From IMG/VR virus record IMGVR_UViG_3300036832_000455, positions 1-64,000 of that record: a DNA stretch of 64,000 nt, one strand, 5' to 3'. The stretch comes from a virus. The stretch's first letter is position 1. Every line of letters begins with the position of its first letter. The notes under the pieces are model-generated. The model saw nothing but the letters and a program-made list of their open reading frames with translations, searched no databases and was not told the origin of the DNA. Positions 1 through 64,000 of the stretch are shown here, piece after piece. Position numbers and translations under genes: made by a program.

Positions 1-1682
1 TCAAGCCTGAGCATCTCAGTGAAGTTGCCCTGAGCAGCTGCAATCTCTTGCCGAAGTTCCTCCTTCTTCATATCCACACCGGCAGCAGTATGCCGGTGCA
101 TAGCCTCGGTCTCTTTCAGCAGTATCTGCTGATACTCGGTCGATTCCTGCGGGTAGATAGTCTTAGCGTAAGCCAGCCACTCGTCGTAGATCTTCTTCTG
201 GGCCCCTAAGTTGCCCTTAGCAGCTGCAATCTGTTGCTCATACTTAAGGCTCTGGATCCGGTAATCTTCTGTAGCAGCTGACTTCTCAGCTTCGCTAACT
301 GCTTTACGTGCCGCTACCTCTTCGGCACTGCCCTCATGGTAGTACTTGAGAGCCTCATCAAGTGCCTGCTTCGCATAAGTAACCTTCTCACGGGCAGTCT
401 TAGCAGCTGCTTCACCCTCTTCGATCTGAGCCTGAGTAGCTCGGTGAGCTGTCTCTTCTGTGGTCGTATGGATCTCATTCAGGTGTTTCTGAGCAGTAGC
501 TACAGCTTCCGTTGCACGGGCTATCCTATCGGGATCGCCCGACTTCTCAGCATTATTCAAAAGCTCCTGAGCCTGTGCAAGCTCCTGAGTATACTTATCC
601 CTTTCCTGGAGAGACCTATTCAGTCTGTCCTGAGTGGCTGTCAACTCAGCAGCATGAACATCAACCTTAATTTCCGGTGGTTTAGGCCTCTCTGGCGGTG
701 GACCTACAGCCTGACCGCCTTGAGCCGTAATGGCCGCATTGGTAAGAATCCAGTCACGCATCGCCTGGTCAGATTTCCTAACCTCGGCGGCGTAGTTAAC
801 GAACTGGGTCTCAAGAGCCTTCAGGATATCGTTAACGGCGTTGGACTGTCTGCCTGCCTCTATCTCAGTCTCGATATGCTTCTTAAGAGACTCTCCCGAC
901 GCAGTAGTCTTACCTTCAAGAGCACCAGTACCTTCTGCGAGCTTAAGCAGACCTTCAGCCCCGTGCTGTCCAGCAGCCTTGATCTTCTCTAGGGTCTTAT
1001 CGAAACTCTCCCCTGTCATATCGTGGAAGGCAACTGCCAGATGATTTACTCGATCGGCGAACTGATCGAATACTGGAGGCATACCACTGACAGTATCTAC
1101 AACCTTGTTGGCTTGGTTCTGCCACAGATTCCAGTTGTCGGTCAGGTCAGTCAGTTGCCCTTTAATCCTGGCGATGGCATCCGAACCGTGGGTGCCCATC
1201 AAGATCATGTTATTCTCGGCCTGCTTAATAGCATTGGCCGTCTGAATCCACGAATAGGCTAGGTATCCTACAGCAGCAGTTGCTGCTGCGGCAGCTACAA
1301 TCATTCCTCCAAGGGCTGCGTTAGCTGCTATGATACGAGTGACGATAGACGCTACCGTCCCATCGAACTGGCGCCAGCGACCAGCAAGCGACTCGTCAAT
1401 GACCGCAGACAGCTTTCTGGCGGCAAAGTCTGCACTCATCCCAAGGTTGGCTAGTCTTCCTCCTAAAGTACCTGCTGCACCTCCTGCATTAGTGAATCCC
1501 GTCCGCATATTGTTGGTGGCATTCTGGGTAGCAGTACCCATCGCCCCCATAGAAGCTTGAGCCTGAGCAGATGCCGATGCTACGGTAGAGGCAAACGTAT
1601 TCATCTGTGCAGCAGCTTGCTGCATCGCAGCCATAAATTGTGCGATGTCTGCAGAGACGTTTGCGTTTACATTACCGGACAT
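1..1682 (-). CDS. Tail length tape measure protein (3' end outside window)
   Basis: This open frame starts with ATG at 1682, preceded by AGGTGAG, and stays open for about 560 codons to the left edge, so the C-terminus is missing. The first ~60 residues are rich in Ala, Gln, Met and Thr, a hydrophobic Ala/Gly stretch follows near residues 130-155, and residues ~330-560 are Glu/Gln/Lys/Ala-rich with heptad character (coiled coil). This composition, and the position directly after the frameshifted tail chaperone, are typical of siphophage tape measure proteins, which set tail length and help DNA pass into the cell. Identification rests on context and composition rather than on a motif. Confidence 0.85.
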   Translation of the reverse strand, partial: MSGNVNANVSADIAQFMAAMQQAAAQMNTFASTVASASAQAQASMGAMGTATQNATNNMRTGFTNAGGAAGTLGGRLANLGMSADFAARKLSAVIDESLAGRWRQFDGTVASIVTRIIAANAALGGMIVAAAAATAAVGYLAYSWIQTANAIKQAENNMILMGTHGSDAIARIKGQLTDLTDNWNLWQNQANKVVDTVSGMPPVFDQFADRVNHLAVAFHDMTGESFDKTLEKIKAAGQHGAEGLLKLAEGTGALEGKTTASGESLKKHIETEIEAGRQSNAVNDILKALETQFVNYAAEVRKSDQAMRDWILTNAAITAQGGQAVGPPPERPKPPEIKVDVHAAELTATQDRLNRSLQERDKYTQELAQAQELLNNAEKSGDPDRIARATEAVATAQKHLNEIHTTTEETAHRATQAQIEEGEAAAKTAREKVTYAKQALDEALKYYHEGSAEEVAARKAVSEAEKSAATEDYRIQSLKYEQQIAAAKGNLGAQKKIYDEWLAYAKTIYPQESTEYQQILLKETEAMHRHTAAGVDMKKEELRQEIAAAQGNFTEMLRL

Positions 1683-1692
1683 TTGATCTCAC

Positions 1693-2411
1693 CTAGCCCC
1701 TTATAGTACCACCGGCGCCCTTGATCATCTCGAACAACTCTTTACCTCGTATAGGCTTAGACTCTACTAAGGCACGCCCAGACGAAGACCCCCCACCACC
1801 TGACCTACCGAGGAGGCCGTGAGTTGCAGCAAGAACAACACTAGCAGGTGGAACCTTACGCCAGTACTCTCGCAGTGCCACAAGCCTGGGCAACGTGATT
1901 GAGTCTTCCACACGATCCCAATCCCCACCACATATGCCCAGCGCCGTCAGTTCGGCCGTGATGGCGTCCCAGTTTCCGTCAAAGCCTGAACTGGGCCCAC
2001 TACCGGAGGGCCCGCTCCCCCGTTTGGGCGTGAGTCCTCGACATCTCTGTCGAACCCGCTCATACCGAGGTACTGGTTGAAGATGACTTGCAGTTCCTCC
2101 ACCTGATCTTTAGTCAGGTTCTCTTCAGCCTCAGAGACTGTTATGCCCGCAGCCTCGCATAGCACCCCGACAAGAACGTCGATGCGCTTGGAGTGGATAT
2201 CCATGAACATATCGTCTCTGACTTTTGCAGCTCCGCCAGCCTCTTCTATCATCGTCTGCATCTGAGCAGACAATGCCGTCATCTTAGGCAAGGCTGCCCA
2301 GATCTTCTTCAGCATCCGTAATGGAGCCGGACGGATCTCGTACGACTTCTCACCCACGTGGAAAAACAGTTGAGTGATAGTTGATGAGCCGGTACCTGAC
2401 GTGCTACTCAT
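1693..2411 (-). CDS. Tail assembly chaperone, -1 frameshift fusion (gpGT-like)
   Basis: If the ribosome slips back one base at CCCAAAC (2028-2022), the first ~130 residues of the short chaperone are joined to ~109 residues that end at 1693, giving about 239 residues. The added part starts with a Gly/Ser/Pro linker, then has a Trp- and Leu-rich stretch (DGNWDAIT, LPRLVALREYW) and a Gly/Ser-rich tail. The -1 frame is open from before the slip site to 1693 and has no credible start of its own. The order chaperone, shifted extension, tape measure is the conserved arrangement of lambda G/GT-type loci. The frameshift itself is inferred. Confidence 0.75.
1947..2411 (-). CDS. Tail assembly chaperone, short form (gpG-like)
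   Basis: This 154-residue protein lies between the major tail protein and the tape measure gene, where siphophages encode the short tail assembly chaperone that binds the tape measure protein before tube polymerisation. Residues ~15-120 form a predicted helical domain; the C-terminal ~35 residues are Gly/Pro-rich. A CCCAAAC heptamer lies in frame about 25 codons before the stop, and the -1 frame beyond it is open, so this is the non-shifted product of a programmed frameshift. No sequence motif identifies the family; position and frameshift do. Confidence 0.8.
   Translation of the reverse strand: MSSTSGTGSSTITQLFFHVGEKSYEIRPAPLRMLKKIWAALPKMTALSAQMQTMIEEAGGAAKVRDDMFMDIHSKRIDVLVGVLCEAAGITVSEAEENLTKDQVEELQVIFNQYLGMSGFDRDVEDSRPNGGAGPPVVGPVQALTETGTPSRPN
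1993..2013 (-). other. Hairpin downstream of the slippery site
   Basis: GGGCCC (2013-2008), a 9-nt loop and GGGCCC (1998-1993) can form a 6-bp all-GC stem in the minus-strand transcript, 8 nt after the slippery heptamer. It is a likely stimulator of -1 frameshifting. Confidence 0.6.
2022..2028 (-). promoter_or_regulatory. Programmed -1 ribosomal slippery site
   Basis: On the minus strand the heptamer CCCAAAC is phased as C CCA AAC, fitting the X XXY YYZ rule. A GC hairpin begins 8 nt downstream, a usual spacing for a stimulatory structure. The two frames it would join differ by exactly -1. Confidence 0.75.
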
Positions 2412-2478
2412 GTTATTCTCCTTGATCTTGGCTCGTATTGTAGTAAAGTCAGCGCCTTAACGGCCGAGAAGAAAGTAT

Positions 2479-2494
2479 CGGCGCTACGGCGCCG
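2479..2494 (-). terminator. Hairpin 3 between major tail protein and chaperone
   Basis: CGGCGC-TACG-GCGCCG forms a perfect 6-bp stem with a tetraloop. No T-run follows, so it may be an RNA-stabilising or attenuating structure rather than a full terminator. Confidence 0.4.
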
Positions 2495-2503
2495 TCCGGA
2501 TTG

Positions 2504-2525
2504 CACCGTAGGCGTACCTACGGTG
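2504..2525 (-). terminator. Hairpin 2 between major tail protein and chaperone
   Basis: CACCGTAGG and CCTACGGTG make a 9-bp stem closed by a 4-nt loop. It lies in the 169-nt gap after the highly expressed tail-tube gene and probably lowers downstream expression. Confidence 0.45.
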
Positions 2526-2535
2526 ATTATCAAAT

Positions 2536-2561
2536 GGATCGGGGTACCTCCACCCCGATCC
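2536..2561 (-). terminator. Hairpin 1 after major tail protein gene
   Basis: A perfect 10-bp stem (GGATCGGGGT / ACCCCGATCC) with a 6-nt loop lies about 20 bases after the stop of the tail-tube gene and is followed on the minus strand by ATTTGAT. It is the best terminator or attenuator candidate of the three hairpins in this gap. Confidence 0.5.
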
Positions 2562-2580
2562 GCGATGTTGGGCCTTCCGT

Positions 2581-3309
2581 TTACTGGGTTGTGCTGAAGG
2601 TGTATACCTGACCTCCTGGGTTAGCGTAGGCTGTGAAGTCAAGTTCCGGGATCATGTAGTCATCGATCTTCGATGCAAACCCCAGCTTGGTACTCGCACA
2701 GCTAAAAAGCTGCAAAGTCATCGTGTTGTTCTCGTAGTTCTCGGTGAAGATGGCTGAGAACCTTGGACTGAAGCCCATGAGCTGGTTTTGCACAAGGATC
2801 GTCTGACCAGCAGAAGCCGATGTGTACGTGTAGTCGAACAGCATCGGTTTACCAGAGTCGCTACTGAAGAAGGTATAGACACCTCCCGAGGCTACCTGGT
2901 AAGTACCAGCTACAGTGGGCGCGGCGGCTACCAAGTTCAATGGCAACCCACTTGCCTGATACCTGACACCAAGGTCCAACGCAAACGTGGTGCCGTTGGC
3001 TACGGTGTACGTAGTCGTAGGCGTACCAATCTCGTCGTGTGCGACCAGAGTCTGTCCCGCTGTGGGCGCAGTGCCGAAGAACAGGTTCGAAAACTGAACC
3101 GCAGAGATCTGCGCCAGTTTGGCCTTGCCTACGATCTTCGTCTTGCCACGAGCAGTGTCGATGGGGAAGGTATACTGCGAGAACAGTTCCTTCTGCTCAC
3201 CGTCAAAGTCGATCGTGACATCCTGTAGCGCACCAAACCGAACGGGTGTGCTATTGGCAACATCATTCCGAATCCCCCACAAGAGACCGGAACCAAAAGC
3301 GAATTGCAT
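2581..3309 (-). CDS. Major tail (tube) protein
   Basis: This 242-residue protein would form the tail tube. The N-terminal part (QFAFGSGLLWGIRNDVANST, then VTIDFDGEQKELF) is typical of siphophage tube proteins of this lineage. The middle (~residues 85-165) is a Thr/Gly/Ala-rich insert with repeated VAGTYQVA-like beta strands, perhaps an extra surface domain. The C-terminus (DDYMIPELDFTAYANPGG) resembles the end of the tube fold. Gene order (neck proteins before, chaperone after) supports the call, as do the strong hairpins after the gene, expected for an abundant protein. Confidence 0.8.
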   Translation of the reverse strand: MQFAFGSGLLWGIRNDVANSTPVRFGALQDVTIDFDGEQKELFSQYTFPIDTARGKTKIVGKAKLAQISAVQFSNLFFGTAPTAGQTLVAHDEIGTPTTTYTVANGTTFALDLGVRYQASGLPLNLVAAAPTVAGTYQVASGGVYTFFSSDSGKPMLFDYTYTSASAGQTILVQNQLMGFSPRFSAIFTENYENNTMTLQLFSCASTKLGFASKIDDYMIPELDFTAYANPGGQVYTFSTTQ

Positions 3310-3323
3310 GACGATATCTCCTG

Positions 3324-3584
3324 TTAGTGCTTCAGTCCCTTGAGGGCAGTCTTGAGTCGTTGAGTCCGTTCGCGTAGGTAGTTGAAGGCGTCAGTATCCC
3401 GGCTGAGCGGGCTGTTGTAGACGTTCTCAACGAACCACTTGTCGACTAGTTCGTCAATTGCGTCAACTGGCTGGGCAGCTTGAGTCTTCTGCGCCTCGCC
3501 GGCTGCAGCGGCCTCTTGTGAGATATCCTTCACGGGATCCATCTGCCCCTCGTTCCTTGGTGTAGGATTGGGATTTTGTGCCAT
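3324..3584 (-). CDS. Small hypothetical protein upstream of tail-tube gene
   Basis: Eighty-six residues: a low-complexity Asn/Pro/Gln/Ala N-terminal half and a helical, charged C-terminal half (DELVDKWFVENVYNSPLSRD, then LRERTQRLKTALKG). I do not recognise the family. It sits between the tail terminator candidate and the tail-tube gene in a tight operon, so a virion assembly role is possible but unproven. Confidence 0.6.
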   Translation of the reverse strand: MAQNPNPTPRNEGQMDPVKDISQEAAAAGEAQKTQAAQPVDAIDELVDKWFVENVYNSPLSRDTDAFNYLRERTQRLKTALKGLKH

Positions 3585-3604
3585 CGAAGTATCTCCTGGT
3601 CTGG

Positions 3605-4063
3605 TTACGGCGGCCGGATCTTGATTGGATACAGAGCCAGCGCCTGGCCCTCGAGATCCCCCGGATCCTTTCGGATGAGTCCATCCACCCAGATACGGTA
3701 GACGATACCGCCTAAGGTCAGATTGTTCTCGAGCTGGTTGTCGATCTGCAAGACCCCTTCTACCTCGTCTATCAGGTTGTTGAGGATTACGCTGCCGATC
3801 TTGTCATCAGTGTCCGCCTTGGCGTAGATGAACAGCATGATCTCCCACTCGGCCTTCTTCGGCAGCCCTCGAGGCGATTGGAGGGGACGTTCTGTATGTT
3901 CGACCATGTACAGAGCAGGCTGCATCTCAGGAGGTACCTCGTCCCACAGCTTGAGCTTGCGGCTCATGTGATTAAATGGGCCGGCAGGAGCCAGCAACGT
4001 CTGAAACACTGTGAACAGCGATGTCATGACGGCTTCGCGTGAGATTGGCGGAAAGTAGTTCAT
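3605..4063 (-). CDS. Tail terminator / tail completion protein candidate
   Basis: This 152-residue protein starts with a helical segment (SREAVMTSLFTVFQTLLAP) and continues with alternating strands (AEWEIMLFIYAK, VYRIWVDGLI), the layout of gpU-like tail terminator proteins that cap the tail tube. Its position, after the HK97 gp10-like gene and before the tube protein, is where tail terminators normally lie. Its start overlaps the upstream stop by 4 bases, consistent with translational coupling. Confidence 0.65.
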   Translation of the reverse strand: MNYFPPISREAVMTSLFTVFQTLLAPAGPFNHMSRKLKLWDEVPPEMQPALYMVEHTERPLQSPRGLPKKAEWEIMLFIYAKADTDDKIGSVILNNLIDEVEGVLQIDNQLENNLTLGGIVYRIWVDGLIRKDPGDLEGQALALYPIKIRPP

Positions 4064-4542
4064 TGTTTCATGCTGTCAGCTGCGGCTTGTTGGCAGATCG
4101 CTAAGAACTCAGCTCTGTGAGCCCTTAGAGTGTTGTAGACGTAGTGCTTACCGGGTATCGTTGCTCCTGGCCAGAACACGTGGGCAAAGTAGTCCGACCC
4201 GAGGGACCCTCTCATGCCCCATGCAAAAGCTAGGGCCTGACCTTTGATAGGAGTGATCTCGTGTCCAGGAATCGTCCCACCGAACTCCTGAATAGCTGCG
4301 TAAGGAGTATCTGCCTTGAAGTCTACCCGTACCGACGAGGGCGTGCTCGAGACATTAGCGGTGATGCTACTCGACAGCTTACCTGTACGGCGGCCAGCAG
4401 CGTTAGCCATGAGATCGCGGATCTCCATCGCCCAGGACGACAGGCGAGTACGTAACAGACCCAAGAGAGATGTGTTCGCCTTATTGAAGCGAGCCACCAT
4501 AGCCTCTTTTCCGGTTAGCGTGATCTTGATTGAGTCGCTCAT
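4060..4542 (-). CDS. HK97 gp10-like neck / tail completion protein
   Basis: The 160-residue sequence has the features of the HK97-gp10 family: a helical N-terminal half with repeated Arg/Leu (RTRLSSWAMEIRDLMANAAG), then RRTGKLSSSI and YAAIQEFGGTIPGHEI, the conserved Y..v.EfGg segment. The family joins the connector to the tail. It overlaps both neighbours by 4 bases, within a head-completion operon. Confidence 0.8.
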   Translation of the reverse strand: MSDSIKITLTGKEAMVARFNKANTSLLGLLRTRLSSWAMEIRDLMANAAGRRTGKLSSSITANVSSTPSSVRVDFKADTPYAAIQEFGGTIPGHEITPIKGQALAFAWGMRGSLGSDYFAHVFWPGATIPGKHYVYNTLRAHRAEFLAICQQAAADSMKQ

Positions 4543-5402
4543 TCCGGCAGTACCGATCTGAAGGGTTGAAGAGCATCAAGGATGTACGATGGTATGCCTT
4601 GAGGGTCGTACGTCACGCTTTCTTGAGCCGCGAGAGAGCGACTGCGCTGACCCGGATGCTGTCTGCGGTTGTAACTGACTGCAACAAACTCCCAGCAAGC
4701 CTGCTCCACAGCGTACGGACAGAAGCTGTAGCTGACTATCACCGGGACACCGCTATCCGCCGGTGAGAAGATGTAACCGCCCGGGACCGTAGAATCTAAC
4801 GCGTACTGGCCCGTAGATAGCACTGCCGGTGGGGTAGGAGGCGGAACTAGCTGTAATGGGGTGCCGTCAGATAACAGGGCCACACCGCTGTCTGCAAGCC
4901 ACAGGCCGTACCCTTGCTGTAGCGTCTGTGTGGTACCTGTACCGTCGATCAAGATGGTCTCTTGGTTCAGGTACCCTGCGACGTAGTCAATGCGGCAGTT
5001 GAGATGACCTCGTCTGAACGCATAGCCGTCAAGCTCTACTGCCTGATGCTCTCCAGGAGGCAGACCGTCCCAGTATTCCAAGCGCCAGCCGCCTTGCAGA
5101 TTGACGTTAGTATTAGTCGGATTGACGATGCCAGCAGGTGGTACTACAAAGTTGTCGACCTGGACATTCATCACTGAGGTCACTGGCCAATAGTGAGGGA
5201 AACGCATCTGGTTCCCTTGACCGTCGAAGATGTCGCTGTGCTTAGAGCTGACAAAGCTTCCCCGCTCCAGGTAGCTCAGGATGATTGAGCTAGTGGAGTG
5301 TATGAACATGTTGAGGACGTTGTCAGTCAAGAGGTTATATGGGGCTGCAATCCCCATATAGTCCTTGACCCTCTGTAGCGTTGTCAGGTCTAAGCTAGCC
5401 AT
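4539..5402 (-). CDS. Head-tail connector / head completion protein
   Basis: In this 287-residue protein the N-terminal ~60 residues (DLTTLQRVKDYMGI, then LNMFIHSTSSIILSYLERGS) match the helical gp6/gp15-like connector proteins that bind below the portal. The middle holds a longer beta-rich insert (residues ~95-205, Gly/Pro/Val-rich), and the family pattern returns near the end with YAVEQACWEFVAVSYNRRQ. At nearly 290 residues it is much longer than the usual 100-170, mainly because of that insert. It lies directly after the capsid gene. Confidence 0.7.
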   Translation of the reverse strand: MASLDLTTLQRVKDYMGIAAPYNLLTDNVLNMFIHSTSSIILSYLERGSFVSSKHSDIFDGQGNQMRFPHYWPVTSVMNVQVDNFVVPPAGIVNPTNTNVNLQGGWRLEYWDGLPPGEHQAVELDGYAFRRGHLNCRIDYVAGYLNQETILIDGTGTTQTLQQGYGLWLADSGVALLSDGTPLQLVPPPTPPAVLSTGQYALDSTVPGGYIFSPADSGVPVIVSYSFCPYAVEQACWEFVAVSYNRRQHPGQRSRSLAAQESVTYDPQGIPSYILDALQPFRSVLPE

Positions 5403-5437
5403 TCGTTACTTGCCCGTCTTGGTGGTGTAGTTGGAAA

Positions 5438-5471
5438 GTGGGCCCCGAAGATGGGAGGTCCCGGAGCCCAC
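5438..5471 (-). terminator. Hairpin after major capsid gene
   Basis: On the minus strand GTGGGC (5471-5466) and GCCCAC (5443-5438) can pair around a GC-rich interior, and TTTCC follows. It lies in the 107-nt gap after the capsid stop, so it is a likely partial terminator or mRNA end. Confidence 0.4.
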
Positions 5472-5509
5472 TCCCCTCATTCCTCTCTGGCGCGATCTTC
5501 CTGCCGAAG

Positions 5510-7066
5510 CTATCCGACCACGTTGCTGAGGTTTGAGATCACCCCCATGGCAAAGGGTGCATAGACGCCGAGAACCTCTTCCATATAGATGCCGTACTCA
5601 CGCTGTCTGGTACGAAGCGGCCAATCAACGCGGTAGTAGTCGCGTCGCAGAAGCATCTCTGCAACGTTCGGCACCTCGTTGGACTGGTACCATGGCGGGA
5701 GTTTCTCGCAGTAGCCCAGGATCGTTCCAGGCGGTACATCCGGGTGCAGCTTGACGGGCATCTTGTAGCCGCCGTCAGATGCGAACGGGTTGTAGTAGTA
5801 ATCGATCACGCCACCTGCAGTCACTCCGTACGCCTCTCCCGGAGTAGTGGGAACCGTGTACCGGAGCAGCGGGGCAGACGCGTTCGAGAGTACTGCCGAA
5901 GTGATGTTCTTCTGCTCTTGAGAATTGACGTACAAGACCGTCGGCCCAAGATTGAAGTTATCCCACATGTACTGCAGCATGTTGTCGATCTCGAGTACGC
6001 TCCCTCGACCACTGGTGTGGAGACCAGTACCCGCAGCAACGTAGTTCACGAACGGATTTGCCGTTGCGTTGCCTGATACGAAGAACGGGTCACTACCGTT
6101 CAAGGCCACAGTTAGCAACCCGTCGAAGCTCAGCGAAGGGTTACGGCTACTGTCCGTAGTGACAGCCGTAGCGTTCTGACGACCAGCAATGATAGCCGAC
6201 CCAAAGACCAGCTGGCTGTTGCCAGTGATGGCCTGAAGAGTCTCGCTGCCCGCTGGTGTGCCGATGAACCACGCATAGGCTACGGCACCGGTCACTGGAG
6301 TAGTGGTCAGAGTAAGCGACTGACCTGCAGTAACCGCTTGGGACGCCGCGGCAGACTTCACACCAGAACCGCCATTCAGCGTGTACGTCTTGCCATCCGC
6401 TCCGGTGATGGTCTTGCTGGTAGCAACACCACTCGCGAGCGAACTGTTCTTGTAGCCCTCGAGAGTCAAGGGCACAACGATGCAAGAGTACGTAGCAGCG
6501 CCTAGCGTTCCACCAGTACCCGCAGCTGCCGTAGTGATCGTTCCAGGAGCGGGTAACACGAGAGTAGCGTTCCCGCCGAGGATGGCGATCTCTTCCTTAC
6601 GCATGGTCTTCTGCAGCAGACGGAAGGTGACCATCGCGTTCTCGTCCTCGAAGCCTTCGGCCGCAGCCTCTGCTTCGAAGGTCAGGAAGTCTTCTTCGCC
6701 GAGCGTGACGTAACTGGCTGCGCAGTTGGCCGTCTGATAGCTCATCGTGCCACTACGCTGACCTTCTGGTACCCACCCCATTGAATCCCAGCCGCTCCCA
6801 ATGAGACTGGTCACTCGTTTCCACCGGGCTGCATCACCAGGATCCGGACGCTTGACACGGGGAACCGTGTTGCGGAGAGGAGTGATCGTGGGGTAGATGT
6901 TCTTCGCTGGGGCCATCAAGTCGTACCAAGTCAGGCCCGTAGATAGGGTTACGCCCTTCTGCAAAGGACGACCCATGCGATCTGTCGGCGTCCCAAGTGT
7001 ACCCTTCATCATTGCCAGGGTTTCTTGGGTGACCGACATCCCGCCCAATTGACTCCAGGGGTCCAT
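5510..7066 (-). CDS. Major capsid protein (HK97 fold) with inserted domain
   Basis: This 518-residue protein follows the protease/scaffold gene and precedes the connector, the classic place for the major capsid protein. Capsid-like segments include the N-arm and E-loop region (PTITPLRNTVPRVKRPDPGD, GSGWDSMGWVPEGQR), the spine-helix region (FRLLQKTMRKEEIAILGG), and the A-domain (SVLEIDNMLQYMW, then LYVNSQEQKNI). Residues ~170-310 are a Thr/Ala/Gly-rich stretch with an Ig/fibronectin-like pattern (SQAVTAGQSLTLTTTPVTGA, YAWFIGT), likely a surface-exposed insertion. Start ATG at 7066 has AAAGGAT about 10 bases upstream. Confidence 0.88.
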   Translation of the reverse strand: MDPWSQLGGMSVTQETLAMMKGTLGTPTDRMGRPLQKGVTLSTGLTWYDLMAPAKNIYPTITPLRNTVPRVKRPDPGDAARWKRVTSLIGSGWDSMGWVPEGQRSGTMSYQTANCAASYVTLGEEDFLTFEAEAAAEGFEDENAMVTFRLLQKTMRKEEIAILGGNATLVLPAPGTITTAAAGTGGTLGAATYSCIVVPLTLEGYKNSSLASGVATSKTITGADGKTYTLNGGSGVKSAAASQAVTAGQSLTLTTTPVTGAVAYAWFIGTPAGSETLQAITGNSQLVFGSAIIAGRQNATAVTTDSSRNPSLSFDGLLTVALNGSDPFFVSGNATANPFVNYVAAGTGLHTSGRGSVLEIDNMLQYMWDNFNLGPTVLYVNSQEQKNITSAVLSNASAPLLRYTVPTTPGEAYGVTAGGVIDYYYNPFASDGGYKMPVKLHPDVPPGTILGYCEKLPPWYQSNEVPNVAEMLLRRDYYRVDWPLRTRQREYGIYMEEVLGVYAPFAMGVISNLSNVVG

Positions 7067-7145
7067 GTTACTGGATCCTTTCAGTTTGGGTTGAGTAGGT
7101 TGCGGTTACTATGTAGTACGTGTTCATCTGGTCTTCCGTCCCCGG

Positions 7146-9236
7146 TCAATCCATCCGAAACACTGGCTGAGCCAACGACATTTTGATCAGCTCTTTCGCC
7201 CGTTGCGTCTCGTCCATCTTACCCAGACGGTCGTAATACGCCGCTACGACTGCTTGATCATCAGGTGAGAGTTGGCCATTCCCACCTTGTGAGCCGACGT
7301 CTTGCCCTTTGGCAACCGCCGTATACGTTCTGACGCCTTTACCAGGCATCGGTTGATCTTTCAGCTTCTTGACCTCTTTGATCAGGTCAGACACTGTAGT
7401 ACCAAGCTTGCCGAGCTGGAACTCCATGCCGTTCGTCTTACCAAGCAACTTGAGGACGCTTGGGGGCAGATTGGGATTGTCGAGTGTCAGATCATCATCG
7501 TTGAGGTCTTCGAGGCGCTTCTTCAGCGGTGAGTGCACGTGGGGCCCGAATGCAAGCTTGGCCGCCTTGCAAGTGGTCCCAAGTGCACCCAGGTGATCAT
7601 GAACTGTCTGCAGTCTCTCCTTAGCTGCAGCGTTCAGTTTGCCCATGTCACCATCATCGCCGCCGTTGCAAGCATCGCCCCCGCTTGCAGCAGCCACATG
7701 ATCGTGTGCGCTCTGCAGATGCATCATCTGAGCCTCAGTAAGCTTGTTTCCAGCCTTACTAAGCTCATCAGCAAAGGCTTCAGGCAAGCCTTCAACCGCT
7801 CGCAGAGCTTTACGAAAGTCGATGTTCATCATCCCTGCTGCGTTCGCAACTATCTCCAGCACGGGCACGCTAGTGCCACCATCCAACTGCACGTCGGCGT
7901 TGGACATGATCTCATCGACCTCTTCCTTCACCATGATGGTGAGGAACTCGCACAAGGTCTCCAAGGCCTTCTGAGCAGCATCGGTCTGGGCAGTGGATGC
8001 GTCCTGCTCTAGCTGGTCTTCTAAGGCTAAGTCGGTTTTGATCCACCGTAGCTCACCAATGATACTGGCAACTCGACCAATGTCGTAAAGGTCCTTGACG
8101 ATAAGGTCTGACTTGGAGACTTCTGTCTTGTCTCCTCCCTGCTCTCTGACTGCTGTGGCTGTGACGGAAGCGTCGTTACCACCTTCCCGATTGTGCCGGA
8201 TAGGTACCGATGTAGTTGTGCCCTTGGTAGGCGGCATGCTGCTTGGATCACCGTGGCCTGCGACATCGCTCTTGCCAAGGAGAAGTTCTCTGAGGCTGTC
8301 AACTGCTTCGTGAGCTGTTTCACTTGCCTTACTGACGGCAGAGTCGACGTCAAGCTGTTGGTTGTGCTTGATCGCGTCCGCCTTTCTAGTAAAAGTCGTT
8401 CCGTCCTTAGCCTTCCACACTTGCTCGACTTCACCCGTCGGGGCATCCGCTTCTCCCTTACGAACGTTGCCAGGAGGGCTCGCCGAATCTTGGTGGCCTA
8501 TCTCCTCGTCCTTGTTCTTCTCACCAGGATCCACCATAGTAGGACTTGCTGGATCGCCACCGTTGTCGGGGATTCCTGGAGCGCGACGAGTGTTGGTCTT
8601 TTCTGACGTGCGCGTATCAGTCCCTGCAGCTGTATTCCCGCTGACCTCTGTCGTGCACTCGGGCACGTTCTTCTGTAGACCATCAGGCGGGTCAGAAAGA
8701 AGGGGTACAGGATCTGCAGCTACCGAGCTCGTGGTCGAGAACGGTCGCACTTCTTCGTGTCCGTCGCTTTTGACGAACTGGAAGGTGCTGCCTGGGACAC
8801 AGGGGAGATCGACGAGGCTGACCTCATTCGGCTCGGCTGTGTACCGAATGAGGTGAGGGTTATCTCGATCGGTCCATCGTTTAACATAGCGTCCTCCCAC
8901 GCTGAATCCGGTGTAGACGCCTTCTTCCACTTTCCGCCACTCGTCTTCGTCCACAATACGAGCCAGCCCTCCGATAGACCGGCCGTTATCATCGAAGTCC
9001 AGCGGCTGGCAGACCATACCCGCTGCAACGTTTTTGTGCATCGCACGGATGTTGCCGAAGTTCTTTCCACCTGATGCACCATACATGTCCTCCGACCATT
9101 TTGAGAACAAGGGCTTAGAGGTGGAGTAGTCCATGATCTCACCGGAGCGATCACCCTTTTCCTCGGTGAACTTGCCGTACACCGTCCGGTTGACCGCGTC
9201 CACCTTTGTGATCGGCAGGAAGATCCTGAGGTTCAT
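7146..9236 (-). CDS. Prohead protease fused to scaffold-like C-terminal region
   Basis: The N-terminal ~165 residues resemble XkdF/S78-type prohead proteases: an opening strand (RIFLPITKVDAVNRTVYGKF), a likely catalytic His in IRAMHKNVAAGM, and the conserved end EVSLVDLPCVPGSTF with a candidate serine. A long, polar, low-complexity linker follows (~165-350), then a helical acidic region (~370-640) suited to a scaffolding role, and a conserved-looking tail ending in QPVFRMD. Protease and scaffold in one polypeptide is known in many phages. At 696 residues it is unusually long. SD AAGGA lies 9 bases before the ATG; it sits just upstream of the capsid gene. Confidence 0.8.
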   Translation of the reverse strand: MNLRIFLPITKVDAVNRTVYGKFTEEKGDRSGEIMDYSTSKPLFSKWSEDMYGASGGKNFGNIRAMHKNVAAGMVCQPLDFDDNGRSIGGLARIVDEDEWRKVEEGVYTGFSVGGRYVKRWTDRDNPHLIRYTAEPNEVSLVDLPCVPGSTFQFVKSDGHEEVRPFSTTSSVAADPVPLLSDPPDGLQKNVPECTTEVSGNTAAGTDTRTSEKTNTRRAPGIPDNGGDPASPTMVDPGEKNKDEEIGHQDSASPPGNVRKGEADAPTGEVEQVWKAKDGTTFTRKADAIKHNQQLDVDSAVSKASETAHEAVDSLRELLLGKSDVAGHGDPSSMPPTKGTTTSVPIRHNREGGNDASVTATAVREQGGDKTEVSKSDLIVKDLYDIGRVASIIGELRWIKTDLALEDQLEQDASTAQTDAAQKALETLCEFLTIMVKEEVDEIMSNADVQLDGGTSVPVLEIVANAAGMMNIDFRKALRAVEGLPEAFADELSKAGNKLTEAQMMHLQSAHDHVAAASGGDACNGGDDGDMGKLNAAAKERLQTVHDHLGALGTTCKAAKLAFGPHVHSPLKKRLEDLNDDDLTLDNPNLPPSVLKLLGKTNGMEFQLGKLGTTVSDLIKEVKKLKDQPMPGKGVRTYTAVAKGQDVGSQGGNGQLSPDDQAVVAAYYDRLGKMDETQRAKELIKMSLAQPVFRMD

Positions 9237-9283
9237 TTTAGTTATCCTTCATGTCTAGGCCGGAGTCGACGCGGCGCGATGTT

Positions 9284-9523
9284 TCATCTCAGCGACGGGA
9301 AAGGCACGACACAGGCCAGTAACGCAAACAAGACAACGATCACCGCGATGATGACCACCGCCCATAGGATGATCTTCACTATCTGGATCGCTGCAGCGAG
9401 TATCCATGCGAACTCAGGAGGTGGAGTCGCCAGTCCAAGCAGCACGCGAATGATCGCGAACACTGCACAGACTACGACCAACCAGATCAGTAGATGTTCG
9501 ACTGCGCTTAAGCTGAAGCACAT
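9284..9523 (-). CDS. Small membrane protein with two transmembrane segments
   Basis: Seventy-nine residues starting MCFSLSAVEHLLIWLVVV. AGGAGAG stands 7 bases before this ATG, which is why it is chosen over an upstream ATG. Two hydrophobic helices (residues ~10-30 and ~40-70) are separated by a short Pro-rich turn. The family is not certain. It sits between a head-fibre-like gene and the protease, next to a second membrane peptide, so a role in lysis or host membrane interaction is possible. Confidence 0.65.
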   Translation of the reverse strand: MCFSLSAVEHLLIWLVVVCAVFAIIRVLLGLATPPPEFAWILAAAIQIVKIILWAVVIIAVIVVLFALLACVVPFPSLR

Positions 9524-9533
9524 AGTCTCTCTC

Positions 9534-9701
9534 CTACCACCAACCGAAACGTGGGCCACCGAAAGCCCCTAGGACGAGGAGAATGACAATCACAAGCAAG
9601 ATCAATCCTACAGGGGACGGAGGATACGACACATGTCCATAGTAACCCCCTCCCCCTAGAAGTATGAGGATCAGGACTATGAGAAGGATTGTGATCAACA
9701 T
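9534..9701 (-). CDS. DUF3309-like 55-residue membrane peptide
   Basis: A 55-residue ORF opens at ATG 9701 and ends with TAG at 9534. It has two very hydrophobic stretches (LITILLIVLILILL and VGLILLVIVILLVLGAF) around a Gly/Tyr/Pro turn (GGGGYYGHVSYPPSP), closely matching the layout of DUF3309 proteins, which are common in Alpha- and Betaproteobacteria. Its start directly follows the TGA of the collagen-like gene. Function is unknown; a membrane role is inferred from composition only. Confidence 0.7.
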   Translation of the reverse strand: MLITILLIVLILILLGGGGYYGHVSYPPSPVGLILLVIVILLVLGAFGGPRFGWW

Positions 9702-9702
9702 A

Positions 9703-10839
9703 TCATCTCATCCTCCGTGCCATGATCTTACCCCAGCCGCTGAGCGTACCGCCTGAGGTGGTCATAGTAGCACCTAGCGCCACGTTGACCGGGGTGGCAG
9801 AGGAAACCCGCAACGGACTGAGTGGCAGGATTATCTGCGGCGTGTTGTTAGGGACCGGTGTTATGGCGTTGCCACCTATCTGGTCGATCGGCGGATTGGT
9901 AGTACCTCCAGCATTGAGCCAGAACCGCATCGTGGTGCTGTTGTTGTTAGCCATCGTGGCCCCGCCGGAGCCGTGGACCTCCCAATCGCCCGCCGTGAGA
10001 GTCAAGGTCGCGATGACCACATCAGCATTGCTGACCAGAGGGACGGTAGCGGTACTGAGAGTCTGCACGGTCAGGAATTCACCGATCGCACCTGCTGGAG
10101 CGTTGCTGCCATCGGTCAGACCAGCTCGCGCCTGAGCGATATTGATATAAGCGGCCGGATTGTTCGCGGCGTAGCGGCTGGTGTCCGTAGGGTGAACGTG
10201 ATCGGCTCGTGCCCAAGTAGTCCCAACGCCTACAGCCGCCGTGCCGTCCATAGCAGGAGCGGAATTAGACGCAGTCTGTGGCACAAAGATCCGGTTGTCT
10301 GAGCCTAGGGTAGCGATGTTCCCTGTGTTGGTACTGACTACGTTCGGCCCAGGAGGGCCTTGAGGTCCAGTAGCACCCTGTGGACCAGTAGCCCCCTGAG
10401 GGCCAGTAGCTCCTTGAGGCCCAGCAACACCCGGCAGACCAGTTGCTCCTGTAGGCCCTTGTGAACCAGTATTACCTTGTGGGCCTACGGGTCCAGTAGG
10501 GCCTGTATCACCTTTCGGGCCATCAGCCCCTATAGGGCCTTCGATGCCTTGAGGGCCAGGAGGCCCCGTGGGTCCTGGGACTGTACTATCAGCTCCAGGC
10601 TGACCTTGTGGTCCAGGAAGCCCATCTTGTCCAGGAGCACCCTGTGGTCCCATGGGGCCCTGAGGACCTTGTGGGCCGGGAGGGCCGGGAGGGCCAGTCT
10701 CTGCAGTAGCGATAAGTGCAGCGATCTCCTGCATCGTAGCACTGTACGGAGTATCGTCGCCAGGCCGAGCAACAGGAACTAGATCCCGTTGCTGTACGAT
10801 CCGGATGTCCGTCGCTTCGCTTATCTTGACGTCTGTCAT
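9703..10839 (-). CDS. Collagen-like repeat virion fibre protein
   Basis: This 378-residue protein has an N-terminal anchor of ~48 residues with the [20 protein letters not shown] pattern seen in phage fibre bases, then ~39 Gly-X-Y triplets (residues ~49-166, one short interruption) expected to form a collagen-like triple helix, and a ~210-residue C-terminal beta-rich head ([27 protein letters not shown], ending [16 protein letters not shown]). The arrangement is that of trimeric phage fibres. Because it lies between portal and capsid genes, it may be a head fibre rather than a tail fibre; that is inference. AGAGG precedes the ATG by 8 bases. Confidence 0.8.
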
Positions 10840-10851
10840 AGGTGCGACCTC

Positions 10852-11493
10852 TCAGCCCCAACCCAACTTACCAGAGCCGTCTTCTGCCTTGAACCCTCCG
10901 GTACCGCTTTCAAGCCCGATGTCTTCACCAGGCTCTGACCCTCTAGGCCAGTATACATCTCCCCAGACGTAAACATCTGCTGTGGCTTGCGAGCCTTGCG
11001 GGGTGTCTAGCTTGAGGTAGAAGTTTGGTACGTCAGTCTCGTTCCATACCCAGGTAGACTCTGGAGTCTCTAGCGTGAGATCCAGTGCAGTTCGACTGTC
11101 AACAACTCCCGCGTAAGACTGAGTTGCAGGTACGATTGTTCCCCCAGTCTTATTCGGACCTACGTAAAGGCCACCGACAGCGTTAGATAGCGGAACGGAC
11201 GCATTCACCACGGTCACACGAGTCACACGAAACAGGATGCCAGGAGGAACTGCTACTTCAAAATGCTGGTCATTGGTACTGTTGAAATCAGCCGACATGG
11301 CATGGCCGATGTGCAGAGGCGTAAAGGGAACACACCCCATGTTCAGGAGTTCAACGGCATCCCCTTTAGGCAGCGCATCGACCGTGAATTGGATGAATCC
11401 GTAACCGTCAGCCGTGTACGAGCGGCCACTGCCACACTGCATCACTTGGCCGTAATTCGGAGCCATCAAGTAGACTGTTCTAGGAGCTGGCAT
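10852..11493 (-). CDS. Hypothetical beta-rich virion protein
   Basis: Two hundred and thirteen residues with no recognised motif. The sequence is rich in short beta-strand patterns (GFIQFTVDALPKGD, ILFRVTRVTVVNAS, NFYLKLDTPQG, ADVYVWGDVYWP) and ends in a Gly-rich, charged tail. It is tightly packed between the portal and the collagen-like fibre, so a head decoration or fibre-attachment role is plausible. No enzyme signature is visible. Confidence 0.65.
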   Translation of the reverse strand: MPAPRTVYLMAPNYGQVMQCGSGRSYTADGYGFIQFTVDALPKGDAVELLNMGCVPFTPLHIGHAMSADFNSTNDQHFEVAVPPGILFRVTRVTVVNASVPLSNAVGGLYVGPNKTGGTIVPATQSYAGVVDSRTALDLTLETPESTWVWNETDVPNFYLKLDTPQGSQATADVYVWGDVYWPRGSEPGEDIGLESGTGGFKAEDGSGKLGWG

Positions 11494-11498
11494 TCATA

Positions 11499-13319
11499 TT
11501 ACTCCCGAGCTGTACTGCTGGTGTTGCCAGGGGCTCCGGTTGTGCTGGGAGTTGCGAATCCTGGCCCTTGACGACCTCCTCCGCCTTTCCCTCTGCCGGG
11601 ACCTCCACCCACGTCCGGATTTGGAGATCCAGGACCACCGAGACCGGCTGTGGCTTGACCTGCCAGTGCCCCCACGGCATCAGGCCCAGTGAGGGCCCCA
11701 ATTGGGACATATCCGCTAGTTGTGGCGAGCATTGGCTGCTCTGCAGCGTCACCCATGGGGAGCTTTCCTCGCTCCTTGCGGACCTCGTCAATCGAAAAGA
11801 TTCCGGCTTTAACATATCCTGTATCTATGTCCATCTGGGCTTTCGGATCTTGCTCGCGGTCTTCAAGAAACACGAACTCTAGCTCAGGATGACCGAGGTC
11901 AAACCTGATGATCATATCGATCAGGCCCTTCCACCACCTCTGGCTAGGGAGCAGACCTTCTTCCAGAGCACGGCTTCGAGCAGTACCAGCCGTAGCACGA
12001 TTGAGGTGAGTGACGAACGGCTCGGGAGAGATGGAGAAGATGAAGCAGATGACTCGAGCAAGCCATTCATCATAGTCGTCCTTCAGAGGCGGCTCTTTGG
12101 TCTCCACGTACTTGAACTGGCCGGGCATGAACCGTACTTTACGCCGGTTCATCAAGTTGCCTGACATCAGCCCGTCGAACCACGACTGGAAGTCTCTGAT
12201 GTTCTGGAGAGTCCACGCTTCGGGTAACCCAACAAAGGCATCTGGAGTGGAACCTGTCAAGTAATAGTCGAGCTGGTAAACTGCTCGTCTGATGGCGGTG
12301 TTAACTGTGATAACGACCTGCTCAACGGGAGAATGACCGTACACTTTGTCTGTTCTGATGTTCCTCGGCATGTACAGAAGTTCGGACGCAGTATAGTCTG
12401 TTGCTGGGACGCCGTGGAGGATCTGCTGGTAAGATGGTTCTCCAGGATCTGTAGGCCGACGGCCATTAGCATCAAGAAGGGGAAAGATAGTGGCCCCATC
12501 AATAGGCTCGAGAGCATAAAGGTCCCCACCGCGGGTCATCCGCTTATAAATAGTTGCAGCGTCAATGACGAACATGTCTTCGTTAACACAGCGCATCCAC
12601 TGATCCCATGTATGCTCCTTATCGGGATACATGAAGAAGTCAGTGACCTCTCTGATATGCTGCTTGACCTCAGGATCAAGCTTCAATGTGTTCAGTTCGG
12701 ATCTTTGGACGCTTGCTGGTCTGTTCCCCGTTGTGGGGAGTCCGAATTGCCCTGGTTGAGCCGGTTGACCTGGTCGCCCTTGTTGAGGTGGCTGACCTTG
12801 CTGCGGGGATCCGTTGGGCCCAAACGCCTTAGCTGCTGCCCCATTCTGACGACGCTGCCCGGGCCTACTTGGGGCTCCGTCTCCGTTCCCGTTAGCGGAC
12901 TCGAGACCGTCGTCGTCTCCTGGGATATCGGACTCACCGCCCTCTTGACCAGCCGATTGACGAGGACGGATAGCCCAGTCGAGTGCTGCGATCTGATCCT
13001 TTCGGGCCTCAATGACCCCCCTGAGGATGTCGCAGTTCGAAGCCAGTGCCCTAAGGTCGGCAAAGCTGATCGCCTCCTGCGTGCGGGGGTTGTAGTTGAG
13101 GTTGTATCCCGTCTGGTAATCAAACCGACGTCCCTTGGTGCCTTCCTCTTCACTCTGCTGTGTGAAGGGCTGAAGAGGTTGCCATGGACCGAACCAGTTC
13201 TGTGGGCCTACCCCGCTGACTATGAAGCGAGTAGCGGACTTCACCCGTTGTATGAAGTTAGGTACAACAGGATTGATAGCTCCTACCGGCCCTGAGGGCC
13301 CTACTGGCAAGCTAGGCAA
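11499..13319 (-). CDS. Portal protein
   Basis: This 606-residue protein is the portal, the dodecameric ring through which DNA enters the head. Recognisable segments: LNYNPRTQEAISFADLRALA and CDILRGVIEARKDQIAALDW at the N-terminus; IREVTDFFMYPD; WMRCVNEDMFVIDAATIYKR; PVEQVVITVNTAIRRAVYQL; and the clip/stem area MPGQFKYVETKEPP with AGTARSRALEEGLLPSQRWW. Residues ~125-205 are an unusual Gly/Pro/Gln-rich insertion that interrupts the conserved region, and the C-terminal ~60 residues are Gly/Pro-rich. It lies upstream of protease and capsid genes, downstream of the lysis genes. Confidence 0.9.
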   Translation of the reverse strand: MPSLPVGPSGPVGAINPVVPNFIQRVKSATRFIVSGVGPQNWFGPWQPLQPFTQQSEEEGTKGRRFDYQTGYNLNYNPRTQEAISFADLRALASNCDILRGVIEARKDQIAALDWAIRPRQSAGQEGGESDIPGDDDGLESANGNGDGAPSRPGQRRQNGAAAKAFGPNGSPQQGQPPQQGRPGQPAQPGQFGLPTTGNRPASVQRSELNTLKLDPEVKQHIREVTDFFMYPDKEHTWDQWMRCVNEDMFVIDAATIYKRMTRGGDLYALEPIDGATIFPLLDANGRRPTDPGEPSYQQILHGVPATDYTASELLYMPRNIRTDKVYGHSPVEQVVITVNTAIRRAVYQLDYYLTGSTPDAFVGLPEAWTLQNIRDFQSWFDGLMSGNLMNRRKVRFMPGQFKYVETKEPPLKDDYDEWLARVICFIFSISPEPFVTHLNRATAGTARSRALEEGLLPSQRWWKGLIDMIIRFDLGHPELEFVFLEDREQDPKAQMDIDTGYVKAGIFSIDEVRKERGKLPMGDAAEQPMLATTSGYVPIGALTGPDAVGALAGQATAGLGGPGSPNPDVGGGPGRGKGGGGRQGPGFATPSTTGAPGNTSSTARE

Positions 13320-13703
13320 TTACATGGACTCCTCGGTCTCTATCACGTAAAACCTGTCGCCGTCGTTGGCTGCTTTACCCTTACCGTTACGATACCGGAT
13401 GATCCTTTGCTGTATCGGTTGAGATATCCACTGGTCCCACACTAGTAGTCCGTCGCTGTGTGCGGCTATCAGGATCGCTGCGTGAGATTTGCCCATGGTG
13501 TCATTCTCGTAACGGCCGTCCGGACTGAAAGTAGCGATTGCAGTGCCAGGTGCGTGGGGTTGAGCATGACCACGCACCTGAACACCACGCCGCCAATATT
13601 CGGTAGGCGGCGCACCCGTTACTTCACGAACATACTCGACACAGTGACCGTCACCGATCACACTCCCTTTGTGCCGTTCATGTCCTGACGCAACGAATGT
13701 CAT
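13320..13703 (-). CDS. BPSL0067/CHAP-like amidase, probable endolysin
   Basis: In this 127-residue protein Cys21 (GHCVEYVREVTGAP), the segment W37-RRGVQVRG, PGTAIATF (52-59) and His74 (KSHAAILIA) fit the BPSL0067 family of NlpC/P60- or CHAP-like cysteine peptidases/amidases. A Cys-His pair and a following polar residue (VWDQW) would form the catalytic centre that cleaves peptidoglycan. The adjacent one-TM peptide (holin candidate) supports a lysis role. No signal peptide is seen, so release would depend on a holin. Family assignment is from motif memory, not a search. Confidence 0.7.
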   Translation of the reverse strand: MTFVASGHERHKGSVIGDGHCVEYVREVTGAPPTEYWRRGVQVRGHAQPHAPGTAIATFSPDGRYENDTMGKSHAAILIAAHSDGLLVWDQWISQPIQQRIIRYRNGKGKAANDGDRFYVIETEESM

Positions 13704-13888
13704 CAGTTGTTACCGCTTTCACGCTCGCCTTCGATGCGTGAGAGGATCTGTGTACAGAGCATAACCAACTTCTGCAGCTCGCCCTCCATACGGCGCAGTC
13801 TTTCGTCAGCAGGTAGAACTTCCTTGTCAGCGCTCATCGTGGCGCCTTTTTGGTCTCTCGGCTCTACAGCCTGTCCCTGTTCACTCAT
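13703..13888 (-). CDS. Small helical protein in lysis cassette
   Basis: Reading from ATG 13888, just 6 bases after the holin-like gene stop, gives 61 residues with a polar N-terminus and a helix with coiled-coil character (DERLRRMEGELQKLVMLC, then TQILSRIEGE). A shorter start at 13837 has a better AAGG site and cannot be excluded. It overlaps the endolysin start by one base. No membrane segment is seen; function unknown. Confidence 0.55.
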   Translation of the reverse strand: MSEQGQAVEPRDQKGATMSADKEVLPADERLRRMEGELQKLVMLCTQILSRIEGERESGNN

Positions 13889-13893
13889 GGCGA

Positions 13894-14094
13894 CTACTTC
13901 TTGCAGTTCTCTAAAAGGTTCTCTACAAGGTGCATCAGCACCCTCTCGCGCGATGCGTTCTGCTCCCACTGCACGAACAGGAACGCGACGTTGAGAATTA
14001 CTAGCATGAGGAGCCCTGGAGGCGTCACGGTGATAGCCGTACGCCCCAGGGCAGTTAGCGAGGATATTATCCCTCGTTGCTCCTCATTCGTCAA
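13894..14094 (-). CDS. One-transmembrane holin-like peptide (TTG start)
   Basis: A TTG at 14094 is preceded by AAAGGAG with 8-base spacing, and gives a 66-residue product; the longer frame back to 14199 lies inside the Pro-rich gene and has no such site. A single hydrophobic helix spans ~residues 22-42 (ITVTPPGLLMLVILNVAFLF), followed by a charged, amphipathic C-terminus (ASRERVLMHLVENLLENC). Small one-TM proteins beside endolysins are often holins or spanin-like lysis factors. Role is inferred from context. Confidence 0.6.
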   Translation of the reverse strand: MTNEEQRGIISSLTALGRTAITVTPPGLLMLVILNVAFLFVQWEQNASRERVLMHLVENLLENCKK

Positions 14095-14111
14095 ACATCT
14101 TACTCCTTTCG

Positions 14112-14969
14112 TTAGCCCCGTCTTGATGGAACCGGGTGCGGCACGTTCGGCACACCGATGACGATCCAGCCCGTCCGCAGTGTCCAGCCGACCTTCCATT
14201 CGACTAGTGGCTCGTCGTCTGTTCCGCTGCCGTCAGGCGGGAAGTAGATCGGATGCTCAGGATGCGGCAGTGGAGCGCCACCCCAGATGCCCAACGGTGG
14301 AACTGGAGGTAGGACAATGGGATGAGCCGGAACTCCAGGCTCGATTGCATCCGGTGGGATCACGATTGGATGCGCAGGAAAGACTGGCGGCAGGTAGATC
14401 GGATGAGACGGAACCCCAGGGCCGATGCTACCCGGCGGGATGACGATCGGATGTGCCGGGAACACAGGAATGAAGATCGGATGTGCTGGCACACCAGGAC
14501 CAATCGCATCCGGAGGGATGACAATCGGGTGAGCCGGGTGGCCAGGCGACGGCCAGATCTCCACCGGTGGCGGTAGGACGATCGGATGCTCCGGTACCAA
14601 CGGCGGACCAGGATCGATTGCACCTGGCGGAATCACGATCGGATGAGCCGGGATCGGAGGAGGAAGCACGATAGGATGCGACGGTACTCCCGGTCCGATC
14701 GCATCAGGCGGGATCACAATAGGATGCGCCGGGAAGATCGGGATGTAGATTGGGTGAGTAGGCACCCCCGGTGCGATGGCATCCGGAGGGATGACAATCG
14801 GATGCTCGGGGTGAGGCTGTGGGCCAGGAAGGCCGATGTCTACGTATTCAGGTGGTCTTCCGCCCCAGAACCCAGGCGGCTTCTCGCCACCACTGGGCGG
14901 AATGATCGGACCACCACCGACCTCTGGCAGATAGACCGTACCTTTGAAGACAACGTCGTACTGAGCCAT
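14112..14969 (-). CDS. Proline-rich tandem repeat protein
   Basis: This 285-residue protein is dominated by repeats of the type HPIVIPPDAIGPGVP plus spacer, about nine imperfect copies between residues ~52 and 240. Each has the core HPIVIPP or HPIYIP, suggesting an extended polyproline-like rod. The C-terminal ~40 residues (EWKVGWTLRTGWIVIGVPNV) look like a small folded strand domain. Related repeat proteins occur near terminase genes of other proteobacterial phages, where their role is unknown. The N-terminus has no signal peptide. Possible roles are virion fibre or spacer, but nothing in the sequence proves it. Confidence 0.75.
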   Translation of the reverse strand: MAQYDVVFKGTVYLPEVGGGPIIPPSGGEKPPGFWGGRPPEYVDIGLPGPQPHPEHPIVIPPDAIAPGVPTHPIYIPIFPAHPIVIPPDAIGPGVPSHPIVLPPPIPAHPIVIPPGAIDPGPPLVPEHPIVLPPPVEIWPSPGHPAHPIVIPPDAIGPGVPAHPIFIPVFPAHPIVIPPGSIGPGVPSHPIYLPPVFPAHPIVIPPDAIEPGVPAHPIVLPPVPPLGIWGGAPLPHPEHPIYFPPDGSGTDDEPLVEWKVGWTLRTGWIVIGVPNVPHPVPSRRG

Positions 14970-14993
14970 TTCAGGAGTCCTTTCGGTTCTGTA

Positions 14994-15233
14994 TCAAGTG
15001 TGACCAAGATTTCGCACGATCAGCCCTCCCATCGGATCGCACACCAGATCCTCTAGGCTTTCACTGAAGGCTTCGAACTCGTGGACGTTCAGTGGCCGTC
15101 CGTCTTTGAAGGCTTCTCTCATGGCGTGCCATGCCTTCAATCCAGTAACGTTACCTGCAAGCGCCGCATCAACTACTGTGACTACTTGCCACGTACATAC
15201 AAGACCGTGCACGTTAGGACCTAATGATCCCAT
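14994..15233 (-). CDS. Small hypothetical protein overlapping terL end
   Basis: The frame is open from 15320, but a start there would overlap terL by more than 100 bases. ATG 15233 (GGGAG ~14 bases upstream) or ATG 15254 gives 79 or 86 residues. The product has a hydrophobic N-terminal half (VCTWQVVTVVDAALAGNV) and an acidic helical end (VHEFEAFSESLEDLVCD). No family recognised. Start choice is uncertain. Confidence 0.5.
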   Translation of the reverse strand: MGSLGPNVHGLVCTWQVVTVVDAALAGNVTGLKAWHAMREAFKDGRPLNVHEFEAFSESLEDLVCDPMGGLIVRNLGHT

Positions 15234-17229
15234 GAGAAACACCACTACTCCCATGGCCTCTATCCATGTACGGTCCGCGAATTGTGGTACGAGCCCGCTC
15301 GCGTGCAATCTCCTCTGCATGTTTCAGTTCGTCTCTGTAGAAGTGAAGGAAACCTTGACCCGCTACGTTCGGCTGTGCGAACGCATTGATCACAGCGTCA
15401 CCCTTATCGGGGGAGCGACCAAGTCGCTCCTTCACCTTCTTCTTGTCTTCTACCTGAATGCCTCTAACAGTGAGAGCCCACCTAGGAGCAGCAAGATCAG
15501 CAGCCAACTCACTATCTGGGGGTATAGCGATCTCCAGGCCAAGTGAAGGATCCAATGCCTCTCTGAAAAGCCAGAACCATTCCGAGCGCGCATTGGTGAA
15601 ACTCAAGGTCCCCGATCGATCCGTCGCGATGGACTTATCTGCCCCGTTCATTGCCACAACGTCGATGCCCGCGAGCTTCCCGACGTCGACCGGTGAGGAT
15701 CCGACCCCAACGACGTCGATCTTGACTCGCCAGTCAGCGTACCCGAATTCTCTGACCTTTGCAATGACAGCCGGACCATCAGGAGTGTCAACGCCAGGTA
15801 CAAGCTTAAGAGTAGCAAACCAACTGCCACGTCTCTCGCTAAAGACCGTCTTATCACGGCCCCCACGAGACACGTCAACCCCCACATCCCTAGAACCAGG
15901 AAGATCGGCGCTAAAACCCTTAGTAATGTCCAGATTGCCGTAGACATTGTAGTTCAGCTTCTTCTGGTCATCACTCAGCAAGACAGACGTGTCTACACCA
16001 ACTCCTGCCTGCTGGAAAAACTCGTCCAAGGTTCTCGGCTGAGCCTTTGGGATGTTAAGGTCAGGTAAGTCGTCCGGCTTCAGCTCTCGCTTCGGTTCGC
16101 TCGGTTCCTCGAGTTTGGGCTCTTCTACTATTGTGTTATTATTGTTAGAATGCCCCTTAACGGCGGAAGAAACAGATCCAGATCCGCGGAGCGGTCCGGA
16201 GAGGGGGGACGAGCTCCCAACGGCGTTTGTTGGATCCGATGGGTTTATTGCGGCTTTTCTACTGATCAGCTTGAGAAGGTACTGTTCATAAGTAGGAGCC
16301 CAGCGACTCTGCGCAGCAAGGATCCAAGCCGTTGGGATCACTTGCCAACGATCGTCATCTTCGCCGATCCCAAAGTCGCCTTGCAGCATTCGAGAGCGCA
16401 GAGGCTCGGGCAGCGCCTGCAGGATGCTTATGTATCCTGAGGACATCAGGAAGGGATTATCCTGAATGCGGGCGCGAATGAAAGTCCGGCTTCGGGGGAA
16501 GATCTCGGTCTCCTGACCGTTGATCTCCATGTATATAGGGTCGGGCGAGCTAACTTCCATATCATCACCGTCACTATTGGTGATGAACCACCTCAACTCC
16601 CCGGGAAGGGCGGGATCGGGGTGGCTCGGATTTAGCCAGGGCGCCCAATAGTCAGCGACCCATTGTCCTTCAGCCGTAGTTGGCGGGTTGCCGCACGCTA
16701 TGACTCTAGTGCGATAAAACTTGCCTGTGGAGGGGTCTATCTTGGTAGTACGGTTCCATCCGGTGAGGAACTTGTACTGCCGCTTCGTGAAGTGGGTGAC
16801 TTCGTCGAAGCCCTTGAGGTCGTGAGGTCGTCCCTGGTACTTCTGCTCATCGCCCTCAAACTGGCAAGCACCGAATTCAATCGTGCGACCGTCCTTGAAT
16901 CTCCAAGTCCAGTCCGAGCCATTGTACTTGCCGATGTCATAGTAGAGCTCGTTGCTCCTATCCTTGATGCCCTTCAGCTGTTGGAACTCTCGGCGGAACA
17001 CGATAGTGCGCCAATGGTTCTGTAGTCCGGTTCCGAGGAGCAGGTCGGTTTTACCTCCCCCAGCGGCCCCGCCATAGAAGAGCTCATCAGCTTCGCTCGA
17101 GAAGGCTGCTGACTGTGGACCGGGCAGTGGTGTCCACACGGGTACTTCAATGTCGCTCAACAGTCCGTCGAGCTCAGCGAGCTCGGCTGGCGTGAGATGT
17201 TGGAGCAGCTGACTGAGTTCGCTGGCCAT
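15214..17229 (-). CDS. terL: Terminase large subunit
   Basis: The packaging motor, 671 residues. The ATPase domain carries Walker A (YGGAAGGGKTD, ~52-62) and Walker B (PHDLKGFDEVTHF, ~135-147), with CGNPP near residue 179 as coupling motif. The nuclease domain starts near residue 450 (VGVDVSRGG, metal-binding Asp) and ends with DKGDAVINAF. Residues ~325-445 are a polar low-complexity insert (Ser/Asn/Pro/Glu-rich) between the two domains, unusual for the family. The start overlaps the upstream stop as TAATG, so it is translationally coupled to the terS candidate. Confidence 0.93.
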   Translation of the reverse strand: MASELSQLLQHLTPAELAELDGLLSDIEVPVWTPLPGPQSAAFSSEADELFYGGAAGGGKTDLLLGTGLQNHWRTIVFRREFQQLKGIKDRSNELYYDIGKYNGSDWTWRFKDGRTIEFGACQFEGDEQKYQGRPHDLKGFDEVTHFTKRQYKFLTGWNRTTKIDPSTGKFYRTRVIACGNPPTTAEGQWVADYWAPWLNPSHPDPALPGELRWFITNSDGDDMEVSSPDPIYMEINGQETEIFPRSRTFIRARIQDNPFLMSSGYISILQALPEPLRSRMLQGDFGIGEDDDRWQVIPTAWILAAQSRWAPTYEQYLLKLISRKAAINPSDPTNAVGSSSPLSGPLRGSGSVSSAVKGHSNNNNTIVEEPKLEEPSEPKRELKPDDLPDLNIPKAQPRTLDEFFQQAGVGVDTSVLLSDDQKKLNYNVYGNLDITKGFSADLPGSRDVGVDVSRGGRDKTVFSERRGSWFATLKLVPGVDTPDGPAVIAKVREFGYADWRVKIDVVGVGSSPVDVGKLAGIDVVAMNGADKSIATDRSGTLSFTNARSEWFWLFREALDPSLGLEIAIPPDSELAADLAAPRWALTVRGIQVEDKKKVKERLGRSPDKGDAVINAFAQPNVAGQGFLHFYRDELKHAEEIARERARTTIRGPYMDRGHGSSGVSHGIIRS

Positions 17230-18704
17230 TATTCATTACCAGCTTTGCGACTTCTCGCCTTGTCAAGCAAGATAGCTAGCCTGCGTGAACGATCAGCTGC
17301 GCTCAGCTGCTCGCGGTTGTTTTCAGGGTTGGGCCCCCGCGCGTCCTCTTCACCTCTAACAGACTTGCCAGTGGTGGACTTTGGAGAGAGGGAGGGAGAA
17401 CGAGACGCCAGATACTTAACGTTCTCCTGAAGGGTGTGATTTGGCGTGATGCTAGTCGGGTGTAACCCGATGCTTACCCGTTGTAGCTGGGTCGTTAGCT
17501 TCAGGGCTTCTAGAGCGGTCTTCGGGGTAAGCTCCTTCCAGAAGCGCGGCTCGTCATCGTCGTCCAAGAAGTATGGCTTGAAGTTAGGATCACTGCGGTC
17601 TGGATTGATGAACGCGAGCAGTTTGCTATATAGTTTTTGGCTGTCAGTGAAGTGAGTGTTCTGAAGAGTCAGAGCCAACATCTCTCGGGACTTGCGGATC
17701 GAGTCGATGTAGAACAAGTCGTGCGACTTGGCACGGAAATCCCAGTGGTACAGGTAGAACCACTCGACAATCTCGTCGTGAGTTGCGCTGTTGATGATCT
17801 CTATCTGGTTACCGTTCGTGTCGCTCGGGATAAAACCAGAGCCCTCTAGAGGGCCCATATACTCAGCTCGATCGCTACGCCCGCCCGGCTGTACATTCGG
17901 CAACCATGAGGTACCGCTTTGTTGCTCGTGGAGTTTGGTCTGATGAGTATGCTGTGCGCGCGATGCTGCGATTCGTTGCTGCATGTGCGTACTGTTAGCG
18001 AGGGTAAAGATTTGCCTGTTGCCCTGAGTACCCTGCTCGATGTACGCCTGGAACGCAATGTAGGCATCAATCGGCTCACAAGGCAGCTTCTGCCAGAAGG
18101 GCTGCCCTTCGTCCGTCATTGGGTACCCCTCGTCATACGATAAGGGGGAGTAGGCTTTCTGTAGGGCGGCGTGATTGAGGATCAGCTGAGGGATGCGATA
18201 GTCCTCAGAGATCGTCGTCGTTTGTTGATCGTTATGTGTTATGTCCTTGACGATGTCCCCTTCGGGTAATTCAGTCTGAAGCCGCGCAGCTGTTGGCCGC
18301 TCTTGTGAGTCCGGTGAAGGCTCGCCTCCTTGACCCCCTCGTGCATCGGTTTGCTGCCGCTCGAGCTGCCCGACTTTGTCGACGCTGATGTCCTCATGCC
18401 TCTGGTCCCCCGGCTTCCTCTGGTTCCTCGAGACATTTTGGGCCTCTTGTGAGTGTGTGGCTGTGTAGTTACTGAGGGCCTCTTCTAGGCTTGAGGAGTT
18501 TGTGAGCTGTTGGAGTTCTTGGGGTGTGAGTGGGGGTTGGGTCCCCTTGTAGATCGTGCTTGGGTCAATGAGATCCGCCCTGTAGTACCCCTCGGGTAAC
18601 TGTAGTTGGTTGATAGGCAGATAGCTTTGAGCAGCCCTCATGATCTGCGCTTTAGAGGGCAGTGATTGAGCTGAGAGGTCTGAGCGGTTAGGACCAATTG
18701 ACAT
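17229..18704 (-). CDS. Terminase small subunit candidate (long, low-complexity flanks)
   Basis: The first gene of the structural operon encodes 491 residues, directly before terL with a TAATG overlap. Its core resembles phage terminase small subunits of the type W-P-x-E-P-x-x-A-Y-x-A-F-x-x-Y: here PFWQKLPCEPIDAYIAFQAY (~residues 201-220), then THDEIVEWFYLYHWDFRAKS with a following helix, analogous to the WS..W.WveRA.aYD segment. The first ~170 and last ~70 residues are Gln/Ser/Glu/Arg-rich and probably disordered. It is far longer than usual for TerS. Position plus weak motif match support the call. Confidence 0.55.
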   Translation of the reverse strand: MSIGPNRSDLSAQSLPSKAQIMRAAQSYLPINQLQLPEGYYRADLIDPSTIYKGTQPPLTPQELQQLTNSSSLEEALSNYTATHSQEAQNVSRNQRKPGDQRHEDISVDKVGQLERQQTDARGGQGGEPSPDSQERPTAARLQTELPEGDIVKDITHNDQQTTTISEDYRIPQLILNHAALQKAYSPLSYDEGYPMTDEGQPFWQKLPCEPIDAYIAFQAYIEQGTQGNRQIFTLANSTHMQQRIAASRAQHTHQTKLHEQQSGTSWLPNVQPGGRSDRAEYMGPLEGSGFIPSDTNGNQIEIINSATHDEIVEWFYLYHWDFRAKSHDLFYIDSIRKSREMLALTLQNTHFTDSQKLYSKLLAFINPDRSDPNFKPYFLDDDDEPRFWKELTPKTALEALKLTTQLQRVSIGLHPTSITPNHTLQENVKYLASRSPSLSPKSTTGKSVRGEEDARGPNPENNREQLSAADRSRRLAILLDKARSRKAGNE

Positions 18705-18742
18705 GTAGACTTTGGGCCTTAGTAGCTTTATGGCATATGTGG

Positions 18743-18785
18743 ATTATATAGTATGCACTAATGGTCAATCAAGATGTCCAAATAT
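18743..18785 (-). promoter_or_regulatory. Promoter for the structural (late) operon
   Basis: On the minus strand TTGATT (18772-18767), 18 bp, then TATAAT (18748-18743), with ATTTGGACATC immediately upstream of the -35. The match to the ten plus-strand early promoters (TTGATT-18-TATAAT plus the ATTTGGACAC box, here with one extra base) is close. Transcription would start about 30 bases before the first gene of the operon. Confidence 0.75.
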
Positions 18786-18970
18786 TAAATCTTGTTAATA
18801 AGCCCCCTTGGCTGTGCCTCGCCTTTTGGTTGTGCAGTTGCCTTTTTGGTAAAATCACCCAGGCGCGGCATTTTCAGATAAAAACGATCGCTCTTTTAAC
18901 AGAAAATTATTAACAAATATTAATAATTTAATTGGGGTTTATGACCACCGAGTTGTGTATATTAATATTT

Positions 18971-18996
18971 GTAATTAGGAAATAGTTCTTAATTAC
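18971..18996. promoter_or_regulatory. Operator-like inverted repeat, mini-HTH gene A
   Basis: GTAATTAGGAA, ATAG, TTCTTAATTAC: 11-bp arms with one mismatch, between the promoter and the gene start. It matches the layout of the inverted repeats before mini-HTH genes B and C. Confidence 0.55.
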
Positions 18997-19014
18997 GTAG
19001 TGGAGAATATCAAA

Positions 19015-19209
19015 ATGGATTACAACATCGATTATGAGATCCCCGTAACCGAAAAGGACGTGAATCTCGAAATTGGAAATTTGACCACGATGAGTTCAAA
19101 AATTCGATATCTTTCAGAAAAAGGTTATACCCGTTCCCAAATTGCAAAACAGTTAAATATTCGGTATCAGTGGGTCAGAAATGTTCTGATCACACCAATA
19201 AAGAAGTAA
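19015..19209 (+). CDS. Mini-HTH protein A
   Basis: ATG 19015 (TGGAGA 9 bases upstream) is chosen over GTG 19000; the product is 64 residues. After YEIPVT comes a helical unit SSKIRYLSEKGYTRSQIAKQ followed by LNIRYQWVRNVLITPIK: a probable helix-turn-helix in which YTRSQIAKQLNI is turn plus second helix and RYQWVRNVL the recognition helix. It is a close paralogue of the protein at 19522-19716 and a more distant one of those at 20290, 23325 and 37108. The gene is AT-rich, unlike its paralogue. Location in the divergent control region, operators and its own terminator suggest a transcription regulator. Confidence 0.8.
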   Translation: MDYNIDYEIPVTEKDVNLEIGNLTTMSSKIRYLSEKGYTRSQIAKQLNIRYQWVRNVLITPIKK

Positions 19210-19212
19210 AGG

Positions 19213-19249
19213 AAAGGGGGACCCCAAATAAGGGGTCCCCTTTACTTTT
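19213..19249 (+). terminator. Terminator after mini-HTH A
   Basis: AAAGGGG(G)ACCCC and GGGGTCCCCTTT pair over 12 bp with one bulged G and a 6-nt loop, followed by ACTTTT. It is a strong intrinsic terminator a few bases after the stop codon. Confidence 0.8.
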
Positions 19250-19397
19250 GTTATGTTATTCTCTTTTTTGAGATTGCCCAGGCGACCCCCTAGGTTGCGG
19301 GGCGACCCGCCGGACCGAGCGGGGACCCGCCGCCCAGGCTTTTAAGCCTAACCGGGGGACCGGTATAGCCCACCCCGCGGGGTGCGACATGAAATAA

Positions 19398-19409
19398 CGT
19401 TCATGAACG
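19398..19409. promoter_or_regulatory. Palindrome CGTTCATGAACG
   Basis: A perfect 12-bp palindrome, followed 4 bases later by GTTCAT (a further half-site). It lies about 40 bp upstream of the -35 of gene B and has the look of a dimeric regulator site. Confidence 0.45.
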
Positions 19410-19433
19410 ATTGTTCATATAATACCTGAAACA

Positions 19434-19447
19434 TTAACAATTGTTAA
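19434..19447. promoter_or_regulatory. Operator-like palindrome TTAACAATTGTTAA
   Basis: A perfect 14-bp palindrome that ends one base before the -35 of the gene B promoter. One-mismatch and looser versions stand at the same place before gene C (20189) and gene A (18910). Confidence 0.6.
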
Positions 19448-19448
19448 C

Positions 19449-19477
19449 TTGCGATTTGCAGGGGGATGTATTATATT
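19449..19477 (+). promoter_or_regulatory. Promoter of mini-HTH B
   Basis: TTGCGA (19449-19454), 17 bp, TATATT (19472-19477). It is flanked by the TTAACAATTGTTAA palindrome upstream and the TGTAATGA/TCATTACA inverted repeat downstream. Confidence 0.55.
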
Positions 19478-19482
19478 ATAGT

Positions 19483-19504
19483 TGTAATGAGATGATTCAT
19501 TACA
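19483..19504. promoter_or_regulatory. Operator-like inverted repeat, mini-HTH gene B
   Basis: TGTAATGA, 6 bases, TCATTACA, a perfect 8-bp inverted repeat five bases after the -10. It would overlap the transcription start. Confidence 0.55.
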
Positions 19505-19521
19505 GGCAGAAAGGTACTAAA

Positions 19522-19716
19522 ATGTCTTACGAAGTCAATTACGAGATCCCCGTCACCGCCGCGAGCGTTGGGGAGGAAATCGCCGCCCTTTCCACAACAA
19601 GCGCCAAAATCCGCTACCTTGCGCAAAAAGGGTACAACCGCGCGCAAATCGCGCGTACCCTCAACATTCGTTACCAGTGGGTCAGAAACGTGCTGATCAC
19701 GCCCGTAAAGGGCTAA
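19522..19716 (+). CDS. Mini-HTH protein B
   Basis: ATG 19522 follows AGAAAGG by about 8 bases; the product is 64 residues. Over its whole length it parallels mini-HTH A: NYEIPVT, then AKIRYLAQKGYNRAQIARTL, then NIRYQWVRNVLITPVKG. Despite nearly the same protein, its codons are GC-rich (many gcg, cgc, ccg) while those of A are AT-rich, so the two copies probably have separate histories. It has its own promoter, two operator-like repeats and three consecutive hairpin terminators. Function as a DNA-binding regulator is inferred. Confidence 0.8.
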   Translation: MSYEVNYEIPVTAASVGEEIAALSTTSAKIRYLAQKGYNRAQIARTLNIRYQWVRNVLITPVKG

Positions 19717-19722
19717 AAGGAG

Positions 19723-19753
19723 AAGGGGCGCCGAAAGGCGCCCTTTTCTCTTT
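19723..19753 (+). terminator. Terminator 1 after mini-HTH B
   Basis: AGGGGCGCC-GAAA-GGCGCCC(T) with TTTTCTCTTT after the stem, directly following the gene. Confidence 0.8.
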
Positions 19754-19764
19754 CCTGAGAATGC

Positions 19765-19792
19765 CCGGGCCCGAAAGGGCCCGGTTCTTTTT
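19765..19792 (+). terminator. Terminator 2 after mini-HTH B
   Basis: CCGGGCCC-GAAA-GGGCCCGG, an 8-bp all-GC stem with a GNRA-type loop, followed by TTCTTTTT. Confidence 0.75.
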
Positions 19793-19794
19793 GC

Positions 19795-19820
19795 CCCGGC
19801 CCTTTTGGGCCGGGCTTTTT
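19795..19820 (+). terminator. Terminator 3 after mini-HTH B
   Basis: CCCGGCCC-TTTT-GGGCCGGG then CTTTTT: a third back-to-back intrinsic terminator. Confidence 0.75.
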
Positions 19821-19910
19821 GGGCCCATGGGCCATTTGGGGCCCGGTTGGGACCGTTCCGGGACCGTTCCGGCCCGGGCGGGCGGGCGCGGAGCGCCCCG
19901 GAGGGGACCG

Positions 19911-19986
19911 GTCCGCCTCGGACGCCAAAATTTGGCGCCCATGGTTGACCGCTACAGATCCTGTACCCAAATCGAGCAGACTGTTG
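19911..19986 (+). repeat. Triplicated ~75-nt non-coding element, copy A
   Basis: Begins GTCCGCCTCGGAC (a 5-bp stem with CCT loop), has CATGGTTG in the middle and ends CCAAATCGAGCAGACTGTTG. In this copy CGCCAAAATTTGGCG also folds on itself. Shared blocks with copies B and C at fixed spacing suggest a structured RNA or a protein-binding DNA element. Strand is arbitrary. Confidence 0.65.
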
Positions 19987-20074
19987 AGGCCCGACCAAAG
20001 GGAGGCCCGGTCGGGACCGGTCAACGCGTCCGCCTTTTGGACTAGGCGCGCTTTACCATCTCAGTTAAGGCCCG

Positions 20075-20150
20075 GTCCGCCTCGGAGCGCGCAAATCCAA
20101 ATCCATGGTTGGCCCGTGCAGGACCTAGACCCAAATCGAGCAGACTGTTG
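20075..20150 (+). repeat. Triplicated ~75-nt non-coding element, copy B
   Basis: Same length as copy A (76 nt), same start GTCCGCCTCGGA, the same CATGGTTG core, and an identical end block of 22 bases (ACCCAAATC through GACTGTTG). The middle is divergent, as expected if only the ends and core are constrained. Confidence 0.65.
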
Positions 20151-20188
20151 GACCAGTTAAAACCACCGTAAGACCGTTTGCTAATTAT

Positions 20189-20202
20189 TAACAATTATTA
20201 AT
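20189..20202. promoter_or_regulatory. Operator-like sequence TTAACAATTATTAA
   Basis: Differs at one base from the perfect palindrome before gene B and has the same position, ending one base before the -35. Confidence 0.5.
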
Positions 20203-20203
20203 T

Positions 20204-20233
20204 TGTAGTCCCACAGGACAATCTATTATAATA
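20204..20233 (+). promoter_or_regulatory. Promoter of mini-HTH C
   Basis: TTGTAG (20204-20209), 18 bp, TATAAT (20228-20233). It has the same spacer length as the early promoters but lacks their upstream GACCATCATTTTGACAC box. Confidence 0.65.
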
Positions 20234-20242
20234 TATTTGTAC

Positions 20243-20264
20243 AATGAGAAATGGTTCTTATTGG
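20243..20264. promoter_or_regulatory. Operator-like inverted repeat, mini-HTH gene C
   Basis: CAATGAGAA, ATGG, TTCTTATTG: 9-bp arms with one mismatch, ten bases after the -10. Centre and arms match those before gene A (GAA-ATAG-TTC). Confidence 0.55.
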
Positions 20265-20289
20265 ACAAAGTAAGTAAAGGACAAAGACC

Positions 20290-20598
20290 ATGACTAAGAA
20301 CAACACCGCGACCGTCGACGAGGTCATCGAGCCGGTACTGACGCTGGAGCAGCAGGAGGCCATCCAGTTGGCCGTAGAGCTGGAGGTCCACACCGCTCCG
20401 CCACAGAGCGACGTCCACGGTATCGTCTGGAGCGAGACCATGAACACGTCCCAGAAGATCAAGTCGCTCGCGCGGATGGGCCACAAGAACGCTTCGATCC
20501 AGAAGATCCTGAACCCCTGGTACGAACAGAAGAACGGACGGGCGCTCCGCTACCAACACGTGCGTAACGTCCTGACTCAGACCTACAAGAAGGACTGA
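20290..20598 (+). CDS. Mini-HTH protein C
   Basis: This 102-residue protein has an acidic, Gln-rich N-terminal extension (~50 residues) before a mini-HTH-like unit: TSQKIKSLARMGHKNASIQK, an insert of ~12 residues (NPWYEQKNGRA), then LRYQHVRNVLTQTYKKD. The RYQxVRNVL signature and the Lys-Ile-(Arg/Lys)-x-Leu helix are shared with mini-HTH A, B and the protein at 23325. AAAGGAC precedes the start. It has its own promoter, paired operator-like repeats and terminator, which suggests an autonomous regulator. Confidence 0.78.
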   Translation: MTKNNTATVDEVIEPVLTLEQQEAIQLAVELEVHTAPPQSDVHGIVWSETMNTSQKIKSLARMGHKNASIQKILNPWYEQKNGRALRYQHVRNVLTQTYKKD

Positions 20599-20602
20599 GA
20601 CT

Positions 20603-20635
20603 AAGAACGGGGGGTCGCAAGACCCCCCTATTCTT
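20603..20635 (+). terminator. Terminator after mini-HTH C
   Basis: GGGGGGTC-GCAA-GACCCCCC, extended by AAGAA/TTCTT arms, directly after the stop codon. Confidence 0.8.
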
Positions 20636-20657
20636 GACCCGCCTAAGGAGCATTGTA

Positions 20658-20786
20658 ATGGCACAACAGTTCATCGACCTCTATCCGGACTTTATCAATC
20701 AGTTCGGACTCATCGGGTGCGGGCTCTTTACCGCCTGGATCCTAACCGTCCTGACTAGCCTATGGACAGTCTGGAGTATCCGGTAA
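20658..20786 (+). CDS. Small membrane peptide, 42 residues
   Basis: AAGGAG stands about 7 bases before the ATG. The product has a short amphipathic start (MAQQFIDLYPDF) and one transmembrane helix (~residues 17-40, GLIGCGLFTAWILTVLTSLW) ending in Arg. Its stop overlaps the next start as TAATG. It lies after the terminator of mini-HTH C, so it depends on readthrough or an unseen promoter. Function unknown. Confidence 0.65.
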   Translation: MAQQFIDLYPDFINQFGLIGCGLFTAWILTVLTSLWTVWSIR

Positions 20787-20962
20787 TGTCCCACGCGTTC
20801 ACGTTGGCCAAGAAAGACTTGGAACAACTGTTCAGACTGTACACGCTGTCCGCCCTCGAACATGAGGACGATGACAGCCTCAACGATCCGGACGAGGAGA
20901 TGCGCCTTAAGGACTTCCTGTATTGGGCAGGACACCGTAAGAACCTTCCAATGGCCGAGTAG
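20786..20962 (+). CDS. Small acidic hypothetical protein
   Basis: ATG 20786 overlaps the upstream stop (TAATG) with GGAG 9 bases before it, and is preferred to an upstream ATG at 20762. Fifty-eight residues, acidic in the middle (EHEDDDSLNDPDEE), with an amphipathic start (TLAKKDLEQLFRLYTLSALE). No recognised domain; probably co-expressed with the membrane peptide before it. Confidence 0.65.
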   Translation: MSHAFTLAKKDLEQLFRLYTLSALEHEDDDSLNDPDEEMRLKDFLYWAGHRKNLPMAE

Positions 20963-20980
20963 TCCGACCAGAACTAACTA

Positions 20981-21006
20981 GGGCGCCGCAAGGCGCCCTT
21001 TCTTTT
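20981..21006 (+). terminator. Terminator closing the small-gene pair
   Basis: GGGCGCC-GCAA-GGCGCCC followed by TTTCTTTT. Confidence 0.85.
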
Positions 21007-21066
21007 ACTGCCCCCGGACCGGGCAGGACCGGTCGGGCATTCAAGACCTGTTGTCGAGGAGGAATA

Positions 21067-21139
21067 GTCCGCCTCGGACGCCTGATTCTGAATTGCATGG
21101 TCCAGCTGGACCGGTCGTAGGACCAAATCGAGCAGACTG
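21067..21139 (+). repeat. Triplicated ~75-nt non-coding element, copy C
   Basis: Begins GTCCGCCTCGGACGCC like copy A, has CATGGT in the middle and ends ACCAAATCGAGCAGACTG; 73 nt. The interior differs from A and B, so only the ends and the core are conserved. Confidence 0.65.
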
Positions 21140-21683
21140 ATGCCACGACCGAGGGGACCAGTTGATCCTCACCGACAACTTCGAACCAGTTCTACGCGGA
21201 TCAGTCAAAATGTGGGACCGGCCTAACCTGTTACACATTTCGGTCTGCAACTTTAGGAGACCAACGAGGACGGAGACCGGTTGAATTGGTCGCCCGTTCC
21301 TTTGTGTGCCTAGTGGATCCTTTTGGGAACTACAAGGCAATTACTAAGCGTTCCTTTTGTTAACTCGTTGAAATCATTGATCAAGTGGGAAAAGTAGATA
21401 TAACTGAGTCTACTTTCTCTTATACCTAATATTCTATATACCCTACCCTTACCATACCATTCCTTACCTGACATGTCCTGAATCAATTCCGAAATTGCCT
21501 ACTAGTTTCTCAAATGATAATTTATGTCATATATATCCACTCTATCCACTAGTTAATAAAATCAACGAGTTATAAAATGGAACAACTAGAAATACCAATA
21601 GTTAACCTACAAAAGACCACTAAGGACCCGCCCTGAAATTTCGGCAATTGCGACCGGTCCGTACAAGCACATAGTAAAAAGAT

Positions 21684-21734
21684 GGTCGCCCATCATTTTG
21701 ACACTTGTGACCACAAAGGAACTTATGTTATAAT
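21684..21734 (+). promoter_or_regulatory. Early promoter 1
   Basis: Box GGTCGCCCATCATTTTGACAC, then TTGTGA (21705-21710), 18 bp, TATAAT (21729-21734). It drives the first accessory operon (21764-23136). Confidence 0.85.
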
Positions 21735-21763
21735 AAGTGGTAAAATAGAGAGAGGGCAAGCAG

Positions 21764-22081
21764 TTGACCAACATTAATATATCGAACCAGCTCGACGATG
21801 ATGACATTGATTTCCTAGGCGGTACTGTGATCGAGATGTTGGTCACGGGGACGATCAAATTGGAAGGATCTACAAGAACCAAGCGTAAAGCCTTGAACCA
21901 AATGTGCGACGCAGTGCGCCTTGGTTTGGTCAAAGGAACGATGGATCCCAAGTTGGTCGATGTCCTTGTAGGGCTCTACAAGGTATGGCTTAAGGCGGTT
22001 AACCTTCCAGTAGAGCTCCAACCGCAAGCGGTCCAACTAGAAGGCAAGTTAATGCTTCTCCAAGGCAAACAGGTTCATTAA
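21764..22081 (+). CDS. Hypothetical protein, first gene of early operon 1
   Basis: A TTG start (21764) is preceded by AGAGAGGG at ~9 bases and lies 30 bases after the promoter; no better ATG exists in frame near it. One hundred and five residues: an acidic start (NQLDDDDIDFLGG), a hydrophobic helix (VIEMLVTGTIKLEG), a basic segment (TRTKRKALNQMC), and a helical C-terminal half (VDVLVGLYKVWLKAVNL). No family recognised. Confidence 0.6.
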   Translation: MTNINISNQLDDDDIDFLGGTVIEMLVTGTIKLEGSTRTKRKALNQMCDAVRLGLVKGTMDPKLVDVLVGLYKVWLKAVNLPVELQPQAVQLEGKLMLLQGKQVH

Positions 22082-22089
22082 CGCGTCAA

Positions 22090-22119
22090 CCAAACCAAAC
22101 CAAACCAAACCAAACCAAA
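22090..22119. repeat. Six tandem CCAAA pentamers
   Basis: Six uninterrupted copies of CCAAA in the gap before the next gene. The purine-poor, unstructured leader may keep the ribosome site open; repeat number could vary by slippage. Confidence 0.9.
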
Positions 22120-22138
22120 CAACAAGGTACAAAACAAC

Positions 22139-22468
22139 ATGAATACCAAGCTCGAAGACCTACTGCATAGCATGATCGACGATGGCACCATAGAGGATCG
22201 CCGTGAGTACGATCAACAAATGCTCAAAACCATGTACGATCTGACGGACGAAGAATCGATCGACCTCGAGTGGTTGATCATGAACGAGTTCGATCCGCAA
22301 ATGCCTCTAGCGATCCGAACGCTCGAAACGCTCCACGGCAAACAAATGCGGGAGTTCCTGATCGAGGCTCTCCACGGCAACCTCGACGGTTGGGACAGCG
22401 AGCACGACAGAGTGACGATCCTACGGTTCATACAAGATATGGTCCGATTCGTCAAGGCAACCGACTAA
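22139..22468 (+). CDS. Hypothetical acidic helical protein
   Basis: One hundred and nine residues, largely helical and acidic (LEDLLHSMIDDGTIEDRREY, EESIDLEWLIMNEFD), with a C-terminal helix (TILRFIQDMVRFVKATD). No catalytic or metal motif. Part of early operon 1, with short spacing to its neighbours. Function unknown. Confidence 0.6.
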   Translation: MNTKLEDLLHSMIDDGTIEDRREYDQQMLKTMYDLTDEESIDLEWLIMNEFDPQMPLAIRTLETLHGKQMREFLIEALHGNLDGWDSEHDRVTILRFIQDMVRFVKATD

Positions 22469-22495
22469 TAACCAAACACGGAAGGAACAACACAT

Positions 22496-22726
22496 ATGTC
22501 AACCGAAGCACTCTCGGGCTACGAGTTCAAGATCGACCAGCTCAAGCAGGTGAGTTTGACTTTTACCAAGGGGACGTGGGAAACGATCGCAACCGCACTA
22601 AAGGATTGTGCGGATCTCATGGACAACACAGCAAAGGGAGAACCACACCCGGACGATCAAGAGCGGTGCAGGGCAATTGCCCAAGAGGACAGAGATCTGG
22701 CCGAACAGATCTTTGCAAACCTGTAA
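22496..22726 (+). CDS. Hypothetical protein
   Basis: Seventy-six residues; the AAGGAACAACACAT leader is the type repeated before many genes of this arm. Helical, with ETIATALKDCADLMDN and an acidic end (DQERCRAIAQEDRDLAEQIF). No recognised domain. Member of early operon 1. Confidence 0.6.
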   Translation: MSTEALSGYEFKIDQLKQVSLTFTKGTWETIATALKDCADLMDNTAKGEPHPDDQERCRAIAQEDRDLAEQIFANL

Positions 22727-22755
22727 CACAAACCAACAAACAAGGAACAACACAC

Positions 22756-23136
22756 ATGTCTTCATGCTTCTTCCTCGCGATCAGTGCAGAGGACGGTACG
22801 CACTACGAACGTTACGACTCGATCCCACAGGTTTATGAGGCGGCCGACGCTCAGATGGGCTACATAGTCCCACGAACAGTAAAAACATTCACAGACGATT
22901 GGGGCCGTCGACTGAACATCGAGGAGTGGCCGAGCTGGATGACACAACAAACACGACTCGCCTATAACGAAGCGTTCAACAATCGGGAATGTGGGTTCGC
23001 GACCAAGAAGGATCACGAACTCCTCGACCGCATCGAGAGCGGACGCGATTGGAGCGACAGAATCGAGCGAGCAAGGATCCCAGAAGGTCAACGCACTAGT
23101 CTGACAGGAGGGATCAAGCCTTACCCAAACAAATAG
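22756..23136 (+). CDS. Hypothetical protein, 126 residues
   Basis: The frame is open much further upstream, but ATG 22756 with AAGGAACAACACAC before it and the preceding gene's stop fix the start. The N-terminal half has an SSCFFLAISAEDGTHYERYD pattern (strand-turn) and the middle is rich in Trp/Arg (DWGRRLNIEEWPSWM). The end is basic. No family known. Last gene of early operon 1. Confidence 0.6.
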   Translation: MSSCFFLAISAEDGTHYERYDSIPQVYEAADAQMGYIVPRTVKTFTDDWGRRLNIEEWPSWMTQQTRLAYNEAFNNRECGFATKKDHELLDRIESGRDWSDRIERARIPEGQRTSLTGGIKPYPNK

Positions 23137-23151
23137 TCACAGGTAAAATGA

Positions 23152-23203
23152 AGGGCAACCATCATTTTGCCACTAGATTACCATCAAAGACACGCTATAT
23201 AAT
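23152..23203 (+). promoter_or_regulatory. Early promoter 2
   Basis: Box GGGCAACCATCATTTTGCCAC, TAGATT (23174-23179), 18 bp, TATAAT (23198-23203). The -35 deviates (TAGATT), so it may be weaker or more dependent on an activator. Confidence 0.75.
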
Positions 23204-23216
23204 AGGGGTATGCAAA

Positions 23217-23263
23217 GGAATCATATGACCCAATACATACCACACACAAGGTCATATGGTTCC
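23217..23263. promoter_or_regulatory. Long inverted repeat in the leader of the 226-residue HTH gene
   Basis: GGAATCATATGACC and GGTCATATGGTTCC, 14-bp arms with one mismatch and 19 bases between, starting 13 bases after the -10. It could be an operator for a dimer or an mRNA stem upstream of the ribosome site. Confidence 0.6.
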
Positions 23264-23324
23264 AATGCTACGAGCCGAGCGCATGTGCGTCTTGGTAACC
23301 CATGGTCAATAGGAGCAAGTCACC

Positions 23325-24005
23325 ATGGAAACTAACCCAACTAACGAGCCTACTAACGAGACCGAAGAGGTCAAGCCGACCGCTGAGGTACAGGCTCAGC
23401 CCACTACCGAAGTCTCTGACCCGCCCAAGGATACAGACACCAAGGACTCGAACGAGGTCGTCAGCGAAGCACCGATCCAAGAGGTACATGCAGCCCTCGC
23501 GGCGAGCGTGCAAGAGACCCAGATCGCACAGGGCGTCATGGGGAATCATCCTAACCAGATGATGGCACCACGGATGGGTACGACAGCAGGAGCGATGGCT
23601 CCAGCGCAAGTCATCCAAGCGCCCAAGGTGATGCCGGTCTTTCCGCCATCAGAGAACTACAAGATGATGTTGGATAGGCTGCCTAATAAGTCGGCGAAGA
23701 TCAGGGCGATGCACCGAGACGGGTACACGACGAGCCAGATCAGTCGGCACCTGGGGATCCTGTATCAGCACGCACGTAACGTGCTGAACCAGATCATCAA
23801 GCGTCCCACCGAGAACCAGATGGGGAGCCTGCCGATGGTGGTGTATCTGCCAACCAAGGTGGACGAAAACAAGCTCAACACCGAGGCAGCCAAGCTGAAC
23901 CTGACGCCAGACGAGCTGCGTAAGATCGTGGCAGACGTACAGGATCAGCTGCCCACGGAGGTCATGAACGAACTGCAGAGGGACTCAGAGACGAAGGCGG
24001 CCTAA
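23325..24005 (+). CDS. Mini-HTH family protein D, long form
   Basis: A 226-residue member of the mini-HTH family. The first ~110 residues are Thr/Glu/Pro/Met-rich and probably disordered. Residues ~120-160 carry the family unit: SAKIRAMHRDGYTTSQISRH, then LGILYQHARNVLNQIIKRP. The C-terminal ~60 residues form a separate helical unit (DENKLNTEAAKLNLTPDELR). AGGAG lies 9 bases before the ATG. The gene has its own early promoter and a long inverted repeat in the leader. DNA binding is inferred from the helix pattern, not shown. Confidence 0.75.
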   Translation: METNPTNEPTNETEEVKPTAEVQAQPTTEVSDPPKDTDTKDSNEVVSEAPIQEVHAALAASVQETQIAQGVMGNHPNQMMAPRMGTTAGAMAPAQVIQAPKVMPVFPPSENYKMMLDRLPNKSAKIRAMHRDGYTTSQISRHLGILYQHARNVLNQIIKRPTENQMGSLPMVVYLPTKVDENKLNTEAAKLNLTPDELRKIVADVQDQLPTEVMNELQRDSETKAA

Positions 24006-24022
24006 CAACCACAACCTAGTAT

Positions 24023-24050
24023 AAGGAGGGAGCCCTAGAAATAGGGCTCC
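24023..24050 (+). other. Shine-Dalgarno plus hairpin spacer before lipoprotein gene
   Basis: AAGGAG (24023-24028) is followed by GGAGCCCTA-GAAA-TAGGGCTCC, a 9-bp stem with GAAA loop. If folded, the stem brings the SD to ~10 bases from ATG 24061, as described for T4 genes 25 and 38. No T-run follows, so a terminator is less likely but possible. Confidence 0.5.
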
Positions 24051-24060
24051 TATGCTTAAC

Positions 24061-24471
24061 ATGAAAAGAACAATACTACTATCAGTCACAGCCTTACTCG
24101 CGCTGAGTGGTTGTACCTATCAGTTCGAACTCCCGTCAGCAACGCCGATCTCAAGTACACCAGTGCTCAGCGACGAAGCCGTACCAAACACGTGGAATCT
24201 CCCCAGACTCTCAGTGCCACACAATCTGTACCGCGACGATCCAGCTACAGCATACCAAGTGCAACGTAACGACATGATGCTACGCAGCAGGGTAGAGTTG
24301 TTCAGTCACCGCAAAGACATCCCGTTAGCAGATCGACAGCGCTATGCGAGAGCATACGCGGACGACATCTACAAGGCCAACTGTGATCACCACTATCACC
24401 CAAGCGACACAACCGATTGCACAAAGATCGGCCACTACTATCCGTGGGAACACAACGGCGACACAGAGTGA
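24061..24471 (+). CDS. Lipoprotein, probable outer or inner membrane
   Basis: From ATG 24061 (an in-frame ATG at 24052 is also possible) a typical lipoprotein signal appears: MKRTILLSVTALLALSGC, lipobox LSGC with Cys18. The ~118-residue mature part is polar with no transmembrane helix; it has an Arg/Tyr-rich stretch (RQRYARAYADD) and His/Cys-rich end (CDHHYHPSDTTDCTK), perhaps metal-binding or disulphide-forming. Phage lipoproteins often exclude superinfecting phage, but nothing here is diagnostic of that. Confidence 0.7.
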   Translation: MKRTILLSVTALLALSGCTYQFELPSATPISSTPVLSDEAVPNTWNLPRLSVPHNLYRDDPATAYQVQRNDMMLRSRVELFSHRKDIPLADRQRYARAYADDIYKANCDHHYHPSDTTDCTKIGHYYPWEHNGDTE

Positions 24472-24494
24472 CCACGCAATCGGTGCAATCCGGA

Positions 24495-24520
24495 AGGGCG
24501 CAAAGCGCCCTCTCTTTCTT
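24495..24520 (+). terminator. Terminator after lipoprotein gene
   Basis: AGGGCGC-AAA-GCGCCCT followed by CTCTTTCTTCT. It is preceded by CGGTGCAATCC (24481-24491), a motif found again at 27568. Confidence 0.7.
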
Positions 24521-24571
24521 CTCGGCCCGTAAAGGGCGCATTGGTGTTACTATTGGACAATAGTAAAAAGA

Positions 24572-24623
24572 AGGTCGACTATCATTTGGACTCTTGATTT
24601 GACCAGAGACCTTGATGTATAAT
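24572..24623 (+). promoter_or_regulatory. Early promoter 3
   Basis: Box AGGTCGACTATCATTTGGACTC, TTGATT (24594-24599), 18 bp, TATAAT (24618-24623), then AGAAAGAAAATACC, the same leader as promoters 4 and 5. Confidence 0.88.
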
Positions 24624-24672
24624 AGAAAGAAAATACCGAAGACACTTTACCTGTAACATGAAGGAACAAAAC

Positions 24673-24891
24673 ATGACAAACGGTCCAAACCTAGCACAAG
24701 TAGTATCCCCCTTCTCCTGGACGGTAACAATCGATGGCGAACTTGAATCCAAGTTCGCTATGTACTGCCAAGACATCAACGAGCTGCGCAGAGCGTTCGG
24801 TAGCAAGTCAGACTTCCGAGTCATCAACCCATCGATGATCGAGATCCGCCATCCGCTCAACCCCGAGCGCGTCTTCACAGCAAGGAGCTAA
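24673..24891 (+). CDS. Hypothetical protein
   Basis: ATG 24673 has AAGGA with 7-base spacing, so it is preferred to ATG 24658. Seventy-two residues: a hydrophobic strand (VVSPFSWTVTIDGELESKFA), an ELRRAFGSKSDF helix and a basic C-terminus. No recognised domain. First gene of early operon 3. Confidence 0.6.
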   Translation: MTNGPNLAQVVSPFSWTVTIDGELESKFAMYCQDINELRRAFGSKSDFRVINPSMIEIRHPLNPERVFTARS

Positions 24892-24900
24892 CCAAGCACA

Positions 24901-25185
24901 ATGAGCATGATCTGCATGGCTACGATTGCCGATACATCAGTGATCCTGTACGCAGTACAATCACTAGACAAGGTGGAGAACGATCCGATCCAAACCAGCT
25001 ACGAGCTGCACTTCCACGATCTGCCGAGCGGCGAGCGGGGAGTGATGGTAGCCGATGGCGAAGCGGACGCAGTCAACTTGTTCGCCTCATGGCTTGTAGC
25101 GGACGAAACAGACATCGGCAAGCTTGAGCCGTACGTGAAGCGGTTGTACGACACATTCGGCGAGCGGGGTAAGTTTCTGCCATGA
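24901..25185 (+). CDS. Hypothetical protein
   Basis: Ninety-four residues. A hydrophobic N-terminal strand pair (MICMATIADTSVILYAVQSL), a middle with YELHFHDLPSGERGVMV, and a helical end (LEPYVKRLYDTFGERG). It overlaps the next gene by 4 bases (ATGA). Family not recognised. Confidence 0.6.
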   Translation: MSMICMATIADTSVILYAVQSLDKVENDPIQTSYELHFHDLPSGERGVMVADGEADAVNLFASWLVADETDIGKLEPYVKRLYDTFGERGKFLP

Positions 25186-25613
25186 GTAGCAGCAACATCA
25201 CAGACAACATGCACGACCTCGTTGAACACTTCAAATCACTAGACAGCTACCACGACTTTGAGGGGATGGCAGACGCGAAAGCAGTCTTAGCAGTCTTAGC
25301 AGTCTGCCGTCACCCAGAGAGCCAACTCTACGTCTGGGAAGACATCAAGCCAGACAGGGTCCCAATAGACCTTGCTAGATCCCTACTGCTGGCGCACCTG
25401 TACGAACGCAGCGATACGTACCAACTAGACGATCTCAAGTACACCAACGTCGTTGACTTGTGGGAACTGCTTCTTACAGTGTTGAGTTGCCGATGGTGGT
25501 CTAAGGTAACAGGCAAGATCCTCACCCAGATCGAACAGTCAACCCCCACGGACGAGGGTGCGATGGGAGAGGACGAGGGTGCGATGGGCAGCAATGAGGA
25601 GGAACCCACATAG
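25182..25613 (+). CDS. Hypothetical protein with short internal repeats
   Basis: One hundred and forty-three residues, mostly helical (DARSLLLAHLYERS-like helix, LWELLLTVLSCRWW). Two DNA repeats affect it: a 9-bp GCAGTCTTA tandem (~25283-25305) coding for Ala-Val-Leu repeats, and a repeated GACGAGGGTGCGATGGG near the 3' end coding for DEGAMG twice. These look like recent slippage expansions. No known domain. Confidence 0.6.
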   Translation: MSSSNITDNMHDLVEHFKSLDSYHDFEGMADAKAVLAVLAVCRHPESQLYVWEDIKPDRVPIDLARSLLLAHLYERSDTYQLDDLKYTNVVDLWELLLTVLSCRWWSKVTGKILTQIEQSTPTDEGAMGEDEGAMGSNEEEPT

Positions 25614-25814
25614 ATGACCCAGACCTACAAACGCGATCCTAAAAGCAGAGGCATCAGCTACGAGGTCTGGCGCCAAAGGGTGGAGGCTATCGTCCGTACC
25701 CAAACGCAGTTCGGAACGGACGACATAGCGGACTGGCGTTATGTGCTGGACTACGAGGAGGGCTACACTCCAAGGCAAACAGCCCAGCGAGCGATCAAGA
25801 ATGCACAAACGTGA
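25614..25814 (+). CDS. Small hypothetical protein
   Basis: Sixty-six residues with a basic N-terminus (TQTYKRDPKSRGISYE) and two likely helices (WRQRVEAIVRTQTQF, GYTPRQTAQRAIKNAQ). The last segment looks like a helix-turn-helix recognition part but is too short to be sure. It starts directly after the previous stop. Confidence 0.55.
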   Translation: MTQTYKRDPKSRGISYEVWRQRVEAIVRTQTQFGTDDIADWRYVLDYEEGYTPRQTAQRAIKNAQT

Positions 25815-25832
25815 AGGATACATAACCCCCAG

Positions 25833-26093
25833 ATGGTCAAAGAACCGAAACCAAGAAAGCGCGGACGTGACATCTTACCGCAACGAAAGTTCCAAATCAT
25901 GCTGACAAAGCAAGAACTAGGCACGATCATCGGCAGTCTACACGACACCCGATGTGAGCTGGAGCAACATATGGGGTCCCCAAAGACATCCCTACAGAAC
26001 TACAGCGATATGAGCACCGAACACGAGCGAGCCAACGCTTTGTGGCTCAAGCTGATGAAGTTCCTAGCGGACCTCAAGTATGGTCCCCGGTAA
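25833..26093 (+). CDS. Small basic hypothetical protein
   Basis: Eighty-six residues with a highly basic N-terminus (VKEPKPRKRGRDILPQRKF), then amphipathic helices (LTKQELGTIIGSLHDTRCEL, NALWLKLMKFLADLK). Nucleic acid binding is plausible from the basic arm. Last gene of early operon 3. Confidence 0.55.
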   Translation: MVKEPKPRKRGRDILPQRKFQIMLTKQELGTIIGSLHDTRCELEQHMGSPKTSLQNYSDMSTEHERANALWLKLMKFLADLKYGPR

Positions 26094-26100
26094 AAAGAGT

Positions 26101-26150
26101 GTCGACCATCATTTTGACACTTGATTGACCTAAGGACCCTATGGTATAAT
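26101..26150 (+). promoter_or_regulatory. Early promoter 4
   Basis: GTCGACCATCATTTTGACAC, TTGATT (26121-26126), 18 bp, TATAAT (26145-26150), then AGAAAGAAAATACC. This copy is close to the consensus of the set. Confidence 0.9.
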
Positions 26151-26197
26151 AGAAAGAAAATACCAACTACCCTTCAACAAACAAAGGAACAAAGCCG

Positions 26198-26443
26198 ATG
26201 TCACACCACCACGCGAACATCATGAAGCTGGACACCGAAGGCAGACCCCAACTCGTGCGTTGTGCCACGAGATGGGACGACGACTCAAAGTTCTACAGCG
26301 TCGACGAATGGATAGCCGTGCTGCGACTGCAATTGCAGCCAGGAGAGACGGTGTACATCACCAAGTACTTTCAACAGGAAGACCACACTGGGTACCGTAG
26401 CGCGACCTCGAAGCAGGTCGCTCAGTTCAGTTACGGACAGTAA
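26198..26443 (+). CDS. Hypothetical protein
   Basis: Eighty-one residues with AAAGGAACAAAG before the start. The middle is strand-rich (DEWIAVLRLQLQPGETVYIT), the C-terminus polar (RSATSKQVAQFSYGQ). No family recognised. First gene of early operon 4. Confidence 0.58.
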   Translation: MSHHHANIMKLDTEGRPQLVRCATRWDDDSKFYSVDEWIAVLRLQLQPGETVYITKYFQQEDHTGYRSATSKQVAQFSYGQ

Positions 26444-26470
26444 CAAACAAACAAAGGAACAAACACACCA

Positions 26471-26821
26471 ATGACCTACAGCATCGATCTTGCCTATACC
26501 ACAGTACCTGAAGACACAGGGCGAGCGCGGGATCAACATCCAGCGCTCCAGGAACCTGATCTCGACGACCACTTCGAAGAACCCCTGGGCGAACGCGACG
26601 AGAGCGGAATGGGGTTCGGAATGCGCGACATGCAGTGGATGGGGATCAGCGAACTCGACAAAGACAAGATCGTCGGGGCTCTTGAGAACATCACCAGTAA
26701 TACCATCCTAAAGTCAAGGATCGCGTACATCACAATGTACGATGAGGACACCACTGAGCTGGTGTTCAGCTACACCGCAGAGTGGTACAATCAGTCGAGC
26801 GAAGTAAAGGGACAGAACTGA
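26471..26821 (+). CDS. Hypothetical acidic protein
   Basis: One hundred and sixteen residues. The N-terminal half is acidic and Pro-rich (PDLDDHFEEPLGERDE), the middle has a Gly/Met-rich turn, and the C-terminal half alternates helix and strand (KDKIVGALENITSN, RIAYITMYDEDTTELVFSYT). Stop overlaps the next start (TGATG). No known domain. Confidence 0.58.
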   Translation: MTYSIDLAYTTVPEDTGRARDQHPALQEPDLDDHFEEPLGERDESGMGFGMRDMQWMGISELDKDKIVGALENITSNTILKSRIAYITMYDEDTTELVFSYTAEWYNQSSEVKGQN

Positions 26822-27021
26822 TGCCTCGCACATACTACGACGAGAACTTTGGTCACTACGAGATCAACAGTGAGGAGGACGTCGAGTTCTACCACCAGAT
26901 CCAACGGACGAACGTCAAGAAGATCTGCGAGGGCTGTGGACAAACCGTAAGGATCCAGCCCCAATACGCGTACTGCAACAGCTGCGCAACAAAACTCGAG
27001 CGCGGTCTAGATCTGGAGTAA
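26821..27021 (+). CDS. Small zinc-ribbon protein
   Basis: ATG 26821 overlaps the previous stop; the frame upstream of it is a shadow. Sixty-six residues with two Cys pairs, CEGCG and CNSCA, separated by 16 residues, the spacing of a zinc ribbon. The N-terminal half is acidic with His/Tyr (DENFGHYEINSEEDVEFY). It may bind nucleic acid or protein through the ribbon. Early operon 4. Confidence 0.65.
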   Translation: MPRTYYDENFGHYEINSEEDVEFYHQIQRTNVKKICEGCGQTVRIQPQYAYCNSCATKLERGLDLE

Positions 27022-27026
27022 CAACA

Positions 27027-27278
27027 ATGAGCACAATCCGAAAGGCGGGAGCATCAGCAACCTTCATGCTCCAGGACATCACCAAGGGTGCTGTCCGATA
27101 CCAGGAGATCAACGAGCACGGCAACGAGATGAAGATGTACAACCCCGAAACCCTGATCGGGACGCAGTATCTTCGACAGGGTAAGTTCAAGGCCTTTCGT
27201 GATGCCGAGGGCAACTGGCCTCAGTACATCACGATTACAGTTACGCCGGGCCTTGAGGACGCATCTCTAGAGGCGTAA
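27027..27278 (+). CDS. Hypothetical protein
   Basis: Eighty-three residues with alternating strands (ASATFMLQDITKGAVRYQEI, YLRQGKFKAFRDAEGNW, QYITITVTPGL). Looks like a small beta-rich domain; similar short proteins occur in many phage early regions, with no known role. Early operon 4. Confidence 0.6.
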   Translation: MSTIRKAGASATFMLQDITKGAVRYQEINEHGNEMKMYNPETLIGTQYLRQGKFKAFRDAEGNWPQYITITVTPGLEDASLEA

Positions 27279-27316
27279 CATCACCGCAACCGACTCAATA
27301 CAAGGGACACCAAAGC

Positions 27317-27535
27317 ATGCCGAAGTACGAACTTGAACTCATCAAGGACGATATGGATGCTCTAGCTGAACTCGCTGACGAGAAGTGCAATGAGGCAGTC
27401 GAGGAGGCGGAGGCGGACGAGGACAGCGAAGAGGCTAAGGAAGCCGCAACTCAGTGGGAGCGGATCGCTAAGGCTCTTGCATCAGTGAAGTGGGAGGGCT
27501 CTGAGGAAGATCCGACGCCTCCGGCAGCGGCCTAG
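27317..27535 (+). CDS. Small highly acidic protein
   Basis: Seventy-two residues with about 27 Asp/Glu, concentrated in a helix (KCNEAVEEAEADEDSEEAKE), and a Pro/Ala-rich tail. Such charge could mimic DNA, as in some anti-restriction proteins, but composition alone cannot establish this. A strong hairpin follows the gene. Confidence 0.58.
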   Translation: MPKYELELIKDDMDALAELADEKCNEAVEEAEADEDSEEAKEAATQWERIAKALASVKWEGSEEDPTPPAAA

Positions 27536-27547
27536 CTAGTCAAACGA

Positions 27548-27607
27548 GAGAGTCGTAGGTGATCTCACGGTGCAATCCAAAGGGCTTCGCCCTCACCTAC
27601 GACTCTC
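27548..27607 (+). terminator. Long two-level hairpin after acidic-protein gene
   Basis: A perfect 15-bp outer stem (GAGAGTCGTAGGTGA / TCACCTACGACTCTC) encloses 30 bases with an inner AGGGC-TTC-GCCC hairpin and the motif CGGTGCAATCC (27568-27578). It lacks a T-run, so it may be an RNA processing or stabilising element as much as a terminator. Confidence 0.55.
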
Positions 27608-27655
27608 ACCCCGTATAGGGACGCGAGTGGCTACTGAACAGGAATCAAAGGACAA

Positions 27656-27904
27656 ATGAGTAAGAACAGGATCACGCACGACGACATAGCGAGAATGCCG
27701 CCTCACATACAGGCGCAGATCGCCAGTAAGATGGCGGAGCAGAACTCAAGTCTTCCAGCACCAAGAAGGGCAAAAGGGCATGGAGCACATGGACCCGCCT
27801 TCAAGGTCCAGCTGACGAAAGTACACTACATAAGCTTCGGTGCGTACTGCAGCCTACTGGTCGGGATTGCCATAATGCTCATGGCTACGTTTCCTACACA
27901 CTAG
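27656..27904 (+). CDS. Small protein with C-terminal membrane anchor
   Basis: Eighty-two residues: a helical start (RITHDDIARMPPHIQAQIA), a basic, Gly/His-rich linker (RRAKGHGAHGPAFKV) and one C-terminal hydrophobic helix (~residues 59-78, FGAYCSLLVGIAIMLMATF). A tail-anchored topology is suggested. Function unknown. Confidence 0.6.
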   Translation: MSKNRITHDDIARMPPHIQAQIASKMAEQNSSLPAPRRAKGHGAHGPAFKVQLTKVHYISFGAYCSLLVGIAIMLMATFPTH

Positions 27905-27927
27905 CAAACCAGTCAAAAATAAATTGT

Positions 27928-27978
27928 GGGCGACCATCATTTGGACTCTTGATGACCCAAGATGCCTTATGATATAAT
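27928..27978 (+). promoter_or_regulatory. Early promoter 5
   Basis: GGGCGACCATCATTTGGACTC, TTGATG (27949-27954), 18 bp, TATAAT (27973-27978), then AGAAAGAAACTACC. Confidence 0.88.
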
Positions 27979-28064
27979 AGAAAGAAACTACCGCCCAAAA
28001 GTAGCGAACGAACTGCCTAGTCGATTCACTTAACGCCATTAATAGGTAGGGGGTGGTTCATCAT

Positions 28065-28301
28065 ATGGTCAAGGATTTCAGGTTTACCATCACACTTGCC
28101 GACGTTAAGAACGGAACGAAGAGAGCAGACGTGAAGGCCAAACTAGAGTCGTTGACTAGCAGCTTCGCTCCAAAGTTCTGTAAATCAGTCAGGGTGAGTA
28201 GGTTCAATCCGGGTAACGAAGCTCGGAAGGGCCGGGTAATGCAGAAGATGGCGACAGACGTTATCATCAATGTGGTCTCGGATAAAGGGAAGGACAAATA
28301 A
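28065..28301 (+). CDS. Hypothetical protein
   Basis: ATG 28065 follows AGGTAGGGGGTGG by ~8 bases; an in-frame GTG at 28053 would lie within that site. Seventy-eight residues: KDFRFTITLADVKNGTKRAD, a helix, then basic strands (VRVSRFNPGNEARKGRVMQ; ATDVIINVVSDKGK). No known family. First gene of early operon 5. Confidence 0.58.
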   Translation: MVKDFRFTITLADVKNGTKRADVKAKLESLTSSFAPKFCKSVRVSRFNPGNEARKGRVMQKMATDVIINVVSDKGKDK

Positions 28302-28303
28302 GC

Positions 28304-28723
28304 ATGATGGACGGAGACGACGATCAAGGGTTCGTAACACAATGGCAGAAGATACCAATACCTAAGAACCCGCAACGAGCGCGCAAGCGGCTCAAAGCTA
28401 GTCAAACACTTCAAAGCCGGCGCGAGCGGTTCACCAAACACATCGAGGAGCAGGTCCCTGAGAGCCACGCATACCTTCACGAGCTGCGAAACCGGTTCCC
28501 ACCCAATAGAGACAGGAGCGCTAGTCTGTCACAGAGTCCCCGCATCTTCATTAGCGAGCAGGACGCATTCGATATGCTCTGTGCGGAATGTCTGCGTACG
28601 GAGAAGTTCCCCCAGGACATACTGAACAAAGGTAAGGCTACAGGATGGTTTGAGCGAATGCGTATGCTCGGTGAGAAGTACAACTGGGACGTGAAGATTA
28701 GCGTTCGGGATAAGGGGCAATAA
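28304..28723 (+). CDS. Hypothetical basic protein
   Basis: One hundred and thirty-nine residues: an Arg/Lys/Gln-rich N-terminal half (PQRARKRLKASQTLQSRRER), then a helical C-terminal half with one CxxC (LCAEC) and a Trp/Met-rich end (GWFERMRMLGEKYNWD). Nucleic acid binding is possible; nothing specific is seen. Confidence 0.58.
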   Translation: MMDGDDDQGFVTQWQKIPIPKNPQRARKRLKASQTLQSRRERFTKHIEEQVPESHAYLHELRNRFPPNRDRSASLSQSPRIFISEQDAFDMLCAECLRTEKFPQDILNKGKATGWFERMRMLGEKYNWDVKISVRDKGQ

Positions 28724-28727
28724 GAGA

Positions 28728-29072
28728 ATGGCACTGAGACTGGTTCGCAACCATAGCGATGATCGTCCCGAGGCTGAAGAGGCTCTAGCGAGATGGCAAG
28801 GGTCCGACAGCGTGTTCTTCCACAAGACCCAAGTAAAACTGGGAACGATCCTAATGAACTTCGGCCGAACAGACCACAATAGTTTTTGGCGTGTCACTGG
28901 CATCAAATCGTACAAGGTCGCCTCCACAGGACGTATTCTGACATCGAATGTCAACACTGTGCAGAAGCTGAATGACGACATCCTGATCACCAGACAAGAC
29001 TCAAACGAGACCCGCCAGCTTAGCTTCGCCACCCTCTCCTACTCGGCTATCTGGAGGATCGTAAGCACATGA
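28728..29072 (+). CDS. Hypothetical protein
   Basis: One hundred and fourteen residues, beta-rich (SDSVFFHKTQVKLGTILMNF, FWRVTGIKSYKVASTGRIL), perhaps a small barrel. It overlaps the next gene by 4 bases. Family unknown. Confidence 0.58.
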   Translation: MALRLVRNHSDDRPEAEEALARWQGSDSVFFHKTQVKLGTILMNFGRTDHNSFWRVTGIKSYKVASTGRILTSNVNTVQKLNDDILITRQDSNETRQLSFATLSYSAIWRIVST

Positions 29073-29461
29073 GACAGATCAAAGTAGAGGCCTACGAAGT
29101 CCCAAGCGGCCTAGCATTCCATGCCAAACTGGGAGACACTCTGATCGTAGTGAACGGGGTGTGCGTAGGAGTCCAACAGGTTAACGGTGGTAGCGAGGTC
29201 CTCAGACTTGCTGCTCCAAAGCGACCCAAAATTGGAAGGTCGACAGACGTGGAAGAGGATGAGAGGATCCTCGCGGTCCTCAAGGAACATGGTCCCTTGA
29301 ATGTAGCACACATCCTTGACGCCTTAAAGCTGGACCCGAAGGACGACAGGAGGAGGCTGTACGGCCAACGTGTGAATCGCATGGAAATGCGCGGCGTCCT
29401 ACGCGTCGTGAAGGCTGACAAGCACAAAGTCAGACAGCGACGGTACGAGATAAAGCCGTGA
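29069..29461 (+). CDS. Probable winged-helix DNA-binding protein
   Basis: In this 130-residue protein the first ~50 residues form strands (VEAYEVPSGLAFHAKLGDTL). Residues ~65-128 have a winged-helix pattern: helix DERILAVLKEHGPLNVAHIL, helix KDDRRRLYGQRVNRMEMRGV, then a basic wing ending RQRRYEIKP. This suggests a DNA-binding regulator. Based on helix pattern only. Confidence 0.55.
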   Translation: MRQIKVEAYEVPSGLAFHAKLGDTLIVVNGVCVGVQQVNGGSEVLRLAAPKRPKIGRSTDVEEDERILAVLKEHGPLNVAHILDALKLDPKDDRRRLYGQRVNRMEMRGVLRVVKADKHKVRQRRYEIKP

Positions 29462-29587
29462 CGACCAACAGAATCAACAGTACAGAGGACTCCCAACCTC
29501 TGTATGGCTGGCAGCTGGGGTCATGGGTGGAGGCCCTCCGCCTCAGCTGTCAGTCTACTTGGGAGATCACGACAAGGAGAGTAAACC

Positions 29588-30301
29588 ATGTATCGAGGTA
29601 TGTTACTCGCTGCTACTGCACTGGGGGTCTTGGCTATGACTCCCATAGCAGCACGGGCCGGTACGATGCAGATCTGCGTAGCAGAAGACGGTGGAGCCTT
29701 TGGCTGCTCCGCCACAAGCAGCACGGGAGCGCTCACTTTCAGCCCGTCGCTTGCCAACTTCGGCAACGTAACTGTCGCAAGCTCGGGAGTTCCGATCGAG
29801 AACAATCCCGATCTGGCAACGACTGACTTGAGTGCAGACACGATCACCGGATTCACAGGGACACACACCCTTGACATCCGGGTCTTCCAGACAGGACTGA
29901 CCTCGGTGAACGCGAATCTTCAGAGCACGTTCACTGTCAACAACCTGATCGGTACCAGCGCGTTTGCGGGGCCATCTACTCTGAGCGACTTTACTGGAGG
30001 GTCGGGTACCAGCCTCGGCAATCCGCTCCACAGTGATACGTTCGGAGCCGTGCCTATCGGAGCCACGATCGAAGGGCCTACCCTGATCAACGGCATCACG
30101 TCGGACGCTCAGGAGTTCCTTGTCACCTTCACTCAGGCTGGACAAAGCGTGACTGACACGATCCAGACGATTGGGGTGGCAGCAGCGGTTCCTGAGCCGG
30201 GAAGCATGATGATCCTTGCTACTGGAGCGCTTGGCCTCTTGTGGGCCAGGAAGTCCGGACGTAAGATCTTCAAGCGGGACGACACGACTACAAACGCTTG
30301 A
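29588..30301 (+). CDS. PEP-CTERM sorting-signal secreted protein 1
   Basis: AAGGAG lies about 9 bases before the ATG. The 237-residue protein has a signal peptide (residues 1-24, ending PIAARAG), a Ser/Thr/Gly-rich beta-type mature part (~25-200), and a complete PEP-CTERM tail: VPEPGSM, a hydrophobic helix (MILATGALGLLWA) and a basic end (RKSGRKIFKR). PEP-CTERM proteins are processed by host exosortase and exported to the surface or exopolysaccharide matrix. No exosortase gene is seen here, so it would depend on the host. Such a protein in a phage genome is very unusual. A second, different PEP-CTERM gene follows. Confidence 0.8.
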   Translation: MYRGMLLAATALGVLAMTPIAARAGTMQICVAEDGGAFGCSATSSTGALTFSPSLANFGNVTVASSGVPIENNPDLATTDLSADTITGFTGTHTLDIRVFQTGLTSVNANLQSTFTVNNLIGTSAFAGPSTLSDFTGGSGTSLGNPLHSDTFGAVPIGATIEGPTLINGITSDAQEFLVTFTQAGQSVTDTIQTIGVAAAVPEPGSMMILATGALGLLWARKSGRKIFKRDDTTTNA

Positions 30302-30314
30302 GACAACTGATGAG

Positions 30315-30338
30315 GTCCGAGGCTGAAATGCCTCGGAC
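30315..30338 (+). terminator. Hairpin between the two PEP-CTERM genes
   Basis: GTCCGAGGC-TGAAAT-GCCTCGGAC, a 9-bp stem, then TTC. Weak T-run; it may set the ratio of the two genes. Confidence 0.5.
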
Positions 30339-30366
30339 TTCAACCACACAAAAGGGATACGTTACT

Positions 30367-31137
30367 ATGAGACACAACGTACTGCTGAGCACGGTCGCTG
30401 CAGTGGCTCTGATGACAGTCGGGGCGGCTACAACTGCAACTACAGCCAACGCTACTATCATCTTCGATCCGAATCCTGGTCCAGCTCTGCCAGGCCAAGA
30501 AGAGAACGTCATCTTCGAAGCCCCCGATCTGATTCCCGGTACCACCCAGATCGGCGATACGAACAGGACGCAGACCAACGTCATCTTCGACACTACCTTC
30601 GCCAAAGGGACGGGCTCCATGGGCGGGTCGGGCACCGGGCAGTTCCTCGTCGCGGATGGCATTGGTCATGCCAACCTCGTCTGCACTACGGGCGGTACTG
30701 CTTGCTTCGACGGTGGTGGCACGCACAACACGCAGCTTACGTCGCTGGAGATGAAGCCCGAAGCCGGCTTCGGATGGGGCGACGCTCAGATGAACCTGGA
30801 CTTCGGTGAGGGAACAGCGAACGTCTTCGTCACCGACAACATGGGGAATAACTTCTCGTTCACCTTGGGTAACGGACAGAATAAGTTCAATCTGCTTGGA
30901 ACCAACGGTGAGGTAATCACCGACATCCAAGTCACTCAGCTTACCGGCAGCAGCGGCCCCTTCGGCTTCGACATGCTGAAGCAGCCGGATATCTCCAACG
31001 TCTGCACACTGACTGGCAACGGCACCTGCACGCCGATCATCGCCACTCCGGAGCCAACTAGCCTAGCGGTGATGGGCGTAGGGCTTCTGGGTCTGACGTT
31101 CTTCGCTCGACGCAGGCGTGATCGTAACCAAGGGTAA
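30367..31137 (+). CDS. PEP-CTERM sorting-signal secreted protein 2
   Basis: ATG 30367 is chosen because it opens a clean signal peptide (RHNVLLSTVAAVALMTVGAA, cut near TANA-T); upstream in-frame ATGs at 30298 and 30328 would bury it. The 256-residue protein has a Gly/Thr/Asn-rich mature domain with two Cys pairs (CTTGGTAC and VCTLTGNGTC) and a canonical end: TPEPTSLAVM, a hydrophobic helix (GVGLLGLTFFA) and RRRRDR. It shares architecture but little sequence with the preceding protein. Likely exported and anchored or released by host exosortase. Confidence 0.8.
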   Translation: MRHNVLLSTVAAVALMTVGAATTATTANATIIFDPNPGPALPGQEENVIFEAPDLIPGTTQIGDTNRTQTNVIFDTTFAKGTGSMGGSGTGQFLVADGIGHANLVCTTGGTACFDGGGTHNTQLTSLEMKPEAGFGWGDAQMNLDFGEGTANVFVTDNMGNNFSFTLGNGQNKFNLLGTNGEVITDIQVTQLTGSSGPFGFDMLKQPDISNVCTLTGNGTCTPIIATPEPTSLAVMGVGLLGLTFFARRRRDRNQG

Positions 31138-31157
31138 CCAATGTAACTAGCGTAACT

Positions 31158-31198
31158 GGGTATGCCGTCTAGCTCCCCGGACGGCATACCCACCTTTA
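31158..31198 (+). terminator. Terminator after PEP-CTERM pair
   Basis: GGGTATGCCGTC-loop of 10-GACGGCATACCC, a 12-bp stem, followed by ACCTTTAG. Confidence 0.65.
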
Positions 31199-31213
31199 GC
31201 GGGAGAGAACAGA

Positions 31214-31483
31214 ATGTCACCAGAGGAGTTCAACCATCGCTCGATCATATCCAACATAGGGTCGAAGTACCCTATCCGCTCGTCACAGTACAAGCACTCG
31301 AGGGAGTATGACTACCGTAACCACAACCACAGCTGGTCTAAGCACGACAGTGACGAGGAGGATAGGGACCCACTTCATCTTCGCGTCGCCCGTGGAGTAT
31401 TCTCCTCGGTCCTGTTCGTTATACCGATGTGGTTAGCACTTGCTCTGCTCGGCTGGATATGGCACAAGATCAATTTTCTTTAG
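31214..31483 (+). CDS. Small protein with C-terminal transmembrane helix
   Basis: Eighty-nine residues with GGGAGAG upstream. A polar His/Ser/Tyr/Asp-rich N-terminal ~60 residues (YDYRNHNHSWSKHDSDEED) and a single hydrophobic helix near the end (FSSVLFVIPMWLALALLGWI). Its position just after the PEP-CTERM pair might imply a related envelope role. No family recognised. Confidence 0.58.
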   Translation: MSPEEFNHRSIISNIGSKYPIRSSQYKHSREYDYRNHNHSWSKHDSDEEDRDPLHLRVARGVFSSVLFVIPMWLALALLGWIWHKINFL

Positions 31484-31533
31484 GTCGACCATCATTTTGA
31501 CTCTTGAGGAACCCAATGACCCTATATTATAAT
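31482..31533 (+). promoter_or_regulatory. Early promoter 6
   Basis: AGGTCGACCATCATTTTGACTC, TTGAGG (31504-31509), 18 bp, TATAAT (31528-31533). The box starts at the stop codon of the preceding gene. Confidence 0.88.
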
Positions 31534-31562
31534 ACACCATAAGATAGCAGAGGGACAAACAG

Positions 31563-31856
31563 ATGGCCTATTTCATTTACCCGGACAACGATGATAAAGA
31601 GCCGTTCCGGGGTAGGCCAAAACCGTACCATGAACAGCCGGCGGTGGACTACTGGTTCAAGCACTATCAGAACAGCAAGTACCTCACGTTCATGGCGCAA
31701 CATCGAGAAACCAGTGCCCTCGAGAGAGCTCAGGCCACAAAAGAACTTGAGGCCTGTCAAAGGAAGATGGACTACTGGAAACGTCACGTCAACTGGAATG
31801 CAAAGCAAGCTGGCCTACTAGCACAGGAGATCGATAAGCAATGGCAGCCAAAGTAA
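31563..31856 (+). CDS. Hypothetical helical protein
   Basis: Ninety-seven residues. Acidic/basic start (YPDNDDKEPFRGRPKP), then a long helix with coiled-coil character (RAQATKELEACQRKMDYWKR). It overlaps the next gene by 16 bases. No family recognised. First gene of early operon 6. Confidence 0.58.
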   Translation: MAYFIYPDNDDKEPFRGRPKPYHEQPAVDYWFKHYQNSKYLTFMAQHRETSALERAQATKELEACQRKMDYWKRHVNWNAKQAGLLAQEIDKQWQPK

Positions 31857-32059
31857 GAACGTTCATCGTCACCATGGAGTTCGCAGAGTCAGATGCTCCA
31901 GGAGAGGGCGACTTACAGGAAGCGATCATCATGGCGATCGACGAGAAGAACTACGCTGGACTAGAAGACCTCGGTGAGCTCATCAGTGCAGAAGCCATCC
32001 AGATCTTCAGATCGCAAGAACTCGTTGACGCCTCAGTAGAGGAGACACCCGATCAATGA
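31841..32059 (+). CDS. Small acidic hypothetical protein
   Basis: Seventy-two residues, one strand (VRTFIVTMEFAES) then acidic helices (LQEAIIMAIDEKNYAGLEDL). Overlaps both neighbours (ATGA-type at the 3' end). Unknown function. Confidence 0.55.
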   Translation: MAAKVRTFIVTMEFAESDAPGEGDLQEAIIMAIDEKNYAGLEDLGELISAEAIQIFRSQELVDASVEETPDQ

Positions 32060-32523
32060 ACAAAGGCTACGTGATCGACAGTAACACCCGAACGATCTTC
32101 GAGGTGCAAATCGAGACGCACGACGACATCAACAAGTACGGGGGGTACGGAAAGGACGGATTCTGTCTCGGCTGGCAATTCCCAACACGAGACGTTATGT
32201 ACGTGGACGATATGGGACTGAAGAAGCCGTACAGGAATTTCTTCAGGATAATCGCGCGCTCCGATGGCCAACCATACGCGGGGAACGGAATCGTAACTGG
32301 TCCAGATGTCTACGGCGATCCAGATGTGGACGGAGAGCCAACGTACCTTGGCACCAAAGACCCAGAGATCACCATCGAACAGCTCACGAAAGAGATCGAG
32401 TGGCTCACGAGATCACAGTTCGCAGAGTGGGTCCACGCACAAGGCGACAGACCCTCGAAGACAATCACGACAGGAGACAGAACTATAGCACTCGAGCACT
32501 GGAAGGATTACCTGGAGAAGTAA
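32056..32523 (+). CDS. Hypothetical protein
   Basis: One hundred and fifty-five residues. The N-terminal half is strand-rich with Gly and aromatic residues (YGGYGKDGFCLGWQF), the middle acidic and Gly/Pro-rich (YGDPDVDGEPTYLG), the C-terminal third helical (TIEQLTKEIEWLTRSQFAEW). No known domain. Confidence 0.58.
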   Translation: MNKGYVIDSNTRTIFEVQIETHDDINKYGGYGKDGFCLGWQFPTRDVMYVDDMGLKKPYRNFFRIIARSDGQPYAGNGIVTGPDVYGDPDVDGEPTYLGTKDPEITIEQLTKEIEWLTRSQFAEWVHAQGDRPSKTITTGDRTIALEHWKDYLEK

Positions 32524-32526
32524 ACA

Positions 32527-32862
32527 ATGGCTACAGCAGCAAAGGTATACAGCTACTACTTCAAGCAGACAAGTCCCATGACGTGGGAGCTAAGTAAATT
32601 CGCCGGCTCCGAAGGCGGAGACGATCCACAACCCGAACAGGTGTATCATCTAAAAGGCAACCCGTTCGAGCCGGGCAAGTGGGCTTGCGACTGTCCTGCG
32701 ACTTGGGGCGGGAAGAACAGGAAGCTTGTGGAGTGCAAACACGGTGTCTGGCTGCAGCGGTGGCTGCAGATCCAACACAACGGCACCCACAAGAACCGAG
32801 TCATCTACTACAACAACGCAACGAACCGATTCCATATCCTAAAGGGTCTAGAGGTAGAGTAA
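32527..32862 (+). CDS. SWIM-type zinc finger-like protein
   Basis: One hundred and eleven residues. The pattern CDC-x14-CKH (residues ~55-74) fits the CxC-xn-CxH SWIM zinc finger, which binds DNA or proteins. Around it lie short strands (YHLKGNPFEPGKWACDCPAT; RVIYYNNATNRFHIL). A stand-alone SWIM domain in a phage early operon is uncommon. Early operon 6. Confidence 0.6.
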   Translation: MATAAKVYSYYFKQTSPMTWELSKFAGSEGGDDPQPEQVYHLKGNPFEPGKWACDCPATWGGKNRKLVECKHGVWLQRWLQIQHNGTHKNRVIYYNNATNRFHILKGLEVE

Positions 32863-32866
32863 CACC

Positions 32867-33439
32867 ATGGAACGAGCAGAAGCTAGAAGGTTGGCTCAAA
32901 GTGTCCGACGATCCCCCAACCAGCGCATCCTGAACGTCTGCGGGACGTGTACTGAGTGCTGCCGTGTCCTAGCGGTCAACGAGCTCAACAAGCCCGAGGT
33001 GACCACATGCAAGCACCAGTGCAGCGGAGGATGTAACATCTACAAGCATCGACCGCCTAGCTGCCAAGGGTATACCTGTGTGTACCATACGTGGATGCAC
33101 GATGGGGAAGCAGTCCCCTTAAGCCTCAGGCCAGACAAATCGCATGTGGTTATTGACTACATGCCCCATATGAAGTGCCACTACGTTCGAGTAGACTCGA
33201 TCTATGAAAGCGCCTGGACGAAGCCGCCTGTGATCAATACCATCGTTAGTATGCTCATGCAACCTAACGTAGAGATGGTCCTGATGGTAGATGGGAATCC
33301 CAAAGGCAAGTTCAGGGTGGAAGCATTCAAACAGATGGTCAAAAAGATCAACGGTGAAGACGTCACCAAAAGACAAGTCGAGATCGACATTGAGGAAGCA
33401 GCAAAAATTTTACGACCTGACCATCAAAATGACACTTGA
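32867..33439 (+). CDS. YkgJ-like cysteine-cluster protein
   Basis: One hundred and ninety residues with nine Cys in the first 71: CGTCTECC (25-32), C48, C52, C56, then YKHRPPSCQGYTC (C66, C71). This matches the YkgJ/CxxCxxCC family, thought to bind zinc or iron. The C-terminal half is helical and lacks Cys. The last codons (PDHQNDT) and the stop overlap the box and -35 of early promoter 7. Role unknown. Confidence 0.65.
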   Translation: MERAEARRLAQSVRRSPNQRILNVCGTCTECCRVLAVNELNKPEVTTCKHQCSGGCNIYKHRPPSCQGYTCVYHTWMHDGEAVPLSLRPDKSHVVIDYMPHMKCHYVRVDSIYESAWTKPPVINTIVSMLMQPNVEMVLMVDGNPKGKFRVEAFKQMVKKINGEDVTKRQVEIDIEEAAKILRPDHQNDT

Positions 33440-33465
33440 TTACCCCATATGACATACTATATAAT
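33412..33465 (+). promoter_or_regulatory. Early promoter 7, overlapping a gene end
   Basis: CGACCTGACCATCAAAATGACAC, TTGATT (33436-33441), 18 bp, TATAAT (33460-33465). The -35 contains the TGA stop (33437-33439) of the preceding gene. Confidence 0.8.
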
Positions 33466-33490
33466 AACAAACCAAGCAGAGGAAACTAGC

Positions 33491-33871
33491 ATGTCAGATT
33501 TTACTAAGCCCAACAGAAGAACTGGACCAAGGTTCCCAGTACCGAATATTCAAAATGCCACGTTGAGTCACCTCATCGACGAGGCAGCCAAATACCGCAG
33601 CTTGAAAGCTGAGGCCGACTTCTACGACAAGTTCTACTCAACTGCCATTAAAGCCCGCCTAGACGGGAAGAGTGAGTACGTTGGTGAGAACTACATTGCA
33701 GCACTGACGGTTAGCTACACCGCACGTATTAGCCCGGATCTCTGTAGGGAACTACTCGACGATGACACATTAGCTAAGGTCACAGTAACAGGAGAGACTG
33801 TCACGCTACGATTCGTCAAGAAGTACGAGCAGCCACAGTTGGCTAAACAGGAGACTACCGATGGACACTAA
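33491..33871 (+). CDS. Hypothetical protein
   Basis: ATG 33491 (GAGGAAA upstream) is used because an in-frame start at 33449 lies upstream of the expected transcription start. One hundred and twenty-six residues: a helical middle (LSHLIDEAAKYRSLKAEADF, YDKFYSTAIKARLDG) and a strand-rich end (TVSYTARISPDLCR; VTVTGETVTLRFVKKY). Resembles phage proteins of unknown function in replication regions. Confidence 0.6.
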   Translation: MSDFTKPNRRTGPRFPVPNIQNATLSHLIDEAAKYRSLKAEADFYDKFYSTAIKARLDGKSEYVGENYIAALTVSYTARISPDLCRELLDDDTLAKVTVTGETVTLRFVKKYEQPQLAKQETTDGH

Positions 33872-34268
33872 CTTGACAAATGCTGAAGCGCTGGCGAACC
33901 TTTCGCCGGCAGCAATCAACGCTGACACGAACATAGTCACGCCCGATGACTTGCTGCTGCGTGAGAAGATGATGTTCCTTCTCACGATCTACCCGAAGCT
34001 GACGCCAACTATGTTGCACGTCGGTATCGGCCCTCACGTGCGTCCACAGATGTGGAGGCCTGTGATGGAGGCGTTGATCCGTGAAAGAAAAGTCAAAAGG
34101 ACAGGCGTTAGCGTCTACACGCCGAAGGGTCAGTACAGGACTTATACGATCCTGGAACTTAATACTCCAATGACTCTGGAGCAGTGGACGGAGTTGTTCC
34201 GAACTCGTGGTACCTCAGCCGAGCTAGCGGATGCTATCGCTCGGGAGGGTGAGGATGCTACTATGTAA
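33861..34268 (+). CDS. Possible winged-helix protein before primase
   Basis: One hundred and thirty-five residues, overlapping the preceding gene by 11 bases. Residues ~32-95 show a winged-helix-like pattern (LLREKMMFLLTIYPKLTPTM, MWRPVMEALIRERKVKRTGV, then YTPKGQYRTYTIL). The C-terminus is acidic. Could be a replication initiator accessory or regulator; weak evidence. Confidence 0.5.
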   Translation: MDTNLTNAEALANLSPAAINADTNIVTPDDLLLREKMMFLLTIYPKLTPTMLHVGIGPHVRPQMWRPVMEALIRERKVKRTGVSVYTPKGQYRTYTILELNTPMTLEQWTELFRTRGTSAELADAIAREGEDATM

Positions 34269-34306
34269 TCGACTCGCCCGAAATTAACTAACACGACGAA
34301 CAGCTA

Positions 34307-34331
34307 GGCTCTAGACTAGTAACCTAGAGCC
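34307..34331 (+). terminator. Hairpin before primase-helicase gene
   Basis: GGCTCTAG, 9 bases, CTAGAGCC: an 8-bp stem about 20 bases before the ATG. No T-run; it may act in mRNA processing or translation control. Confidence 0.45.
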
Positions 34332-34352
34332 AGAAGGGGGAAGCTATCTTTC

Positions 34353-37007
34353 ATGTCAGGCCCAGACCAAGACGATCCCAAGCCCGACGACAACGTTTAT
34401 AGCATAAAGGGCGACAAGATTTCGAACCTATTGCCAGAGGAGATCACGAATGACCTGAAGAAGTCGGGGCTTCATCCAGAGGATATGCGCATTAGGATGG
34501 TAGATCCTAGTGAAAAGGCTGCATGCAATTGCGGTATGGCCACCAGAGGCTACGTCATTCCATACTTTGACAGTAAGGGACAACCTACTGACTTCTACAG
34601 ATTGAAAGTCTTGAACCCTGAGGTCGAGAACGGTGCTAAGTACAAACAACCCCGACGGACCAGTAATCAATTATACTTCCCACCTAACTTTCTCCCAACA
34701 CTAGTCAGCTGGTGCACCGACCATGCTACCCATAAGCTCCTGATCATCACTGAAGGGGAGAAGAAGGCTGCCTGTGCAACTAGCGTCGGCATCCCATGCG
34801 TAGCTCTGAGCGGCGTTGACAGTTGGAGAAACAAGACAATCGAGCTGCCGAGCGACACAGAGTTAACGGCGGGTAAGAAAACCATTAAGGCAAAACTGCC
34901 TAGCTCTCACCTTGCAAATACGGATATGCTTACTCTGGCTACAGGGTTCGAAGACCTTATTGGCCTGATCATTCAGCACGGTCTGAAGGTGGTGATCATC
35001 TTCGACTCGGACATTGACGGGGATCTCAAGCTGGAGGTTCAGAAGGCTGCGACGCAACTAGCGTACGAACTGCGGTATCGAGGGGTCCGTACGGACAGTA
35101 TAAAACTTCTGAAACTGCCTTCACATTCTGTGGCTACGGGTGCTAAGACAGGTCTAGACGACTACATTATGTGGGCGGCGGCATACAACCTGACAAAGCT
35201 TCTACTTAAGGTATACGACGACATTTCAGCGTTTCCTAGACATCCGGACATCATGGGATACCTGAATACGAGACTGAACAACTCTACGGACCGTAAGACG
35301 CTTGTTCAAGTCGCACACGTGATACTGTGTGAACTCGACGCTCGAGGCATGAGGTTCAGAGAGCGGTCTACTGGCAAGCCTTACTACTTCCACCGAGAAT
35401 CGAATCGGTTGATGGCAGCCGAGATCGCTACTAGGCATGGAGAGCCTTGGCACGAGACAGCTTTTGGAACCTTTATGTATCAACAGTTCGGTCTGCATAT
35501 AGGCGACAAGAGAGTTATGGAGCCTCTTGCAAGTCAGTTTACCGGTGAGTCTCCTATTACAACAGTTACTCCTCATCGCGTTCGTGCCCTGATAACCGAG
35601 CATGAAGACCCGTACAACCCTCATGGCATCGCAATACAGGTCAGCAATGATCATTACATTGCAGTCTCGCCCGATCCCAGCAAACCTGTGGAGTTATGTG
35701 AGAACGGCAAAAAGGGAATCATGTTCGAGCAGAGAGATAAGCCGATACCTTTTCCCCTCGACTACGACAGAGTGGTCGACCTCTTCTACGAAATGATAGG
35801 CGAAGGTGCGGTACTGAAGCCGTGGTGGCTTGAGGTAGTCAATAAGACTAACCTAGGCAGGATACTAGAGCCGTCTGATCTCTGTGAGGAGGATAAAGGT
35901 GAGCAGCAGCAGCAGAAGAAGCAGCCTACCCAATCCGAGGCCGATCAGATGCGTCGACTGTTCACGCTACTCCGGTACGTCTCACCCTGGCTTCACAGGT
36001 GGCGAGACGTGCAACTACCTATAGAAATCATGTTAGGAGAGGCTGGATCGGGTAAGACCAGTCTGTATGAGCTCGCTCTGAGCATCGTCAATGGGGATCC
36101 GAATCTTCCTGGTGCGCCAAGAGACATTAGAGACTGGCAAGCAATCGTAGGATCATCCGGAGGGTTGATAGTATTCGATAACGTCAACTGGTCTAACCAG
36201 CACATCAAGCAGGAGATCAGTGATGACATGTGCAGACTAACTACAGAGCCAGACCCTCATATTGAGCAACGTAAGCTCTATACTGATTCAACTGTCATAC
36301 GCATTCCTGTAGATGCAAATCTCGCATTTACATCCATACGTCAACCCTTCAGAAACCAAGACCTCTTCCAACGGGCAGTAATCTTCGAATTGGTCATTGC
36401 AGCAGAGAACCTACCTGAAGGTGGATGGGCAAAGAGCATGCTCGAGGAGTACGGTGGTCGTGAATACTGGATGGCTCATCACCTAGTATTCCTCCACCGC
36501 TTCCTACGCATAGGAGCTACCGAACAGGGATGGGACCCAAAGTTCCCAACGACAAACAGGTTGGCCCATCTCGAGCAGGTACTGAAGATAGCCGCAGAGG
36601 TCCTAGGACTGACAGATACCAAAGTGCCTATAGGCAAGACTATACAACTAACTCAGGCGAAGGCGTTCACTGATGCAGACTGGACTTTCTCGGCACTTCA
36701 GAAGTGGATAGATCACATACGATCCGAACAGAACTATAACCCCAGGAAGAGACATAGGGTCAACGAGATCGTCGACTGGGCAGAGGAAGACGAGGAGATT
36801 TCCAAGAACCCAATGATGGTAAGCAGCCACAAGCTAGGCAGGTGGCTGTCGGACAATCACGCAATGCTTGAACGTAGCGTCGGCCTGAAGTATTCAGGGA
36901 TACAAGGCAATGCGAAGACATACCAGGTATGGTCACGTGCTATGATGGAGTTCGACGCCAGCGATCTCAAAAAAGAGATTGATGGTCGCCCTCAAAAAGA
37001 CAGTTGA
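34353..37007 (+). CDS. TOPRIM primase / superfamily helicase fusion
   Basis: This 884-residue replication protein has at its N-terminus (~100-270) a DUF3854/TOPRIM-type primase domain: ITEGEKKA (~132-139) with the metal-binding Glu and VVIIFDSDIDGD (~213-224). A middle region (~290-540) connects to a C-terminal AAA/helicase domain: Walker A GEAGSGKTS (~563-571), Walker B GLIVFDNVNWSN (~605), and a likely arginine finger near LFQRAVIFEL. It should prime and unwind at the fork. The last codons carry early promoter 8 (box GGTCGCC and the -35 around the TGA). Confidence 0.85.
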   Translation: MSGPDQDDPKPDDNVYSIKGDKISNLLPEEITNDLKKSGLHPEDMRIRMVDPSEKAACNCGMATRGYVIPYFDSKGQPTDFYRLKVLNPEVENGAKYKQPRRTSNQLYFPPNFLPTLVSWCTDHATHKLLIITEGEKKAACATSVGIPCVALSGVDSWRNKTIELPSDTELTAGKKTIKAKLPSSHLANTDMLTLATGFEDLIGLIIQHGLKVVIIFDSDIDGDLKLEVQKAATQLAYELRYRGVRTDSIKLLKLPSHSVATGAKTGLDDYIMWAAAYNLTKLLLKVYDDISAFPRHPDIMGYLNTRLNNSTDRKTLVQVAHVILCELDARGMRFRERSTGKPYYFHRESNRLMAAEIATRHGEPWHETAFGTFMYQQFGLHIGDKRVMEPLASQFTGESPITTVTPHRVRALITEHEDPYNPHGIAIQVSNDHYIAVSPDPSKPVELCENGKKGIMFEQRDKPIPFPLDYDRVVDLFYEMIGEGAVLKPWWLEVVNKTNLGRILEPSDLCEEDKGEQQQQKKQPTQSEADQMRRLFTLLRYVSPWLHRWRDVQLPIEIMLGEAGSGKTSLYELALSIVNGDPNLPGAPRDIRDWQAIVGSSGGLIVFDNVNWSNQHIKQEISDDMCRLTTEPDPHIEQRKLYTDSTVIRIPVDANLAFTSIRQPFRNQDLFQRAVIFELVIAAENLPEGGWAKSMLEEYGGREYWMAHHLVFLHRFLRIGATEQGWDPKFPTTNRLAHLEQVLKIAAEVLGLTDTKVPIGKTIQLTQAKAFTDADWTFSALQKWIDHIRSEQNYNPRKRHRVNEIVDWAEEDEEISKNPMMVSSHKLGRWLSDNHAMLERSVGLKYSGIQGNAKTYQVWSRAMMEFDASDLKKEIDGRPQKDS

Positions 37008-37033
37008 TTGACCACTATGGATTCCTATATAAT
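36984..37033 (+). promoter_or_regulatory. Early promoter 8, inside the primase gene end
   Basis: GGTCGCCCTCAAAAAGACAG, TTGATT (37004-37009), 18 bp, TATAAT (37028-37033). The TGA of the primase gene is part of the -35. The box is one base shorter and less conserved than in the others. Confidence 0.75.
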
Positions 37034-37107
37034 CATCATGTACAGAGGAAAGCAACTGACTACTAACCTCCAACCCTCAACCCCCTCTGGACAAAGGAGA
37101 TACACAC

Positions 37108-37494
37108 ATGAGTAGTACTACTGCACAGCCGACTCCGGCCGAAGTGACTGCAGAGGCTCAGCGGAAGGCCGCCGAGGCCGATGCGAGCGGGAAGGACGGA
37201 GCGAAGATCCTTCTGCAGAACGGCATGGCGCGGATCGATTACATCCGGGCCCGTTGGAAGGACGGTGTCAGCCGCGGGCAGATCACCAAGGAGGTGAATC
37301 AGCTGCGTATGGGCGGAACGAAGGAGGTTCAGTACCAGATCATCTTCAGCGCCACCAAGGACGTTCCTGGTGGTCCGCCGAAGGGGTCGCCGGAAGCCGC
37401 AGCCGATCAAAAAGCCGCAGAGCACGCAAGCTCACACGGTGCGACGCAGACGAACGCGAATCCCGAGAGCGTGGTCGAAGAGCCTGCTGCGTAA
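37108..37494 (+). CDS. Mini-HTH-related protein E
   Basis: One hundred and twenty-eight residues with AAAGGAG upstream. The Ala/Glu-rich N-terminus (~40 residues) leads to a helix-turn-helix-like unit MARIDYIRARWKDGVSRGQI, TKEVNQLRMGGTKEVQYQII, which resembles the mini-HTH layout (arginine helix, short turn, RGQI helix, then a x-Y-Q helix) but lacks VRNVL. The C-terminus is Ala/Gly/Pro-rich and disordered. Its own early promoter precedes it. Family membership is tentative. Confidence 0.6.
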   Translation: MSSTTAQPTPAEVTAEAQRKAAEADASGKDGAKILLQNGMARIDYIRARWKDGVSRGQITKEVNQLRMGGTKEVQYQIIFSATKDVPGGPPKGSPEAAADQKAAEHASSHGATQTNANPESVVEEPAA

Positions 37495-37502
37495 CCACCG
37501 AC

Positions 37503-38018
37503 GTGATCAGCTTTGACGAGCTGGTGATGGTACGACAGGAGCGTCTCAAACTTAGGGACGCTCCCGTTCGACTGCTCTGTTTCGATCCGGGACTGACTAC
37601 GGGTGCCTGCGTGTTCGAGAGAACCAAACCTCGACACGCAGTGCATCTGCCTACAGCTAGCGTAGACTTTGGGCTAAAGTGCTACACAAGAATGTTCGAT
37701 ACCTACAGCCCCACGGAAGTGGTCATGGAAGACTACAAGGTCTATCCACACTACGCCAAGCAACACATTGGCAGCTCTCTGCTGACCCCCAGGTTGATCG
37801 GCATGATCGAGACCATATGCAGTCAGCGTGACATCCCATACCACAAACAGATGGCTGGTGAGCCCAAGCAGTTCGTGACGGACAGCAAGCTCCGAGCCTG
37901 GGGCTTCTATGCTATCGGTCTCAAGCATGCACGTGATGCGCTACGCCACGGCTGCTTCTACATCCTCTTCCCACCGAAGAACAAGACCTCAGAGACCATA
38001 AGACATCATGTAGGATAA
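37503..38018 (+). CDS. RuvC-like Holliday junction nuclease
   Basis: From GTG 37503 the product has 171 residues; ATG 37527 is an alternative, and neither has a strong SD (coupling to the gene ending 8 bases upstream is likely). RuvC/RNase H-fold signature: LLCFDPGLTTGACVF with the first Asp, EVVMEDYKVY with Glu, LTPRLIGMIETIC, and the C-terminal HARDALRHGCFYIL where the last Asp lies. It probably resolves branched DNA before packaging or in recombination. Confidence 0.75.
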   Translation: MISFDELVMVRQERLKLRDAPVRLLCFDPGLTTGACVFERTKPRHAVHLPTASVDFGLKCYTRMFDTYSPTEVVMEDYKVYPHYAKQHIGSSLLTPRLIGMIETICSQRDIPYHKQMAGEPKQFVTDSKLRAWGFYAIGLKHARDALRHGCFYILFPPKNKTSETIRHHVG

Positions 38019-38025
38019 ACAACAC

Positions 38026-38628
38026 ATGTCAGGAAGAAGGCGGCTTAACGGTACGTTCATCGGCTTCTGCGGAGCTGGAGGAACGGGAAAGACAACCACC
38101 GCCAAACTCCTGGCACCTAAGATCGGTCACACCTTCCTGCCCAGTGCAGCCCGAAGTGTCTTCGCAAAGATGAGTCCTAGATTCGGCGAACAAGACCAAG
38201 ACCGCTTAACTCCCGCTCAGAGGTGGGGCCTTCAACAATCTATCCAGATCGCCCATATGGAGCAGATGGCCAACCACTTCGGCGAGAAGATGTTGTGTGA
38301 CCGGACTCAGATAGACCAGTACGTCTATGCGTTGCAGTACTGCTCCGAGACGCTCAACGTAGTGGACATCAAGTGGTTACATGACCTTGTAGAACGGGCT
38401 CTACAGTTCTACAGGATCATCTTCTACTTTCCTCTGACAGACTTCCCCGGCCATGACGATGGGATGAGGACGGTACAACCAGCGCGTCGATTGGCCTTTG
38501 ACTGTATGTTGTGGGGTGTGCTCAGTAACTTCCAGATCCAGGTAACACCAGTTCCGGTGTTGTGCCCCGAAGACCGAGCCCATTTCATCATGGCTCATCT
38601 CAATCCCGGTAGGATCTCGTCCCTGTGA
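38026..38628 (+). CDS. P-loop nucleotide kinase-like ATPase (AAA_28 type)
   Basis: This 200-residue protein has Walker A FCGAGGTGKTT (~14-24), MLCDRTQIDQYVYALQY (~89-105) which is the DR motif of deoxynucleoside/NMP kinase-like AAA_28 proteins, and a C-terminal DFPGHDDGMRT loop. The family phosphorylates nucleosides or small molecules; the substrate here is unknown. It could prepare nucleotides for phage DNA synthesis. Short spacing to the RuvC-like gene indicates co-transcription. Confidence 0.7.
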   Translation: MSGRRRLNGTFIGFCGAGGTGKTTTAKLLAPKIGHTFLPSAARSVFAKMSPRFGEQDQDRLTPAQRWGLQQSIQIAHMEQMANHFGEKMLCDRTQIDQYVYALQYCSETLNVVDIKWLHDLVERALQFYRIIFYFPLTDFPGHDDGMRTVQPARRLAFDCMLWGVLSNFQIQVTPVPVLCPEDRAHFIMAHLNPGRISSL

Positions 38629-38709
38629 CGGCTTCGCCGATACTATCTGTTTGTTCCCCCGTTTAGGGGCACTTGTTCGTACTTGTGAGGAGGGATCACA
38701 AAAATCTTT

Positions 38710-38761
38710 GGACCGACTATCATTTTGACTCTTGATGTTCCTATGGACTTTGTGTTATAAT
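38710..38761 (+). promoter_or_regulatory. Early promoter 9
   Basis: GACCGACTATCATTTTGACTC, TTGATG (38732-38737), 18 bp, TATAAT (38756-38761), then AAGGGGTAAAATAA as after promoter 1. Confidence 0.88.
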
Positions 38762-38796
38762 AAGGGGTAAAATAAAGCAGAGGAACAATACAGACC

Positions 38797-40092
38797 ATGT
38801 TTAAGTACGGATGTCCATTCTGTGGCGAGATCGCGGGGTTGAAGGAAACTTCAATCCACGTACAATGTAGAAGGTGCGGGGCTGTAGGACCCTACCTTGC
38901 ATTCGGGACAGCAACACCAACAGAAGCAGCTGACCCCACCGAGCTCTGGAACATCAGAAAAGCCCTCGCAGACATCGAGGTACGGATCTCTAGGGAAGAG
39001 CTGCTGGCAGCTCAGCGCATCTACAGGAGGGTGGATGGTTTCGTAGAGGGAGCTAAGCGAACTCAGTTCTGCGTGATAGTCCCTTGCACATCCCAGAAGA
39101 CGGAGTTGCCTAACCTGGAGGTAACACTTGCATCGATGCGTCCCGCCATCCAAGACGAACTGCAGAAGCAATGGCTGGAGCGGATCTCAAAAGAAACCCC
39201 AAAGGTAACGGCACGCAACATGTATGCAGGCCGAAGCGTCAGGATACTTGCTCCGCTGGCGATGGCGAACGAAGCCGATATGTACATCGTATCGACAGGA
39301 GTAGGTTTGACTGCAGCGGATCAAAACATCCCAGCGTACGATCTAACGTTGCACCGTGACTCGGATTCCTCCCTCTACAGGAAGGTACTGGGTCCATTCA
39401 ACCCTAGAGGTTGGTGGAAGGGGATGCAGGAGTCACCGTACAACACTCCGCTCAAAACGATTGTCCAAGAGAACCAGAATGCAGTGATCATCCTAGCGCT
39501 GTCAGATGACTTCATGGACATGATGTACGACGATCTTGAAGAGGTCAGCAAACTAGACCCAAGTGTGACTGACAGGATAAGGATCATTGGTATAGGTGCA
39601 GTTCCTCCTACCCTTCAAAAATGCGTCCTTCCTTATTCGGAAGTGTCCACCAGAGGTACACTAAGGCCGGGCTCACGTCTCGACTTCTCATACAGAGCTG
39701 CACACCACTACATCAGCGAGTGGCTGCTCACAGACGAACGTAACCCAGCAGATCACACGAGCTGCGTAAGCTGGGTAAAGGGAGTCAGTCCAGCCCAGAT
39801 ACAAACGTTCACTGCTCTTGGGGAAACTAACGGGTTCGTCAGAGCATCAGCTACCTACACAGTGGGGAGCTATGACAGCGAGCGCGGAGGGGGACTCGGA
39901 GTCGGACGGCCTCAGATCCACGGCGATCAGATGATCATGGATCTGATTAGGGAGAGAGGGCTAGCAAGGCTAGCGATCACCACAGGGCTGGCGTCACTGA
40001 GAGCTCAGGGGATATCGTGCTCCAACGCCAGATACACCAGGCTGCTTGATATAGCCAGGAGAGAGACGGTAATGGAAGGAGTACCAACATGA
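38797..40092 (+). CDS. Zinc-ribbon (Lar-like) / YaaA-DUF6884-like fusion protein
   Basis: In this 431-residue protein the first ~50 residues form a Lar-type ribbon: CPFCGEIAG (C6, C9), CRRCGAVGP (C25, C28), then EAADPTELWNIRKA, matching the eA..WN.R end of Lar restriction-alleviation proteins. After a charged linker, residues ~85-260 resemble the YaaA/DUF6884 fold: FCVIVPCTSQKT, ARNMYAGRSVRILA, ADMYIVSTGVGLTAA, AYDLTL. The C-terminal ~150 residues (SCVSWVKGVSPAQIQTF; GLASLRAQGISCSN) are unassigned. Either part may act in DNA modification or defence evasion. First gene after early promoter 9. Confidence 0.6.
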   Translation: MFKYGCPFCGEIAGLKETSIHVQCRRCGAVGPYLAFGTATPTEAADPTELWNIRKALADIEVRISREELLAAQRIYRRVDGFVEGAKRTQFCVIVPCTSQKTELPNLEVTLASMRPAIQDELQKQWLERISKETPKVTARNMYAGRSVRILAPLAMANEADMYIVSTGVGLTAADQNIPAYDLTLHRDSDSSLYRKVLGPFNPRGWWKGMQESPYNTPLKTIVQENQNAVIILALSDDFMDMMYDDLEEVSKLDPSVTDRIRIIGIGAVPPTLQKCVLPYSEVSTRGTLRPGSRLDFSYRAAHHYISEWLLTDERNPADHTSCVSWVKGVSPAQIQTFTALGETNGFVRASATYTVGSYDSERGGGLGVGRPQIHGDQMIMDLIRERGLARLAITTGLASLRAQGISCSNARYTRLLDIARRETVMEGVPT

Positions 40093-40280
40093 TTCTGATG
40101 AGGTACGACGAAGAGACGAATGCAGCAACCAGAGTGCTTGACACAACAAAGATCGTCACTGTCGACAATGATGGGGAGGGCTACTTTACCTGCTACACGG
40201 AAGAGGGCGAGTTCTACTTCGTCCTAACGGCAGCAGAGCGTGACGTGATCATCGGTGCCGGTACTGCGGTGGAGGAGTAG
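40089..40280 (+). CDS. Small hypothetical protein
   Basis: Sixty-three residues, overlapping the upstream stop (ATGA). Strands with TKIVTVDNDGEGYFTCYTEE and FYFVLTAAERDVII suggest a small beta unit. Unknown. Confidence 0.55.
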   Translation: MILMRYDEETNAATRVLDTTKIVTVDNDGEGYFTCYTEEGEFYFVLTAAERDVIIGAGTAVEE

Positions 40281-40286
40281 CACAGC

Positions 40287-40505
40287 ATGCTAGACTGGGG
40301 AGACTGGCCAACATGCTTGAGGCAGAGAGACAACTGTCAGCAGCTAGTACACCCAGAGCGGTGGAGGCTCGGCTATCACTGGTGCCCGGCATGTGCGGAC
40401 GGTAAGCACTACTTCCCCAGTATCCAGATGCACAAAAGCAATGCCGTCCTGATAACCTCCAAGGAGCAGGCGAGGTATACTGGTTCGAAGACACCACGTG
40501 ACTGA
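40287..40505 (+). CDS. Small Cys/Trp-rich hypothetical protein
   Basis: Seventy-two residues with Cys at CLRQRDNC and CPAC, and many Trp/His (WRLGYHWCPACADGKHYF), which suggests a metal-bound fold of the zinc type. Next to other zinc proteins of this arm, but no family is recognised. Confidence 0.52.
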   Translation: MLDWGDWPTCLRQRDNCQQLVHPERWRLGYHWCPACADGKHYFPSIQMHKSNAVLITSKEQARYTGSKTPRD

Positions 40506-40526
40506 CAGTAATGGGAGACTGCAATC

Positions 40527-40787
40527 ATGATGCATGCGACGGCAAGAGCCAAAGTTGAAGGCGCTCAAGACGTTTTAGTCGTAGGGCTTACCTTCAAAGA
40601 GCTCGAAGTACTTAGGAAAGGGCCTACAGGTTCGCACTACACTATATATGGTAGGAAGTCTGGGTTGCCCGTCAGCGTAATGATCTTTGCGGCAGAAACC
40701 GAAGCACACATGTCTCATTACATAGAAAGTCTTGACTGCTTCGGAGGGTACAGTTCGGTTCAGATAGATGACGACCTCAAACAGTAA
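40527..40787 (+). CDS. Hypothetical protein, paralogue of 42242-42490
   Basis: Eighty-six residues. It aligns end to end with the protein at 42242: a DVLVVGLTFKELEVLRKGPT versus ELLILGLTFANLKKFQEAPL core, then SGLPVSVMIFAAETEAHMSH versus LGLNVDVTIFSCQTEAHGAE. The conserved GLTF...L and ETEAH / QTEAH segments may mark a small domain. The two copies flank the HNH and ligase genes. Function unknown. Confidence 0.6.
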   Translation: MMHATARAKVEGAQDVLVVGLTFKELEVLRKGPTGSHYTIYGRKSGLPVSVMIFAAETEAHMSHYIESLDCFGGYSSVQIDDDLKQ

Positions 40788-41307
40788 GAAGCGACTGAGG
40801 AAGCCTAATAAGCGCAAGGGTACGAAAGCGGACTTGCGCAAGCGTACCTACATGAGCTGGTCGAACATGCTTGAGCGTTGTTACAACCCTAAGCATCAAG
40901 GATACCCTGAGTATGGCGAACGAGGAATCACCGTCCACGCCCTCTGGAACCCGAGATCCCTGGAAAAACTGGGTCACCCCAAAGAAGCTTGCCGAAGCAT
41001 CGCGTTCAGAAACTTCCTCGAACACGTCGGGATTAAACCCTCTTGGCGACACACTCTTGATCGTATCTCTGCAGAGGGAAATTATGCTCCTGGCAATGTG
41101 CAGTGGGCTACACCGAAGGAACAAGGCGTTAACAAACGTGATACTCATTTTGTCCTCCATCCTCGTAGCGGTGTTCGTATCGCTGCTGCTACCTTGGCTG
41201 ACGAGATGAAGATAACCTACCACCAGTTACGTATCAAGATGATCAAGGACGGCTCTTGGTACGCACTTCGTTTTGAATCCGTCCAGATTAAGGAACCAAC
41301 CAAATGA
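40768..41307 (+). CDS. HNH endonuclease, homing-type
   Basis: In this 179-residue protein a basic N-terminus (KKRLRKPNKRKGTKADLRKR) precedes MSWSNMLERCYNPKHQGYPE, YGERGITVHALW, and a C-terminal PSWRHTLDRISAEGNYAPGN, VQWATPKEQ. These are the hallmarks of free-standing phage HNH/AP2-type homing endonucleases. It overlaps both neighbours (20 bases upstream, ATGA downstream) and lies between a duplicated small gene and DNA ligase, consistent with mobile insertion. Confidence 0.8.
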   Translation: MTTSNSKKRLRKPNKRKGTKADLRKRTYMSWSNMLERCYNPKHQGYPEYGERGITVHALWNPRSLEKLGHPKEACRSIAFRNFLEHVGIKPSWRHTLDRISAEGNYAPGNVQWATPKEQGVNKRDTHFVLHPRSGVRIAAATLADEMKITYHQLRIKMIKDGSWYALRFESVQIKEPTK

Positions 41308-42245
41308 GTGCAACTACTCCCAAACCCTTTCGGCCGATGTTGGCATTCGATGCTGACGTCAGCTACTACACCGAGTACCTTGAACGGGAAGGGACTGCCT
41401 ACTGGGTCTCACCCAAGATCGACGGCATCAGAGCCATCGTCAGAGACGGTAAGCTGTACTCGCGGACGATGAAGCTGATCCGTAACGCACACACGCAACG
41501 GCTGTTCGGGAAACCTGAGTACGAAGGGCTCGACGGTGAACTTGTAGTTGGCGACCCTTATGGCGAGGGTGTATTCGCTCGAACTACCAGCGGCGTGATG
41601 TCAATGGACGGTACCCCCGACGTACGTTATTACGTGTTCGATGACATCACCAGCAGAGCGGACTTCATCGAGCGTCACAAGTCGATCACACACAGACGCA
41701 CCTACAACTTTCCAGCCGGCGGCCCACACCGTATAGAGTTGGTACAGCAGGTGATCATTTACAGTCCTGACGAGCTTCAGAGGGCAGAGGAGGAGTTCGT
41801 CAAGTGGGGATATGAGGGAGTCATCATCAGAACTCCTCATGCACCCTACAAGCAAGGTAGAAGTACCCCGAAGGAAGGGTACATGGGGAAGCTGAAGCGC
41901 TTCAAAGACTCGGAAGCCGTCATCACTGGTTTCGAGGAGATGATGCACAATGACAATCCCGCCACTAGAGACGCCCGAGGGTTTACCGCCAGAAGCTCAC
42001 ACCTTGCTGGTCAACGTCCTGCGGGGATGCTTGGAACTCTGCGAGTACAAGATGCCGCCAATGAAGCCTGGGTTTTTGGAATTGGGAGTGGATTTGACCA
42101 TGACCTCAGGCAAAAGATATGGGCTAACCGTGAAGCTTATACCGGAAAAATCGTTCGGTATAAGTATCTTCAGGTTGGAATGATAGACGTCCCACGCCAC
42201 CCAATCTTCACAGGCTTCAGGGATCCGGAGGATATCAGTACATGA
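41304..42245 (+). CDS. ATP-dependent DNA ligase
   Basis: This 313-residue protein would seal nicks. Nucleotidyltransferase motif I SPKIDGIRA with the adenylated Lys38 is clear; motif III is YYVFDDI (~108-114), motif IV GYEGVIIRTP (~168-177), motif V MGKLKRFKDSEAVI. The C-terminal OB-fold (~220-313) has GTLRVQDAANEAWVFGIGSG and IVRYKYLQVG. Size and layout match small phage ligases of the T7 type. It overlaps the HNH and the small paralogue gene by 4 bases each. Confidence 0.88.
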   Translation: MSATTPKPFRPMLAFDADVSYYTEYLEREGTAYWVSPKIDGIRAIVRDGKLYSRTMKLIRNAHTQRLFGKPEYEGLDGELVVGDPYGEGVFARTTSGVMSMDGTPDVRYYVFDDITSRADFIERHKSITHRRTYNFPAGGPHRIELVQQVIIYSPDELQRAEEEFVKWGYEGVIIRTPHAPYKQGRSTPKEGYMGKLKRFKDSEAVITGFEEMMHNDNPATRDARGFTARSSHLAGQRPAGMLGTLRVQDAANEAWVFGIGSGFDHDLRQKIWANREAYTGKIVRYKYLQVGMIDVPRHPIFTGFRDPEDIST

Positions 42246-42490
42246 TCAAGGCGGCAGCCAAAGGCATCGACGGACGTGAGCTACTAATCCTAGGGCTCAC
42301 CTTCGCCAACCTCAAAAAGTTCCAGGAAGCTCCTCTCGACACGTACATCAAGATCGACGGCAAAGAGTTGGGCTTAAACGTGGACGTGACGATCTTCTCT
42401 TGCCAGACTGAAGCGCACGGAGCCGAGCTCATGAAGGAGTTCATCAACGCCAACACTAAGGTTACCACTAGTGACAGGCTGAAAAACTGA
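42242..42490 (+). CDS. Hypothetical protein, paralogue of 40527-40787
   Basis: Eighty-two residues, clearly related to the gene before the HNH nuclease (LLILGLTFANL, VTIFSCQTEAHG). It overlaps the ligase stop by 4 bases and touches the next start. The duplication suggests either a useful small domain or a scar of insertion of the HNH gene. Confidence 0.6.
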   Translation: MIKAAAKGIDGRELLILGLTFANLKKFQEAPLDTYIKIDGKELGLNVDVTIFSCQTEAHGAELMKEFINANTKVTTSDRLKN

Positions 42491-42702
42491 TGACCAGGAG
42501 AAGAAACATAATGATGGTAGGCGATCTGGGAGACGTCAGGAGGATAATTGACGGAATGCCTATGAGCACGCCGTGTGAAAGCATCGAGCTGACGGACATA
42601 GAGTTCGTCGTGATCGTAGACAGTAAAGGAGTAGCACAACGCATACCGAGTAAGACGACTCGCATGCTGATCTTCTACGTGGAGATACCCTTATCATCAT
42701 GA
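42490..42702 (+). CDS. Small hypothetical protein
   Basis: Seventy residues; ATG overlaps the upstream TGA. RRRNIMMVGDLGDVRRIIDG then IEFVVIVDSKGVAQRIPSKT, possibly a short alpha/beta unit. The end overlaps the helicase start by 4 bases. Unknown. Confidence 0.5.
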   Translation: MTRRRNIMMVGDLGDVRRIIDGMPMSTPCESIELTDIEFVVIVDSKGVAQRIPSKTTRMLIFYVEIPLSS

Positions 42703-44093
42703 AGGATCCCTGGAAGTCCCAAACCGAAGCGGCCGACTGGGCTGTAAAGGTAGCCAAAGGGCGGGCTATCATCGCCGACGAGATGGGTCTAGGCAAGACC
42801 GGAGAAGTCTATCTAGCCTGGAAATCTCTAGGCCATCCGCAGCCTTGTCTCATACTTGCAGGTGTCAACGCTCAAGTAGCTTGGATCAGACAGGCTCATG
42901 ACTGGGGCGTACCAGCTCCTATCAGGATCCATGGAACTGCCGCACAGCGTAGAGCCTTGTGGAAAGTCCATGGACGTGGCTTTATGATTGTTACCCGCGA
43001 GAGTCTGAGGAACGACATAGCCAGTGGGTGGGTTGATCCTACCACTTTCTTATGCGTGATCTCTGACGAGGCGCACAAGGATTCGAACCGCAAGACTAAG
43101 AATTTCCGCCAGCTCAAAAGCATCACACGCTTGGCAAAGTACATCTTCTTAGCCTCTGGCAGCGTGATGCGTAAAGGACCTCCAGGCATATGGGGGCTAC
43201 TAAACACGATCGCACCTCACAGATACGGCTCCTACTGGCGATTCGTGGAACAATACTGTTGGGTTGACAAGGAGGGAATATTTGGCTGGGAGATAATAGG
43301 GCCCAAGGACGAAAAGCTGTTCAAGATGGAAATGGCTAACATCATGATCGCCAGGACTAAAAAGGACGTGAAGCCAGACATGCCGCCTAAGGTACGTGAT
43401 CTGGACAACAACATCGTGTACATGCAGACTAAACAGGCACAACTCTACAACAAGATCGCTACTGACATGATGGCCGATCTACCTACTAATGGTATGCTAG
43501 TGGCACAGAACGTACTAACACAGCTTATCAGACTAAGACAGGTCTTAATTAGTCCTAAGATTCTGGACGAGGAGCTAGAGTATGGAAGCGCTATTGAGAG
43601 ACTCGTGGAACTACTCGACGAGTCTGGCGACCAACATATGGTCGTCTTCAGTCCTTTCACATCGGCCCTGCCTATTGTACGCCGCCGCCTCATTGAGACA
43701 GGAATTCCCGATGGATCTATCATACAGCTCTCCGGCGGATTGTCTTTTCAGGACCTTATGCAACGAATCGCTCACTTCAGGGAAGTACGTGGAGTCGCTC
43801 TGTGCAGCATCCGATATGCTGAGTCATTTGATCTCACACCTGCCACCTGGGGAGTCTTCCTGGGATACGAGTGGGACGCCTGGGACAATCTGCAGGCTGA
43901 AGATCGTCTGCACAGAGGGGAAATCACTGACCCCATTAACCTGTACTACATCAGGCACGAATATGGTATCGATAGCGAGCTCATGCTACCCGCACTCGAC
44001 ACGAAAGCGAACAACGCGATGACCTACCTGACGGACATTGATAAGGTCCGCCGTGCCCTTATGGCTGCCAAGACGAAAACCGTACACACTTAA
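42699..44093 (+). CDS. SNF2/DEAD-type helicase
   Basis: This 464-residue protein shows superfamily 2 motifs: Q-motif region, motif I ADEMGLGKTGE (~26-36), motif II VISDEAHKDS (DEAH), motif III LASGSVMRKGP, and in the second domain HMVVFSPFTSALPI and motif VI LQAEDRLHRGEI, a SNF2-like Q..DR.HR arrangement. It may unwind or remodel DNA in phage recombination and replication. Tight spacing to upstream genes indicates one operon under promoter 9. Confidence 0.85.
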   Translation: MKDPWKSQTEAADWAVKVAKGRAIIADEMGLGKTGEVYLAWKSLGHPQPCLILAGVNAQVAWIRQAHDWGVPAPIRIHGTAAQRRALWKVHGRGFMIVTRESLRNDIASGWVDPTTFLCVISDEAHKDSNRKTKNFRQLKSITRLAKYIFLASGSVMRKGPPGIWGLLNTIAPHRYGSYWRFVEQYCWVDKEGIFGWEIIGPKDEKLFKMEMANIMIARTKKDVKPDMPPKVRDLDNNIVYMQTKQAQLYNKIATDMMADLPTNGMLVAQNVLTQLIRLRQVLISPKILDEELEYGSAIERLVELLDESGDQHMVVFSPFTSALPIVRRRLIETGIPDGSIIQLSGGLSFQDLMQRIAHFREVRGVALCSIRYAESFDLTPATWGVFLGYEWDAWDNLQAEDRLHRGEITDPINLYYIRHEYGIDSELMLPALDTKANNAMTYLTDIDKVRRALMAAKTKTVHT

Positions 44094-44118
44094 TGAACGA
44101 CTATTGCAAAATAATTTA

Positions 44119-44170
44119 GGGTCGACCATCATTTGGACACTTGATTCCCCTATGTGCTTTGTGTTATAAT
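44119..44170 (+). promoter_or_regulatory. Early promoter 10
   Basis: GGGTCGACCATCATTTGGACAC, TTGATT (44141-44146), 18 bp, TATAAT (44165-44170). It drives the recombination genes from 44224 on. Confidence 0.9.
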
Positions 44171-44223
44171 CAATGCATAGATAAGGGCACATAGGCAACT
44201 ACAGCTAGGGGAAACCACAACCG

Positions 44224-45447
44224 ATGAATGAGTTCCTGATAGATGACGACTCATTCTCTAGCCTGTTACCAAGCTCCTACAGATCCACGCCTGACCGTGT
44301 GGCGCTAATCAGAACTAGCGACCGCGGTACCTTCAGGCGTTGCAGGCGTAAGTTCAATTGGTGGTACGTCCATCGAAACAACTTGACGGTCAAAGAACCG
44401 CCAGGCTATTACTGGTTCGGAACTGGATTCCACTTCGCACTCGAAGACTATCACGGCTACAGACGCTTCGACAGCCCCGCCGATGCCTTCAGGGCATATG
44501 TAGATGCGACCAAGAGAACCCCTAGCTACCCTCCTCCGTCTGATTACGAGGAGATGACCCAACTCGGCATAGGCATGCTGGACTACTACGAGGAGTGGTT
44601 GGATGCCCGTGGCTCGATGGTTACGCTCGAAGTGGGCGGAGTACCACAGGTGGAGGTTAACTTCCAAATACCGATACCTCTGGACCCGGACCTTCTGGCA
44701 AGATATGGGTTTGATCGTGCTGTGTATTGCGGCACTATTGATCGTGTTGTGGTCGACGAACTAGGACAACTATGGCCAGGAGATTACAAGACAGCCAAGC
44801 AGTTCCCTGACGGTAAGCATCTGGATACGGACCCACAGATCTCTGCCTACTGTTGGGCTGCACAGCACATCTACAACATGCCCATTGGCGGCTTCTTCTA
44901 CATGCAGTTCAAAAAGAGTCTACCCCACGAGCCTGCATTCCTCAAGTCCACTAGCATGTTCAGCGTGGCAAAGAATCAGAACACAACGTATGCGCTGTAC
45001 AAGAAGTCGCTCGTGAACGCCTATGGCTCCGTAGACAATGCACCCAGGCCTAACCAGCAGTTCTTAACCCTGCTATCAACGCAGGAGAACGAGAGGGCTG
45101 ACGCTCAGATCAAGTTCGATACGGTCGAGCGTAACGCCTGTCAGATCGAAGCTGAGGGTCATAAGATCCTAGCCGAAGCTACCGAAATGCTGAATCCTGA
45201 CCTGCCGCTATATCCCAATCCCACACGAGACTGTTCGTGGGACTGTGGATTCAGGATAGCCTGTATCGACCTGGATAGCGGCCTTGATTGGCAACATGAG
45301 CTCGAGCTGAGCACTCAAGACAGAGAAGAGGAGACCATAACGTGGCGACAGAGAGTGAAGTATCCTCAGGAGGAACAGCTGTACCTACCGAGGCACAATC
45401 GCAGCCTACGAACACCTCGCAAGCGGATTCAAATCCGTCAGCGTTGA
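44224..45447 (+). CDS. PD-(D/E)XK nuclease, RecB/Cas4-like, with likely Fe-S cluster
   Basis: This 407-residue protein has the RecB/Cas4 nuclease pattern: N-terminal FRRCRRKFNW with Cys40, FGTGFHFALEDYHG (His motif), GTIDRVVVDE with Asp (motif II) and PGDYKTAKQF with Asp-x-Lys (motif III). Three more Cys near the end (CSWDCGFRIAC) could complete a 4Fe-4S cluster with Cys40, as in AddB/Cas4. It probably resects DNA in phage recombination together with the Sak4-like ATPase, whose start it overlaps by 106 bases. Confidence 0.8.
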   Translation: MNEFLIDDDSFSSLLPSSYRSTPDRVALIRTSDRGTFRRCRRKFNWWYVHRNNLTVKEPPGYYWFGTGFHFALEDYHGYRRFDSPADAFRAYVDATKRTPSYPPPSDYEEMTQLGIGMLDYYEEWLDARGSMVTLEVGGVPQVEVNFQIPIPLDPDLLARYGFDRAVYCGTIDRVVVDELGQLWPGDYKTAKQFPDGKHLDTDPQISAYCWAAQHIYNMPIGGFFYMQFKKSLPHEPAFLKSTSMFSVAKNQNTTYALYKKSLVNAYGSVDNAPRPNQQFLTLLSTQENERADAQIKFDTVERNACQIEAEGHKILAEATEMLNPDLPLYPNPTRDCSWDCGFRIACIDLDSGLDWQHELELSTQDREEETITWRQRVKYPQEEQLYLPRHNRSLRTPRKRIQIRQR

Positions 45448-46514
45448 AGCCAGGTGCAGTTGTCAGAGCAGCAGGCGGTAGCGCAGTATCGACTACTGCT
45501 CCGCCAGATAAGGTCAACCCGTCAACGCCTGCAGACGGCAAAACAAGGACGGCTGGTGGTATCAGTTCTACAGCGACTACTGCTGCAGCCTCAATCACGC
45601 AACCGGCAGGAACTACATCCAACCCAGGCTTCGTTATTCCTGTTAAGCGACCGTCGTTACCCTATCTCAAGGCACTATTCTACGGAGAGTACGGAGCAGG
45701 AAAGACGCACCTCTGCGGGACTAGCATCTCGGTACAGGGGATGAACGATGTGCTGATGATCTCAGCCGAGGGAGGTGATCTGACGCTACACGATCCTGAC
45801 GAGCAGCATGACTTCGACAAGATCGATGTCACGAAGGTTACGGACTATAAGACCGTAGCACGTGTGTACGATTACCTCAAAGCGCATTGCGCCGTACGTG
45901 ACAAGCCCGACGAAGAATCACAAGCCCGACTACTGCGTCTGCAGAAGATCGTCATGCCAGACATGAGCGAACTGGACCGCGTGCGCCGTTACAGGACGGT
46001 CATCATCGACAGTCTGACAGAGGTCGAAGCCTACTGCATGAACCAGCTGACGGGCGTAAACGATGCCACTCGTATGGACGAAGAAGTGAGCTCCCCCGAG
46101 TGGGCACAGTATCGTCAGCAGCATACAATGCTTCAACGGCTCATCCGTAACTTCCGGGACCTTCCAATGCATGTGCTATTCACAGCGGCGAGAGGTTACA
46201 TCCAGGATGAACTGAAGCGCCAGTTGTTCTCGCCTATGATGACAGGTAAGCTTAGCTCGAACATCCAAGGCTTTATGGACGTAGTTGGCTACCTCGTCAT
46301 AGGCCAAGCAGAAGACGACAGACCGGCTCCGCGGCGGCTGTACGTTCAGCCTGCAGCTCGTTTCGCAGCGAAGTGCAGGCTTAAGGGATTCCGCGGTGCC
46401 TACTTCGACGATCCCACTATGGGTCAGATTCTGACACGTAGTGGATTGTTGAAAGCAGCAGTACCTCAACCAACACGGGTAGAGCCTGCTGCCATGACGA
46501 AGGTGACAGCCTAA
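45342..46514 (+). CDS. Sak4-like RecA-fold recombination ATPase
   Basis: A GTG start (45342) with GAGGAG upstream lies within the end of the nuclease gene; the frame is open to 46514, giving 390 residues. The first ~100 residues are Ser/Thr/Ala-rich and look disordered. Then an AAA_24/RecA-like core: Walker A FYGEYGAGKTH (~113-123), Walker B YRTVIIDSLTE (~215-225), VLFTAARGY sensor region. This is the pattern of Sak4-type single-strand annealing ATPases, usually paired with an ssDNA-binding protein, here the next gene. Confidence 0.75.
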   Translation: MATESEVSSGGTAVPTEAQSQPTNTSQADSNPSALKPGAVVRAAGGSAVSTTAPPDKVNPSTPADGKTRTAGGISSTATTAAASITQPAGTTSNPGFVIPVKRPSLPYLKALFYGEYGAGKTHLCGTSISVQGMNDVLMISAEGGDLTLHDPDEQHDFDKIDVTKVTDYKTVARVYDYLKAHCAVRDKPDEESQARLLRLQKIVMPDMSELDRVRRYRTVIIDSLTEVEAYCMNQLTGVNDATRMDEEVSSPEWAQYRQQHTMLQRLIRNFRDLPMHVLFTAARGYIQDELKRQLFSPMMTGKLSSNIQGFMDVVGYLVIGQAEDDRPAPRRLYVQPAARFAAKCRLKGFRGAYFDDPTMGQILTRSGLLKAAVPQPTRVEPAAMTKVTA

Positions 46515-46570
46515 CACCTCAACCTAAGGCTAGGCCTTAACGGCACTAGAAACAGGAGAAACACACTACC

Positions 46571-47071
46571 ATGAGTGATACTTTTGAAGAGAATGCAGGT
46601 CTCACAACGGAGGATTCGGGTGAGACTCTGTACGTCAGTCTTGGTGACGTAGATGATTCCGGCTTCAAGCCGGTGCCGAGAGGCATCTACGATGTCTCGC
46701 TGTCTCAGCTCGACTACGGGTTCAGCCAGCGGAGCAACAACCCGATGTGGACGTGGATATGGGAGGTTGACGAAGGCGAGTTCGCCGGACGCAAGTTCTT
46801 CTATCACACGGTCTTCAACGAGGGCGGTATGCCGCGAGTCAAGCGGACACTAGCCCGCATCAAGACTGACGATGGGATCGAGGCACAGATCCTCGCAGCC
46901 CCACGCTTCTCGCCAGAGGCCGTTGCCAACGAGGGACAGCTCCTGGGAGCACGTGCACGTCTGCGGATCGACATCCGCAAGTACGAGGGACAGAACCGTA
47001 ACAACGTTCGTGACGTTCTGCCGCCTCAGAGCGCTGGTGGAGGCGGACAGTCCGGCTTCGCTGGAGTCTAA
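46571..47071 (+). CDS. DUF669-like single-stranded DNA-binding protein
   Basis: One hundred and sixty-six residues with AGGAG before the start. Matches DUF669-type phage SSBs: GFKPVPRGIYDVSLSQLDYG, NPMWTWIWEVDEGEFAGRKF, then GQLLGARARLRIDIRKYEGQ with NNVRDVLPP, and a Gly-rich tail. It should coat ssDNA in replication and recombination and act with the Sak4-like ATPase. A strong terminator follows, which fits an abundant product. Confidence 0.78.
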   Translation: MSDTFEENAGLTTEDSGETLYVSLGDVDDSGFKPVPRGIYDVSLSQLDYGFSQRSNNPMWTWIWEVDEGEFAGRKFFYHTVFNEGGMPRVKRTLARIKTDDGIEAQILAAPRFSPEAVANEGQLLGARARLRIDIRKYEGQNRNNVRDVLPPQSAGGGGQSGFAGV

Positions 47072-47083
47072 CGACTACACACG

Positions 47084-47117
47084 GAGGGCGTCCATCACTG
47101 GACGCCCTCTCTTTTTG
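47084..47117 (+). terminator. Terminator after ssDNA-binding protein gene
   Basis: GAGGGCGTCC-ATCACT-GGACGCCCTC then TCTTTTT. A textbook intrinsic terminator; the queC operon beyond it needs readthrough, since no promoter is seen between. Confidence 0.9.
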
Positions 47118-47134
47118 GGAAGGGTGAATACAAA

Positions 47135-47857
47135 ATGATGACGACAAGGGCGTACGTACTGCATAGCGGGGGTGTCGACAGCAGCACCGCTCTAGCGATG
47201 GCCTTAAAGTCACCAGCCGAAAAGGTCATCAGCGTCTCGATCAACTACGGTCAGCGTCACTCAAAAGAGATCGCCTATGCCAAGAGACTATGCGAACATC
47301 TTAATGTTGAGCATATGACGGTCGATATGGCACCGCCCCCAAAGTCCATGCTCACGGATCCATCATCAGCCGTCCCCAAGATGTCGTACGCCGAAATCCA
47401 AGGCATGTCTCCTACTTATGTCCCATTTCGTAACGGCCAACTCTTATCGCGCATAGCTGGCATCGCTCAGGGATGGGTGATGGGAGAAGGCCAAGAGTGG
47501 GATGAGGAGCGCAATGCCACAATTTGGTTTGGAGCGCATGCGGAAGATGCACAGAACTGGGCGTATCCTGATTGCACGCCAGAGTTCATAGGGTCGATGG
47601 CCAGTGCAATCTACATTGGTACATACCACAAGGTACGACTGGTCGCTCCGTTCCAGCATATGACGAAGGACGAGATCGTCGACGTAGGTGACAGAGTGCT
47701 CAAGATCCCATACGAGATGACTTGGAGCTGCTACAAGGGAGAGGAGCTTCATTGTGGTACATGCCCAACATGCATCGCTCGCAAGGAGGCCTTCCACAAA
47801 GCTGGCGTATACGATCTCACCCAGTACGCTGACGCACAACACCTTCAGCTTGATTGA
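47135..47857 (+). CDS. queC: 7-cyano-7-deazaguanine (preQ0) synthase
   Basis: QueC converts 7-carboxy-7-deazaguanine to preQ0 with ATP and ammonia. The 240-residue sequence has the PP-loop SGGVDSST (~11-18), SINYGQRHSKE, PFRNGQLLS, and the C-terminal zinc site CYKGEELHCGTCPTC. No glutamine amidotransferase domain is fused, unlike Gat-QueC of phage 9g. With queD, queE and folE downstream it makes a full preQ0 route. No QueF is present, so the expected base is preQ0 or a derivative rather than preQ1. Confidence 0.92.
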   Translation: MMTTRAYVLHSGGVDSSTALAMALKSPAEKVISVSINYGQRHSKEIAYAKRLCEHLNVEHMTVDMAPPPKSMLTDPSSAVPKMSYAEIQGMSPTYVPFRNGQLLSRIAGIAQGWVMGEGQEWDEERNATIWFGAHAEDAQNWAYPDCTPEFIGSMASAIYIGTYHKVRLVAPFQHMTKDEIVDVGDRVLKIPYEMTWSCYKGEELHCGTCPTCIARKEAFHKAGVYDLTQYADAQHLQLD

Positions 47858-48002
47858 GGTCAGCTGGTCAGCACCACCGCCTAAGAGCTGCTACTTTCCA
47901 TCACGCGCCGCCGCTGTAGAGACAGTGGCAGCTCTGTGGAGCGAAGGTGGAATGTCACTAGAGGGGGCATGGAATGTCGTACAGTATCCGCCGGACAATT
48001 GA
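47850..48002 (+). CDS. Small protein between queC and queD
   Basis: A frame of about 50 residues overlaps the end of queC and the start of queD. No ATG is near its beginning; TTG 47850 is the best guess and lacks an SD, so the start is uncertain. The sequence (SWSAPPPKSCYFPSRAAAVE, then LWSEGGMSLEGAWNVVQ) looks like a real folded domain with a Pro/Ser turn and a helix, not random coding. It could be an accessory of the deazaguanine pathway. Confidence is limited by the missing start. Confidence 0.45.
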   Translation: MIEVSWSAPPPKSCYFPSRAAAVETVAALWSEGGMSLEGAWNVVQYPPDN

Positions 48003-48513
48003 GATCGACATGGGCCATCGTGTGCATACACATGGCAGCAAGTGCTGGAACTTACACGGACACAGATACGTCATCGAAGCAGAAGTCCGCTCAATCGAGC
48101 TCCAACATCAAGGCCACCAGACAGGGATGGTAATGGACTTCGGCTTCCTGAAAGAGTTCATGATGCAGCAGATCCACAACTTCTGCGACCACGGGCTCTG
48201 CATGAGTATTGACGATCCTTGGCTAGCTCGGATGCTCCCCTTTTCGTCCCACCTATACGATAGGGCAAAAGAAGTAGTAGCGTCGGAAGGCTGGTACCAC
48301 GTTGAAGAGCACCGTAAGGATAACCAGACTAAGCTCTTGATCATACCGTTCATCCCTACGGCTGAGAACCTAGCAGAGTTCTGGTTCAAGCGGCTGAAAC
48401 TGCCCATTACACAATATCATCCCAACGTCACTCTGGAGAAGATGTACGTATGGGAGACGCCCAATAGTGTGGCGATATACCCTACTCGAGCAACCCCGTA
48501 TGCAGAGGTATGA
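47974..48513 (+). CDS. queD: 6-carboxytetrahydropterin synthase
   Basis: QueD forms 6-carboxy-5,6,7,8-tetrahydropterin from dihydroneopterin triphosphate, the second step to preQ0. Motifs in the 179 residues: MGHRVHTHGSKCWNLHGHRY (zinc His and catalytic Cys), MVMDFGFLKEFM, FCDHGLCM (in place of LDH..LN) and PTAENLAEFWF. An insert of ~25 residues between the DH motif and the end makes it longer than most QueD. Overlaps the preceding small frame and ends one base before queE. Confidence 0.9.
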   Translation: MSYSIRRTIEIDMGHRVHTHGSKCWNLHGHRYVIEAEVRSIELQHQGHQTGMVMDFGFLKEFMMQQIHNFCDHGLCMSIDDPWLARMLPFSSHLYDRAKEVVASEGWYHVEEHRKDNQTKLLIIPFIPTAENLAEFWFKRLKLPITQYHPNVTLEKMYVWETPNSVAIYPTRATPYAEV

Positions 48514-48514
48514 G

Positions 48515-49243
48515 ATGCCTGATAAGTTCCTCGTGTCCGAGATATTCGGACCTACCATACAAGGAGAGGGCGCGCTTATTGGGCAAACGAGCCATTTTGT
48601 CCGATTCGCAGGTTGCAGCTATCGCTGCATATGGTGCGACAGCATGCACGCTGTGGACCCAGATCTCATACACCAAACTGCGGAACGGCTCGACACGGAT
48701 GAGATCATAACGAGACTCAAAGACTTACCTAACTCCTACTTTGCCCAGTGGGTCACGCTGAGCGGAGGAGATCCAGTCCATTGGGATCTGGACGATCTGG
48801 TAAGCTTAATGCCGGACACTCTGAAGATAGCCGTAGAGACGCAAGGGGCGTTCTATAAGCCATGGCTCAGAGATTGTGAGCTGGTTACTTGTAGCCCTAA
48901 GCCACCATCCTCAGGTATGTCGAACCGAACCGACTACGCAGTCCTCGACGAATATGTCCATAAACTCGAGCGCCTGGTTTTCAAGGTCGTGATCTTTGAC
49001 GAGGACGATCTAGAGTTTGCCATACGCATTCACCTGAGGTATCCAAACACTCCGTTCTATCTTTCGTCTGGTACGCCAGTACACGATAATGAACGTAATG
49101 GGTTCCTCATGACCGAAGAAGTCATGGAACGATACCGATGGCTTGTCGAAACGTTACTGCGCATAGACTGCCGCGACCTGTGGGATGTTACAGTGCTGCC
49201 GCAGATGCACTCAATGATCTGGGGAAACAAGAAGGGCAAATAG
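48515..49243 (+). CDS. queE: 7-carboxy-7-deazaguanine synthase (radical SAM)
   Basis: ATG 48515 has AGAGG at 6 bases and follows the queD stop by one base; an upstream ATG at 48500 is also in frame. Two hundred and forty-two residues. QueE motifs: SEIFGPTIQGEGALIG, HFVRFAGCSYRCIWCD with the CX3CX2C radical-SAM cluster, VTLSGGDP, and VETQGAF. It makes 7-carboxy-7-deazaguanine, the QueC substrate. The next gene (folE) starts 11 bases after it. Confidence 0.92.
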   Translation: MPDKFLVSEIFGPTIQGEGALIGQTSHFVRFAGCSYRCIWCDSMHAVDPDLIHQTAERLDTDEIITRLKDLPNSYFAQWVTLSGGDPVHWDLDDLVSLMPDTLKIAVETQGAFYKPWLRDCELVTCSPKPPSSGMSNRTDYAVLDEYVHKLERLVFKVVIFDEDDLEFAIRIHLRYPNTPFYLSSGTPVHDNERNGFLMTEEVMERYRWLVETLLRIDCRDLWDVTVLPQMHSMIWGNKKGK

Positions 49244-49253
49244 GGAAACGAAC

Positions 49254-49856
49254 ATGCACGATCTTTTGGAAGACATGACTGATCTGCCACTGGACCTTGA
49301 GAGCATCGTCAGGCTGTTACTGAAGAAGACCTACAAGTACAAGCTCACATCGGAAGCGTACGAGAAGACCCCACAAAGGGTGCTACGGTACCTGCAGGAG
49401 TTCAACCAGGACTTCGACGTAACCCAAGTACTGGGAGAGATGTTCGAAGGCCCTATGGTTGAGGGCATCCATGGACTTGTCGTGCAAAGTAATATCCCGT
49501 TCCGAATGATGTGCGAGCACCATTTACTCCCGGCAACTGGTAGTGCCTACCTGGGCTACATCCCAGACGGTCAAGTCGTGGGCTTATCAAAGCTAGCACG
49601 ACTAGTCGACGCGGTCGCAACTCACAAGCCTAGCATGCAGGAGAGGATCTGCGAGGAGATTGCCAACATCCTCGACAAACACACCCATGCAAAGGGGGTC
49701 ATCTGTGTTATTGATTCCATGCACACTTGTATGGCTTGCCGCGGCATCAATACACCTGAAGTGGTCTCCACCACCTCCTGCGTGCGAGGGGTGTTTCGAG
49801 ACGTGCCAGCTGCTCGTAGCGAGTTCTTCAGCATCATCAACCGAGCCAGAAAGTAG
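49254..49856 (+). CDS. folE: GTP cyclohydrolase I
   Basis: The first enzyme of the preQ0 pathway, GTP to dihydroneopterin triphosphate. Two hundred residues: the substrate and zinc motifs MMCEHHLLPATGSAYLGYIP, GLSKLARLVD, HTCMACRGIN and the end SEFFSIINRARK. Adjacent FolE-QueD-QueE-QueC form a complete, self-contained pathway from GTP. The order is conserved in several phages with deazaguanine DNA. Confidence 0.93.
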   Translation: MHDLLEDMTDLPLDLESIVRLLLKKTYKYKLTSEAYEKTPQRVLRYLQEFNQDFDVTQVLGEMFEGPMVEGIHGLVVQSNIPFRMMCEHHLLPATGSAYLGYIPDGQVVGLSKLARLVDAVATHKPSMQERICEEIANILDKHTHAKGVICVIDSMHTCMACRGINTPEVVSTTSCVRGVFRDVPAARSEFFSIINRARK

Positions 49857-49865
49857 GAGCAACAC

Positions 49866-50096
49866 ATGTCAGATCGTATCGACTCAACCTCGGATCGGCG
49901 GACGGAAAACAACGTGATGCGTCACGAGTATCGGATCCTGAGCGATCCCGAGAAGCAACAAATGCAGAACATCAAAGACATGGGTGTAGCCTTCTACAAG
50001 GCTGTCCACGATCTGGGGGAGACCAGAGAAGTTTCATTGGCTAAGACCAAGATCGAAGAGGCTGTGATGTGGGCTGTGAAGCACATAACTAAGTAA
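49866..50096 (+). CDS. Acb2/Tad1-like cyclic nucleotide sponge candidate
   Basis: This 76-residue protein has a start NVMRHEYRILSDPEKQQMQN, IKDMGVAFYKAVHDLG, then TREVSLAKTKIEEAVMWAVK, which matches the helical hairpin of proteins annotated as Acb2/Tad1 domain (T4 Vs.4 family). That family binds cyclic di- and trinucleotides and blocks CBASS and related defence. No catalytic residues are expected. Between folE and the dpdA-like gene, it would add a second anti-defence layer to modified DNA. Assignment is from motif memory; a profile search is needed. Confidence 0.7.
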   Translation: MSDRIDSTSDRRTENNVMRHEYRILSDPEKQQMQNIKDMGVAFYKAVHDLGETREVSLAKTKIEEAVMWAVKHITK

Positions 50097-50109
50097 GGGT
50101 AACACGGCA

Positions 50110-50295
50110 ATGCCAGAACGTAAAAGAGAGCTCTGTGACATCGGAGGGGAAATCATGTTCGAGACAGAGAAGGCCTACAGGTTCTACGATGGCGGCAAGG
50201 AAGAATGGCTCCCTAAGAGCCAGTGCGAATGGGACCCTGACAGCAAGACTATGACGATGCCTGAGTGGCTCGCCAAAGAGAAGGGGTTCATATAA
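50110..50295 (+). CDS. Small conserved-type phage protein
   Basis: Sixty-one residues: IMFETEKAYRFYDGGKEEWL, PKSQCEWDPDSKTMTMPEWL, AKEKGFI. The pattern (E..KAY.F.DG..E.WLPKSQ.EW) resembles small proteins often found in phage genomes with no known role. Ends 3 bases before the dpdA-like gene, so probably co-translated. It may be an accessory of the modification cluster, unproven. Confidence 0.6.
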   Translation: MPERKRELCDIGGEIMFETEKAYRFYDGGKEEWLPKSQCEWDPDSKTMTMPEWLAKEKGFI

Positions 50296-50298
50296 GCA

Positions 50299-51159
50299 AT
50301 GGCACAATTTGCACCGGTAGCCCCTCCTAATGTACTACGAAGCCTTAGGGATCTTGGAGATACTATTGTTGGGCGTTACCACTTACTGCTCGCTCATGAT
50401 GTTGTTGCACGACCTCACCTCTACAAGGATCTACTACCTGATGGTAGCTTTGTCATCATGGACAATAGCATTATTGAGCTGGGGCATCCAGTCGATGCTC
50501 CGACCATGAAGCGAGCCCTTGAGATCGTTCCGTCCAACGTCGTAGTCTTACCTGACGTGATTAAGGACTACGACCAGACATTAGAGCTGAGCTTCATGGC
50601 AGCCGATCAGTACAGTAAGTTCGTCGATCCGGCCAAAACGAAATACATGGCTGTGCCACAAGGGCAGACTCGAGCTGAAATAATCAAGTCGGCCTTGGAG
50701 CTTGCGTACATCGACAATGTAGGGTGTTGGGGGATACCAAGACACATCACGTCGTGGGAAGGAACTAGAATGGATTTCATCAAGTGGATCTGGGAGAAGC
50801 AAGAGACCAGACTCAAGAGTAGCCGCTGGGGACCATTCATTCACTTACTTGGATTCTCAGAGAACATGGAGGATGATCTCAAGTGCAGTCACCTAAGCGG
50901 TGTGCTGGGGATTGACTCGGCCGTACCTGTGAGGATGGGGCAGAACAAACAGATCATACAGAGAACCCAACAAGCTCACGCCCCTCGAGATGACTGGTGG
51001 AGCCGAGCGAGCAGTGACATACAAGCCGAGACGATTGCGAATCTCAGTCTAGTCCGAACATGGCTCCAGCTCGAGATACCAAGGTTAGCCTATCCACAGC
51101 TCGCTCAGGTACAAGAACAAAGTCAGAGGATCAAGGAACCAGCCTCGAGGCTGCTCTAA
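50299..51159 (+). CDS. DpdA-like DNA transglycosylase (TGT fold)
   Basis: DpdA exchanges guanine in DNA for preQ0. The 286-residue sequence has the pattern of phage DpdA relatives: SFVIMDNSIIELG, VVVLPDVIKDYDQTLE with a candidate catalytic Asp, VGCWGIPRHITSW, PFIHLLGFSEN and LGIDSAVPVR. It is shorter than bacterial TGT and lacks the C-terminal CxCxxC zinc site, as in phage enzymes. Together with queC, queD, queE and folE this predicts deazaguanine in phage DNA. Which base exactly cannot be read from the sequence. Confidence 0.75.
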   Translation: MAQFAPVAPPNVLRSLRDLGDTIVGRYHLLLAHDVVARPHLYKDLLPDGSFVIMDNSIIELGHPVDAPTMKRALEIVPSNVVVLPDVIKDYDQTLELSFMAADQYSKFVDPAKTKYMAVPQGQTRAEIIKSALELAYIDNVGCWGIPRHITSWEGTRMDFIKWIWEKQETRLKSSRWGPFIHLLGFSENMEDDLKCSHLSGVLGIDSAVPVRMGQNKQIIQRTQQAHAPRDDWWSRASSDIQAETIANLSLVRTWLQLEIPRLAYPQLAQVQEQSQRIKEPASRLL

Positions 51160-51283
51160 ATGCAGATCGGGAGCATTGAGATTCCACTGGCTAGTTCTCC
51201 CCCGCTTAGGGAATTTTTTCCTAGCTAGGCATTTATTCCGTTACGGACCGAAGAAACAGACGAGGAAACAGGAAGGATAACTA
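51160..51283. other. Short intergenic region before DNA polymerase
   Basis: Contains TCCC-CCGCTTA-GGGA followed by TTTTTT (about 51197-51218), a weak terminator candidate, and TCCTAGCTAGG just after. AGGAAGGA precedes the polymerase start. Confidence 0.4.
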
Positions 51284-53959
51284 ATGAAGCTTGCAGGGCC
51301 GCAACCTAAGTATGCAACAGAACGGCTAGCCTGCCCAGACTGCCCATACGGAGGGCCAAGATGTGGAAGCCGGGGGAATCCCGCCGCCCCGATCGTGTTC
51401 GTTGGTGAAGCGCCCGGTCAACAAGAGATCCAACACGGTATTCCACTAGTAGGTCCATCAGGGGAAGTCTTCTGGCAGACGCTTGCTAAGGAGTACGATG
51501 GATGTCTAGACGACGTACTGATACTGAACGCCTGTCAGTGCCTCCCCCCTCGAACGAAGGATACGCAAAAGAACCTAGCCGTCGTCGCAAGAGCCGCTCA
51601 GGCTTGCTCAGTTCGATTGAGGCAGCAGGTATTACAATACCCCCGCCGTTTAGTAGTTGCGATGGGCAACTTTGCATTACGCTCGCTGACTGGGAACTAT
51701 GGCTACAAGATCACGCAAATTCGTGGTCAGCTCTTAAGGAGCGACCTAGCATCAGCTGGGCTGCTTCCTGTCATCCACCCGGCTGCCCTGCTGAGGGGTA
51801 CTGGATCCTATCGACTGTTCAAGGAGGATCTCCGCTACGCATCGTCATTGTTGGCAGGTGGACCGCGAAGAAAGGAAGTGACACCACGCTACCTCACACT
51901 GAGGAACAAGTATCAAGTCTCTCAGATGGTTAGCGTGTTGAAAAACAACACATATATCGCGTGCGATACAGAGACAGGGGGGTTCAATCACATTACCGAT
52001 GAAATCCTCGCTGTGGGCTTTTGTAGCGTTCCTGATCTTGTTTATATCGTTCCTGGAGAGCTTGTTCAGCACACTGCTCCGCTGTTTGAAGGATCCTCCA
52101 GATTCATCTGGCACAACGGCAAGTTCGACATGCGATTCATGCGACGAGAAGTAGGCGAACAGGCTCGCTGCGATGAGGATACCATGCTCCTCAGTTACAC
52201 GCTGGACGAGCAAGGAGGCATACACGATCTAGAGCAGGTCTCGAACGACCTGATAGGCGCTCCTGACTACAAGCACATGCTCAAGCCGTACTTGCCGAAC
52301 AGAAAGACCAGCTTCAGAGTCATTCCCAAGCCCATACTCTACCATTACCTTGCACTTGACACAAGCAACACCAGGCAGATCTTTGACGTCCTACGACCTC
52401 GAGTCGCATCTGATCCTAACACAGAGAAGCTCTACACCAGGACGTTGATGCCAGCAGCTGAGTTCCTATACGCTGTCGAGACGAGAGGCATGATGGTTTG
52501 CCCCAATAGGGTAAAGCATCAGGACAAAGTATTACAGGCCGACATAGACTTGGCCTACAATACTATGCAACATGTAGCGGCACGATCGGGATTCAACGCC
52601 GATATCAACCCAAACAGTCCTCTGCAGTTGCAACATCTCTTCTGGGACATACTGAAGCTGAAGCAGCCTAAGGCTGGAGACAGGAGCACTAGGCGAGAAA
52701 TTTTAGACAAGCTCCCTCCACACCCGGCCGTAGTAGCACTGAAGAACTTTCGCAAGGCCGCCAAGGCGAAGTCGACATACGTGACCTCACTTGAAAGGAA
52801 TGTAAATGTTGACGGTCGTGTGCACCCTACGTTCCTCATTCACGGTACCAGAACAGGACGGCTGTCAAGTCGCGGACCTAACATGCAAAATATACCCCGG
52901 GGTACAAGTATCCGGGGGATGTATATGGCGCCGCCTGGACACGTGTTCATTAAGGCCGATCTCAACCAAGCTGAGCTTCGGAGCCTGGCGGTCCTCTCTG
53001 GGGACGATTACTTGCTCGGCGTATATGCCCCTGGCAGCCGTCGCAAGCTTCATCACGAGACTGCGGAGGAGTTTTACCCGGGATGGATCTCGCGAGGGCG
53101 AGACAAAACCTATGAAGGGTACGAACAGATCATAAGGGCGAAGGCTGTAAACTTCGGTATAGTGTATGGCCGACAGGCGCCATCGATTGCCGAGGAGTTC
53201 AAGATCCCTCTGCCTGTTGCGCAGGGCTTCATAGACAAGTGGGCCAACCGTTCGCCTAAAGCTTGGGCGTTCATGGCTCGATGCCGTAACGCACCAATCA
53301 AGGGACAGAACCTCATTACAGTGTTCGGACGACGAAAGCGTCATTGGCTAGTGACGCGAGAGAACGTCAACAGTCTGCAGAACGAGGCAAGCAACTTCCC
53401 GCATCAATCGATGTCCCATGACATCTGCTTACACGGTGGGATGAAGGCTGCTCCTCTGCTCAAACCGTATGGTGTGTTCCCCTGCAACGAAGTACACGAC
53501 GAGGTTATGTTCGAGTGTCCAGACATCCCAGAGCTCATCGCGTTCGCCAAGTATGTGATCGTCAAGTGTATGGAATCAATCGCGCCAGCTTGGGGATTGA
53601 CACAGATCCCGTTCTTAGCTGAAGCAGATGTAGGCCGCCGTTGGAATATCTACCGGAATCCAAAGGAGTTCCCCTATGACTATGTACTGCCCATCCATCA
53701 TGACGGCAACGGATCCACAGACCGCTGGTGGGAGCCAAGCGCCGAAGTGCTTAGTGCGATCAGAGCTAGCCAAGGTAACTCTGAACTACTGGTACCTAAG
53801 CAAGTTATGCCTGCATCCGGACTCATTATGGGAACGGCCAACAGTTACCAGGGCGTTGACCGAGATCCTGGAGATGAGGACTGGGCAGAAGATGACCCCA
53901 CGCTTATATGGGGTCCTCTCCCAGCTAGCGAACTGGATAGTGGGGACACCGCACCATGA
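51284..53959 (+). CDS. DNA polymerase I with N-terminal uracil-DNA-glycosylase-like domain
   Basis: The 891-residue replicative polymerase has a family 4/5 UDG-like domain at residues 1-190 (Cys17, Cys20 and Cys27 in CPDCPYGGPRC; VFVGEAPGQQE; LPVIHPAALL), a 3'-5' exonuclease at ~222-370 (ACDTETGG, HNGKFDMRFM, YHYLALD), and family A polymerase motifs: A IKADLNQAELRS (~556), B IRAKAVNFGIVYGR (~617), C NEVHDEVMFE (~735). The C-terminal ~90 residues are acidic and unassigned. Whether the UDG part is active is unclear. Confidence 0.9.
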   Translation: MKLAGPQPKYATERLACPDCPYGGPRCGSRGNPAAPIVFVGEAPGQQEIQHGIPLVGPSGEVFWQTLAKEYDGCLDDVLILNACQCLPPRTKDTQKNLAVVARAAQACSVRLRQQVLQYPRRLVVAMGNFALRSLTGNYGYKITQIRGQLLRSDLASAGLLPVIHPAALLRGTGSYRLFKEDLRYASSLLAGGPRRKEVTPRYLTLRNKYQVSQMVSVLKNNTYIACDTETGGFNHITDEILAVGFCSVPDLVYIVPGELVQHTAPLFEGSSRFIWHNGKFDMRFMRREVGEQARCDEDTMLLSYTLDEQGGIHDLEQVSNDLIGAPDYKHMLKPYLPNRKTSFRVIPKPILYHYLALDTSNTRQIFDVLRPRVASDPNTEKLYTRTLMPAAEFLYAVETRGMMVCPNRVKHQDKVLQADIDLAYNTMQHVAARSGFNADINPNSPLQLQHLFWDILKLKQPKAGDRSTRREILDKLPPHPAVVALKNFRKAAKAKSTYVTSLERNVNVDGRVHPTFLIHGTRTGRLSSRGPNMQNIPRGTSIRGMYMAPPGHVFIKADLNQAELRSLAVLSGDDYLLGVYAPGSRRKLHHETAEEFYPGWISRGRDKTYEGYEQIIRAKAVNFGIVYGRQAPSIAEEFKIPLPVAQGFIDKWANRSPKAWAFMARCRNAPIKGQNLITVFGRRKRHWLVTRENVNSLQNEASNFPHQSMSHDICLHGGMKAAPLLKPYGVFPCNEVHDEVMFECPDIPELIAFAKYVIVKCMESIAPAWGLTQIPFLAEADVGRRWNIYRNPKEFPYDYVLPIHHDGNGSTDRWWEPSAEVLSAIRASQGNSELLVPKQVMPASGLIMGTANSYQGVDRDPGDEDWAEDDPTLIWGPLPASELDSGDTAP

Positions 53960-53980
53960 CGCAGCGTAGGTGCTAAAAAG

Positions 53981-54002
53981 AGGGGGACCGTGAGGTCCCC
54001 CT
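53981..54002 (+). terminator. Terminator after polymerase gene
   Basis: AGGGGGACC-GTGA-GGTCCCCCT then TAGTT. The hairpin would serve both directions where the two arms converge. Confidence 0.75.
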
Positions 54003-54018
54003 TAGTTGTAGCACATCT

Positions 54019-54040
54019 GTGAGCGGGGGCTACCGCTCAC
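54019..54040 (-). terminator. Terminator of the minus-strand tail operon
   Basis: GTGAGCGG-6 nt-CCGCTCAC, an 8-bp stem 36 bases after the stop of the last minus-strand gene; likely the end of the tail transcript. Confidence 0.55.
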
Positions 54041-54076
54041 AATGTAACCCATGACTGGAGGAAACAAGAGTCAGGG

Positions 54077-55156
54077 CTACTCGGTACAGACCCAGAGCCA
54101 GCCATCTCCAACTGGCGGCAGCGCCAGAGATACCCAGTGCTCAAGAGATGCTTGGGTCATTCGTATGTCACGTCGGACTGGGGTGGTCCAATGCTCCAGA
54201 GCTGCCTGGGTCATCATCTCAAAGGTGACCGTAATGATCGGTCCCCACTGCTCGAGGGCTGTCTGAGTCAACCAGACATTAAGTGTGCTAGAACTACCAC
54301 CCCACTGCTCAAGAGCTGCCTGTGTTAGCTGAACACTCCGTACTGATGGTGTGTACCAGTGCTCGAAAGATGCTTGTGTCAGCCAGACCTGAGTACTAAG
54401 CGATGGGACGAGAGACCACTGCTCAATAATCATCTGAGTCAGCTGAACATTAACACCGGTCGCTAGAGGACCGATCCACTGGTCGACTGCAATCTGCGTT
54501 AGGTTAGCTGTAGGTGTAGGATTCGTCCCCCACTGGTCAACTACAAACTGAGTACCTATCTCGTAGGTAGGAGGAGTAGCACCTGAAGTAAAGCCGCTAG
54601 TAAAACCGGCTGGGACCGCTCCGACGAATGCAGTGTCACCAAAGTTAGCCGTAACACTAAACGTAGCAGCTGCTGTAGTACCTACCCATCCATAAAGCGG
54701 TCTTGCTCCGGCGATTGGAGCGATCGAAAATCCGCCTACGCCTGTCGCAGGGTTAGCTGCAGCACTACCATTCCAGTTACCAGAAGGGGCTACTCTAAAC
54801 CAGATCAGATTGTTGGTAAGGTCAAGAGCTATGCCAGTGACGTCGCCGTTTGTCCGAGCTCCAATCGACCCCAGAGAGGTAGCGTTGTTGACAGTAATAG
54901 CACCGTTAATGTTGGTAATAGTACTGTTGACGCCACTAGCTGCGTTCGTCGACAGGACGGCAGCTGCGTTGGCTAGGCCAGCCCCGGCAGAAGCTATCCA
55001 TGTAGTATGGGTGTACTCGAAGTAGAACTTACCTGTAATGTTACGATCTAGAGTACGGACGCCTCCTGCAGCCGTAGCGGCCGACACAGTGAGGTTATTA
55101 GTCCCACTGAGGGTGACGTTTAATCTGTCCGTAGTACTCCAGGTAGTGTTGGCCAT
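54077..55156 (-). CDS. SPRY-like domain protein with TQxxxEQW repeats
   Basis: In this 359-residue protein the N-terminal ~190 residues look like a SPRY/lectin-type beta sandwich (GKFYFEYTHTTWIASAGAGL, IALDLTNNLIWFRVAPSGNW, RPLYGWVGTT). Residues ~195-345 hold eight imperfect repeats, about 18-20 residues each, with core LTQAALEQW or LTQIAVDQW; the last is MTQASLEHW. Similar TQ..vE repeat tails occur in phage tail proteins. Last gene of the tail operon, so a receptor-binding or tail-fibre role is likely. Confidence 0.65.
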   Translation of the reverse strand: MANTTWSTTDRLNVTLSGTNNLTVSAATAAGGVRTLDRNITGKFYFEYTHTTWIASAGAGLANAAAVLSTNAASGVNSTITNINGAITVNNATSLGSIGARTNGDVTGIALDLTNNLIWFRVAPSGNWNGSAAANPATGVGGFSIAPIAGARPLYGWVGTTAAATFSVTANFGDTAFVGAVPAGFTSGFTSGATPPTYEIGTQFVVDQWGTNPTPTANLTQIAVDQWIGPLATGVNVQLTQMIIEQWSLVPSLSTQVWLTQASFEHWYTPSVRSVQLTQAALEQWGGSSSTLNVWLTQTALEQWGPIITVTFEMMTQAALEHWTTPVRRDIRMTQASLEHWVSLALPPVGDGWLWVCTE

Positions 55157-55170
55157 CGGGCTTTAACGAC

Positions 55171-56643
55171 TTACGACGTGACTATGGGGCCGGCTTGGAT
55201 AGCATTCAGAGCGGGGCCAGTCCAAGCAGCCCCTGTATTAGGATCGTTGATGTCAGATCGCCACAGCCATTGGAATCCAGTACCCAGAGCTGTAGGGGTC
55301 GATTGAACGGTAGTAGATCCGCTCCTGAGTTGGACAGCAGCTCCTCTTGTCCCAGCGTCACTCTTCTCAACGAACCCTCTAGTGGTCACTAGGATAGCTG
55401 CTGGAATAGGAGCTGTTCCAAACCCGTAGAAGTCGACATCACCTACGTTCGAGTCATAGACGTACGTTGCGGTACCGTCCTGTTGAGCTTCGTTGACGTA
55501 TTCGCAATTCAAAGTTGCGGTAACAGTAACTGTAGATACCTTCATGTTGGCAGAGGCAAGAGCATTTGCAGTGAGGGTACTAGGTGGGAAGCTAGCATAC
55601 GCCACTGTAGCTGAATACAAATTATTAAGGGTCTGTACGTTAAACGTAATTGTAGCGTCTTGGTCGAACGCGAGCCAGTAGGTCTGACCTGCAGTCACAG
55701 ATAGAGGAGGTGTGAATGTTACGGTATTAATACCGGCAACCGGGTTAGTAGTCTCGCTAGAGGTTGCAAGTAAGACGTTTCTAGTACTGTCATATATTGC
55801 AGCTTTTACATGCCCTGTGGCAGCGCTGGGCACAGCGAAAGTTGCACTTCCAATGGTCCCTGTATGTGATACCGTAAATGGAGCTGCTATCAAAGCGCCA
55901 GCTGCCTGAGCAGCCTGTGTTGAGAGGACCGCTACATTAACGCTAACAGTAGGTGGACTTGCGGCGAATTGCTTGCTTACGTCACTAACAGGCATTCGTG
56001 TGTAGCACCTGATATCACCGACCCACGGCACAGCGGTAGGATCACTTCTCCAGAGGAGATCGTCGATCTGCTGGAAGTTAGCTCCTGGATTCCCAGGCAT
56101 TCCGATAGTCAGTCGGTTGGCGTAGTTGTTGGTGGATCCAGCTCGAGTGTTTAGATTAATTGCCTGGAAGTCGTTAACATTATTGCCGTTACGGCGGACC
56201 GTGATCGAGCCCGCAGTATTGTGGATGACGACCTCTATTTCATAGGCGATCCAAATGTTGCCGGCGGTTACTGCTGTCGGCCACTGGACAAGTATGGTGG
56301 GAGTTGTAGTCATAGCTCCGGACGCAAGGAACATACGACCGTTGCCGTCAAATGCCACGAAGCATTGAGCGCTAGCACCGTCGTTAAGCTGGAAACACGC
56401 AGAAACAGAGGTGTTGCCCAGTGAGGCGTTCTGATAGAAGCCAAATACCAGGTGGTGGACGCTATCGTTGTTGCCAGAGCTCTTCACTAGTTGACCTCCC
56501 TGAAAAGAGGTCAGACCACATGCCCTGCTGCCAGTAAATCTACCAGTGGTCAGTGCAGTGAACCCGGAACCGCTGTCCCAATAACCGGCGAGAGCATCAG
56601 CCGGGACGGCATAGCTGTCGAAGCCATCTCCAAACATGTACAT
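55171..56643 (-). CDS. Tail fibre/receptor-binding protein, paralogue 1
   Basis: Its 490 residues parallel those of the next gene: start MYMFGDGFDSYA, a concanavalin-like N-terminal domain (SVHHLVFGFYQNAS, WIAYEIEVVIHNTAGSITVR), a shared hinge LLWRSDPTAVPWVGDIRCYT, and a C-terminal beta domain (TYVYDSNVGDVDFYGFG; GFVEKSDAGTRGAAVQLRSG). The inner segment (~230-380) differs between the two. Lectin-like fold and position suggest surface binding to host glycan; not proven. Confidence 0.7.
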   Translation of the reverse strand: MYMFGDGFDSYAVPADALAGYWDSGSGFTALTTGRFTGSRACGLTSFQGGQLVKSSGNNDSVHHLVFGFYQNASLGNTSVSACFQLNDGASAQCFVAFDGNGRMFLASGAMTTTPTILVQWPTAVTAGNIWIAYEIEVVIHNTAGSITVRRNGNNVNDFQAINLNTRAGSTNNYANRLTIGMPGNPGANFQQIDDLLWRSDPTAVPWVGDIRCYTRMPVSDVSKQFAASPPTVSVNVAVLSTQAAQAAGALIAAPFTVSHTGTIGSATFAVPSAATGHVKAAIYDSTRNVLLATSSETTNPVAGINTVTFTPPLSVTAGQTYWLAFDQDATITFNVQTLNNLYSATVAYASFPPSTLTANALASANMKVSTVTVTATLNCEYVNEAQQDGTATYVYDSNVGDVDFYGFGTAPIPAAILVTTRGFVEKSDAGTRGAAVQLRSGSTTVQSTPTALGTGFQWLWRSDINDPNTGAAWTGPALNAIQAGPIVTS

Positions 56644-56660
56644 GTCTCTGACTCCTACTG

Positions 56661-58148
56661 CTACGATACTACGGTAGGACCGATCTGGACGCTATTGACA
56701 GCTGTTGAAACCCAGGGTGCCCCGGTATTCGGGTCGTTAGCATCTGTGCGCCATATCCATCCCCAGTTAGTGCCGAGGAAGATAGGAGTGGCCTGAACAG
56801 TAGTAGCACCGCTCTTCAGCTGGATGGAACCTGTCTTAGCTCCAGCGTCCGACTTCTCGAAGTACCCTCTGACTGTGGTACAGACCGTACTAGCCGGCGT
56901 ACCAGGTAACCCCGAAATCCCGTAGAAGTCCGCATCTCCTGGAAGATTATCGTACACGTAGGTAGTAGTTGCATCTTGCTGCGGTTCAGATACCAGACTG
57001 TAATTTCCAGCTGTAAGGTTAATAACGCCTCCAGGACAAGAAGCGGCACTACCCAGCGGGTATGTTGGAAGTGCTGGATTAGCTACGGGGAAGGTTGCGT
57101 AAGGCATTGGAAAGTTCACAGCTCCAAACGTAGTGTTGTTGAATGGCAAGTTAGCTAACGCAGCATCTGAGCAGAAAGCCAGAAAGTAGTAAGTGTTAGG
57201 AGTGAGAGTAGGAGCGGTCGTGAAGGTAAAAGTATTGGTACCTAATACCAGACCTGTAAGAGGGTTAGAGGTTGCTACTACAGCTCCTGGTCCTCCGTTC
57301 GGCCCGGTAGTGTCATAAATCGCAGCCATGACATGACCTGCAGAGGTAGCGGCCGGCGTAAGAGTCGCCGACTGCAATACTCCTCCTCCAGCAGTCAGGA
57401 ACCTCTGACACTGAAGGCAATTGGCGTTCAGACCAACGACGCTCCCTGAGCCCATGTTTACGGCTATGGTACTGACGTTCTTGCTAAACTGAACTGACTG
57501 GTCTGACGCTGGCATCCTCGTATAGCACCGAATATCCCCTACCCAAGGTACGGCCGTTGGATCGGAACGCCACAAGAAGTCGTCTATGATCCAGGTCGGT
57601 CCTCCAGCCGTTTGAGCTCCTATCTGGATCCTGTTCGCATAGTTGTTAGCTGTACCACCTCGAGTGTTCAAGGCGGTAGCTGTAAAGTCGTTAGAGGTAT
57701 TACCGTTCTTTCGGACTGAAATACTACCTGCTGTGTTGTGGACCACCACCTCTATCTCGTACGCATTCCAGTTGTTTATACCTGTTATGGCTGTCGGCCA
57801 GGTAGCAATAACAGTACCCCCTATGCCCCCTGAGAGTAGGAGTAGCGCACCATCACTTCTGAATTCTACCGTACACTGAGCAGCACCAACATCGCTAATC
57901 TGTATGTACATTCCTATGTTAGTGCCTGATAGAGCAGTAGTATGGTCGTATGCGAACACGAAGTGATGGACGGAGTCATTGCTGTTACTGCTCTTTACCA
58001 ATCCTGCAGTGTTACCACCGTACTGTAGACCCCTGGAGCCTACAAATCTACCCGGGACTATTGCAGGACCTACAGCAGAGTCCCAGTACCCTGCCGCAGC
58101 ATCGCCTACAGCTGAGTACAGGTCGAAGCCGTCACCGAAGTAGTACAT
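56661..58148 (-). CDS. Tail fibre/receptor-binding protein, paralogue 2
   Basis: This 495-residue tandem paralogue of the gene at 55171 is similar in the N-terminal ~215 residues (FGDGFDLYSAV, HHFVFAYDHT, WNAYEIEVVVHNTAGSISVR, LWRSDPTAVPWVGDIRCYT) and the C-terminal ~90 (TYVYDNLPGDADFYGISG), and differs in the middle. This pattern fits duplication followed by divergence of the exposed part. It follows the tail tip gene, where fibres are expected. Confidence 0.7.
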   Translation of the reverse strand: MYYFGDGFDLYSAVGDAAAGYWDSAVGPAIVPGRFVGSRGLQYGGNTAGLVKSSNSNDSVHHFVFAYDHTTALSGTNIGMYIQISDVGAAQCTVEFRSDGALLLLSGGIGGTVIATWPTAITGINNWNAYEIEVVVHNTAGSISVRKNGNTSNDFTATALNTRGGTANNYANRIQIGAQTAGGPTWIIDDFLWRSDPTAVPWVGDIRCYTRMPASDQSVQFSKNVSTIAVNMGSGSVVGLNANCLQCQRFLTAGGGVLQSATLTPAATSAGHVMAAIYDTTGPNGGPGAVVATSNPLTGLVLGTNTFTFTTAPTLTPNTYYFLAFCSDAALANLPFNNTTFGAVNFPMPYATFPVANPALPTYPLGSAASCPGGVINLTAGNYSLVSEPQQDATTTYVYDNLPGDADFYGISGLPGTPASTVCTTVRGYFEKSDAGAKTGSIQLKSGATTVQATPIFLGTNWGWIWRTDANDPNTGAPWVSTAVNSVQIGPTVVS

Positions 58149-61115
58149 CTAGTGCAACCCTTCAAGTGAGAAGTTGAAGCCCTGGAATGTAGCATCCACA
58201 GTAACACTAGCCTGAACTGCAAGCTCGTCGCCTGGATTGAATGTCACAACAGCACCGCCTGTCGTAGTAAACGTTGCAAGATTTCGTCCTACGGACCCAG
58301 AGGGGAACACAACTGTTCCTACAGAGGAGCCGTTCCGCAGCACTTGAAAAGTAACTGTTGCTGTAGGAGCAACACCGTCAATGTCGCCACGAGACCCTGC
58401 GAAGTTACCTTGGAACTGGACTGTGTAGTCTATAGGCAAGCTAAACAAAATCTCGGCTGAGTTAGGCTTCCTGACCTGTAGGCTGTAGTAAGGTGCAAAG
58501 CGGTTTTGCATCGTGGGTGTCGGGACGGTAGCATTCACCCCAGCGGTATTGACGCTATTACCTGTAGCATTCGTCGCCACGAGGAAATACGTATACTGTC
58601 CGCCAGTGGGTAGACCAGTATCATTGTAGCCTAGAGTCCCTCCACTAACCGTTGCTATCAGAGCGGCAGAGGTAAACGCTTGGCTAAGTCCTGGTGCCCG
58701 ATAGACCTTATAGGATGTTACTCCATCAGTACCAGCATTAGCACTCCAGGCTAAGGCGACTTGACTGTTACCCGCAGTGGCTGTCAGACCCGTTGGCCTT
58801 GCTGGTACAGTACCTCCTCCTGAACCTCCCGTCCCTGAGAACACCACTAAACTAGTATCCCAGGAGCTTTGAGCAAGTCCGTTAGCACTGATAGCTCTGA
58901 CTCTCGACTGGTAGTTAGTGCTAGGAACAGCAGGCGCTAGAACGTAGCTCGTAGAGGCTGATCCTACAGATGCATCGGCAGCAGTCCATGTCACACCACT
59001 GTCGTTGGAGTACTGCACTTCATAGTTGCCGAGACTTGGACCAGTAGATGCAGTCCAGCTAGTAGTCATATCTATCAAGGACGACCCGTCGCCTTGTACG
59101 ACAGTACTAGCTTCTAGTGCGATGCCAGTTGGGGGATTGATGGTGTATGCAGTGCCCTTAGGCGTATAGGTGTAAGCTGTAACATCTGCAATGTCTTGCT
59201 GGCGTTGACCGAACGTGTTGAAGCTAGTCAGCTTGACGTAGATGGTCTTGCCTATCCACTCTGTCGGAAGGCTGTACTTCACGACCACAGAAGGATCAAC
59301 GCGGGAGAATACTGCACCTGCGAGATGTGCTTCATTGACAGACTGGTACTGAGGCCGCCGCAAATACGTTAGGTTGTACGTATTTGAACCTGTAGACGCA
59401 ACAGTACCCCAGGATAGTACTTCATCGTCGATCGTGGATGCCGTCGTGCCAGCATCCGCGTCCCCATGAGTGATGCCGGTAGGAAGAGCCATACCGCTTA
59501 TCTGCATATCGACAGACAGCGTATTAGTATTATCAGGGTCCGTTGTAGCCATCGGCAGAGGGTTCTGCAGGACGCCTTGTGCAGTCGGTTGAGATATGGT
59601 CCCTGAGTCTGCATAGTTCAAACCGTCTATGCTGAGCCAAACTTCTGCTCCGCCCCAGCTCGAGCCGCCACTGGCACCGATCCAGACTTCAGGCGGTCCC
59701 CCGGTAACGCTAGCAGGCGGCTCAATGATCATAGGCTGATTGACATCGCCGGGATCAGCATACTGATCAATGCCAGGATCAAAGATGCTAACCGGCTGAT
59801 TAGGCATTGTCGTAGCAAAGTCAGGAGCAAACGCAGTAGCGCCAACAGGATACGGAAACTCTTCAGCCTTGACGTCCAGATTGCCCTTATCGTCCTCTGC
59901 GACCTCAGTGATCCTAACGGGGAACCTAACCAGCCCAATGTTAGGCTCAGTAATGGTAACAAGGTCTCCTGGCTCTAACAAGATATAAGAATAGCCCAGC
60001 TTGAATGAGTACGTATTGCGGATCGACGTCATCCGCTGCCCAACCAAGCTGGCAATCACCTTGGCCACGTTGGGATCACAGATCTCTGAGGCCGAGACCG
60101 TTTGAGACTGCAACTGCCCGAACTCCTGAACTGAAGCTAGATCCTCCCAGTATTGTGGGTTCGAGTCGTAGTAGTTGTTACGGTCTATGCAATCCACCTC
60201 TACACGGTTGTAACCGTCACGAGGATCGAGACGCTCGAACGTGATAGGATCCTGATCTTTGCTGGCACTCTCAAAGACGAAGTCGTCGTATCCCAGGTCG
60301 TAGATGGGATTTATGTCGGGATTCCAGAAGACAAGCCCGTCCGAAACTGGGAACCACGATAAGGGCTTGAACTTGAGAGCCGTTCCTGACCAGAAGATCC
60401 AGGTGTTAGATAGAGTAGCCCAGCGCTGCAATATAGACAAGGCCTGATCCTGAGAGTCGATCATAGGAGATGCCATGAGGCATTGCCCTTGGCAATAGTT
60501 CTTGTAGTCATCATGCGTGGTCGAATCAACATAAGGCAGCATATCAGGATCTAGGCCGTAGCGGGGATTACCGATGAAGTCCCAGATGATGTCTGCAAAA
60601 TTAGCGTCGTGCGACACGTCATATCCATCCGGCCTAGGCGGTATGGACCCTGTCATTACACCCATGATCTCAAAGTTCATAGAGGGCAAGGTAGCGGATG
60701 TACCCAGATCAAAAATGGCTGCGTACAGATTGGCAGTATTGGCATAGGCCATATCATCTATGGTTGCTGGCTGACTAGGAGTACCCGTCTGGTAGCTTAG
60801 CCACAGAGTAGCCAGAGTTGTGACACTGTTATTGGAGAACACCCTACCAACGGACTGTATCGGACCTTCACACAAGCCCAACACGATCGAAGCGTAGTAC
60901 TCTGTCGTCGAACTTCCTTTTCCTCCTCCCTTACCACCCTTACCGCTCTTCTTGTGCCAGGCTATAAAGTTCCTAGCGTCAATCAGGTTAGGAGCCAGCT
61001 TGTTAGTACCCCACAGCAAAGTAATAGGGAGACCAGCAGTGCTGGTTTGGATCTGCATAGTCGTGTAGTCAGGCTGCGACTGAGATTTCGAAGTCGAACC
61101 AAACAGACCGGCCAT
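58149..61115 (-). CDS. Tail tip / host specificity protein (phage-tail_3 type)
   Basis: This 988-residue protein is the large tail-tip component. Early segments (QTSTAGLPITLLWGTNKLAP, TTEYYASIVLGLCEGPIQSV) and DVSHDANFADIIWDFIGNPR, YGLDPDMLPY, VGQRMTSIRNTYSFKLGYSY match the GTA gp15/TipJ-like tail proteins. The last ~350 residues carry two fibronectin type III-like repeats (near ~680-775 and ~790-880) and a beta-rich end. It follows the NlpC/P60 gene as in related phages. It should mediate contact and DNA delivery. Confidence 0.83.
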   Translation of the reverse strand: MAGLFGSTSKSQSQPDYTTMQIQTSTAGLPITLLWGTNKLAPNLIDARNFIAWHKKSGKGGKGGGKGSSTTEYYASIVLGLCEGPIQSVGRVFSNNSVTTLATLWLSYQTGTPSQPATIDDMAYANTANLYAAIFDLGTSATLPSMNFEIMGVMTGSIPPRPDGYDVSHDANFADIIWDFIGNPRYGLDPDMLPYVDSTTHDDYKNYCQGQCLMASPMIDSQDQALSILQRWATLSNTWIFWSGTALKFKPLSWFPVSDGLVFWNPDINPIYDLGYDDFVFESASKDQDPITFERLDPRDGYNRVEVDCIDRNNYYDSNPQYWEDLASVQEFGQLQSQTVSASEICDPNVAKVIASLVGQRMTSIRNTYSFKLGYSYILLEPGDLVTITEPNIGLVRFPVRITEVAEDDKGNLDVKAEEFPYPVGATAFAPDFATTMPNQPVSIFDPGIDQYADPGDVNQPMIIEPPASVTGGPPEVWIGASGGSSWGGAEVWLSIDGLNYADSGTISQPTAQGVLQNPLPMATTDPDNTNTLSVDMQISGMALPTGITHGDADAGTTASTIDDEVLSWGTVASTGSNTYNLTYLRRPQYQSVNEAHLAGAVFSRVDPSVVVKYSLPTEWIGKTIYVKLTSFNTFGQRQQDIADVTAYTYTPKGTAYTINPPTGIALEASTVVQGDGSSLIDMTTSWTASTGPSLGNYEVQYSNDSGVTWTAADASVGSASTSYVLAPAVPSTNYQSRVRAISANGLAQSSWDTSLVVFSGTGGSGGGTVPARPTGLTATAGNSQVALAWSANAGTDGVTSYKVYRAPGLSQAFTSAALIATVSGGTLGYNDTGLPTGGQYTYFLVATNATGNSVNTAGVNATVPTPTMQNRFAPYYSLQVRKPNSAEILFSLPIDYTVQFQGNFAGSRGDIDGVAPTATVTFQVLRNGSSVGTVVFPSGSVGRNLATFTTTGGAVVTFNPGDELAVQASVTVDATFQGFNFSLEGLH

Positions 61116-61117
61116 TG

Positions 61118-61702
61118 TTAGTTCGCTCCGTACTTCTCGCGCAGACGAGCCCAGATGTCGAAGAACTTAGTAGGCCGAGGAGACTTACCATCCCTCAGAT
61201 AGCATAGCCACGAAGCACTCAACATCTCAGGGAACGTAACCCTGTGCAGAGATGACGCCTGCATGACCTTATGCTCGTCTAACACAATGCCGCCGTGTGA
61301 AAAGCATCTACCGAACCTCCACAGCACAATGTCTCCTGGCTTGGGCCTCTCTACTTCCACGGCCATTTCGTTCAGCCAGCCGAGGTACCGTTCTGTTCCT
61401 ACATGTAGGTGCCAATCAGGAGAGTACGGTCTAGGATCGAAAGGCTTGAAGATCCCTGCGTCTACCCAGCACCTTACTAGGAGCATTGAGCAGTCGACAC
61501 AACCTTTCGGTCCCTTGATGTCGCCTTGCTGCCTGTAGGGGGTCTTATCCCACGACCAGGCTTCCTTCAAGATCGCCAAGCGTTGGACCCGTTCGACTTC
61601 TGCAGTCACAGGTATAGTAGCCGGTTCTACATCAGGCATGAAGGGGTCGGTAACATGAGGGTCAAATACCGCATCAGGCGGTGCTATTCCGATTCGTGCC
61701 AT
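61118..61702 (-). CDS. Tail-associated NlpC/P60 peptidase
   Basis: ATG 61702 (GGAGAC upstream, just after the preceding gene's stop) is used instead of an ATG at 61828 lying inside that gene. One hundred and ninety-four residues. Catalytic residues: Cys in GPKGCVDCSMLLVRCW, His in FSHGGIVLDEHK, with a Pro/Gly turn KPGDIVLWRF. NlpC/P60 peptidases at the tail tip cut peptidoglycan during DNA entry. Order DUF2163, NlpC/P60, tail tip is that of GTA-like tails. Confidence 0.85.
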   Translation of the reverse strand: MARIGIAPPDAVFDPHVTDPFMPDVEPATIPVTAEVERVQRLAILKEAWSWDKTPYRQQGDIKGPKGCVDCSMLLVRCWVDAGIFKPFDPRPYSPDWHLHVGTERYLGWLNEMAVEVERPKPGDIVLWRFGRCFSHGGIVLDEHKVMQASSLHRVTFPEMLSASWLCYLRDGKSPRPTKFFDIWARLREKYGAN

Positions 61703-61715
61703 CAGTTTGTCTCCG

Positions 61716-62579
61716 TTAGATCGAGAACGTTGCAGGTGGGATGTACGGGAAGCCTCTGAAGTTCTGCAGATTGTTAAAGAACGCGCAGCCATGAGACCCT
61801 CTGGTTTTATCACACCCAAACGTTGCACTGAACGTATCTCCTGGGTTCGGCTGAGTATACAGCATTGACGCTAATACCACTCCATCAAAGCCGCAATTCG
61901 TTATAGACCTCCTCTGCCCTACAGCTGCACCCGAATTGAACGTGGCAAACCCATCCTTAAACTGCAAAGCCAAACCGCCGGTAGGATCGCTCGTCCAAAA
62001 GATCTTGAGACGATCTGCGTGGTCGACTGTAGCAGTCCAAGTAAAGGCGCTTGCCAATCTGGTACACCCTACCGAATACAAGGGCCAGATGCAGTTAAGT
62101 TCGTATCTGTTCTTCGGCATCTGTTGGAGCATCTTGGCGTTGCGGCTATTCCATGTTACTTGAACACCTCTAGCCCCTCCAGATACTTTCCCTCCTACTC
62201 CGAACCACAGGTCCACAAGGCCTAACGATGTGTCACCAGGAGTAGGCATAACGGCTCGTTGCAGCCAGATCTCGCTATTGTCAAAGAAGCCATTGTGGAT
62301 CATCTGCTTGATATTGCCTGGACCGTAATCTTGGCCGCTAGAGGCAATGCTCATATCCATCGTGCTAACTTCCAGGTCGTTCTTGATCGACCAAGAAGTC
62401 CTGGTTAGCAAAGGTCCTTGAGCATACCAGGTGTCGGATCCGAACGAGATGTTCTGGTCGAAGCTGGTGATGAATATCCACTGGTTGTACAGTGGGGAAT
62501 AGATCTTGAAAAGATCAGCCATGTAGTATGGCTCTTTGCTGAGCAGGAATGCTACCATAGTGTTAGCTGCTGAGCGCAT
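61716..62579 (-). CDS. DUF2163 / BR0599-type tail protein
   Basis: This 287-residue protein has the DUF2163 N-terminal pattern (ADLFKIYSPLYNQWIFITSF, WYAQGPLLTRTSW, EVSTMDMSIAS) and the BR0599-like C-terminus (CIWPLYSVGCTRL; FGCDKTRGSHGCAFFNNLQN, FRGFPYIPP) with several conserved Cys. Family members are hub or baseplate components in siphophages and GTAs. Sits between DUF2460-like and NlpC/P60 genes. Confidence 0.85.
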   Translation of the reverse strand: MRSAANTMVAFLLSKEPYYMADLFKIYSPLYNQWIFITSFDQNISFGSDTWYAQGPLLTRTSWSIKNDLEVSTMDMSIASSGQDYGPGNIKQMIHNGFFDNSEIWLQRAVMPTPGDTSLGLVDLWFGVGGKVSGGARGVQVTWNSRNAKMLQQMPKNRYELNCIWPLYSVGCTRLASAFTWTATVDHADRLKIFWTSDPTGGLALQFKDGFATFNSGAAVGQRRSITNCGFDGVVLASMLYTQPNPGDTFSATFGCDKTRGSHGCAFFNNLQNFRGFPYIPPATFSI

Positions 62580-62593
62580 AACCTACCTGCCCC

Positions 62594-63289
62594 CTACCCC
62601 TTTAGGCTCATCAAAGTGCAGCGCTTGATAGTCCACAGTCGATTAAATACCTTCTCGAATTCCAGACTGTTATCCTTGAACCTTGTGAGGTAGTAAAAGT
62701 GGAAATCCATCTGGATCAGTACTCCGCTGCCTGGAGCACTAGCGAAATTCAGTACCTGACTGTACGGCGCAGTGGGATCAATTGCCCAAGTAGCGGGATC
62801 CTGAAGTGCTCCACCAAGGTACACATTGATAGGCTGCGAAGTGTTGACATAACCTACAGGCTCGACAGTAAAGAAGCCTCCTGCTCCGTACGCCCGAGTG
62901 ATAGCAAACGACTGAGTGGTTCCATCTCCGTAGGCTATGCCAGTACCCACGATGGAGTTGTCGTCATCATCCTCGAATAGGAAGGGCTGAAGCATTCCTA
63001 CTTGTCCATACAAGCCCATCAAGGTTTTGATGTCACTACTCGTCTTGCCAGCTTGCCACGGTCCCGAATCATCGGGCAAGTACTCGTAGGTAAGATCCCA
63101 CTCCCACATCGGGAACGTCCAATATGTCACACGCGACTCGCGACCGCTTGCTGCCTGTGATACGCCTGCTGCAGTAACAGGACGTTTGATCACACTGAAC
63201 GCTAGGTTCAACTTAGGGTAGATGATAGGCGAGAATGGTACCCTAGGAGCGGGAGATCCCGACGTCGGCCTTGCAATTACGCCACTCAT
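62594..63289 (-). CDS. DUF2460-like tail protein, copy 2
   Basis: Two hundred and thirty-one residues, paralogous to the right-edge gene: both have AAGVSQAASGRESRVTYW- and NAGVYQAASGREVRVKFW-type N-termini, a WEWDLTY segment, an acidic DDDD or DPDDN loop, a VEPVGYVNTS segment, and a LEFEKVFNRLWTIKRCTLMS-type end. DUF2460 proteins form part of the tail distal hub. ATG 63289 overlaps the TGA of a short Met-Val frame in the repeat before it. Confidence 0.8.
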   Translation of the reverse strand: MSGVIARPTSGSPAPRVPFSPIIYPKLNLAFSVIKRPVTAAGVSQAASGRESRVTYWTFPMWEWDLTYEYLPDDSGPWQAGKTSSDIKTLMGLYGQVGMLQPFLFEDDDDNSIVGTGIAYGDGTTQSFAITRAYGAGGFFTVEPVGYVNTSQPINVYLGGALQDPATWAIDPTAPYSQVLNFASAPGSGVLIQMDFHFYYLTRFKDNSLEFEKVFNRLWTIKRCTLMSLKG

Positions 63290-63293
63290 GGTA

Positions 63294-63327
63294 CCATCAC
63301 CATCACCATCACCATCACCATCACCAT
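63294..63327 (-). repeat. Hexanucleotide tandem repeat (TGATGG)n between DUF2460 genes
   Basis: Five full copies of CCATCA plus CCAT on the plus strand, TGATGG on the coding strand, spanning the stop of the first gene and reaching 4 bases before the next start. It supplies several ATG/GTG triplets and GGTGAT stretches near the ribosome site. Confidence 0.9.
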
Positions 63328-64000
63328 TTGGTATATGACTTCATTGACTGCAGAGTAATCTTCTGGGCCGACCAGATCTTGCTTACGAACTCCTCGAACT
63401 CGTACATCAGGTCGGCGAATCGCGCAAAGAACATGTAGTGGAAGTCCATCGTGATAGTCTGACCTGCAGCTGGGACTTGCTTAAAACGTACTAGCTGCTT
63501 GCCCAGCTCGTTCGTGATGTAATCGATCGTAGTGATGTTCTGTGGCACTCCGTCAAGGTACAGTACCGGATAGCCCGGAGGTGGAGGCAGAGGAGGAGTG
63601 TATCCCCCTTTGATAGAGAAGTTCAGGTAGCCGATAGGCTCGATCTCATTCAACGTCGTGCCTAGACTTCTCAGTATCATCCAGACGTTGTTTATACCAT
63701 CTGTCGTTCCAATGAACTGTCCCTTGATGTAGTTGTCGTCAGGGTCGTAGAACGTGAAGGGCATCTGACCACCACGAGTCTCGAGGAAGAATGCAACCAT
63801 TGCGTGGAAGTCGCTCTCCGTCGCTCCAGGATGTCTACCTGTCCGGTCATTAGGCAAGTAACTATACGTCAGATCCCACTCCCATATCACGCCGTCCCAG
63901 AACTTTACTCGGACCTCTCGTCCACTAGCTGCCTGATACACACCAGCGTTGAAGACCTCACGCTTGAAGACGTTATAGGTCAACCCAGTTACTTGCGGGC
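63321..64000 (-). CDS. DUF2460-like tail protein, copy 1 (5' end outside window)
   Basis: The frame is open to the right edge, and comparison with its paralogue shows the true start lies beyond it; a TTG at 63983 is not the natural start. At least 220 residues: NVFKREVFNAGVYQAASGRE, WEWDLTYSYLPND, PFTFYDPDDNYIKG, IEPIGYLNFS, a Pro-rich loop (PPLPPPPGYP), then FARFADLMYEFEEFVSKIW. Such proteins belong to the tail tip. Confidence 0.78.
   Translation of the reverse strand, partial: PQVTGLTYNVFKREVFNAGVYQAASGREVRVKFWDGVIWEWDLTYSYLPNDRTGRHPGATESDFHAMVAFFLETRGGQMPFTFYDPDDNYIKGQFIGTTDGINNVWMILRSLGTTLNEIEPIGYLNFSIKGGYTPPLPPPPGYPVLYLDGVPQNITTIDYITNELGKQLVRFKQVPAAGQTITMDFHYMFFARFADLMYEFEEFVSKIWSAQKITLQSMKSYTKW

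Follow-up and report, generated by a model that had tools for sequence, protein, structure and literature searches.

Two adjacent genes for PEP-CTERM proteins

The stretch of DNA analysed here (64,000 nucleotides, hereafter the window) covers positions 1 to 64,000 of a 67,273-bp virus contig from IMG/VR (IMGVR_UViG_3300036832_000455) and belongs to a tailed phage. Two consecutive genes on its plus strand, P1 and P2, are the subject of this report; they are listed below together with the hairpins associated with them and the landmark structural genes.

11499–13319, minus strand: portal gene
15214–17229, minus strand: gene for the large terminase (TerL)
29588–30301, plus strand: P1, type I PEP-CTERM protein of 237 aa (PF07589, TIGR02595)
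30311–30342, plus strand: strong hairpin in the gap that separates P1 from P2, 13-bp arms, 92% complementary
30367–31137, plus strand: P2, type II PEP-CTERM protein of 256 aa (PF07589, TIGR02595)
31157–31192, plus strand: perfect 13-bp inverted repeat at the end of the cassette, resembling a terminator but lacking a T-run
58149–63941, minus strand: tail genes

We term proteins type II when two cysteines occur within the 24 residues that precede PEP, and type I when there are none. P1 consists of a signal peptide (residues ~1–24), an all-beta mature region and the tail VPEPGSMMILATGALGLLWARKSGRK at residues 201–226, with no cysteine nearby, as in type I. P2 likewise combines a signal peptide (residues ~1–29) with an all-beta mature region; its cysteine pair, C213/C221, is positioned immediately N-terminal to TPEPTSLAVMGVGLLGL, and it terminates in the basic sequence RRRRDR. 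Read by eye, both N-termini are of the Sec type, with a basic n-region, a hydrophobic core and an AxA motif, and putative cleavage sites are found between AARA and G in P1 and between ANA and T in P2. In both proteins, the PEP motif is followed by 17–18 mostly hydrophobic residues and then by a K/R-rich end; low-confidence structure models place a C-terminal helix at residues 204–224 (P1) and 230–253 (P2). The tails score above the cut-offs of both PEP-CTERM models, with 28.2 bits for P1 and 26.9 bits for P2 against PF07589 (cut-off 20.7), and 16.7 and 20.4 bits, respectively, against TIGR02595 (cut-off 16). The first-pass annotation of this DNA had described two PEP-CTERM genes at 29588–31137 with signal peptides, complete tails and differing mature domains, and had named a PEP-CTERM model search as a check; this description is borne out by our data, except that the start of P2 has been moved. 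At the level of sequence, P1 and P2 are hence confirmed as exosortase-substrate (PEP-CTERM) proteins encoded by a phage. The open reading frame of P2 begins with a TTG codon at 30298; its true start is likely the ATG at 30367, because a relative of P2 (P0003, see below) opens with the identical residues MRHN and because the 13-bp hairpin lies upstream of this ATG.

The segment between the two coding regions (30302–30366) has a predicted folding energy of -26.6 kcal/mol (z -5.8), and the related phage G003 possesses a hairpin of different sequence at the equivalent position (z -3.9). A scan for sigma-54 promoter motifs yielded no excess of such motifs and none immediately upstream of P1 or P2, and a sigma-70 scan found no promoter-like site upstream of either gene. 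None of the known PEP-CTERM subfamilies (THxN, PepA, QFxxD, CCXG etc.) scored above its cut-off for P1 or P2; the best subfamily score was 28.4 bits against a cut-off of 85 (NF038125) and derived mostly from the C-terminal part. For the mature domains themselves, neither Pfam domains nor the PEP-CTERM subfamilies of NCBIfam gave a match above cut-off. AlphaFold models of the proteins are poor (mean pLDDT 47.6 for the P2 model, and 45.5), and the weak Foldseek match of the former to CBM29-like carbohydrate-binding modules (E 5e-4, TM about 0.25/0.4), which would fit a polysaccharide role, can serve as a lead only.

The genome around P1 and P2 is unmistakably that of a phage. Its plus strand carries replication genes for a helicase, an exonuclease, a Sak4-like protein and DNA polymerase A (polA). 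The tail-tip module on the minus strand (58149–63941) resembles its counterpart in the Rhodobacter gene transfer agent and comprises PF13550 together with Rcc01698_C, NlpC/P60, BR0599/phiJL001 Gp84 and two DUF2460 genes in tandem. Between the tail module and polA are two adjacent paralogues of 490 and 495 aa (55171–58148, minus strand; both phrog_2448) and a 359-aa protein (54077–55156), all three of which are possibly surface-binding tail proteins. An operon at 47135–49856 (plus strand) with genes for QueC, QueD, QueE and GTP cyclohydrolase constitutes a 7-deazaguanine pathway that probably serves DNA modification. Two near-duplicate proteins of 64 aa, starting with MDYNIDYEIPVT and MSYEVNYEIPVT, are encoded at 19015–19209 and 19522–19716 (plus strand), about 300 bp apart and upstream of the early region. 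Near the P1/P2 cassette, two small proteins with one apparent membrane helix each are encoded at 31214–31480 and 27656–27904 (plus strand); the former has no PHROG match.

Relatives, mature domain families and occurrence in phages

Scans of IMG/VR with P1 and with P2 as single proteins found nothing, and relatives were therefore sought through polA synteny and alignments. The polA scan provided 14 relatives. In one of them, G003 (IMGVR_UViG_3300047316_000072), whose polA is 79% identical, two PEP-CTERM genes stand in tandem at the syntenic position. The second of these genes exceeds the PF07589 cut-off, and the first, P0003, falls slightly under the cut-offs (19 versus 20.7 bits for PF07589; 15.5 versus 16 for TIGR02595). 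The cassette is absent from G004, G005, G010 and the Brevundimonas phage StAshley, all of them polA relatives that cover this region, and must consequently be dispensable. Among about 60 polA-related virus records, many of which are fragments, PEP-CTERM genes are present only in the window phage and G003. By DNA polymerase (38% identity), the nearest isolates are the Brevundimonas pondensis phages vB_BpoS-StAshley and MaInes. StAshley has the QueC-QueD-QueE order in common with the window phage, and the identical order extends to polA; it differs by the lack of any PEP-CTERM match and by additional genes for ribonucleotide reductase and thymidylate synthase.

Relatives of the two proteins are also found in more distant phages. 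In G015, a different phage of 102 kb, a tandem pair adjoins the terminase (TerL) gene, and its second protein is 50–53% identical to P2. The relatives of P2 comprise P0006 (53%), P0003 (about 40%) and proteins of L199 and L158, and the mature domain of P1 is homologous to the products of L158:416-1066 and L182:2779-3417 (39% identity). The L158 pair thereby possesses the same type I and type II mature domains as the pair of the window. Its type I gene (L158:416-1069) reads SEP where PEP is expected, and its partner keeps PEP; this may reflect drift or a changed exosortase preference. The two tails of the window would thus be more than chance matches: G003 has a tandem at the syntenic position, and homologues of either mature domain are found, with their tails preserved, in further phages.

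The mature domains group into shared families, namely the P4-like family A, which is the largest, the P5-like B, the P2-like C and the P1-like D. They are conserved between unrelated phages at 32–68% identity, and profile comparisons among A, B, C and D revealed no convincing relation outside the tail. Few positions are invariant in family C, and both cysteines and the PEP motif belong to them. The mature domain of P0003 is the homologue of that of P2 (41% identity), whereas its tail is P1-like (65% identity over 34 residues, compared with 30% to the P2 tail), and homology between the mature domains of P1 and P0003 was undetectable. P0003 thus combines a P2-like mature domain with a P1-like tail; it follows that the PEP motif is the point at which recombination brings mature domains together with sorting tails, and, as judged from these alignments, phages exchange the two parts there. 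That tails are kept across divergent mature domains implies that sorting matters.

A strict degenerate DNA pattern for tails of the type PEPxxLA##GxG##G matched at least 120 IMG/VR stretches, a lower bound because P1-type tails escape the pattern. The earlier view that phage-borne PEP-CTERM proteins are very unusual can consequently not be upheld. Almost all in-frame matches (84 of 85) are located at the C-terminus of an open reading frame, and the last one is cut off by the end of its contig (80 loci listed). Among the matches listed, 24 of the 49 records of at least 15 kb have a terminase as detected by the phrog_2 profile alone, a profile that misses the G015 terminase, which phrog_38 detects; recurrent neighbours of the PEP-CTERM genes are those for portal, major capsid, terminase, DNA methyltransferase and DNA polymerase. 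The pair-bearing contigs L201, L186, L164 and L158 encode tail-fibre, tape-measure or tail proteins. We reject host contamination as the source of the PEP-CTERM contigs since phage genes for heads, packaging and tails are present on many of them, frequently as direct neighbours of the PEP-CTERM genes. Near the PEP-CTERM genes, L175:5306-6460, L186:3342-4511, L189:3489-4622 and L199:6802-8064 encode proteins with similar N-termini, two of which match the right-handed beta-helix family PF13229; one cluster of neighbours of this kind covers nine related phage loci, and these proteins are possible polysaccharide-active partners.

Searches of 50,697 phage records with P1, P2, P4, P5 and a solo type I protein from L167 returned no match, as did searches of 72,556 plasmids with P1, P2, P4 and P5. 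Used as a query against phages, the P2 tail yielded chance-level matches only (E of 5 or more). No account of phage-encoded PEP-CTERM proteins was found in the open-access literature.

Pairing of type I and type II proteins

Among the matches listed, and with duplicates merged and the window and G003 counted, there are 13 distinct tandem pairs from unrelated phages. Exactly one member of the pair carries the cysteine pair and its partner lacks cysteines in 12 of these 13, the exception being L155; examples of the pre-PEP cysteines are 'VCTLTGNGTCTPIIATPEP' in P2, 'TTCPDCVITPFVVDTPEP' in L201 and 'VDCPGCGITPVIVDTPEP' in L184. The member with the cysteine pair is encoded by the second gene in 11 of the 12 cases, and the order is reversed in G003. 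Among the matches listed, only 5 of 67 single genes have a cysteine pair. The corresponding P values (1e-9 by Fisher's test for pairs versus singles, 0.005 for label shuffling within pairs and 0.006 for the order) should be read with the knowledge that the rule was spotted in the same data and that the pairs are partly related by descent. Since the type II proteins include families without detectable shared homology of their mature domains, the cysteine motif goes with the tail and not with one particular fold. In a planctomycete MAG, taken as a distant control, the motif was present in none of 11 readable PEP-CTERM tails.

In five pairs (L158, G015, L201, L164 and L215), the start codon of the second gene overlaps the stop codon of the first, which suggests co-production of the two proteins. 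The pair is not obligatory, as the type I gene is solitary in many relatives. Taken from the arrangement and the motifs of the genes, the pair in the window is one case of a recurrent combination of type I and type II proteins that is newly recognised here.

Probable sorting by the host and a proposed role at the cell surface

In cells, PEP-CTERM proteins and exosortases connect the cell surface with exopolysaccharide (PMC12188702, PMC1569441). P1 and P2 have in common with the substrates of this PEP-CTERM/exosortase (EpsH) system (PF07589/TIGR02595) the signal peptide, the unrelated mature domains and the succession of PEP motif, hydrophobic helix and basic end. They differ in that they are encoded by phages without an exosortase gene, and in that type I and type II genes are frequently arranged in tandem, one of the two proteins having a pair of cysteines ahead of PEP. 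The MYXO-CTERM/myxosortase system (PMC11980579) is similar in that its C-terminal sorting tag is tripartite and includes a cysteine at the edge of the membrane; P2, however, retains the PEP motif, its cysteines are upstream of PEP and not within the tag motif, and its score against the MYXO-CTERM model TIGR03901 (15.3 bits) is under the cut-off of 20.

The record of the window encodes no exosortase above cut-off, in keeping with the first-pass annotation, and the same is true for 49 other PEP-CTERM-bearing virus records. An exosortase of the host must therefore serve, and sorting of P1 and P2 by such an enzyme is strongly implied. The host is probably an alphaproteobacterium, as Brevundimonas is the host of the nearest isolates (polA 38%, portal 46%) and the tail tip resembles that of a gene transfer agent. 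A scan of 84,980 cellular genomes with the family C pattern found no homologue of the P2 family, a second scan of these 84,980 genomes returned merely three MAG contigs with distant phage polymerases, and in a Planctomycetota sample matches were confined to the tail.

The paired, varied and beta-rich secreted proteins point to an action at the cell surface, and the recurrence of such genes, often as matched pairs, in dozens of sequences from uncultivated phages suggests that phages use the host exosortase to redecorate infected cells. For this surface role we infer a control of adsorption, with superinfection exclusion as the most plausible form. In our model, P1 and P2 would be made early and exported by the Sec system of the host, and their C-terminal helices would retain them in the inner membrane; the host exosortase would then cut at PEP and hand both proteins over to the outer surface or the exopolysaccharide layer. 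There, the type I and type II proteins would act jointly, with the cysteines of the latter perhaps forming a disulfide or another link at the anchoring end. The benefit would most likely be blocked adsorption of competing phages, with an altered attachment to the matrix next in likelihood. A point against early timing is that solo genes are often located in late structural modules and not among presumed early genes, so that timing may differ. A parallel in proposed function is Ltp, the superinfection-exclusion lipoprotein of Streptococcus thermophilus phage TP-J34 (PMC3952083), a phage protein that reaches the cell surface through a sorting pathway of the host; the likeness is drawn by function and not by sequence, the hosts of Ltp are Gram-positive, and its anchor is that of a lipoprotein and not an exosortase tag. 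We give an even chance to the view that P1 and P2 form a phage moron cassette whose products, displayed by the host exosortase on the envelope or exopolysaccharide, alter or mask the surface of the infected cell, most likely for superinfection exclusion.

Other readings of the cassette account for parts of these data. Flocs or biofilms might be strengthened, or attachment to exopolysaccharide improved, so that infected or carrier cells persist without any direct effect on other phages. Cellular PEP-CTERM proteins are indeed required for floc formation and for adhesion between cells and exopolysaccharide (PMC12188702, PMC9850573), and the weak resemblance of P2 to CBM29 modules would agree with such a moron. 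This resemblance, however, depends on the low-confidence model described above, and a non-exhaustive look at the window gave no sign of lysogeny and no integrase that would speak for a long-lived carrier state; we regard this explanation as unlikely. Abundant phage substrates could also act as decoys that saturate or block the host exosortase, thereby leaving the PEP-CTERM proteins and the exopolysaccharide coat of the host unbuilt and easing phage spread or release. Tails that stay intact while mature domains vary widely, and several mature domains that bear equivalent tails, would be expected from decoys; yet a decoy needs neither a large mature domain that is conserved across unrelated phages nor a rule for the pairing of type I with type II, and this makes the proposal rather improbable.

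The sporadic distribution of the cassette among polA relatives could be taken to indicate a recent capture of host genes without function. Against this stand the recurrence of the families across many phages, the absence of the family C pattern from the cellular species scanned, and the maintenance of pairing, translational overlap and intact tails, and such a capture is accordingly very unlikely. Least probable, in our view, is a late function in virion structure or envelope disruption, with a merely accidental resemblance of the proteins to PEP-CTERM substrates. The genes do adjoin portal, capsid or tail genes in many relatives, but a Sec signal combined with a C-terminal anchor for the inner membrane is unexpected in a virion part of a tailed phage, and in the window the genes are found in a region of small genes on the opposite strand, distant from the structural module.

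The surface-altering cassette may, more tentatively and with somewhat less than an even chance, represent a dedicated two-component, exosortase-dependent surface system of uncultivated phages, in which type I and type II proteins with interchangeable mature domains are co-produced, sorted by the host exosortase and linked to each other at the surface, thereby protecting the cell or reshaping its exopolysaccharide. If true, this would constitute a form of phage surface remodelling that has so far not been seen in cultured phages. The type I/type II cysteine rule provides a directly testable clue to the way in which exosortase substrates come to be joined there. Exosortase sorting has so far been described for cells that make exopolysaccharide. 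If phages routinely supply substrates for it, exosortase would count among the host factors that shape phage ecology where bacteria form biofilms, and superinfection-exclusion or matrix-modifying proteins could be drawn from the repertoire of mature domains.
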